Positions 1 to 36,783 of a stretch of 36,783 bases of DNA are shown here, one piece after another. The notes beneath the pieces were generated by a model, which saw only the letters and a list, made by a program, of their open reading frames with translations, made no database searches and was not told the origin of the DNA. Numbering within the stretch: the stretch's first letter is position 1; the number at the start of each line of letters is the position of its first letter. The stretch comes from Mucilaginibacter sp. Lineage in GTDB: Bacteria > Bacteroidota > Bacteroidia > Sphingobacteriales > Sphingobacteriaceae. Where the stretch lies: the NCBI GenBank assembly GCA_028288085.1, contig JAQBOK010000097.1, positions 1-36,783 of the forward strand, read 5' to 3'. Both the position numbers and the translations under genes were made by a program.

Positions 1-2344
1 CTGCTTTTATACTCTGGTAACTTACTGTCAGTAATGTGATAGCTATAGCGCCTGCTGCGGTTACAGCAAATATCCACCAGGAAAGCCCGGCATGGTATGT
101 GTAATTTTGCAGCCAGCTATGCATAAAATAGTATGAAACCGGCATGGCAATAAACAGCGATATAACTACCAGAAACACAAAATCTCTTGACATTAAGCGC
201 CATAAACCAAAAACAGATGCTCCCAGCACTTTGCGTACACCAATTTCCTTAATACGCTGTTCGGCCATAAAGGAAGCCATGCCAAATAAGCCAAGGCAAC
301 TGATAAAAATGGCCAGACTTGCAAAGGAACTGGCCAGTTTGCCAATGCGCTCTTCAGTAGCGAATTTTTTGGCATATTCATCATCGGCAAACCGGTAGGA
401 GAATGGAACGGAAGGGGAATAGATCTTGCAAACTGCCGCAATCTTACCGAGTGCCTCATGGGCGCTCATATTGGGATTGATCTTTATAAGAATATCATCA
501 GAGGGGCCGCGACGAACATAAAAAATGGTTTGTTTGACAGGGTCATATGGCGATTCCATCACCATATCTTTTACTACCCCAACAATAGTGAGGTCCCTTT
601 TCCCTATTCTTACTATTTGCCCTACGGGCTTTTTTAGCCCCATGTATTTTACAGCAGTTTGGTTCAATACTATGGCCAGTGAGTCAGTAATAAACTGACT
701 GGAAAAATTCCGCCCATCCGTAAATTGCCAGCCTACTGTTTTACCATATTGAGTGGTTACGCCGATATAACCAAAAAAAGACATCATTGCCGGATCTTTT
801 CCAGTCCAGTTAATGTCGCCCCGATTATTATTTACCCCTGTTGTAGAACTTGATGATTCAGCTATCTCTGCTATTGCCCCTGATTTCAGCAAGTCTGCCC
901 TTAACGCGTCGAAATGCTTGTGAAGATCATCATTTGTCACTTCAATACTCAGCAGGCCATCGCGGCTGTATCCTACAGCCCTATTTTTGGCAAACTGTAT
1001 TTGTTTAAAAACGATAATGGTGCCGATAATTAAAATAACAGATACCGTAAACTGAACCACTACCAGTACTTTACGCGGAATGGCTGCAAAACGACCTGCT
1101 TTAAAAGTGCCCTTCAATACTTTAACCGGGTTAAAGGAGGACAGATATAATGCCGGATAGCTGCCTGCAATTAATCCCGTAAATAAGGTAAAGCCTATAC
1201 CCGCTACCCAAAATAGCGGATTACTCCATAAAATAGCTATATTTTTATTAGCGATATCATTAAAGTATGGCGTTATAAGCCAAATCAAAATCAATGAAAA
1301 AACAAATGCCAGTACCGCAATAAGAAATGACTCACAAAAGAACTGTTTGATCAATTGCCCTCTTAAAGACCCAACGGCTTTGCGTATACCAACTTCTTTG
1401 GCTCTCTTTTCGCTGCGGGCCGTGCTTAGGTTCATAAAGTTAATGCAAGCCAGCAATAGTACAAATACTCCTATAATGCCAAACAGCCACACATATTCAA
1501 TGGCTCCGCCAGTATTTGTACCATTTTTAAATTCAGAATATAAATGCCATTTGCTCATTGGCTGCAGGAACATATGTGGCTGAAATTTGATATCCTCCCT
1601 GCTCATTCTATTCAGTTTGATATTTTTTATCTTTTCTGAAAGTTTGGCCATATCCACATGGTCGGCTATCTGCACATACATAAATAAGGAATTGTCGCCC
1701 CAATCTGTCAACGATCTTCCATTGCCCGGAGATTTTATGTAATACTCCCAGGGCCCAATAAATGCAACATCGTGTAAAGTGGTATTGCGTGGCAGGTCTA
1801 CATATACGCCGGAAATATTAAATGCGTCTTTATTATCAAGCTTTACAGTTTTATTTACGGGATCTGCATCACCGAACAATGCTCTTGCCACCGATTGTGA
1901 AATTAGTATATCAGAAGGCCTCTTTATACCATTACGGGTACCGCTAAGCATTTTGAGCGAAAACATTTCCGGGCCGTCGGCACTCATAAAATTGCCGCTA
2001 TAGGATATATTTTTATCGCCTACGGTTAAAACATGAGGGTCTGTCCAGGATGCCATTACGATATGCTTAAAATCGCTCCCATAACTTTTGCGCATCTCGG
2101 CATCCAGCGGCAGGGGAATTGCCGAGCCCGTGCTAATAGAACCATTATAGGTTTCATGCTGCATTACCATTGCGATACGGTCATAGTTCTGATGGTATTT
2201 GTCGAACGACAACTCGTCCCAAATCCATAAACCAATCAGCATAGCTACGGCCATGCCCACAGCAAGGCCACCAATGTTGATAAAAGAAGAAGTTTTATTT
2301 TTGATAAGGTTTCTCCAGGCGATCTTTAAATAGTTTTTAATCAT
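1..2344 (-). CDS. ABC transporter permease, MacB/FtsX family (3' end cut by window edge)
   Basis: Reverse-strand translation from ATG at 2344 reads MIKNYLKIAWRNLIKNKTSSFINIGGLAVGMAVAMLIGLWIWDELSFDKYH...; near the window edge it reads AEQRIKEIGVRKVLGASVFGLW, typical of MacB-like permeases. Absent from the ORF track because no stop lies in the window. Confidence 0.9.
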   Translation of the reverse strand, partial: MIKNYLKIAWRNLIKNKTSSFINIGGLAVGMAVAMLIGLWIWDELSFDKYHQNYDRIAMVMQHETYNGSISTGSAIPLPLDAEMRKSYGSDFKHIVMASWTDPHVLTVGDKNISYSGNFMSADGPEMFSLKMLSGTRNGIKRPSDILISQSVARALFGDADPVNKTVKLDNKDAFNISGVYVDLPRNTTLHDVAFIGPWEYYIKSPGNGRSLTDWGDNSLFMYVQIADHVDMAKLSEKIKNIKLNRMSREDIKFQPHMFLQPMSKWHLYSEFKNGTNTGGAIEYVWLFGIIGVFVLLLACINFMNLSTARSEKRAKEVGIRKAVGSLRGQLIKQFFCESFLIAVLAFVFSLILIWLITPYFNDIANKNIAILWSNPLFWVAGIGFTLFTGLIAGSYPALYLSSFNPVKVLKGTFKAGRFAAIPRKVLVVVQFTVSVILIIGTIIVFKQIQFAKNRAVGYSRDGLLSIEVTNDDLHKHFDALRADLLKSGAIAEIAESSSSTTGVNNNRGDINWTGKDPAMMSFFGYIGVTTQYGKTVGWQFTDGRNFSSQFITDSLAIVLNQTAVKYMGLKKPVGQIVRIGKRDLTIVGVVKDMVMESPYDPVKQTIFYVRRGPSDDILIKINPNMSAHEALGKIAAVCKIYSPSVPFSYRFADDEYAKKFATEERIGKLASSFASLAIFISCLGLFGMASFMAEQRIKEIGVRKVLGASVFGLWRLMSRDFVFLVVISLFIAMPVSYYFMHSWLQNYTYHAGLSWWIFAVTAAGAIAITLLTVSYQSIKA

Positions 2345-2373
2345 AATATTAATTCATTTTTTCATTGATCATA

Positions 2374-4740
2374 TTACTCACTTCTTAAACTCTTTATAGG
2401 ATTAACAATAGCCGCCTTAATAGATTCATAACTCATGGTAAGCCAGCCGATGCCTAAAGCTACCAGGGAGGCTATGAAGAATACCAGCCAGCTAACCTGG
2501 ATATGATAAGCAAAACCAGCCAGCCAACTGTTTACTGCATACCAGGAAAAAGGTATTGCAATAATTATGGCAACCAGGATGAGCCTGGTAATACCGGAAG
2601 ACAGTAAATAAACCAGGTTGAAAATAGACGCGCCCAGAACTTTACGCACACCAATTTCCTTTTTACGCTGCTCGGCCATAAATGCCGATAATCCATATAG
2701 GCCCAGGCAGGATATAAAGACACCCAGAATAGCAAAAAGATTAAAAATGTTGCCCATCTGTTGTTCTCCTTTATAAAGGTTAGCCAGATCCTGATCAAGG
2801 AAATCAAATTTGAACGGGTAAGCGGGATTGAGTTGCTGACTTATTTTTGCTAAAGCTTGTATGGTGGCGTTAGTTTTTCCGGGTAAGGTTCTTACCACTA
2901 AAAAACCACCTATTTTATTAAAGGGCATAACCAATGGCTCTATGGCCTGCTGAACCGGCTTAAAATTAAAGTCTTTAACAACGCCAACAATAGTGCCCTT
3001 GTTACCCCAAAGAGTCAATGGTTTACCAATTGCGGTATTTGCATTTAAACCCATAATTCCCGCCATTTTTTCGTTAATCATGTAGCTGGTTGAATCAGTT
3101 TTAAATGCGCCTGAAAAACTTCGGCCTGCTGCTAACTTCACCCGGAATGTATGGGTAAAATCTTCATTTACAGCCATTACCGGTATAGACATTTGCGAAT
3201 GGGTGTCCTTGCCATCCCAGTTCACACTAACAGTCCAGCCCCCCAGGTTGGTGGGCAGGTCAGTAATAACAGCAAAATCACTGGTTAGCGTGTTTTGTTT
3301 TAACTCGTTTTTAAGCGCTTGCTGCTTGCTCCAGATATCTCCCGTCATTGGCATATACAACAGGTTGGCTTTCTCGAAGCCAGGATTCCGATCTCTAATA
3401 AATTTAAGCTGATTATAAATAACTACGGTGCCTACCAGCAATACAATGGATACCATGAATTGGATAACAACCAATGCGTTGCGGAACAGTAAATTGCCGC
3501 CCATAGATTTTACATTCCCTTTGAGTACTTTAACCGGATTAAAGCCGGATAGGAATAAAGCCGGATAGCTGCCGGAAATGAGCCCGGTTAATAAGGCAAT
3601 GCCAAAAAGACTTAACCAAAGCCTGGCATCTGATACGTCGATGGCAAGTTTTCTATCGGCCAGTTGATTAAATACCGGCAGAAATATAATGACGATCCCC
3701 AGCGCAAGCAATAAGGATAAGAAAGAGATAAATACTGATTCGCTTAAAAACTGGATGATGAGTTGCCCGCGTATGGCGCCTGCCACTTTTCGCAGGCCAA
3801 TTTCTTTAGCCCTGCGGGCTGAACGTGCGGTTGCCAGGTTCATAAAATTGATACAGGCTACAACTAGTATCAGAATGGCGATAATAAAAAATATCTTTAC
3901 ATATTGCGCATTGCCGTGGCCAGGCAAATCCCCCAGTTCTTCAGGCAACAGGTGAATTTTGGTTAAGGGCTGCAATTGGAATGTGGCCTTCATGTCGGCA
4001 GCATGCTTATGAAATACCTGGTCTATTTGGTTTTCCAGGCTTAATAAATTGGCAGCAGAAGGATCAAAACTCTTATCTAATTGCAAATAGTCATAAAAAT
4101 TAAAATTAGTCCATACGCTATTTTTCAAATCTTCATTCGTCCTGGCTAATGAGGTCATTGGAAGAATGAAGTCAAATTGAAGATCAGAGTTAGCAGGGAT
4201 ATTAGCCAAAATACCTGTTACAACCATGTTTTCTTTATTGTCCTTTCTGATTACCTTGCCAATGGGGTCTTCGTTTCCAAAGTATTTTGTTGCCATTTCC
4301 TGAGTTATTAAAACAGCATCCTCCTGTTTTAATGCCGTGGCGCGGTCACCCTTAACCAACGGATAGGAAAACACATCCATGAAACTCGGGTCAGCATAAA
4401 ACACACGTTCTTCTTGAAATCTTTTGTTGCCTGTTTCCAGCAGCGTAGTATTGCCTGGTTGTATACGAACCGCATTTTTAACAACCGGCATTTCTGCTTT
4501 CAACCCGGCAGGCATACCTGCGGGGGTTCCTACAGTTTTAGAATCAACCAGGTTACAGCTGATCCGATATATCTGATTCGCGTTTTTATGGAATTTGTCA
4601 TAGCTTAACTCATTTTGTACCCAAAGCAAGATCAGTATACTGGAGGCCAGGCCTATCGCTAATCCTGATATATTAATCATTGCGTAGGCTTTGTCCTTTA
4701 TGATATTTCTGTAAGCAAGTTTGAAATAAGTCTTGAACAT
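2374..4740 (-). CDS. ABC transporter permease, MacB/FtsX family
   Basis: 788-aa ORF with two FtsX-type segments (RRAKEIGLRKVAGA, QRKKEIGVRKVLGAS) and an N-terminal MacB-like periplasmic region; tandem paralog of the preceding gene. Confidence 0.93.
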   Translation of the reverse strand: MFKTYFKLAYRNIIKDKAYAMINISGLAIGLASSILILLWVQNELSYDKFHKNANQIYRISCNLVDSKTVGTPAGMPAGLKAEMPVVKNAVRIQPGNTTLLETGNKRFQEERVFYADPSFMDVFSYPLVKGDRATALKQEDAVLITQEMATKYFGNEDPIGKVIRKDNKENMVVTGILANIPANSDLQFDFILPMTSLARTNEDLKNSVWTNFNFYDYLQLDKSFDPSAANLLSLENQIDQVFHKHAADMKATFQLQPLTKIHLLPEELGDLPGHGNAQYVKIFFIIAILILVVACINFMNLATARSARRAKEIGLRKVAGAIRGQLIIQFLSESVFISFLSLLLALGIVIIFLPVFNQLADRKLAIDVSDARLWLSLFGIALLTGLISGSYPALFLSGFNPVKVLKGNVKSMGGNLLFRNALVVIQFMVSIVLLVGTVVIYNQLKFIRDRNPGFEKANLLYMPMTGDIWSKQQALKNELKQNTLTSDFAVITDLPTNLGGWTVSVNWDGKDTHSQMSIPVMAVNEDFTHTFRVKLAAGRSFSGAFKTDSTSYMINEKMAGIMGLNANTAIGKPLTLWGNKGTIVGVVKDFNFKPVQQAIEPLVMPFNKIGGFLVVRTLPGKTNATIQALAKISQQLNPAYPFKFDFLDQDLANLYKGEQQMGNIFNLFAILGVFISCLGLYGLSAFMAEQRKKEIGVRKVLGASIFNLVYLLSSGITRLILVAIIIAIPFSWYAVNSWLAGFAYHIQVSWLVFFIASLVALGIGWLTMSYESIKAAIVNPIKSLRSE

Positions 4741-5068
4741 GGTTATGCTATTTAAAGTAAATTTCAGATATTATTAAAAAATCCGTGCCAGATATTTAAC
4801 TTTTTGATAATGAAAAACTTATGTGGTAAAACTTATTGATACCGTGCGGAAACGTTACACCCGGTGTGCGGTTTTGGATGGTACCTTGACCGTCCGGGAT
4901 TACAGTATATACAAATTTACGGAACCAATTTGAATAAAGTGATGACAGAAGTGTGCCACCACTTTTGCTGTTATTAAAAAAGGTGATTGTAACACGCTTT
5001 GCCTTAAACACGTCATACCCTTTTAAATAAAAAACTTTATAATTTAGCTGAACATTAACTGAACGCTC

Positions 5069-6343
5069 ATGAACAAGTTTTACCTTATTCTTTTCACTTT
5101 TTTTGCCTCTTCAGCATTTGCTCAAAAAACGTACATCCAATGCGGGAAGCTGATAGATGGCAATTTAAAAACTGCTTTAACTGAGGTTACCATCGTAGTA
5201 GAGGGTAAGCTCATCACCGATATACAAAAGGGGTATACAACAGGCGGGAGTGCAGATAAAGTGATCGACCTGAAAACCAAAACAGTGATGCCGGGGTTAA
5301 TTGATTGTCACGTGCACCTGGAAAGCCAGGGCAGCAAAACCTCAATGATGGAAGGCTTTACTTTTACTGATGCCGATATTGCTTATCACGCGGCTGTATA
5401 TGCCAAAAGGACGCTCATGGCTGGCTTTACAACCGTAAGGGATCTTGGTGGCAGTGGGGTAAATATCAGTTTGCGCAAAGCGATAAAGCAGGGGTTGGTT
5501 GATGGTCCGCGTGTAATTACCGCAGGCCGCGCTATTTCTGGCAGCGGCGGTCATATGGATGGCTCAGTAGGTTTTCGCGATGATGTTTTCAATCATAAAC
5601 TGGGACCCGACGATGGCGTGGCTGATGGAAAAGATGAGATGATCAAAGCGGTTCGCCTGCAATTCAAACGCGGTTCTGATCTCATCAAAATAGCTTCAAC
5701 CGGCGGTGTTCTTGACCTGAGCGAAGATGGGTCAGGGGCGCAAATGAGCATAGAGGAGATAAAAGCTGTTGTAGAAACGGCTAAAGATTATGGCATGAGG
5801 GTAGCTTGCCATGCACATGGCGCCGAAGGGATCAGGAGGGCCATCCTGGGCGGTGTTACTTCCATAGAGCACGGCACTTTTATGAATGATGAGGACATGG
5901 AACTGGCAAAAAAATACGGAACTTACTTAGTCCCTACTATTATAGCAGGAAAATCAGTGGCTGATTCAGCCAAAATACCCGGATTTTTCCCGCCGGTAAT
6001 TGCCCGTAAGGCCACTGAAGTTGGCACACAAATACAAAACACTTTTGCCAGGGCATATAAAGCAGGCGTAAAGATCGCATTTGGAACAGATGCCGGCGTA
6101 TATGCGCATGGGAAAAACTATATGGAATTTCAATATATGGTTGAAGCGGGAATGCCACCGATGGAAGCTATCAAAGCGGCCACAACCAGCGCCGCCGATC
6201 TGCTTGGGATGAGCGATAAAATTGGCAGCATCAGCAAAGGGAAGTTTGCTGATATAATAGCAGTAGACGGTGACCCTTTGCAGGATATTAAAACGATGAA
6301 AAATATAACCTTTGTGATGAAGGAAGGAAAAACTTATAACTAA
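5069..6343 (+). CDS. Secreted metal-dependent amidohydrolase (imidazolonepropionase/prolidase-like)
   Basis: Signal peptide MNKFYLILFTFFASSAFA; VMPGLIDCHVHLE metal motif; HAHGAEGIRRAI, SIEHGT and FGTDAGVYAHG motifs. Confidence 0.92.
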   Translation: MNKFYLILFTFFASSAFAQKTYIQCGKLIDGNLKTALTEVTIVVEGKLITDIQKGYTTGGSADKVIDLKTKTVMPGLIDCHVHLESQGSKTSMMEGFTFTDADIAYHAAVYAKRTLMAGFTTVRDLGGSGVNISLRKAIKQGLVDGPRVITAGRAISGSGGHMDGSVGFRDDVFNHKLGPDDGVADGKDEMIKAVRLQFKRGSDLIKIASTGGVLDLSEDGSGAQMSIEEIKAVVETAKDYGMRVACHAHGAEGIRRAILGGVTSIEHGTFMNDEDMELAKKYGTYLVPTIIAGKSVADSAKIPGFFPPVIARKATEVGTQIQNTFARAYKAGVKIAFGTDAGVYAHGKNYMEFQYMVEAGMPPMEAIKAATTSAADLLGMSDKIGSISKGKFADIIAVDGDPLQDIKTMKNITFVMKEGKTYN

Positions 6344-6350
6344 AATTAAC

Positions 6351-8849
6351 ATGCTCCAATTTAGAACACTTATTGCAATTACCCTATCGGGAGTATTTGC
6401 AGTAAGCATTAATCTCTCTTACGCTCAGCAAATTACAGCAAAGGATTCAATAATAGAAGTTTACAGGGAAACAGCGCCTAAGATCAACGACCTGATACAT
6501 ACCAAACTGGATGTGCGTTTTGATTATAAAAAATGCTATATGTATGGTAAGGAATGGGTCACCTTAAGACCTCATTTTTACCCCACTGATACCCTCCGGC
6601 TGGATGCCAAAGGCATGGACCTGAAAAATATTTCAGTAGTAAAAAATGGTAAAAATATCCCGCTTAAATTTACTTATGATAGTTTAACTGTTGCCATTCA
6701 ATTGGATAAGGTTTATCATAACAAGGAGGCATATACCATTTATATCGACTACACTTCCAAGCCAAATTTACTGAAGGTTAAGGGGAGCGCGGCTATAAAT
6801 GATGCTAAAGGATTGTATTTTATAAATCCCGACGGTACAGAAAAAGACAAACCGACCCAAATATGGACACAGGGCGAAACGGAAAGCTCGTCGGCCTGGT
6901 TCCCCACCATTGATAAGCCTAACCAAAAAACCACCGAAGAGATCAGCATGACTGTTCAGTCAAAATATGTTACCCTATCAAACGGGCGCCTGGTTTCGCA
7001 AAAAAATAATGGTAACGGCACGCGTACAGATACCTGGAAAATGGAACTGCCACATTCGCCCTACCTATTTATGATGGCAGTTGGTGATTTTAAGATATTC
7101 CATGATAAATGGCGCAATAAGGAGGTGAATTATTACATGGAACCCAAATATGCGCCGTATGCCAAAGAAATATTCGGGTTGACACCGGAGATGATCGAGT
7201 TTTATTCTAAAACATTAGGTATAGATTTTCCATGGAACAAATACTCCCAAATTGTGGTACGCGATTATGTGAGCGGCGCCATGGAAAACACAACGGCCAC
7301 GCTTCACGGCGAATTTTTAAACGTGACTAAACGCCAGTTGATAGATGCCTATTATAATTTTGGTGCAAGCACTATAGCCCACGAACTTTTTCACCAATGG
7401 TTTGGCGATTATGTAACAGCCGAAAGCTGGAGCAATCTGACCGTTAATGAGTCTTTTGCTGATTATAGTGAAACACTTTGGGCCGAGCATAAATATGGCA
7501 GGGATGAGGGCGCCGCCCATCATTACCAGGATATGCAAGAGTACCTTGAACAGCCGGAAGCATCTACCAAAAACCTGGTGCGCTTTAATTATGACGACAA
7601 GGAAGATGTTTTTGATGTAGTTACCTATCAAAAAGGTGGCTGTATTTTAAATATGCTGCGCAACTACCTTGGCGATGCTGCCTTTTTTAAAGGATTAAAT
7701 ATCTATCTTAAAACCAATGCATTTAAAAATGGTGAAGCACAGCAATTACGCCTGGCCCTTGAAGAAGCCAGCGGGCGCGACCTGAACTGGTTCTTTAACC
7801 AATGGTATTATGGTGCAGGGCACCCGGTGCTTAATATCAGTTACAAATGGGATGATGCCTCAAAAACTGAAACAGTTTACCTGAAACAAACACAGGACGG
7901 GCAAATTTTTAGATTGCCTATGGCTATTGATATTTATGCTGGTGGTAAAAAAGAACGCCGTAAAGTTTGGATGAACGACAATGCAGATACTTTAACCTTT
8001 CGCGCAGATGCTAAACCCGACCTGGTAAACGTAGATGCTGAAAACGCCCTGCTTGCACTCAGAATTGATAATAAAACGCTCGACGAATATGTGTTCCAAT
8101 ATTTCAATGCTCCTTTATACTTCGACCGTTACGATGCTATAGAAGCTGCACAGGCCAGACAAACAGAAAAAGGCGCTCAAAAAGTTATGATCGCTGCTTT
8201 AAAAGATAAATTCTATGGACTGCGCTTAAAAGCCATCCAGGGATTGAATATGAAAAATGACGATATTCACAATGCTGCCTTACCTGTATTAACATCATTA
8301 GCACAAACCGATGAAAACACATTAGTACGCGCCGCTGCTTTGAATATGCTGGCCAGGCTCAAGATGCAGGGCAATATGACCCTGTTTAAACACGCAATTA
8401 CAAGCCAATCATATGCGGTACAGGCCGCGGCCTTAAATGGTATAAGCCAATTATACCCGGCACAGGCATTACAATTGGCTAAGGGCTTTGAAAAGGATAA
8501 CACGGGTCCGCTTACAAAGCAAATTGTAGATATTTATGCCGAAAATGGCAAAGCGGCACAATGGCCCTTTGTTTACAACTTATTTATCCATGCTGATAAA
8601 AGAGGACAATTTGATATGTTAAGAAGAATGGCCCAAATGACAGGCAGTATTGACAATCCCGCGGATGCCCAGCAGGGAATAGCGGCAATTAAGGGCTTTG
8701 GTATTAAATATAATAATTTGATTCTTGATTTAAATGATTTTGTGGTTGGCTTGCTTAATGACATCAAGGATCAACGCACTGAATTAAAAGATGATGCTTC
8801 AGCAAAAGCAGCTGATGAAGCAGGCAAAGCGATTAGTGCCATTAAATAA
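6351..8849 (+). CDS. M1 family aminopeptidase
   Basis: GAMEN motif (SGAMENTTATL) and HELFHQWFGDYVTAESWSNLTVNESFADY (HExxH-x18-E); HEAT-like C-terminal repeats; starts 7 nt after the amidohydrolase. Confidence 0.95.
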   Translation: MLQFRTLIAITLSGVFAVSINLSYAQQITAKDSIIEVYRETAPKINDLIHTKLDVRFDYKKCYMYGKEWVTLRPHFYPTDTLRLDAKGMDLKNISVVKNGKNIPLKFTYDSLTVAIQLDKVYHNKEAYTIYIDYTSKPNLLKVKGSAAINDAKGLYFINPDGTEKDKPTQIWTQGETESSSAWFPTIDKPNQKTTEEISMTVQSKYVTLSNGRLVSQKNNGNGTRTDTWKMELPHSPYLFMMAVGDFKIFHDKWRNKEVNYYMEPKYAPYAKEIFGLTPEMIEFYSKTLGIDFPWNKYSQIVVRDYVSGAMENTTATLHGEFLNVTKRQLIDAYYNFGASTIAHELFHQWFGDYVTAESWSNLTVNESFADYSETLWAEHKYGRDEGAAHHYQDMQEYLEQPEASTKNLVRFNYDDKEDVFDVVTYQKGGCILNMLRNYLGDAAFFKGLNIYLKTNAFKNGEAQQLRLALEEASGRDLNWFFNQWYYGAGHPVLNISYKWDDASKTETVYLKQTQDGQIFRLPMAIDIYAGGKKERRKVWMNDNADTLTFRADAKPDLVNVDAENALLALRIDNKTLDEYVFQYFNAPLYFDRYDAIEAAQARQTEKGAQKVMIAALKDKFYGLRLKAIQGLNMKNDDIHNAALPVLTSLAQTDENTLVRAAALNMLARLKMQGNMTLFKHAITSQSYAVQAAALNGISQLYPAQALQLAKGFEKDNTGPLTKQIVDIYAENGKAAQWPFVYNLFIHADKRGQFDMLRRMAQMTGSIDNPADAQQGIAAIKGFGIKYNNLILDLNDFVVGLLNDIKDQRTELKDDASAKAADEAGKAISAIK

Positions 8850-8855
8850 AAATAA

Positions 8856-8895
8856 TTAAAGATCATTGCAAAGGCTGTCTTACAATGATCTTTAA
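8856..8895 (+). terminator. Perfect 13-bp stem hairpin downstream of the aminopeptidase
   Basis: TTAAAGATCATTG - 14-nt loop - CAATGATCTTTAA, seen directly; T-tract is weak. Confidence 0.55.
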
Positions 8896-8978
8896 AATTT
8901 CTCTTTTAACATTTCGCAATAAAAAATTAACACCTTTTAACATATAGCTTGCCTAACTTAGTATGAAGAGATATAGCT

Positions 8979-9320
8979 ATGAAAAGGATTCTACTTATAC
9001 TGCTGCTTATTATTGCCGGTTCGTTTCAATTAAAAGCACAGGTTAAAACGACTGATAAATTTCAGGATCAGAAACTTAATGACAGCATATTACTAAAGGG
9101 CTTTTCGGCGCTTACCAAATTAAACCGGGTGGCTTTGATACCGGGCAATTATAAAAACGCGGCAATCTTTTACAGCAAAATGCCGGTGGCTGCGTTAACC
9201 AGTGTTGACAGGATGGGTATAGCAAAATTGGGAGATAGTCCCAATAATCATTATTCCATTCTGATCAAACGCTACAAGGTGGTTGACCCATCGGCCGTTA
9301 CCGGGTTAACCAACCCCTAA
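8979..9320 (+). CDS. Small exported protein of unknown function (113 aa)
   Basis: Signal peptide MKRILLILLLIIAGSFQLKAQ; clean ORF between the terminator-like hairpin and the convergent cdaA. Confidence 0.65.
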   Translation: MKRILLILLLIIAGSFQLKAQVKTTDKFQDQKLNDSILLKGFSALTKLNRVALIPGNYKNAAIFYSKMPVAALTSVDRMGIAKLGDSPNNHYSILIKRYKVVDPSAVTGLTNP

Positions 9321-9336
9321 ACAAAGATAAATCACA

Positions 9337-10128
9337 TCAAAAATCCTTATTCAGCAATTTTTCCAGCTCAGCAAAACTGATATTCATTTTAACGCGGCCT
9401 TGTTTGGCGTAGGATATCTCACCCGTTTCTTCTGAAACGATAATCGCAGTGGCTTCGTTACTTTCAGTAACGCCGATGCCTGCCCGGTGGCGTAAACCAA
9501 ATTGCAGTGGCAGGTCGGTTTTATCAGTAAGGGGCAATATACAGCTTGCCGCTTTTATCTTATTTTCAGATATCACCACGGCGCCGTCATGCAACGGACT
9601 GCTTTTTTGAAATATGCTTTCGAGTAAACGTTTGGATATTTTCGCGTCTATTACCTCGCAGCTATTCTGGTAAAATTGCTCATCATAAAACTTGGCAAAT
9701 ACAATAAGCGCCCCGGTGCGGGTTTGTTTCATGCTTTTGCAGGCATCTACAATGGGCTTAATGCGGGCATAATTGTTTTTTTCATCTTCAACCTTGCCAA
9801 AAAAGTAACGCCACCACGCTTTATTGCGCTGCAGCGATGCATTTTTACCTACCAACAATAAAAAGCGCCTTATCTCTTGCTGAAACACTACTATCACCGC
9901 TATGATGCCTACATCAGCTACTTTTTTGAGTATACCCGCCAGCAATGGCATTTTTGATTCGGGAACAATATAATAGAGCAGGTAGATGAGTATAAGCCCG
10001 AAAAAAATATTGGCCGCTATAGTGCCTTTTATAAGGTTGTATAACTGGTATATGATAAAAGCCAGCAGTAAAACATCCAGCACATCAAAAACAGTAATCT
10101 TAAGGTGGCTAAAATCAAATGATTGCAT
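9337..10128 (-). CDS. cdaA: Membrane diadenylate cyclase (c-di-AMP synthase, DisA_N domain)
   Basis: N-terminal transmembrane helices, then SPLHDGAVVI (DGA motif) and FGLRHRAGIGVTE (RHR motif). Confidence 0.95.
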   Translation of the reverse strand: MQSFDFSHLKITVFDVLDVLLLAFIIYQLYNLIKGTIAANIFFGLILIYLLYYIVPESKMPLLAGILKKVADVGIIAVIVVFQQEIRRFLLLVGKNASLQRNKAWWRYFFGKVEDEKNNYARIKPIVDACKSMKQTRTGALIVFAKFYDEQFYQNSCEVIDAKISKRLLESIFQKSSPLHDGAVVISENKIKAASCILPLTDKTDLPLQFGLRHRAGIGVTESNEATAIIVSEETGEISYAKQGRVKMNISFAELEKLLNKDF

Positions 10129-10260
10129 TTAGCGAAGTTATGATTTTCTGCCAAATAGCCTAAGTACCGGTAGAAAACTTATGGGGTTTAACCCGGAGTG
10201 TTCGTTTTAAATGGCCTTGTTGAGGGCTTCGCCGTTTAAAACTTCATAGGTTAGTTATCA

Positions 10261-10734
10261 TTACCCTTGATATGGCCCTCCCGGAACTCCCCATCCCCAT
10301 AAAGGCATAGGCATATCGGGTAACTCCGGTACACTATCAAGATTTGAATTAAGCACAGCGATACGTGTGCCCCATTCCAGGTAAGCCATAAATGCCGAGC
10401 GAAATTCGGGGTCATCTGGTAGTTGTAATTTGTCCGCTGTTTCAAGCAGTAATTCCATCCATCGTTTGCGATGTTGCTGCGTTAAATGTTTAGCCAAATG
10501 CTTTTGTATCATTTGAAAATGGCTGCCTTCAGATTCGCTATACAGTTTGGGGCCGCCTAATACTTCGGCTACAAAGTGCGCTACATGCAAGCGGTGTTGT
10601 GGCGACATGTGCCTGAATACAGGCTCCAGAATATCATCTGCCAAAACTTTATCGTAAAACTCATCAAAAAGCTTTTCAAAAGCAGGCATACCGCCGGCCC
10701 ATTCAAAAAGGGAAGGAACAGTTTTGTTTTCCAT
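10261..10734 (-). CDS. Group II truncated hemoglobin-like protein
   Basis: EWAGGMPAFEKLFDEFYDKVLAD...HFVAEVLGGPKLYSE...H...W pattern of truncated globins. Confidence 0.85.
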   Translation of the reverse strand: MENKTVPSLFEWAGGMPAFEKLFDEFYDKVLADDILEPVFRHMSPQHRLHVAHFVAEVLGGPKLYSESEGSHFQMIQKHLAKHLTQQHRKRWMELLLETADKLQLPDDPEFRSAFMAYLEWGTRIAVLNSNLDSVPELPDMPMPLWGWGVPGGPYQG

Positions 10735-10759
10735 AGCTTATAATGATTGTTAAAGGTAA

Positions 10760-11809
10760 TTACTTTGCTATTCCCTTTTTTGGAAATACAAGCGAAGCAA
10801 TAATACTTACCGCTAATATGCCAAGGATGATAAGCAGCGAATTGCCTGTAGTTAAACCAATCTGGTCTACATAATTTGCAGCAAGCATTTTGAGGCCTAT
10901 AAATGATAGAAGTACTGCGAGGCCTATTTTAAGATAGTGGAATTTCTCAATAATATTAACCAATAGAAAGAACATAGACCTAAGGCCCAGTATAGCGAAT
11001 ATGTTTGAAAAAAATACAATATAAGGGTCTTTAGTTACCGAAAATATCGCGGGTATCGAGTCGACTGCGAAAACAAGATCGGTAACTTCAATAATCATCA
11101 ATACCAAAAAAAGCGGTGTGATCAGTCGCTTGCCATCTATCTTTATAAAAAACTTATCCCCTTCAAATTTGGGGTGTACCGCAAAATATTTAGAAGTAAG
11201 TTTTACTATTTTATGGTTTTCGGTATCTATCTCATCTTCATCATTACGATTAATAAACATCATTACGCCAGTGTACACTAAAAATGCGCCAAACAGGTAT
11301 AATATCCAATGGAACTGGCTGATCAAAGTTGCCCCTAAAAAGATAAAAAGGAAACGCATCACAATAGCCCCTATAATTCCCCATAACAATACTTTATGAT
11401 AATATTTAGGGTTAACCGCAAAGGCCGTAAATATGAGCACCATTACAAATATATTGTCAACCGATAAGGCATACTCTACTACGTAACCGGTAATAAATTC
11501 GAGGGCCAGGTTTTTACGGTAAAGGCTTAAGCCACCGGCAAGGTCTCCGGGAATTAATTTAAGATGATGAAAGTTTTTAATATTGATTTCCTGCAATGCG
11601 GCAAAACTATCCACATGGTGCAGTAAATGGCCATATTGAAAAATAAGTGCATAAAAGATCAGGGCCAGCGATACCCAAACCGCGCTCATGATACCGGCCT
11701 GTTTCATACTCACTGGCTTGTCGGTTTTACCAAACAAACCCAGGTCAATAGCCATCATAATGAGGATAAAGACAATAAAACCACTTATAAAGATGAGTTC
11801 GCTGGGCAT
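10760..11809 (-). CDS. TerC family integral membrane protein
   Basis: Multi-TM protein with LALEFITGYVVEYALSVDNIFVMVLIF and IIEVTDLVFAVDSIPAIFSVT motifs. Confidence 0.95.
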   Translation of the reverse strand: MPSELIFISGFIVFILIMMAIDLGLFGKTDKPVSMKQAGIMSAVWVSLALIFYALIFQYGHLLHHVDSFAALQEINIKNFHHLKLIPGDLAGGLSLYRKNLALEFITGYVVEYALSVDNIFVMVLIFTAFAVNPKYYHKVLLWGIIGAIVMRFLFIFLGATLISQFHWILYLFGAFLVYTGVMMFINRNDEDEIDTENHKIVKLTSKYFAVHPKFEGDKFFIKIDGKRLITPLFLVLMIIEVTDLVFAVDSIPAIFSVTKDPYIVFFSNIFAILGLRSMFFLLVNIIEKFHYLKIGLAVLLSFIGLKMLAANYVDQIGLTTGNSLLIILGILAVSIIASLVFPKKGIAK

Positions 11810-12780
11810 TATTTATTTCTTTCGGTGGTAAACCGCACTAATTGTTCCAAACTTTGGCGCGAGTCGCTTGGCGGAAATGTATTTAATATTTCAAATGCTG
11901 CTTCCTGGTATATTGTCATTTGGGTTTCGGCGTATTGCAGGCCACCGGTTTCATTTACAAAACGAATGATCTGTTCAATTTTCGCGGGATCGTCATTGTG
12001 ATTTTTAACCAGGTTAATGATCCTTTTTCTTTCAGATGAGGGGCTGTTGTTTAGCGAGTAGATCAGCGGCAGGGTAACCTTTTTTTCCTTAATGTCGATT
12101 CCCAATGGTTTACCTACATCATCTGTTCCAAAATCGAACATATCATCCTTTATCTGGAACGCTATACCTATCTTTTCACCAAAAAGGCGCATCTTTTCAA
12201 CAGTTTCATCATCTGCCCCGGCAGACGCGGCACCGCACGCACAGCAGGAAGCAATTAATGACGCTGTTTTTTGCCTGATCACCTCATAATAAACAGGCTC
12301 GTCTACATCCATGCGCCTCACTTTTTCCATTTGTAACAGTTCGCCTTCGCTCATTTGCTTTACTGCTTCTGATACTATTTTGAGCAGATTAAAATCGCCA
12401 TTATTAATGGAGAGCAACAAGCCTTTCGAAAGCAGGTAATCACCCACTAATACAGCTATCTTATTTTTCCATAAAGCATTGATGGAGAAAAACCCACGGC
12501 GCTGGTAGGAATTATCCACCACATCATCATGTACAAGCGTAGCCGTATGCAGCAATTCAACCAATGCTGCACCGCGGTGAGTGGAATCATTGATACCGCC
12601 GCAAATACTCGCCGAAAAAAATACAAACATAGGCCTGATCTGCTTTCCCTTACGCTTAACTATGTAATGGGTGATACGATCCAGCAGAGGTACTGAGCTT
12701 TGCATCGAGGTTTTAAACCTTTCTTCAAAAGCATCAATATCGGCAGCAATAGGTTTTTTGATCTCGTTGATGCTCAGCAT
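11809..12780 (-). CDS. Polyprenyl (octaprenyl-type) diphosphate synthase
   Basis: First Asp-rich motif LVHDDVVD and second motif IKDDMFDF. Start probably at 12780 (MLSINEIKKP) rather than 12825. Stop overlaps the TerC start by 1 nt (TAATG). Confidence 0.93.
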   Translation of the reverse strand: MLSINEIKKPIAADIDAFEERFKTSMQSSVPLLDRITHYIVKRKGKQIRPMFVFFSASICGGINDSTHRGAALVELLHTATLVHDDVVDNSYQRRGFFSINALWKNKIAVLVGDYLLSKGLLLSINNGDFNLLKIVSEAVKQMSEGELLQMEKVRRMDVDEPVYYEVIRQKTASLIASCCACGAASAGADDETVEKMRLFGEKIGIAFQIKDDMFDFGTDDVGKPLGIDIKEKKVTLPLIYSLNNSPSSERKRIINLVKNHNDDPAKIEQIIRFVNETGGLQYAETQMTIYQEAAFEILNTFPPSDSRQSLEQLVRFTTERNK

Positions 12781-13011
12781 TGAAACTAAACAAGCTTTTT
12801 TATATCTGTTTTGCCTGTTTGGCAATACGAGGCAAACATAAGGTAAAATTACTTATCTGCATTAATTTAAGGTTGATTAAGTTGGATGCAGTGCAGTGTG
12901 GCCCTTTTTAATCCATTCAATCCGTCTCTTTAACATAAATTAACAATCGCCTGTTAAACCAATCTCATTATTTAGGCTCTATCACTACAAATAACATAAA
13001 CAAGAAATATC

Positions 13012-13335
13012 ATGAACATTAAAATATTTGGAGGTTTGTTAGTTGCTACTTTAGCTATCACCTCAATTGCACAGGCACAAACACATACCCGCGTTATTAA
13101 TCACAGGGAACACAGATAAGAACGCCGCATAAACGAAGGTGTTCGCGGCGGCGAACTAACCAGGAATGAGGCCCATCATTTGCGGACAGATGAAAGAAAT
13201 ATAAGCCGCGATAAGCACATAGCTAAAGCAGATGGGCGGTTGACACGCAATGAGCGCACTCATTTACGCCGCGATGAAAATCGCACCAGCCGTGCCATTT
13301 ACCGCGATAAGCACAATGACCGTGTAAGAGGATAA
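13012..13335 (+). pseudogene. Short secreted charged-repeat protein interrupted by an in-frame TAA at codon 36
   Basis: ATG at 13012: MNIKIFGGLLVATLAITSIAQAQTHTRVINHREHR* (TAA 13117-13119); same frame continues ERRINEGVRGGELTRNEAHHLRTDERNISRDKHIAKADGRLTRNERTHLRRDENRTSRAIYRDKHNDRVRG* to TAA 13333-13335. Downstream half has two related ~28-aa repeats (LTRNE..HLR.DE...SR). Confidence 0.8.
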
Positions 13336-13363
13336 TTTTTTGATTGATTGTAGTTTTCATGAG

Positions 13364-13395
13364 GCGTTCCGGTGATTGACCGGGGCGCTTTTTTT
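13364..13395 (+). terminator. Intrinsic terminator downstream of the interrupted gene
   Basis: GCGTTCCGGT - loop - ACCGGGGCGC followed by TTTTTTT. Confidence 0.75.
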
Positions 13396-13441
13396 ATTGC
13401 TGTATAGCGCAGAATATTTTTACATTTGCAATCCCAAATCC

Positions 13442-13529
13442 GGAGAGGTGTCTGAGTGGTCGAAAGAGCACGCCTGGAAAGTGTGTATACTTCAAAAGGG
13501 TATCGAGGGTTCGAATCCCTCCCTCTCCG
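13442..13529 (+). tRNA. tRNA-Ser (anticodon GGA)
   Basis: Acceptor GGAGAGG/CCTCTCC; anticodon stem CACGC/GTGTG with loop CTGGAAA (anticodon GGA); long class II variable arm; T-loop GAGGGTTCGAATCCCTC. Confidence 0.96.
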
Positions 13530-13533
13530 CAAG

Positions 13534-13566
13534 AAAGCACAGTAGTACCCAATATTACTGTGCTTT
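13534..13566 (+). terminator. Intrinsic terminator after tRNA-Ser
   Basis: AAAGCACAGTA - loop - TACTGTGCTTTTTT. Confidence 0.8.
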
Positions 13567-13908
13567 TTTATTAGATTTTTTTAATACCACGATCAAGAGC
13601 TTAAAACGTCATTTTATCGCTGTCGCTACGGAAACTAATCGTTAGCAAATCGACTAAGAGGCTATATACAAAAGAAGTATCATTAATCCCGCTCTTATTG
13701 GCAAATCCGACTGGATACTGCCCACAAATTTATTAGTTCTTTCACGTTTGACTTAATGATCTGATAATCATAATCATCAATGCAAGTCCAACTGAATTTG
13801 AGGGGTATAAAAAAGGGTTTAGTGTCGCAGAGTTCGATCTTTTGTTCGGCCATTAACCAGAAGCGCCAAACAGTAATCAAAACAATAGAGATAATCTTTT
13901 ATAGCTAT

Positions 13909-14346
13909 TTATGCACTTTGAAGTTGGCGGAGAAGACCTGCGTTATCTGTTTGCACCCATTCCTCGACGATCCTGCCCATGTCGTCAAATTGAAAAATGT
14001 TTAATAGGTCAAAGGTTATATGTTGTCCGTTCGGAGGTAGAGTACCTCCAGGTGATTTTGTGAAATCTCTGACAAATTCACCTTCAATCCATGTCTGGCA
14101 AGCAACGTTATTTCCTTCAGCGATAATTATGCCTCGTTTAATTGAGCGATTATCAAAAGCTGCGCGTATAGATTTAAAATAGTCTGTTAGGCCAGCATAG
14201 TCCGCATCCCAACCAGGGCCATGGAAGCTATAGTTACTTATATCGAAGTAGGAGTCTACTTCAACCTGATCTTCGCCTGAAACCTCTAGTTCCCCAGCCC
14301 TTATTAGCCTCGCTATAAGCTGTTCGCGTGTTATGCTTAGTGGCAT
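13909..14346 (-). CDS. NTF2-like / SnoaL-like polyketide-cyclase-fold protein
   Basis: 145 aa; YFDISNYSFHGPGWDADYAGLTDYFKSIRAAF...GTLPPNGQHITFDLLNIFQFDDMGRIVEEWVQTD is typical of SnoaL-like ester cyclase proteins. Confidence 0.85.
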   Translation of the reverse strand: MPLSITREQLIARLIRAGELEVSGEDQVEVDSYFDISNYSFHGPGWDADYAGLTDYFKSIRAAFDNRSIKRGIIIAEGNNVACQTWIEGEFVRDFTKSPGGTLPPNGQHITFDLLNIFQFDDMGRIVEEWVQTDNAGLLRQLQSA

Positions 14347-14493
14347 GCCGTGTTATTCAAAATTTTTATTTTTCGATTAATTTATGGATAATACAACTGT
14401 CGCTTTAGGAAATTGTTTTATTAATTTGAAGTTTGCCTGTTTGGTGTTCCGTTGTCCAGGGTCGGCGCCTGAGTTCCGGTCAAATTACTACTT

Positions 14494-14566
14494 TGTTGTT
14501 GACAATCTCCTTTATAACCTCCAAAATACCTTCCAAGTGTTCTAATAGATTCCCATTCACCTCGCA
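14494..14566 (-). repeat. Degenerate direct repeat, copy A
   Basis: TTGTTGACAATCTCCTTTATAACCTCCAAAATACCTTCCAAGTGTTCTAATAGATTCCCATTCACCTCGCAA closely resembles copy B at 16482-16553 (roughly 85% identity by eye, 1-nt indel). Confidence 0.75.
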
Positions 14567-14615
14567 AGCGTTCGTAAGTACCACGGTACTTGTGAACGCT
14601 TTTATTTTTTTTATT
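14566..14615 (+). terminator. 36-bp palindrome followed by a T-tract (orphan intrinsic terminator-like element)
   Basis: AAGCGTTCGTAAGTACC-AC-GGTACTTGTGAACGCTT then TTTATTTTTTTTATT. The two non-Watson-Crick positions become G-U pairs in + strand RNA. Confidence 0.6.
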
Positions 14616-14787
14616 GGTAACGGACCAGCCCTTTGCCGATAAAGATGATGGAGAGACAGACCTGGCCGGCCTGAAGTGAGTACTCTCCCCTCCGGTAAAC
14701 TTTCTGCTTGAATAGTTTCCGCACGACGCCTTCATCCTTTGCCGAAAGCGGCACGTAGTTTCTGATGGTTTGTAAGAGCAGTTCCAT
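14611..14787 (-). pseudogene. Truncated Crp/Fnr-family (cyclic nucleotide-binding domain) regulator, N-terminal 58 aa only
   Basis: Reverse ORF MELLLQTIRNYVPLSAKDEGVVRKLFKQKVYRRGEYSLQAGQVCLSIIFIGKGLVRYQ*, matching the start of Bacteroidetes Crp/Fnr regulators; no cNMP domain remainder or HTH follows. Confidence 0.75.
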
Positions 14788-14872
14788 GCAGCCAAAATAC
14801 GTAATGATTATTAACGGGCAACATCATTGCAGCCCACCTCTTTTTACATTATCTTAGACATTTGATCACGAT

Positions 14873-15688
14873 ATGCATTACCGGGAATTTCTTCCGAACA
14901 TCTTGTTGCAACCATATGTGCAATGCTTTTTCATCTGCGAAACCGACACGGCTGTGATCGCTGAAGACAGCGTTTTTGCCACGGGATTCGTCGAAATCAT
15001 GTTCAACCTTGGAGCGAATGGCCCGGAGCAGATCGTGAACGGCGGTTTGGTCCACGAGCCATCCGTACAATTGTGGGGACAAACCATCCGGCCTTTTACT
15101 TTTACCTCTTTCCGCAAACATGCGATGCTGGGCATCCGCTTTTTCCCGCATACTGCCGCTTGCTTTTTCAACGAGCCAATCGCTCTTTTCAATGATCAGG
15201 TCATCGATTTTCATGATGTGGCCGGCAAAGCAGCCGATTTGCTGTATGCGCAATTGATGGAAGCGGGCTGCCTGGAGCAAAGAATAGCATTGATAGAACG
15301 ATTTTTACTGGCGCGGCTTTCGCTTTTTGAACACAAATTCGGGAAGCTAAAAATGGTCAGCAATATTTTGCAGGACTTGGGCCGGGACGATTTTTTTGAA
15401 AATATCCATTCGGTCGCCGCACGTTACGGTATTTCGTCCCGCTACCTGCAAAAGCTATTTGTCAGCTATTCGGGGCTCAGTCCCGGTTTGTTCAGCAAGA
15501 TCGCCCGTTTCCAGCAAAGCGTGCAACTGCTTACCCAAAAGGATCTGTCGCTAACCATCATTGCTTACCGGTGCGGCTATTACGACCAGTCACATTTTAT
15601 CAAAGATTTCAGGTCCTTCACTGGTACTGCGCCTTCCCATTTTCAGCCGGAGCTTTCCACCGACCTTTTCGTGCATATGAACAATTGA
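14873..15688 (+). CDS. AraC family transcriptional regulator (N-terminal DUF6597-like domain plus HTH)
   Basis: HTH signature SVAARYGISSRYLQKLFVSYSGLSPGLFSKIARFQQSVQLL...LSLTIIAYRCGYYDQSHFIKDFRSFTGTAPSHF. Confidence 0.93.
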   Translation: MHYREFLPNILLQPYVQCFFICETDTAVIAEDSVFATGFVEIMFNLGANGPEQIVNGGLVHEPSVQLWGQTIRPFTFTSFRKHAMLGIRFFPHTAACFFNEPIALFNDQVIDFHDVAGKAADLLYAQLMEAGCLEQRIALIERFLLARLSLFEHKFGKLKMVSNILQDLGRDDFFENIHSVAARYGISSRYLQKLFVSYSGLSPGLFSKIARFQQSVQLLTQKDLSLTIIAYRCGYYDQSHFIKDFRSFTGTAPSHFQPELSTDLFVHMNN

Positions 15689-15766
15689 GTTGTTCCGATT
15701 TTTACAATTTGTTCCTTTTTAGCAGTGGTAATTTTGTCACTGAACAATTTAAAGATCAAAAATCTC

Positions 15767-16228
15767 ATGAAAAAAAAAAGTATGCTATGGACAATCACGT
15801 GCCTATCCTTTCTATTTATCGGCTATGAATCCAATGGACAGAGCCTCTCTGCCATCAAAAAAGAGATCAGAAAAGATAACGCCCTTTATTTTGACCTTTT
15901 TAAAAAGAGTGATCCTGCCATCGTTAACCTGTATACCGACGATGCCTGTTTGTTGCCGCCAAACGCCGGGGCTATCTGCGGCAAAGCTGCACTTGCGAAA
16001 GACTTTAAGGATACCTATGCAGCGGGACAAGTCAAAGGTGTCAAGTTTTCAACACTGGCGGTTTACGGCGACGGCGCATTGTATGTGACAGAAGAGGGCT
16101 CTTGGCAGGTATTCGGCACCAATGACCAGGTGATTGACAAGGGGAAATATTTAAAACTATGGAAAAAGACAAAACAGGGCTGGAAAATATTCCGGGATGT
16201 GTTTAACAGCGATCATAAACGTTCCTGA
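15767..16228 (+). CDS. Secreted NTF2-like (DUF4440/SnoaL-type) protein
   Basis: Signal peptide MKKKSMLWTITCLSFLFIGYESNGQ; LYTDDACLLPPNAGAICGKAAL...GKYLKLWKKTKQGWKIFRDVFNSD. Start at 15767 preferred over 15725. Confidence 0.85.
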   Translation: MKKKSMLWTITCLSFLFIGYESNGQSLSAIKKEIRKDNALYFDLFKKSDPAIVNLYTDDACLLPPNAGAICGKAALAKDFKDTYAAGQVKGVKFSTLAVYGDGALYVTEEGSWQVFGTNDQVIDKGKYLKLWKKTKQGWKIFRDVFNSDHKRS

Positions 16229-16477
16229 AAATAGTTATTGGCCCGTAGTTCTTCGCCGGACAGATTATCTCTTTGCAAATCAGTTTTTTGAGCAAATACA
16301 GTACGTTGAGTATAGTAATTATTAAAGGCAATAAGAAAGGGGGGTATTTAAAGTGGAGGTGAAGAAAATCAAGTACAGATCAGCTGTTTCAGGTTATTAT
16401 GTAACTAAAAATATGCTGAAAGTTACCCTAAGGCTACAGTTAAGGAAACCGACAAAGATTCCAAATAATAATAATTA

Positions 16478-16603
16478 TTATTTATTGTTAATAATCTCCT
16501 TTATAACTTCCAAAATCCCTCTAAGTGTTGTAATAGATTCCCGTTCACCCTGCAAAACGAAACAAAGCCTGGCAATAGTCGGGTTTTGTTGTTTATAGTA
16601 CAT
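16478..16603 (-). repeat. Degenerate direct repeat, copy B, inside a 41-aa remnant ORF
   Basis: Reverse ORF MYYKQQNPTIARLCFVLQGERESITTLRGILEVIKEIINNK*; the conserved part resembles copy A, which reads EWESIRTL/EGILEVIKEIVNNK if one frameshift is allowed. Confidence 0.6.
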
Positions 16604-16712
16604 AAAGTAAAGTCTATTTTGGGTGTTTTAAATCTCATAATCCTCAAGAAACATATTAGTCAGTATAGTATAAATGGTTATTCCCTACGGTGGAGTGATA
16701 ATTGAATTGGGC

Positions 16713-17732
16713 TTAGATTTTTTTAGTGGACCCTCTTAATATTAATTCTGGCTGTATAATCAATTTACTAAGATCTTTTAAGCGGACTTTATTTTCGAGT
16801 TTATCCAAAAGTGTTTTAAATAACTGTTTCGCCATTTCGTCTAATGGCTGCGCAATAGCGGTGATTGATGGATTATAAATATTAAAAACATCATGGTCAT
16901 CAAAAGCTATAATAGAAATGTCGTTAGGTATATTAAGCCCTAATTCATTTATTGCTTTTATCCCACTTAGTGAGAGGTAGTTGGTAGCGAATATGATAGC
17001 GTCTATTCCCGGGTTATCCTTAATGAATTGAACACATTGTTTAACAGTTGTTTCTGTATCATTTTCAAATGCTACCTTCAAAATTAATGGTTTAAGCTGA
17101 TGCTTCTTTAAAGCAGCTAAATAACCTGAATGTCTTTCAATCATTTGGGTCTGATCGGATGCTAATGTAACGAGTGCAATTTTTTTTGCGCGTGTTTCTA
17201 CTAAATATTCTACGCCATCATAGGTGCCTTTAAAATTATCGAGACCTACGTAATCAGTAGAAATATCTGGTAAATACCGGTCAAATAGCACTACCGGTAA
17301 ATTGTCATTTATCAATGCCTTAATTTCAGATTCAATACCAACCGGGGGCGTAATAATATAGCCGTCTACATAGCGTGCCCGTAACAAACTAATTAATTGC
17401 CTCGTTTTCTCGGGATCGTTTTCTGTACTGCAATAAATTATCTTATATCCATTTTTATAGGCAAGGGCCTCTAAATGAAAAGCAATGTGTGAAAAGAAAT
17501 AATCAGATATCTTTTCAACCATCAGACATATCATCTTTGTTTTACCGGTGCTCAGGCTTTTTGCGAGCTGGTTTGGCTGAAATCCCTTTTCTTTAACAAA
17601 CTTCAAAACCCTCTCAGTTAGTTCGTCACTTATTCTTTTCTCTTTCGCCTTCCCGTTCAAAATAAACGAAACAGTAGATTTTGCAACATGCAATTCGTTT
17701 GCGATATCATTAATAGATAGTTTTTTACTCAT
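16713..17732 (-). CDS. LacI family transcriptional regulator
   Basis: HTH MSKKLSINDIANELHVAKSTVSFILNGKAKEKRISDELTERVLKFVKEKGFQPNQLAKSLSTGKT followed by a periplasmic-binding-protein-like sensor domain. Confidence 0.96.
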   Translation of the reverse strand: MSKKLSINDIANELHVAKSTVSFILNGKAKEKRISDELTERVLKFVKEKGFQPNQLAKSLSTGKTKMICLMVEKISDYFFSHIAFHLEALAYKNGYKIIYCSTENDPEKTRQLISLLRARYVDGYIITPPVGIESEIKALINDNLPVVLFDRYLPDISTDYVGLDNFKGTYDGVEYLVETRAKKIALVTLASDQTQMIERHSGYLAALKKHQLKPLILKVAFENDTETTVKQCVQFIKDNPGIDAIIFATNYLSLSGIKAINELGLNIPNDISIIAFDDHDVFNIYNPSITAIAQPLDEMAKQLFKTLLDKLENKVRLKDLSKLIIQPELILRGSTKKI

Positions 17733-17936
17733 TAAATGCTTTTCAATATTATATAACCAGGTAAGTATAGCTTCTTTTAAAAATAAAGTTAAACGTATTT
17801 TAATAATTACATAATCTGTTTATCGGCTGTTAACAATTAGCTGTCGCTTTGTATGGTTGAATTAGGGTGAAATATCCTGAAAAAACGACCATCACCTTCT
17901 TTCAAATTGATCGTCTTTTCAAAAATAGTGTTTTCT

Positions 17937-17969
17937 ATTTGCAAAACCGGTTTTATTAATTATTATTGC
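17937..17969 (+). promoter_or_regulatory. Promoter with embedded LacI-type operator upstream of ROK-MFS
   Basis: ATTTGCAAAACCGGTTTTATTAATTATTATTGC: TTG (17939-17941), 19 nt, TATTATTG (17961-17968), close to the Bacteroidetes TTG/TAnnTTTG consensus. Perfect palindrome AAAACCGGTTTT at 17943-17954 lies in the spacer. Confidence 0.75.
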
Positions 17970-18336
17970 AACTCGATAAGACAATAAATCTTCCGGGCCT
18001 TGTTCAGGCGCTGTGAAAATTTAGTTCCCGTAAACCAATTATTCAGCTTAAACAATAAATGAGAACTGTTTTTTTCAAATTAACCGCCAAACGGTGTATG
18101 TCCTCCGGCTATTATAACCATAATCATTTATCACTTTGAACAAATGAATTGGGTGCTGCACAGCATGCCCGATCACTATCCGCGGACACTCAGTTTTCTT
18201 TTAAAAAAGCCTGGTAACTGAATGCTGATGTTTAGCGCTTGCGTCTATTATGAAAGATTAAGGCAGGCTGATGTGTTTATAAAAGATGAAGGAGCGGGGA
18301 ATTTAATAAATCAATTAGAAGGCAAATAAAAAAACA

Positions 18337-19251
18337 ATGCAAATTAATAGCTTATCAACTCCATACATTTTAACTGCTGATATAGGCGGTTCGCATATTA
18401 CTGTAGGTATTTGCGATCTGAGAACCTATACCATATCTGAACAAAGCACCATCAGGATTGAAGTGGATAGCAAAGGTTCGGCAACGAGTATATTAATTTC
18501 ATGGACAAGCGCATTTGAAAAGATATTAAAGGAGACCGTTGCACTGCCGATTCCTGGTTTGGGAATTGCAATGCCTGGCCCATTTGACTACGAAAACGGC
18601 ATATCTTATATTAGAGGGCTTAATAAATATGAAGCATTATATGGCATGAATATTAAGCAATACTTTGCCGATCTGCTAAAGATTGACCCTCAATTAGTCA
18701 GGTTCAGAAACGATGCCGAATCGACAATAGCAGGTGAAGTATTGACAGGCGCGGGTAAAGGTCATCAGCGATTAATGGGTATTACACTGGGTACAGGCTT
18801 CGGATCTGCTTATAGCGAAAACAAAATCACCCGGGACATAAACCTGGGTAGCGAACCGTACAAGAAAAGCATAGCGGATGATTATTTTTCCACGCGCTGG
18901 TTTTTAAAGCGTTATCATGAATTAACTGGCATATCGTTAACTGGCGGTGTGAGGGAACTTTCTGAGTTGGCTACAAAAAGCACCGTCGCGCGGGATATAT
19001 TTAAAGAATTCGCAATTAATATGATTGATTTTCTTTCGGGACCAGTTAAGCAATATGGCCCTGAAGTTTTAATTATTTGCGGCAATATTGCTAAAGCATC
19101 CCAATTTTTTCTGCCATACCTCACCAACGAGTTAAATTCAATAACCATTAAGTTGGCTCAACTTGATGAAAACGCGCCGCTAATAGGAGCTGCAGCCATG
19201 TTTGATGACATGATGAGACTGGCGCCTTTTAATTCTGTAAACCAATTATAG
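18337..19251 (+). CDS. ROK family sugar kinase-like protein
   Basis: N-terminal ADIGGSHITVGICDL phosphate-binding motif; GIAMPGPFDYENGI; RNDAESTIAGEVLTGAGKGHQRLMGITLGTGFGSA. Confidence 0.9.
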   Translation: MQINSLSTPYILTADIGGSHITVGICDLRTYTISEQSTIRIEVDSKGSATSILISWTSAFEKILKETVALPIPGLGIAMPGPFDYENGISYIRGLNKYEALYGMNIKQYFADLLKIDPQLVRFRNDAESTIAGEVLTGAGKGHQRLMGITLGTGFGSAYSENKITRDINLGSEPYKKSIADDYFSTRWFLKRYHELTGISLTGGVRELSELATKSTVARDIFKEFAINMIDFLSGPVKQYGPEVLIICGNIAKASQFFLPYLTNELNSITIKLAQLDENAPLIGAAAMFDDMMRLAPFNSVNQL

Positions 19252-19262
19252 CTTAACATATC

Positions 19263-20492
19263 ATGCAAAAAGCAGCCTTTATCGAGAAGAAGTTTATTGT
19301 CAACTTTATTTTTGTAACCTCCTTGTTTTTAATGTGGGGAGTATTGCATTCCATGAGCGATGTGCTCAATAAGTACTTTCAGGGAGCATTAAATGTTTCA
19401 AAATCCCAGTCTGGACTTATTCAGCTATCAGTTTTCGGCGCTTACTTTGTTATGAGTATTCCAGCGGGCTACTTTCTAAAAAAGTTTGGTTATAAGCCAG
19501 GCGTGCTGTTGGGTTTGGCATTATTTGCCATCGGTACTTTTCTATTTGTACCTGCCGCAAATGCCGGGTCTTTCGGCTTTTTCAGGATCGCCTTATTTGT
19601 TATGGGCTGTGGAATGGCCACACTTGAAACAGTGGCACATCCGTTTGCAGCAGCCCTGGGCGACCAGAGAACCAGCGACCGCCGTATTAATTTTTCACAA
19701 TCATTTAACGCACTTGGAGCCACCGCCGGGCCATTGATCGCTTCCTGGTTTCTCCTTCGCGTAACTGCCGGAAGTTCAACAGACCTTACCTCTGTAAAAT
19801 ATCTGTACGTTAGTATTGGTGGTGTAATTACCTTGCTTATCGTGGCTTTTTTATTTCTTAAAGTACCGGTATTAAACGACCCGCATGTAGCTGTAGCCGA
19901 AATTGACCCGGAAGCGGTAAACGTAGCCGTGGCCCCCTCTAAAAAACTATACCAGCACAAACATTTTATATGGGCAGTTGTGGCCCAGTTTTTTAACGTG
20001 GCGGCACAAGCTGGCACATGGGCCTTTTTTATCAATTACGGACATGAGGTGATGGGCTTTAGCAACCTATCTGCTGGCAGATATATGAGTGTTTTTATGG
20101 CTATGATGATGCTCGGCCGCTTTACCGGAACTTATTTGATGAAGTTTATTGCGCCTAATAAATTACTTGCTTGCTTTGCGTTGGGCAGTGTTATTATGTG
20201 CCTGATAGTAGCGCAGGGCCTGGGATGGCCATCCTATATCGCTTTGATGATGATCAACTTTTTCTTCAGTATTATGTTTCCCACCATTTTTAGCCTGGGC
20301 TTAAAAAATCTGGGAAGCCACACCCAACAGGCATCCTCATTTATATCAATGGGGGTTGTTGGCGGGGCCTTTTTCCCACTGTTAATGGGACTGATAGCTA
20401 ATCATGATGTTGCCAAAGCATATTATTTGCCAATCATATGTTACGCTGTTATATTTTTATTCGGTTATAAATTATATAAGGTAAAATATTAA
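19263..20492 (+). CDS. MFS sugar transporter, FucP/GluP-like (FHS family)
   Basis: 12-TM pattern; FLMWGVLHSMSDVLNKYFQ and RRINFSQSFNALGATAGP motifs of the FHS sugar permeases. Confidence 0.92.
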   Translation: MQKAAFIEKKFIVNFIFVTSLFLMWGVLHSMSDVLNKYFQGALNVSKSQSGLIQLSVFGAYFVMSIPAGYFLKKFGYKPGVLLGLALFAIGTFLFVPAANAGSFGFFRIALFVMGCGMATLETVAHPFAAALGDQRTSDRRINFSQSFNALGATAGPLIASWFLLRVTAGSSTDLTSVKYLYVSIGGVITLLIVAFLFLKVPVLNDPHVAVAEIDPEAVNVAVAPSKKLYQHKHFIWAVVAQFFNVAAQAGTWAFFINYGHEVMGFSNLSAGRYMSVFMAMMMLGRFTGTYLMKFIAPNKLLACFALGSVIMCLIVAQGLGWPSYIALMMINFFFSIMFPTIFSLGLKNLGSHTQQASSFISMGVVGGAFFPLLMGLIANHDVAKAYYLPIICYAVIFLFGYKLYKVKY

Positions 20493-20568
20493 ACACAAAC
20501 CGTTCAACTTGCTGTTTACTTACTAACCATCCTAACGTATTTATACCTAAAAAACTTTTTTTAAATTA

Positions 20569-20628
20569 ATTTGCAAAACCGGTTTTATTGATTATTATTG
20601 CTAATAATTCATAAAACCGGTTTTGCAA
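20569..20628 (+). promoter_or_regulatory. Promoter with embedded operator plus a second inverted operator upstream of GH130
   Basis: ATTTGCAAAACCGGTTTTATTGATTATTATTGC (20569-20601) is the 17937 module with one mismatch. The arms TTGCAAAACCGGTTTTAT (20571-20588) and ATAAAACCGGTTTTGCAA (20611-20628) are perfect reverse complements. Confidence 0.8.
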
Positions 20629-20674
20629 TTAAAAGCCTGTTAAAACCAATTATCAAACCTAAAAATACACTTTA

Positions 20675-21838
20675 ATGAAGAGGGGACTCATTAAACTAAC
20701 TGGGGCTTTAGCCTGCCTTTTATTTTTCAATTTTTCAATTGCTCAAACAAAAGGGCAAAATATTCTTCCCAAATGGGCTTTTGGGGGATTTGTAAGGGCG
20801 CAAAATGTTAACCCTATCATTTCGCCGGATTCAACCGCGAAGTTTTTAGACCCTATGTCTAATAAACTGGTAGGATGGGAAGCGGATTATACATTTAACC
20901 CTGCCGCAACTGTTAAAGCTAGCAAAATAGTAGTCCTTTACAGATCTGAAGACAAAACCGGTGTTGAAATTGGAACCCGCACCTCACGAATAGGCTATGC
21001 CGAAAGTAATGACGGACTTGCTTTCAAAAGGAATACCAAGCCAGTGCTGTTTCCTGCAAATGATACCCAAAAAGAATTTGAATGGCCAGGTGGATGCGAA
21101 GACCCACGGGTTGCGGTAACAGAAAATGGAACTTATGTGATGTTTTATACCCAATGGAACCGTAAAGTTCCGCGTTTGGGTGTAGCTACTTCAAAGGACC
21201 TTATCACCTGGGTAAAGCACGGCCCTATTTTTAGAAAGGCCTTTAATGGGAAGTTTTTCAATATCCCGCATAAATCTGCTTCCATATTAACAAAATTAGA
21301 GGGCGACAAACAAGTTATTGCCAGGATAAAAGGGAAATATTGGATGTATTGGGGCGAATTGCACGTATTTGCAGCCACCTCTACAAACCTGGTAGACTGG
21401 AGCCCAGTGGTAGATGATAAAGGCGAACTAAAACAGTTAATATCACCCCGTAAAAACTACTTCGACAGCGACCTTACAGAGTGCGGGCCGCCTGCTATAA
21501 TAACTAATAAAGGGATCATCTTATTTTATAACGGGAAAAATCATCCCGGCAATGGCGGCGATAAACGTTTTAACGGTAATTCATACTGCGCCGGGCAAGT
21601 TTTATTCTCGCTTAATGATCCTACTAAAGCAATTGGACGGTTAGATGTCCCTTTTCTTCGTCCGATGGCGTCTTTTGAGAAAAGCGGACAATATGTAAAC
21701 GGAACTGTTTTTATTGAAGGATTGGTTTATTTTAAACAAAAATGGTTCCTCTATTATGGCTGTGCAGACTCGAGGGTTGGAGTAGCTGTTTTTGATCCGC
21801 ATACACCTGCACCGCCAGACCCAATACCACTTCTATAA
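20675..21838 (+). CDS. Secreted glycoside hydrolase family 130-like enzyme (beta-mannoside hydrolase or phosphorylase)
   Basis: Signal peptide MKRGLIKLTGALACLLFFNFSIAQ; WPGGCEDPRVAV, ECGPPAIITNKGIILFYNG and WFLYYGCADSRVGVA motifs typical of GH130 five-bladed propellers. Confidence 0.85.
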   Translation: MKRGLIKLTGALACLLFFNFSIAQTKGQNILPKWAFGGFVRAQNVNPIISPDSTAKFLDPMSNKLVGWEADYTFNPAATVKASKIVVLYRSEDKTGVEIGTRTSRIGYAESNDGLAFKRNTKPVLFPANDTQKEFEWPGGCEDPRVAVTENGTYVMFYTQWNRKVPRLGVATSKDLITWVKHGPIFRKAFNGKFFNIPHKSASILTKLEGDKQVIARIKGKYWMYWGELHVFAATSTNLVDWSPVVDDKGELKQLISPRKNYFDSDLTECGPPAIITNKGIILFYNGKNHPGNGGDKRFNGNSYCAGQVLFSLNDPTKAIGRLDVPFLRPMASFEKSGQYVNGTVFIEGLVYFKQKWFLYYGCADSRVGVAVFDPHTPAPPDPIPLL

Positions 21839-22125
21839 GCTTAACCTAATTGATTAAATGTAGTTTTTTTAAATAATCCATTGTTGATTAATGGGTTACC
21901 GGGGATTTTTTGGCCTTAAAATCAGAAGAATAAGGTCCTCTATTTTTATCAAATGCCTCGTTTTATCAAAAGTTAAATAGTTATTCCTCCAAGACTATCC
22001 TAAATAAACAATAATCAAAACCAATTAAACTAAGAGAAGAAAGGACAAATTATATGAAATAGTCTACTAAAAATAGCTTTCTAAGCTAATGGATTGCGAA
22101 AGCATTTCTTATTGGCTAAAGTTGA

Positions 22126-22143
22126 TTTAACCGACCGGTTAAA
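22126..22143. promoter_or_regulatory. Inverted repeat upstream of susC, possible regulator site
   Basis: TTTAACCG-AC-CGGTTAAA, perfect 8-bp arms with a 2-nt spacer, 44 nt before the susC start. Confidence 0.5.
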
Positions 22144-22186
22144 GTCACAGGATTATTTAATCATTAACCTTAATTAACAAAAGTTC

Positions 22187-25100
22187 ATGAAAAAAACTTA
22201 CAGTTATTTCATTATCAGTCGATATGAAAAAGGAACTCCTTTAAGCGCGAAATTTGCTTTTGCTTTGCTTCTGGCAGCATTAGTTCAATTAACCGCGTAC
22301 GGAGCTCCTGCAAATGGACACAACCTGTTGCAGAGCAGCAAAGGCCTGTCCCTAAATATTCTTCCTTCAAAATTATCAGCAACAAAAGCTGACTTAAGTG
22401 ATATAAAAGTAACAGGGAAGATCTCAGACGCCAGTGGCGAAACCCTTATTGGTGCTACTATTGGTATTAAAAATGGCAAAAACCTGGCCGTTACCGATTT
22501 GAACGGTAATTTTAGTGTAACAGTGCCTGACAATGCTATACTTACTATCTCTTATATCGGTTATCAGACCCAAGAGGTTGCGGTAGCAGGCAGAACACAA
22601 ATTGACATCATACTAAAGGAGACCTCCGGCAATTTAAATGAGATTGTGGTTGTAGGTTATACTACTCAAAGAAAGAAAGATCTTACAGGTGCGGTTTCGT
22701 TAGTTAGCAGTAAGGATATCAATGGCTTGCCAGTGGGTGGTGTTGACCAAATATTACAGGGTAAGGCTGCGGGCGTAGCTGTTACACAGAACACAGGCGC
22801 TCCGGGCGATGGAATAAATATCCGTATTCGTGGTGTAGGTACCATAAATAATAATGATCCGCTTTATATAGTAGATGGCGTGCCAACACAAACTGGTATT
22901 AATGAGATATCGCCTAATGATATCGAAAGTATCAATATCCTAAAAGATGCTGCATCAGCTTCTATTTATGGGGCAAGAGCATCAAACGGGGTGGTTATAG
23001 TAACTACCAAAAGAGGAAGTTCGGGCAAAGCCAAACTAAGCGTTAGCGCTTATACCGGCGTGCAAACCGCTCAGCATTTAATTAAAATGGCTGATAACGC
23101 TCAATATGTGAGCGCGTTTAATACTGCAGCCAAAAATGATAGCAGGTCAATGATCTCCGATAGCCTTGCCAGAACACTATCTGACGTAAATTGGTTGAAA
23201 CAGATCCTTAAGCCGGCTCCTGTAAGCAATGCTTCTTTATCCATCAGCGGTAGCAATGAAAATTCACAATACATTATTGCGGCTAATTATTTCACCCAGG
23301 ATGGATTGATCAAAAATTCTTCTTTCAATAGGTTTAACTTGCGTACCGCAATAAGCAGTACTATATCAAAGTATCTTAAATTGGGTACTAATGTTAATCT
23401 TAGTTATTCAAAAACCAGGATAGTAGGTACGTCTGGTGATGGCTACAGCGGGGCCGAGGCCAGCATTGTGCGCTATGCATTATTCCGCACACCGGGAACA
23501 CCGGTTTATAACGCTAACGGGCAATTTGTAGATCTGCCAAAACAGGACAAGAGCGTAAATGGCAATTTTTTAGGCGATGGCGTAAACCCGGTTGCACTGG
23601 CAGATGCAAGCAATGATAACAATTATAATTATTCCATATTGGGCGATGCCTACGCAGAACTGGATCCAATTAAGGGTCTAAAAATAAAATCGGATATTGG
23701 TTTAAACCTGATACAAACCGATTACAAGCAATTTTTTGAGACTTTCGGGATCGATCGCTCCTTTAACTCTCCCAATTCGCTTGCCCAATCACACAACAAT
23801 AATTTAAATTATAACTGGACCAATACCGCTACTTACGATCTTACACTTGGAAAAAATGTGTTAAACTTTTTAGCAGGTTCAGAACTTATTAAGCAGGATC
23901 AACAAGGGATCTCGGCATCACGAACAACGTTTATTAATCAACAACCCAATTTTCAATACCTTGACAATGGATCATTAGCCAAGGTTCAAAATGGAGGCGG
24001 GGAGTCACATATGGCTTTATCATCCTTATTTGGCAGTATACATTATCAATACAATAATAAATACCTTGCCAGTGTGAGCTATCGCAGGGATGGATCTTCT
24101 CAGTTAGATCCCTCAAATCAATACCAGAGCTTTACCTCCGGGTCATTAGGATGGAGGATTGACCAGGAAGATTTCATGAAGGATATTAAACCCATTTCTA
24201 CCCTTAAGCTACGCGCAAGTGTTGGTCAGTTGGGAAATTCACAAATAGGTACTTATCCCTATACCTCAACTTTTAGCAGTGGTTTTTATTATCCTTTTGG
24301 AGGCGTAACAAACCAAGGGTATAGTATAACAACTAAAGGTAACCCCAATATACGCTGGGAATCAAGCACGCAGGAAGATGCAGGCTTAGATATTGGGTTT
24401 CTTGACAACGCTTTATTGTTAAGTGCCGATTACTATATCAAAAAAACATCAAATATGCTCTTGTTCCTGCCTTTACCAAGCAGTGCTGGTAACGGCGGTA
24501 ATCCTGCGGTAAACGCCGGCAATGTAACCAACAGCGGTCTTGAGCTTGAATTAACCTATAAAAAAGCGCTAAGTACCAACTGGAGCTATAGTGTGAGTGG
24601 CAATTTCGCTACTGTTAATAATAAGGTAACCTCTCTTGCAGGCGGCACGCCTATACCAGACGGACGTATTGATAATAACTATTTTGCTACCAAAACAGAC
24701 GTGGGCCACCCTATTGGTTCGTTTTACCTGTTACAGCAGGAAGGTATTTTTCAAAATGCGCAGCAGGTATTTACCCATGCCTACCAGGGACCAGGCATCA
24801 GGCCGGGTGACGTAATGTATAAAGACGTGAATGGTGACGGCGTTATTGATGATAAGGACAAAACTTTTGTAGGTAGTCCGATACCTAAATTCACTTATGG
24901 ATTAACCGCAGATGTGGCTTATAAGAACTTTGATCTGAATGTGTTTTTCCAGGGTGTTTATGGTAATAAAATATACAACCAGGTGCTTACGGATATTGAA
25001 GGCTTTTATCGTCCTTTTAATATTACAGAACGCATTGCCACTCAAAGCTGGACTGGTCCTGGATCAACTAATACTTTCCCACTTTTATCATGGACGGATG

Positions 25101-25396
25101 GAAGCAACAACAAGATGCCATCTACCCGTTTTCTGGAAAGCGGATCGTATTTAAAACTTAAAAATGTGCAACTCGGATACAAACTTGGTAAAGATGCTTT
25201 AACAAGCCTTGGCATATCGTCTGTACGCGTATATGTAAGCGGTCAAAATCTTTTAACCTTTACCAAATACACCGGCCTTGATCCTGAACAGTACAATAAC
25301 AGTAACAATGGCAATGCCGTAACAGCTGTTGGTATTGACTGGGGAACTTATCCATCAGCACGTACCATAACAGTTGGTGTTAACGCTAATTTCTAA
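22187..25396 (+). CDS. SusC/RagA-type TonB-dependent outer-membrane receptor
   Basis: Carboxypeptidase-like domain (VTGKISDASGETLIGATIGIKNG), NEIVVVGYTTQRKKDLTGAVS, plug DPLYIVDGVP...INILKDAASASIYGARASNGVVIVTTKRG. Confidence 0.97.
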   Translation: MKKTYSYFIISRYEKGTPLSAKFAFALLLAALVQLTAYGAPANGHNLLQSSKGLSLNILPSKLSATKADLSDIKVTGKISDASGETLIGATIGIKNGKNLAVTDLNGNFSVTVPDNAILTISYIGYQTQEVAVAGRTQIDIILKETSGNLNEIVVVGYTTQRKKDLTGAVSLVSSKDINGLPVGGVDQILQGKAAGVAVTQNTGAPGDGINIRIRGVGTINNNDPLYIVDGVPTQTGINEISPNDIESINILKDAASASIYGARASNGVVIVTTKRGSSGKAKLSVSAYTGVQTAQHLIKMADNAQYVSAFNTAAKNDSRSMISDSLARTLSDVNWLKQILKPAPVSNASLSISGSNENSQYIIAANYFTQDGLIKNSSFNRFNLRTAISSTISKYLKLGTNVNLSYSKTRIVGTSGDGYSGAEASIVRYALFRTPGTPVYNANGQFVDLPKQDKSVNGNFLGDGVNPVALADASNDNNYNYSILGDAYAELDPIKGLKIKSDIGLNLIQTDYKQFFETFGIDRSFNSPNSLAQSHNNNLNYNWTNTATYDLTLGKNVLNFLAGSELIKQDQQGISASRTTFINQQPNFQYLDNGSLAKVQNGGGESHMALSSLFGSIHYQYNNKYLASVSYRRDGSSQLDPSNQYQSFTSGSLGWRIDQEDFMKDIKPISTLKLRASVGQLGNSQIGTYPYTSTFSSGFYYPFGGVTNQGYSITTKGNPNIRWESSTQEDAGLDIGFLDNALLLSADYYIKKTSNMLLFLPLPSSAGNGGNPAVNAGNVTNSGLELELTYKKALSTNWSYSVSGNFATVNNKVTSLAGGTPIPDGRIDNNYFATKTDVGHPIGSFYLLQQEGIFQNAQQVFTHAYQGPGIRPGDVMYKDVNGDGVIDDKDKTFVGSPIPKFTYGLTADVAYKNFDLNVFFQGVYGNKIYNQVLTDIEGFYRPFNITERIATQSWTGPGSTNTFPLLSWTDGSNNKMPSTRFLESGSYLKLKNVQLGYKLGKDALTSLGISSVRVYVSGQNLLTFTKYTGLDPEQYNNSNNGNAVTAVGIDWGTYPSARTITVGVNANF

Positions 25397-25414
25397 CCTA
25401 AAAAAAATATAGAG

Positions 25415-26920
25415 ATGAAAGCAAAATATATATACATCTATTTAAGTGCATCCTTGCTATTGATAGCAAGCGGGTGCAAAAAGTTCCTTGAACAGCCGGT
25501 TCTGGCCCAGTACCAGGGTGATAATTTTTTCACTAATGATGCCAACGCAGTGCTGGGGGTAAACGCGGCCTATACGCCCCTTACCTTTACAGACGCCTCC
25601 TCAAATACAATATGGGTTTTAGGCGATTTAGCCTCCGACGACGCGATAAAAGGAAGCAGCGACGGCGATCAGAGTGATTTTTTGAGCATTCAAAACTTCA
25701 ATATCAATCCAGCTAACGCAGCAGTTGAGGGCCTTTGGAAGAGATACTATGATGGTATTTTTAAATGTAATGTAGTTACTGATGGGTTACCCGCAAGTAA
25801 TAAGACTGTTTCTGACGCGGTTAAAAATGATGTGGTTGGACAAGCGGAGTTTTTGCGTGCCTACTACTATTTTAATTTAACCGTAGCTTATGGCGATATA
25901 CCATTGCATTTAAAAGTGGAAACACCCCAGGAACTGCAAAGCCCTGCTTTGCCGCAGGTGCAAATTTATGCACAGATAGAAAAGGATTGCACAGCAGCTA
26001 TTGCTACCTTACCAACAACCCGAACCGGCAATGATATAGGTCGTGCTACTAAGGGCGCTGCTTTGGCACTTTTGGCTAAAACCTATTTGTTTGAACAAAA
26101 ATGGGCACTCGCAGCCTCAACCGCACAAGCTGTTGACGCGTTGGGCGTTTACAGTTTATTACCTTCTTTTGCCGATAACTTTAGGGCAGCTACTAAAAAT
26201 AATGCTGAAGGGGTGTTTTCCGTCCTGCATACTTCGGGTTTGGTCCCTTTCCAGGGGAATAATTTAAATGCCTGGTTCGCGCCGCGTTCCCTAAATGGCT
26301 ATGGCTTTTATTTGCCAACACAAAGCCTTGTTGATAATTTTGAAACCGCACCGGATGGCACTGTTGACCCGCGCCTGGATTATACAGTTGGCAGGGCAGG
26401 ACAGCCTTACTTCGATAGCCCATTTGATCCCAGCTGGACAAGTACCGGTTATGTAAGTAAAAAACATACCCAACCTATTTCAGAAATCCCCATCAATATC
26501 AGGGGCGATGGTAATTTAAATTACCAGGCCATCAGGTTTGCTGAAGTTTTATTGATCGAAGCAGAAGCTTTAAACGAATCAGGAAATGGTAGCGGAGCCC
26601 TGGTGCCGCTTAACAAGGTTAGAAAACGTGCTCGTGAAAGCTATTTGAATGATGCTTCGCTGCCAGGATTTGGTACCGTACCCGCAGGTTTGTTGCCTGA
26701 TATTACAATTACCGATCAGTCTCAGCTTCGCGACATTATTCGCAAGGAAAGACGCTCTGAATTGGCCCTTGAATTCCATCGCTTTTTTGACATTATACGT
26801 TATGGATCAGCTTACGCCAATAGTGCGCTAAAAAATAAACCTAACTTTAGTTTTGCAACAAATCAGTTTTTCCCAATACCGGAAAGTGAAAGAGAAACTA
26901 ATTTTAAATTAGGTAAGTAA
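25415..26920 (+). CDS. SusD/RagB-type outer-membrane lipoprotein
   Basis: Lipobox IASGCKKFLEQP; AEFLRAYYYFNLTVAYGDIPL; IRKERRSELALEFHRFFDIIRYG. Confidence 0.97.
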   Translation: MKAKYIYIYLSASLLLIASGCKKFLEQPVLAQYQGDNFFTNDANAVLGVNAAYTPLTFTDASSNTIWVLGDLASDDAIKGSSDGDQSDFLSIQNFNINPANAAVEGLWKRYYDGIFKCNVVTDGLPASNKTVSDAVKNDVVGQAEFLRAYYYFNLTVAYGDIPLHLKVETPQELQSPALPQVQIYAQIEKDCTAAIATLPTTRTGNDIGRATKGAALALLAKTYLFEQKWALAASTAQAVDALGVYSLLPSFADNFRAATKNNAEGVFSVLHTSGLVPFQGNNLNAWFAPRSLNGYGFYLPTQSLVDNFETAPDGTVDPRLDYTVGRAGQPYFDSPFDPSWTSTGYVSKKHTQPISEIPINIRGDGNLNYQAIRFAEVLLIEAEALNESGNGSGALVPLNKVRKRARESYLNDASLPGFGTVPAGLLPDITITDQSQLRDIIRKERRSELALEFHRFFDIIRYGSAYANSALKNKPNFSFATNQFFPIPESERETNFKLGK

Positions 26921-26944
26921 TTATGAAATTTTAAATTTTTAACA

Positions 26945-28000
26945 ATGAGAAAGATCAAAAATTCTATTGCAACGATCATTATATTGATCGTTGCGATAAC
27001 CTTAATGCAATCGTGCAAAAAAAATAGCGACAAGGTTGATTACACTTCCGATAAATCAAAACTTAGCTCAGAAATCGATTCATTAACAACTGTTTACAGC
27101 GCAGCTGTTGAGGGGAAACAAGCAGGGGACTACTCACCGGGAGCAAAGGAGGCACTTCAAACAGCTCTTACTTTGGCCGCAAGCGTTAAAACCGGCTCGT
27201 TTACTCAACAACAGGTTAACAACGCATCGGCAAACCTAATCCGTGCCGGCGTACAATTTAGTGTCAATTTGGTACAACAAATTTCGGCCGCGAACCTGGT
27301 TGCTTCATGGACTTTTAATGGAAACGCAAAAGACGTATCCGGCAACGGTAACGATGGCACATTAAAAACAGGCTGGGTAGGCCCTTATGGAGTTGCCCCT
27401 GTTGATGGTGCTACTTTACCGGTTTTGGTTGCTGACCGTTATGGGGTTGCCAATAGTGCCTACGATTTTAACAATGGCGCTTATATTGAAGTGCCTTATC
27501 AGCCGACGTTGCGCCCCAGCAGTTTTACTATCTGCGCCTGGATCAAACCACATGCAGCAAGTAATGGAAATTATATCTTTTCATTAGACCGCTGGAATGG
27601 ATGGAAATTTCAATTACAGGGAGGCAACTTACCTTTCCTTACCGTGATGACCAGCACGGGTGACCATGATCAGGATGATGGTGGGCCATCTGTTCAATTG
27701 GAGAAATGGACACAGGTTGTAGCGAGTTTTACAAACGGCACTGAGAAATTTTACATTAACGGCGCTCTGAAAAAAACTGCTAATGTAACCGGAGATCCTA
27801 CAACTTTAGTTTCGCCACCACCCATAGCTATCGGTAACGAACTACCTAAGTCGGCTTATACTTTAGCGGATCCAAATGGCCCTAACGCATACTATGGTGG
27901 CAATTTCTTTATAGGATCCATTGACGACATTCACCTTTACAATAAGGTTTTAAGCGACAATGAAGTTAAATCGTTATATACCATGGAAGATCCAAACTAA
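26945..28000 (+). CDS. LamG (concanavalin A-like) domain lipoprotein, probable surface glycan-binding protein
   Basis: Lipobox LMQSCKKNSDK; FIVAR-like helical segment; LVASWTFNGNAKDVSGNGNDGTLK...FTICAWIKPHA...GSIDDIHLYNKVLSDNEVKSLY. Confidence 0.88.
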   Translation: MRKIKNSIATIIILIVAITLMQSCKKNSDKVDYTSDKSKLSSEIDSLTTVYSAAVEGKQAGDYSPGAKEALQTALTLAASVKTGSFTQQQVNNASANLIRAGVQFSVNLVQQISAANLVASWTFNGNAKDVSGNGNDGTLKTGWVGPYGVAPVDGATLPVLVADRYGVANSAYDFNNGAYIEVPYQPTLRPSSFTICAWIKPHAASNGNYIFSLDRWNGWKFQLQGGNLPFLTVMTSTGDHDQDDGGPSVQLEKWTQVVASFTNGTEKFYINGALKKTANVTGDPTTLVSPPPIAIGNELPKSAYTLADPNGPNAYYGGNFFIGSIDDIHLYNKVLSDNEVKSLYTMEDPN

Positions 28001-28078
28001 CATTTGGTGGAATTATATAAAGATAATTGATGACGATTGAGATTTAGTTGATTAATTGATTCAGAATTCAGTTGAGAG

Positions 28079-28104
28079 AGCACCCGTAAATGGGTGCTTT
28101 TTTT
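28079..28104 (+). terminator. Intrinsic terminator of the glycan-utilisation locus
   Basis: AGCACCC-GTAAAT-GGGTGCT followed by TTTTTTT. Confidence 0.88.
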
Positions 28105-28184
28105 GTTAAATAAATTGTCCCAAGTTCAGTTTTCGCCCGTGTCTGACGTGATAGACAAACCGGAATGCAGAATAACACCGGACA

Positions 28185-28967
28185 TTATATTTCTTTGATG
28201 TCAGCCTCGTGTATCCAGCCTTCATTACCGTTAGCCAGTTGAACTTTTATCCAGCCATTGTTATTATCCAGAATATTTACTTTGGTGCCATCATGCAATA
28301 CAAATAACGTAGCTGCCTGCTCGCCTGGCCCACTTCTTACATTGACAGAACCGGTGAAAATAATGGCCTGGTGATGATCATTAAAATAATGCACCTGCCT
28401 GTTTGATATAAAAACAAATAACAATCCTGAAAAAAGCATAAGTATGCCTATATAGAAAGATGCTTTTTTAAGAGAACTAACATTGGTAAAAAGATAAAGC
28501 ACAAGTAACCCAAACCCTGCTATAAAAGATAGAACGCTTAATATGGAAAGTGTACCTATAGAAAAGAACAGGATAATGCTGCGCCACCACTGGCTAACAA
28601 AAAACTCCGGCTCGGGCTCTACCTTATCGGTAGTTTTTGAATTGGCGAAGTAAATGTTAAAGTTAATATCCTCATCGCCGGGTGCAAGTTTGTGGGCTTT
28701 TTCATAGTATAGCAATGCTGAAGGTATATCTCCCAGCTTGAAATAAGCATTGCCCAAATTAAAATAAACCGCTTCTGCCGGGCGGCCACCGTCTAATATT
28801 TGCTGGTATGATTTTATTGCCTCCTGGTATTGGGCTTTTCTATACTGTTCGTTCGCTTTTTTGTAAAGTGTGTTATAATCACTACTCCATGAAAACAAAG
28901 GAAAAGAAAGCAGCAAAAGCAGGCATATTCCGTGCCTGGTGAGGTTATAACTTGTCTTCAATTTCAT
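28185..28967 (-). CDS. batE: BatE: TPR plus SH3-like domain membrane protein
   Basis: Signal peptide MKLKTSYNLTRHGICLLLLLSFPLFSWS; TPR repeats; two TM helices; C-terminal SH3 (GSVNVRSGPGEQAATLFVLHDGTKV). Last gene of the Bat operon; start at 28967 preferred over 29042. Confidence 0.88.
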   Translation of the reverse strand: MKLKTSYNLTRHGICLLLLLSFPLFSWSSDYNTLYKKANEQYRKAQYQEAIKSYQQILDGGRPAEAVYFNLGNAYFKLGDIPSALLYYEKAHKLAPGDEDINFNIYFANSKTTDKVEPEPEFFVSQWWRSIILFFSIGTLSILSVLSFIAGFGLLVLYLFTNVSSLKKASFYIGILMLFSGLLFVFISNRQVHYFNDHHQAIIFTGSVNVRSGPGEQAATLFVLHDGTKVNILDNNNGWIKVQLANGNEGWIHEADIKEI

Positions 28968-30753
28968 TGATGATATTTTTTGCATTTTCAAATACTTGCT
29001 GTTGCGATATGGCTGATACCGGCGCGAACCTTGCCATTTCACAACTATCTAATGTATCATTCAGTTGCTGGATAACGGGATCTCCAACAGACCTCGCCTT
29101 TAGGCTGTCTGCAATATTTTCTTTATTAAGATCCGCAAAAGGAATGTCCAGTTTGTCGCTCAAATAACCATATAAACCTTTGGCGATCGCGTCGAAAAAA
29201 GCCACTTTATTACCTGCGGCGAGTTCTTTATTAGCAGCAGCCAAATGCTTGGCAGCAATTTTGCCGGCTTTCCGGCTTTTTACTAAAACCAGGTCGCTGT
29301 TATACCGTGTTTTCCATCTGCGGTAAAAGAAGGCAGCTACAAATGATAAAGGCCCCAACAGCATTAGCATATAGTAGAGGGCAGAATTGTAAAATTCCCC
29401 GCTACCCTTATATAAATCAGCGGGTGATGTTTTTATATAGCGGATATCATTACCCAGCATTTTTATATCCTGCTGGTCGGCAGAATTGAAAACGGGAACA
29501 TTTACCTGCATGTCGCCTTTATTTACTTTAATATTAAAAGCATTTGCAGGCAGTGTTATGTATCTTTTTGCAGCAGGATCAAAGTAAGTAAATTTGGCGG
29601 GGTCAAGCTTATAATTACCCTGGTGACGAGGGATCAGCAGGTAGCTAAACAGCCGGCTACCTGAAATGCCATTTGAATCAACTGTAATACGATCCGTGGT
29701 CTTAGGGTCGTATTTTTCAAAATCAACCGGAGGGGTAATCTTTGGTGCGTTTATCAAATTGAGGTTGCCTGAACCTTTAACTTCAAAAGTATAATTAATA
29801 GTTTCGTTAGCTTTTAACTCTTTTTTGTCTACATCTGTATAAACAGAGAAAGAGCCAACCGCGCCGCTAAAATCAGCTGGTTTACCTGCAAGCGGCAGAG
29901 GAGCGGCATGGATGATAACAGGCAAGCTTTTTACCTGGTACTTAACATCCTGAAAATTGCCATAAGGATTGACCAAAAATTTCCTTGCCGGCAGTTGCAT
30001 TCGTACCACAAATGTCATTGCCAAAGGATCGATCGTAAGATCTCCCGAATGTTGAGGGAAAAGAATAGTTTGTTTAATAGTGGCTACAGTATATCTTGCC
30101 CCATTGTAGGTTTCGGTGGTCCAAGCCGCGTTTGGATTTTTGCTGACAACATCCTGGCTCCAAAAACCATTAAGATCGGGCGCCTTATCCAGCTGATTGG
30201 CTATAAGATCTACACGGGTATATAATTTATAGCGCACCGTGATCTGCTCACCGGTGTAAACCCGGGTTTTACTAACATTAGCTTTAATAAATAATGATTT
30301 GGACAAATCCTTTGTATTTACTGAAGTATTATCATCAGGGGGCGCCGCGGCCTGCTGCTGCGGCTTTTGCTGGGGAGGAGCTTGTCCCTGTACCTTTATT
30401 TTTATTGAATTTGATGTTAAGGTGTGCCCGTTAACTACTATTGCCGCAGCCGTAATGGTAAATGTGCCCTCTTTTGTTGCAGACAGGATATAGCCGTAGC
30501 TTGTACTAATAGAGGAACTCCCGTTTATGATAGTGGCGCTTGTAGACTCATTTGGGCCTGCTAATATCTGAAACGCGCTAAAATCAGGCGGCGTAAACCG
30601 GTTTCCAACACCGTTTAATGTGAAATCTATCTCAAATTGTTCGCCCACCCCTACCTGGTTCTTACTTACCGAAGCGACGAGTTTAATATCGCTGGCAAAC
30701 AGGAGCGTTGTCCATAACAGTAAAAATGATAATATATAAAGTCTTTTTTTCAT
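28945..30753 (-). CDS. batD: BatD (oxygen tolerance/aerotolerance protein)
   Basis: 602 aa; signal peptide, VSKNQVGVGEQFEIDFTLNG...FTPPDFSAFQILAGPNESTS, characteristic of BatD; operon position. Confidence 0.92.
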   Translation of the reverse strand: MKKRLYILSFLLLWTTLLFASDIKLVASVSKNQVGVGEQFEIDFTLNGVGNRFTPPDFSAFQILAGPNESTSATIINGSSSISTSYGYILSATKEGTFTITAAAIVVNGHTLTSNSIKIKVQGQAPPQQKPQQQAAAPPDDNTSVNTKDLSKSLFIKANVSKTRVYTGEQITVRYKLYTRVDLIANQLDKAPDLNGFWSQDVVSKNPNAAWTTETYNGARYTVATIKQTILFPQHSGDLTIDPLAMTFVVRMQLPARKFLVNPYGNFQDVKYQVKSLPVIIHAAPLPLAGKPADFSGAVGSFSVYTDVDKKELKANETINYTFEVKGSGNLNLINAPKITPPVDFEKYDPKTTDRITVDSNGISGSRLFSYLLIPRHQGNYKLDPAKFTYFDPAAKRYITLPANAFNIKVNKGDMQVNVPVFNSADQQDIKMLGNDIRYIKTSPADLYKGSGEFYNSALYYMLMLLGPLSFVAAFFYRRWKTRYNSDLVLVKSRKAGKIAAKHLAAANKELAAGNKVAFFDAIAKGLYGYLSDKLDIPFADLNKENIADSLKARSVGDPVIQQLNDTLDSCEMARFAPVSAISQQQVFENAKNIINEIEDKL

Positions 30754-30766
30754 TTAAATAATAAGG

Positions 30767-31540
30767 TTACCAGTCTTTATTGATATGTACTTTCTCGCCT
30801 TGTAGTTTTCTATTTTTTAATTTATCCTGGGTATTTTTTTCCTGGTCATTCAATGCGTCAAGCATCCGTTGTGCATCATCTTTTGATACTTTATTAGGTG
30901 GTTGCTGCTGGCTTTGCTGATTCTTTTTATCCTGATCGCTCTTATCCTTATCCTGGTTATTTTTATCCTGATCGCTCTTATTCTTATCCTGATTGTTCTT
31001 ATTCTGATTGTTTTTATCCTTATCCTGGCCCTGCTTATTTTTGTCCTGGTTCTGCTTATTTTTATTCTGGTCGTTTTTATTTTTATTCTGATTGTCCTTG
31101 TTTTGCGGTTTTTGCTTTTTCAGCATTTCCTGTGCATAGGCCAGGTTATATCGTGTTTCATCGTCTTGTGGGTTATTTAGCAAGGCCTTTTTATAAGCAT
31201 CGATACTTTCATCATATTTTTTGTTGGTCAATAGGGAATTACCCAAATTATGATAAGCCCCGGCTTTTACCAATGGATTGGTTGATGATGAAGCAATGGT
31301 TTCAAAGTTCTTCTGAGCACTATCAAACTTTTTTTCTTTATATAAGGCGTCTCCCAGGTTAAAATTACTTTCCACCTTTTGATCTTTTTTAGCTGCAGCC
31401 TTTCGGTAAGCCGCCTCTGCTTCTGTATATTTTTTTTGATGATACAGCTTATTTCCCTGGTGAATATAACTCTTTGCATCCTGCGCAAAAAGCACCGGGG
31501 AATTTAATACCATCAACAGGATTATAATTAATTGCTTCAT
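30767..31540 (-). CDS. batC: BatC: TPR protein with low-complexity N/K/D/Q tail
   Basis: TPR repeats (GNKLYHQKKYTEAEAAYRKAA, NLGNSLLTNKKYDESIDAYKKALLNNPQDDETRYNLAYA) then a QNKDNQNKNK... segment. Confidence 0.9.
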   Translation of the reverse strand: MKQLIIILLMVLNSPVLFAQDAKSYIHQGNKLYHQKKYTEAEAAYRKAAAKKDQKVESNFNLGDALYKEKKFDSAQKNFETIASSSTNPLVKAGAYHNLGNSLLTNKKYDESIDAYKKALLNNPQDDETRYNLAYAQEMLKKQKPQNKDNQNKNKNDQNKNKQNQDKNKQGQDKDKNNQNKNNQDKNKSDQDKNNQDKDKSDQDKKNQQSQQQPPNKVSKDDAQRMLDALNDQEKNTQDKLKNRKLQGEKVHINKDW

Positions 31541-32577
31541 GGTGTTTTTACTTCAAACAATTTCAACCTGCTTAACCTTTGACTTTTACGGCCGGAGATA
31601 AAAAACTCTGCAACCAGCAACAGGAAGGCTATTGCCAAAAAAAACTGGAAACGGTCTTCAAACTCCTTAAACTGTTTACTGGTATAAGTTTTTTGCTTCA
31701 TTTTATTAACCTGGTCCATCACTATACCCATGCCGCTATTAGCATTGGTGGCCCTTATGTAAACTCCGTGTCCCGCTGTGGCAATTTCTTTACACATATT
31801 TTCATCCAGCTTGCTGATAACATTATGCCCCACGCTATCGGTATGAAAGCCTGCTGGTTTGCCATTTTCATATATAGGCACAGGGGCGCCCTGCGGAGAG
31901 CCAAATCCGATAACATGTATCATTACATTCTTGTCATGTGCACTTTCTGCCGCCTTAACCGCGTCATCCTCATGATTTTCGCCATCCGTCATCAGTATCA
32001 TAACCTTACTGGTGCCATCATTAAAATCAAACGATTTCATGCCCATATCAATGGCGGAGCCTATAGCAGTGCCCTGAACAGGCACTATACCTGTATTGAT
32101 AGTGTTCAGAAATAATTTGGCAGCGGAATAATCAGTAGTTGCAGGCAATTGTACATAAGCTTTACCAGCAAAAACAATGATACCGATGCGATTGTCCTGT
32201 AAATTAGAGATCAATTGATCTATGGCAAGCTTAGCATTTTCCAAACGGTTAGGGGCAAAATCCTGTGAAAGCATACTGTTGGATACATCAAGCAAGATCA
32301 TCAGATCAGCACCCCTGCTTTTGGTATCCTCTGTTTTAGTGCCTATTTGCGGATCAGCCAAACCAATAATAAGGCAAGCATAGGCAGTTATAAAAAAGAT
32401 GAATTTCACCACCGGCCTTGAAAAGGATACTTCGGGTATGATGCGCCGGATAACTTCCTTATCGCCAAAAGCAGCAAGAGCCTTTCTTTTCCACCTTCTC
32501 ACCATCAAAAATAAAATGATAAGCAGCGGAACAAACGCCAGGCCCCATAAAAACTCTGTATGTGCAAAACGTAACAT
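31537..32577 (-). CDS. batB: BatB: von Willebrand factor A domain membrane protein
   Basis: MIDAS motif LMILLDVSNSMLSQDFAPNRLENAK; ILMTDGENHEDDA; flanking TM helices. Confidence 0.93.
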   Translation of the reverse strand: MLRFAHTEFLWGLAFVPLLIILFLMVRRWKRKALAAFGDKEVIRRIIPEVSFSRPVVKFIFFITAYACLIIGLADPQIGTKTEDTKSRGADLMILLDVSNSMLSQDFAPNRLENAKLAIDQLISNLQDNRIGIIVFAGKAYVQLPATTDYSAAKLFLNTINTGIVPVQGTAIGSAIDMGMKSFDFNDGTSKVMILMTDGENHEDDAVKAAESAHDKNVMIHVIGFGSPQGAPVPIYENGKPAGFHTDSVGHNVISKLDENMCKEIATAGHGVYIRATNANSGMGIVMDQVNKMKQKTYTSKQFKEFEDRFQFFLAIAFLLLVAEFFISGRKSQRLSRLKLFEVKTP

Positions 32578-33584
32578 TAGGTTAAAGCTCCTTTAAAAAT
32601 TGTGTTATTCAATAAAATCTCCAGCGATAAAATAGCCAGGGCAATAACGGCAAATGGTAAATAATGTTCTGTTCTTTTATGATACTGTGTAACCGCTATT
32701 TTAACTTTTTCAAGTTTATCTATCTGCTGGTATATTTCTGACAGCTCAATATTGTTCCTGGCCCTGAAATATTTACCGCCTGTTATACTGGCTATTTTTC
32801 CAAGTGTTCCCTCGTCTATCTCAACAGGTATCATCTGGTAGTGTGTATTACCGAACTGATCTTTGAAAGGATAAGGAGCCGAGCCATTAGTTCCCACACC
32901 AACGGTATAAACCCTTACACCAAATTGTTTTGCTATCTCAGCAGCAGTTATCGGCGGGATGGAGCCCATATTATTCACCCCATCGGTCAATAAAATAATA
33001 ACCTTGCTTTTTGCTTCGCTGTCTTTTAGTCTGCTCACCGCAGTGGCCAATCCCATTCCTATGGCTGTTCCGTCATCAATCATCCCGTTCTTAATATCAT
33101 GGAATAAATTGATCAGCACATCATGATCGATAGTTAATGGGCACTGGGTAAAACTTTCACCGCTAAAAACCACTAAACCAATACGGTCTCCCGGGCGGTT
33201 CTTAATAAAATTAACCGCAATATTTTTGCCAGCCTCAAGCCGGTTCGGCTTAAAATCTTCTGATAACATACTGCCCGAAATATCAGTAGCTATCATTATA
33301 TCAATACCTTCAGTCGTTTCGTTCTGCCAGCTTAAGGCAGATTGCGGCCTTGCCAGTGCGGCCACCAAAGCAATAAATGCAAGTGACCTTAGCACAATAC
33401 CATAATGCCGCCAAATTCGCATGGGGCTTTTCAGCGCGGATGCAAAACCTTTTGTGGATGACATGCCCAATACGCCCTGCAATTGCTGGTTACGCCAATA
33501 ATAATAAGCTATCATTAGCGGGATAACAAGCAGCAGCCAGAAAAATCCAGGCTGGGCAAATTCTATTCCTTTAAACCAGTTCAT
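32577..33584 (-). CDS. batA: BatA: von Willebrand factor A domain membrane protein
   Basis: IDIMIATDISGSMLSEDFKPNRLEAGK; VIILLTDGVNNMG; TM helices. Confidence 0.94.
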   Translation of the reverse strand: MNWFKGIEFAQPGFFWLLLVIPLMIAYYYWRNQQLQGVLGMSSTKGFASALKSPMRIWRHYGIVLRSLAFIALVAALARPQSALSWQNETTEGIDIMIATDISGSMLSEDFKPNRLEAGKNIAVNFIKNRPGDRIGLVVFSGESFTQCPLTIDHDVLINLFHDIKNGMIDDGTAIGMGLATAVSRLKDSEAKSKVIILLTDGVNNMGSIPPITAAEIAKQFGVRVYTVGVGTNGSAPYPFKDQFGNTHYQMIPVEIDEGTLGKIASITGGKYFRARNNIELSEIYQQIDKLEKVKIAVTQYHKRTEHYLPFAVIALAILSLEILLNNTIFKGALT

Positions 33585-34564
33585 TCGGGCAACTCCTCTT
33601 TATGGCCAACGGGTTGCAGTTCTTCCTTTGTTTGCCTGATAAAATTAATTGCATCTTCCATAATTTGCTCGTTTTCAGCAGGCGATGGTTTTTCCCTTGC
33701 GAATTTCACCAGATCGGCAAGCGTTAATAGTTGCTTCAGGCTGTTTCTTCCACTGGCAGGCATATCCTTGTTTTTCAATCCCTCAAATATCTCTCCCGTT
33801 GTTTGCTCATGCGTTTTTATGCGATATCTCATCTCCAGGTACTCCCGCAGTATATCAGTAAGTTCAATATAATATGGCTTTATCTCGTTTTGCTGCCATA
33901 GCTTTTTATTCCGTAACTCGTAAAGCTTGTTTAGGGCAATGGTATCCGCAGGCAAAGCAGGGGCAGCTTTTTCAATAATCACTTCTTTTGGCCTGTTTTT
34001 CAGGTAATAAATGATTGCGATTACCAATAAGATAGATACTAAAATTATCGTCACCAAAATCCAATGATCTTTTAACCAATCCCAAAAAGTATAGGATACT
34101 ACAAACGGTTGTTTAATGTCATAGAATGCTTTAGTAGTATCAACCAGAACTGGTTTGACCTGCAGCGATACCGCACCCGTTTTAAAAACGTCTGCTTTGG
34201 TATGGAAGTCGAGCTCAGGGATCACATAAACCCCTGTATCAAAAGAAGTAATAGTATAACTATGCGTTATGGTTTCGGTAGCAGGATCATTCTTGTCAAA
34301 TGCTGTATCCGGCTTAGGGCCGTTCACAATCTTAATTTTGCCAATGCTGTCCTTTAATTGAGGAAAGGAAATAATACTTTTAGCCGGGATATGCGCAGTA
34401 ACATGCAGCACGGTTTGACCGCCGATAGGTATAGAGACCTTATCAAGCTTTGATCCCACCTGTACATTTTGCGCCCCGGCTCTGTAATAAAAGCAGACCA
34501 AAAACAGGATCAGCATCAAAATACCCCTGTAGTTGCCGGGATGAAAATTTCGTTTACTGCTCAC
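33581..34564 (-). CDS. Bat-operon membrane protein (DUF4381-like/BatD-related), 327 aa
   Basis: Signal peptide, extracytoplasmic beta-rich domain, single TM, cytoplasmic helical domain; conserved position between DUF58 and BatA. Confidence 0.75.
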   Translation of the reverse strand: MSSKRNFHPGNYRGILMLILFLVCFYYRAGAQNVQVGSKLDKVSIPIGGQTVLHVTAHIPAKSIISFPQLKDSIGKIKIVNGPKPDTAFDKNDPATETITHSYTITSFDTGVYVIPELDFHTKADVFKTGAVSLQVKPVLVDTTKAFYDIKQPFVVSYTFWDWLKDHWILVTIILVSILLVIAIIYYLKNRPKEVIIEKAAPALPADTIALNKLYELRNKKLWQQNEIKPYYIELTDILREYLEMRYRIKTHEQTTGEIFEGLKNKDMPASGRNSLKQLLTLADLVKFAREKPSPAENEQIMEDAINFIRQTKEELQPVGHKEELPE

Positions 34565-35442
34565 TTCCTGCTACCCCGTTTTTTAAATAATGTCATCAAT
34601 GGTTTAATATAAGTTTCATGCGTGCCGATGCTGGTAAAATCCACTCCCGATCTTTTGAAGGTATCGCTTAGCATTCCATTTCTGTTAAGCGCTGCTGTTT
34701 TATAGGCATTTCGCATTTCACTGCTGCCGGTATTTATCCATTGCATTTCGCCGGTCTCCTCATCGCGCGCAGGGATAAGGCCAAGGTTTGGAAACTCTTC
34801 TTCATGCCTGTCATAAAGCCTTAAGGCTATAACATCATGCTTTTTATTGGCCATTTTTAATTCGGACTCAAATCCCGGACTCATAAAATCGGAAATGATA
34901 AAAGCCGTACATTTTTTCTTGATGGCGCCTGTAAAATACCTTAATGCTTCGGCTACGTTTGTTCTTTTATTCTCAGGCTTAAAGTCTATCAGCTCGCGGA
35001 TGATCATTAAAATATGGCTCCGGCCTTTTTTTGGCGGGATAAACTTTTCTATCTTGTCGCTAAAAAACAGCACACCTACCTTATCATTATTCTGGATAGC
35101 CGAAAAGGCCAATACCGCGCACAGTTCTGTGGCAAGATCCAGCTTTTGCCAGTTAACAGTGCCAAAATTTCCTGATCCGCTTACATCCATTAGCAGCATT
35201 ACGGTAAGTTCTCTTTCCTCATCAAAAACCTTCACATAAGGGTGATTAAAACGGGCTGTAACATTCCAGTCTATCGTTCTTATCTCATCACCCACCTGGT
35301 ATTCACGCACCTCGCTGAAGGCCATGCCCCGCCCCTTGAACGCAGAATGGTATTCGCCCGAGAATACGTGGTTACTTAAGCCCCGCGTCCTGATCTCGAT
35401 CTTTCTTACCTTTTTAAGCAGTTCTTTAGTATCCTTTGCCAT
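34561..35442 (-). CDS. DUF58 domain (VWA-like) protein
   Basis: GEYHSAFKGRGMAFSEVREYQVGDEIRTIDWNVTARFNHPYVKVFDEERELTVMLLMDVSGSG motif. Confidence 0.95.
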   Translation of the reverse strand: MAKDTKELLKKVRKIEIRTRGLSNHVFSGEYHSAFKGRGMAFSEVREYQVGDEIRTIDWNVTARFNHPYVKVFDEERELTVMLLMDVSGSGNFGTVNWQKLDLATELCAVLAFSAIQNNDKVGVLFFSDKIEKFIPPKKGRSHILMIIRELIDFKPENKRTNVAEALRYFTGAIKKKCTAFIISDFMSPGFESELKMANKKHDVIALRLYDRHEEEFPNLGLIPARDEETGEMQWINTGSSEMRNAYKTAALNRNGMLSDTFKRSGVDFTSIGTHETYIKPLMTLFKKRGSRK

Positions 35443-35444
35443 AC

Positions 35445-36467
35445 CTAAGGTACTTCTACGGCATTTAATATGCCGGTAATAATAGTTTCAGTGGTCACAT
35501 TTTCGGCTTCCGCTTCATAGGTTAGCCCTATACGGTGCCTCAGCACGTCATGGCAGATAGCCCTTACATCTTCCGGAATGACATAGCCCCTGCGTTTAAG
35601 AAAAGCATGCGCTTTTGAAGCCAGTGCCAGGTTAATACTCGCCCGTGGCGAAGCACCATAACTGATGAGGTTCTTATAATGAGGCAGTTTATGCTGCTCA
35701 GGAAAACGGGTGGCGAAAACGATATCAATAATGTATTGCTCTATCTTTTCATCCATATATACCTCGCGCACAACCTTGCGTGCCTTAACTATATCATCGG
35801 GCTTTATAATGGCCGTGGGTTTTAGCATTCCACCCGGTGAAATATTTGCCCGTATAATTTTTTTCTCATCCTCTTTATTGGGATAACCGATAACCACTTT
35901 CAGCATAAAACGGTCAACCTGCGCTTCAGGCAATGGGTATGTTCCTTCCTGCTCTATGGGGTTCTGCGTTGCCAGAACCAAAAACGGATTTGGCAGCGGG
36001 AAAGTATTGTCGCCAATTGTTACCTGTCTTTCCTGCATGGCTTCCAGCAAGGCGCTCTGCACTTTCGCAGGTGCACGGTTGATCTCATCTGCCAGGATAA
36101 AATTGGAAAATATTGGTCCTTTCCTAACGATGAATTCTTCCTTTTTCTGATTATAGATCATTGTTCCGACTAAATCGGCCGGCAGAAGATCTGGCGTAAA
36201 TTGGATACGGCTAAAATCAACCTGTATTGCCTTAGAAAGCGTATTAATAGCCAAGGTTTTAGCAAGTCCGGGTACGCCTTCCAACAGGATATGGCCATCG
36301 GCCAGCAGGCCTATCAACAGGCGGTCGATCATATATTTCTGGCCAACTATCACCTTATCCATCTCTAATCTTAAAAGATCAACAAAAGCGCTTTCACGTT
36401 TTATCATTTCATTAATAGCACTGATGTCGGTTGCCGGGAGCGTTGTATCGTTCTTTAATTCTTCCAT
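35445..36467 (-). CDS. moxR: MoxR family AAA+ ATPase
   Basis: Walker A-like LLEGVPGLAKT; Walker B FILADEINRAPAKVQSALLEAMQERQVTIG; LATQNPIEQEGTYPLPEAQVDRFML. Confidence 0.96.
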   Translation of the reverse strand: MEELKNDTTLPATDISAINEMIKRESAFVDLLRLEMDKVIVGQKYMIDRLLIGLLADGHILLEGVPGLAKTLAINTLSKAIQVDFSRIQFTPDLLPADLVGTMIYNQKKEEFIVRKGPIFSNFILADEINRAPAKVQSALLEAMQERQVTIGDNTFPLPNPFLVLATQNPIEQEGTYPLPEAQVDRFMLKVVIGYPNKEDEKKIIRANISPGGMLKPTAIIKPDDIVKARKVVREVYMDEKIEQYIIDIVFATRFPEQHKLPHYKNLISYGASPRASINLALASKAHAFLKRRGYVIPEDVRAICHDVLRHRIGLTYEAEAENVTTETIITGILNAVEVP

Positions 36468-36783
36468 TAAATGTTCATTAACTTTTGACAGACAAACTTA
36501 AACAGTGAATCATCTTATTTGCTTAAAAAAACCTGGATATAATTGTTAAATTGTGTTAAATTTTTGTTACAAATCAGGGCTACAAGATAAACTACCACCA
36601 GCACATTACATGCCAAAAGAAAAATAAAAAAACACAAAATGCTGAAAGTCAATAATTTATGCAGCACTAATACTAGTTGGCTTTGCCTGTAGCTCTGCCC
36701 CCAATGTCTCAGCCGTACATTATTCAAGTAACCCCGTAAAACCCAGATCTCCGAATCGCAAGTTTCTCCGTGAAAAACCGATA

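Follow-up and report, generated by a model that had tools for sequence, protein, structure and literature searches.

A predicted LacI-family regulon for beta-1,2-mannoside use in Mucilaginibacter, with operators set inside promoter spacers

Gene content and predicted pathway

The window, by which we mean the whole 36,783-nt stretch of Mucilaginibacter sp. DNA analysed (contig JAQBOK010000097.1), carries a small SusCD locus and a lacI-family gene on the opposite strand. Profile searches bore out the original prediction's gene calls for LacI, ROK, MFS, GH130, SusC and SusD.

16713-17732, minus strand: predicted lacI-family repressor gene, 339 aa (PF00356, 35.7 bits, cut-off 27; Peripla_BP_3, 89.7 bits)
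18337-19251, plus strand: ROK-family sugar kinase (PF00480, E 4e-12), a mannokinase by context
19263-20492, plus strand: FucP-type MFS hexose transporter (TIGR00885, 301 bits, cut-off 280)
20675-21838, plus strand: predicted GH130 beta-1,2-mannosidase with a signal peptide judged by eye (NF058598, 646 bits, cut-off 550)
22187-25396, plus strand: SusC-type TonB-dependent transporter (TIGR04056, 900 bits)
25415-26920, plus strand: SusD-type lipoprotein (PF07980, PF14322)
26945-28000, plus strand: LamG/concanavalin-like protein (PF13385, E 3.5e-24), syntenic in relatives

The lacI product combines an N-terminal LacI helix-turn-helix with a periplasmic-binding-protein-like sensor domain (PF00356 and PF13377, both above cut-off). 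A SusC/SusD pair adjoins a glycoside hydrolase, the arrangement of a polysaccharide utilization locus (PUL). The BT3780-type beta-1,2-mannosidases are recognized by Lys199, Glu227 and Glu268 together with a signal peptide (PMC4599007), and when the GH130 protein was aligned to 5a7v and 3qc2 its residues K200, E228, E269, D143, E142, N75 and R90 matched the diagnostic set of the BT3780 group. By these residues and by its score for NF058598, the profile of the BT3780 beta-1,2-mannosidase family, the enzyme is a BT3780-type beta-1,2-mannosidase, with activity predicted, and the LamG protein is a probable surface glycan-binding protein. Because GH130, SusCD, the LamG protein, a FucP-type transporter and a ROK kinase occur together, the simplest reading is that beta-1,2-mannosides (e.g. 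fungal mannan caps) would be taken up and hydrolysed to mannose, giving this small SusCD locus a probable role in the use of a fungal glycan. The GH130 and SusC genes are 348 nt apart, and their co-transcription from the GH130 promoter is an assumption. Farther along the window, the minus-strand BatD-like, TPR and VWA-domain (Bat-type) genes at 28945-36467 are apparently unrelated to the mannoside locus.

Three predicted operators at the locus

The original prediction described a 33-bp module duplicated with one mismatch, and we found ATTTGCAAAACCGGTTTTATT[A/G]ATTATTATTGC at both 17937-17969 and 20569-20601, differing at that single position. Each copy contains an 18-mer, TTGCAAAACCGGTTTTAT, which includes a 12-bp palindrome. 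A third, inverted copy of the 18-mer lies inside the coordinates that the prediction covered and was absent from its text.

17939-17956, plus strand: operator O1 (palindrome 17943-17954), exact 18-mer between the divergent promoters, invariant in 14/14 relatives
20571-20588, plus strand: operator O2 (palindrome 20575-20586), exact 18-mer in the GH130 promoter spacer, kept in 14 relatives
20611-20628, minus strand: operator O3 (palindrome 20613-20624), exact inverted 18-mer

O3 would fall just past the predicted GH130 start, at roughly +9 to +20, and O2 and O3 together form a 58-bp element in which 50 of the 58 positions match their own reverse complement. Matches to a 19-mer numbered three in the window, against 0.03 expected in shuffles, while the bare 12-mer with two mismatches allowed gave eight against 4.3 expected, which is not clearly significant; the extended site, not the bare 12-mer, is what matters. 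When the draft genome (5.07 Mb, 383 contigs, 97% complete) was scanned, the 18-mer had three exact matches, all at this locus, and every other match had three mismatches. Exact AAAACCGGTTTT sites numbered six, three of them O1-O3 and the other three within ORFs. The many unrelated genomic copies that would have spoken against a dedicated operator were thus not found, as far as a draft assembly can show. An even palindrome with CG at its centre is the usual form of a LacI-family operator, and local regulators make up nearly 90% of the family (PMC4052901); the site found here is likewise an even palindrome with a central CG, near its own regulator gene and the target operons.

Two predicted operators lie within conserved promoter elements

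Both 33-bp copies also hold the promoter elements that had been proposed, TTG followed by exactly 19 nt and TATTATTG. The palindrome was said to fill this spacer; it does sit within it, and covers 12 of the 19 bases rather than all of them.

17939-17968, plus strand: predicted ROK-MFS promoter, -33 TTG at 17939-17941 and -7 TATTATTG at 17961-17968
20571-20600, plus strand: predicted GH130 promoter, -33 TTG at 20571-20573 and -7 TATTATTG at 20593-20600
17920-17927, minus strand: predicted divergent lacI promoter, -7 TATTTTTG, conserved in 10/14 loci and adjoining O1

Bacteroidota sigma-A promoters are recognized by a -33 TTG and a -7 TAnnTTTG, the published -7 box lying at -12 to -5 (PMC9723704). 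The ROK and GH130 elements read TAnnATTG, one base off that consensus, with A at the fifth position in this lineage. Among relatives, TTG-N19/20-TAnnATTG was present in 28/28 promoters (14/14 ROK-MFS, 14/14 GH130); the nn bases vary (TATT, TATA, TATC, TAAT, TACT) and TA and ATTG are constant. When 14 loci were aligned for each side, the operator and -33 columns were invariant at 2.0 bits and the flanks fell to 0.5-0.8 bits. Such a pattern across the -33, operator and -7 would be expected of a functional promoter, and with the conserved TAnnATTG the consensus for promoters of this lineage can be refined. Applying the published -7 geometry (PMC9723704) places the predicted starts near 17973 and 20605. 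The ROK leader would then be ~364 nt, an unusual length that counts against the proposed mechanism. The leaders gave no Rfam match to a riboswitch or known RNA, and their sequence is unconserved across relatives. A scan for E. coli-type promoters performed no better than on shuffles, and a reverse-strand promoter at O3 was rejected because its candidate -7, TATTAGCA, does not fit.

The repeats could instead stem from recent duplication of a strong promoter, with a palindrome that plays no part in regulation, given that the two copies are nearly identical across 33 bp. This is barely credible, since the copies are still alike in species with diverged flanks, O3 has no matching -7 and is nevertheless kept in relatives, and operators in other genera occur without this promoter layout.

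The predicted divergent lacI promoter and the sign of regulation

On the minus strand, the lacI -7 element (17927-17920) sits 15 bp beyond the O1 palindrome. It is an exact TAnnTTTG, although the distance to its -33 is other than 19 nt. Relatives carry it as TAttTTTG, TAtaTTTG or TAcaTTTG in 10/14 loci. Loci with a missing or degenerate lacI -7 (L059, L060, L062 and L071) carry one more operator, 60-110 bp closer to lacI; L060, L062 and L071 are three of the four loci without an intact element. Because O1 adjoins a conserved divergent lacI promoter, LacI likely limits its own synthesis.

Relative to the lacI promoter, O1 would span roughly -28 to -39, a position where some regulators can activate, so the LacI-type protein might be an activator or have a dual role. 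We consider this highly improbable: a protein bound at O1 or O2, between -33 and -7, or at O3, past the start, would stand in the way of polymerase, and in Sphingobacterium the operator appears to be placed differently relative to the -7, which suits steric blocking over activation. At several loci in other genera the operator seemingly follows a -7-like sequence and is outside the spacer, a placement that also fits steric repression.

The operator tracks the lacI orthologue across the genus

We compared a sample of 105 Mucilaginibacter genomes, in which the loci differ enough for the flanks to be largely randomised. A 16-mer of the operator was present in 13/13 genomes whose lacI orthologue (at least 67% identical) is intact, in one further genome, G339, whose lacI is cut by a contig end (locus L071, fragment 92% identical), and in 1/91 other genomes, there inside an ORF. 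The lacI orthologues co-occurring with the operator are 67-93% identical. Fisher's test gave p of about 1e-14 with the contig-end case conservatively counted as lacking lacI, a value in which kinship inflates independence. A scan for relatives of the GH130 gene gave 80 loci, and those without this lacI, many of them with SusCD, had no operator.

Those Mucilaginibacter loci that run lacI(-)/ROK/MFS/GH130/SusC/SusD/LamG have a single operator in the lacI-ROK gap and a pair ahead of GH130. The pair is spaced 32-39 bp apart, mostly 38 bp, in 14/14 relatives retaining the promoter. This range spans most of a helical turn, and a cooperative, helically phased operator pair is not supported on that account. 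Comparison of orthologous loci showed that the operator follows the lacI orthologue and is present at both promoters in every complete locus except L050. The proposal that one LacI serves both transcription units is strongly supported by this co-occurrence, by the presence of sites at both promoters and by the way the operator follows the genes through rearrangement; binding itself is predicted.

The operators might be real and yet have a different regulator as their main ligand, such as a LacI paralogue encoded elsewhere, with the adjacent lacI controlling something else. The genome does encode at least one further LacI protein, 50% identical (C184:3107-4111), and LacI paralogues of the family use related half-sites. 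The C184 half-site, however, is GCTAAA and differs from the locus operator, many genomes that do not have the site nevertheless encode paralogues of ~50% identity, and within the genus the site is found almost exactly where this lacI orthologue is. We regard control by a paralogue as very unlikely and retain the adjacent lacI product as the predicted ligand of O1-O3.

Some individual loci depart from the common pattern. In L050 (~9950-10000) the GH130 promoter is without its -7 and second operator, the remainder being TTTGCAAAACCG, through either natural deletion or a MAG assembly error. In Mucilaginibacter sp. L196 (L058:99-110) a second GH130 gene has an operator-in-promoter copy, TTTGAAAAACCGGTTTTATT..TAGCATTG, and this second GH130 operon has apparently gained the regulon. 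All 14/14 operator-bearing loci also share a block, AGAAGAARGG...TATGARATARTYTACT, ~105-160 nt before SusC (window 22035-22070). Its reading frame RRKG..YEI(I/V)Y* is intact in only 9 of the 14, and four related loci that do not have this regulator (L067, L070, L073, L076) showed no such block ahead of SusC. The GH130-SusC gap also holds a hairpin-like CCATT...AATGG (window 21878-21894), in which pairing is seemingly kept in relatives.

Proposed mechanism and comparison with known systems

From the sequence, rarity and conservation of the sites, their co-occurrence with lacI and the gene content, we infer, with a probability of roughly 0.87, that this protein is a local LacI-family repressor of a beta-1,2-mannoside locus acting through O1-O3. 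The 339-aa protein would bind (GC)AAAACCGGTTTT at three places, with O1 and O2 inside the 19-nt spacers of the ROK-MFS and GH130(-SusC-SusD-LamG) promoters and the -33 TTG as the operator's outer edge. Without inducer, bound LacI is predicted to block RNA polymerase, and at O1 it would probably also restrain lacI. A mannose-related sugar, its identity deduced from the gene content, would release LacI and so permit uptake (SusCD, LamG), beta-1,2-mannoside hydrolysis (GH130), inner-membrane transport (FucP-type MFS) and phosphorylation (ROK). The predicted regulon is thereby fully specified, with a regulator, three operators, three promoters and a likely sugar, in a soil genus whose polysaccharide-locus regulation is little studied.

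The arrangement resembles the local LacI-family sugar regulons of RegPrecise (PMC4052901) in its CG-centred even palindrome, divergent regulator gene, local sugar-catabolic targets and more than one site per operon. That survey, in which Bacteroides formed a single taxonomic group, reported spacing peaks at 13, 22 and 32 bp, whereas the prevailing 38 bp here is seemingly set by promoter anatomy. An orthologous secreted GH130 (BT3780) together with SusC/SusD is also found in the yeast alpha-mannan PUL of B. thetaiotaomicron (PMC4599007). In that species the mannan loci are predicted to answer to hybrid two-component systems (HTCS_Man) or the GntR-family ManR (PMC3878776), in contrast to the predicted LacI-family regulator beside the small locus described here. 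As in E. coli lac, the predicted repressor has a promoter-overlapping palindrome and an auxiliary operator nearby, although the auxiliary site is adjacent here and in the coding region in lac. The 339-aa protein aligned to LacI chains only as far as LacI residue 298, ~60 residues before the LacI C-terminus, so tetramers or DNA looping are unsupported by alignment. The regulon is therefore of a familiar type and well supported, and the lineage-specific promoter layout is modestly novel.

Related operators in other genera and a composite cassette

The same operator, often as the symmetric TTGCAAAACCGGTTTTGCAA, adjoins lacI (36-45% identical) and precedes GH130 in the Pedobacter-type genome G188. 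It lies before SusC and after lacI in Sphingobacterium-type genomes, and elsewhere outside the genus it was found before a ROK kinase and before a GH130 gene downstream of a sugar-porter-type transporter. The operator thus appears to follow functions, not gene order, with one transporter type replacing another. An extra operator was also seen upstream of a ~445-aa secreted protein with no Pfam match in two related genomes, at L142 (G014) and L133 (G383), near 1501, making this protein a candidate regulon member; the G014 copy also fits the full composite promoter pattern described below.

Operators beside other LacI paralogues also fall between TTG and TAnnnTTG. We searched 151 Sphingobacteriaceae genomes with the pattern TTGCWAANNCGNNTTWN{6,7}TANNNTTG and obtained 34 matches, against one for a reversed-pattern control; this pattern was written after seeing these loci, and the family-wide search is exploratory. 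Changing the gap by +4 gave three matches and by -4 gave nine, several of which were one recurring variant. Among the cassette loci, 27/30 were intergenic, lying before ROK, FucP-type MFS, SusC, SusD, GH92, GH130, GH2 or GH20 genes, in many cases with lacI adjacent. Outside the family there were six matches against five for controls, which is background, and the cassette was rejected as a class-wide feature of Bacteroidia. We lean slightly towards the view that several diverged Sphingobacteriaceae LacI paralogues share a cassette, TTGC(A/T)AAnnCGnnTT(A/T)-N6/7-TAnnnTTG, in which the 19-20-nt spacer would house the operator, whose outer bases would also serve as the -33. If so, neither operator nor promoter could evolve separately from the other, and loci that release mannose (GH130, GH92, ROK kinase, FucP-type transporter) would come under control by acquiring the whole cassette. 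The composite pattern lets candidate LacI-controlled promoters be found from sequence alone across Sphingobacteriaceae.

We also considered a residue code relating LacI positions 17-18 to the half-site, with KST mostly accompanying GCAAAACCGG and other residues GCTAAA. It was rejected, as L076 and L172-L175 share KST yet are without such a site; the recognition helix does not predict the operator cleanly. The C184 paralogue itself belongs to a second mannose-type locus of the same genome (G000:C184:1-9000, L182), together with a FucP-type MFS, GH92 and GH2, and operator-like TTGCTAAA..CG..TTTTA sites occur ~19 kb away on that contig (22754 and 22873; L183).
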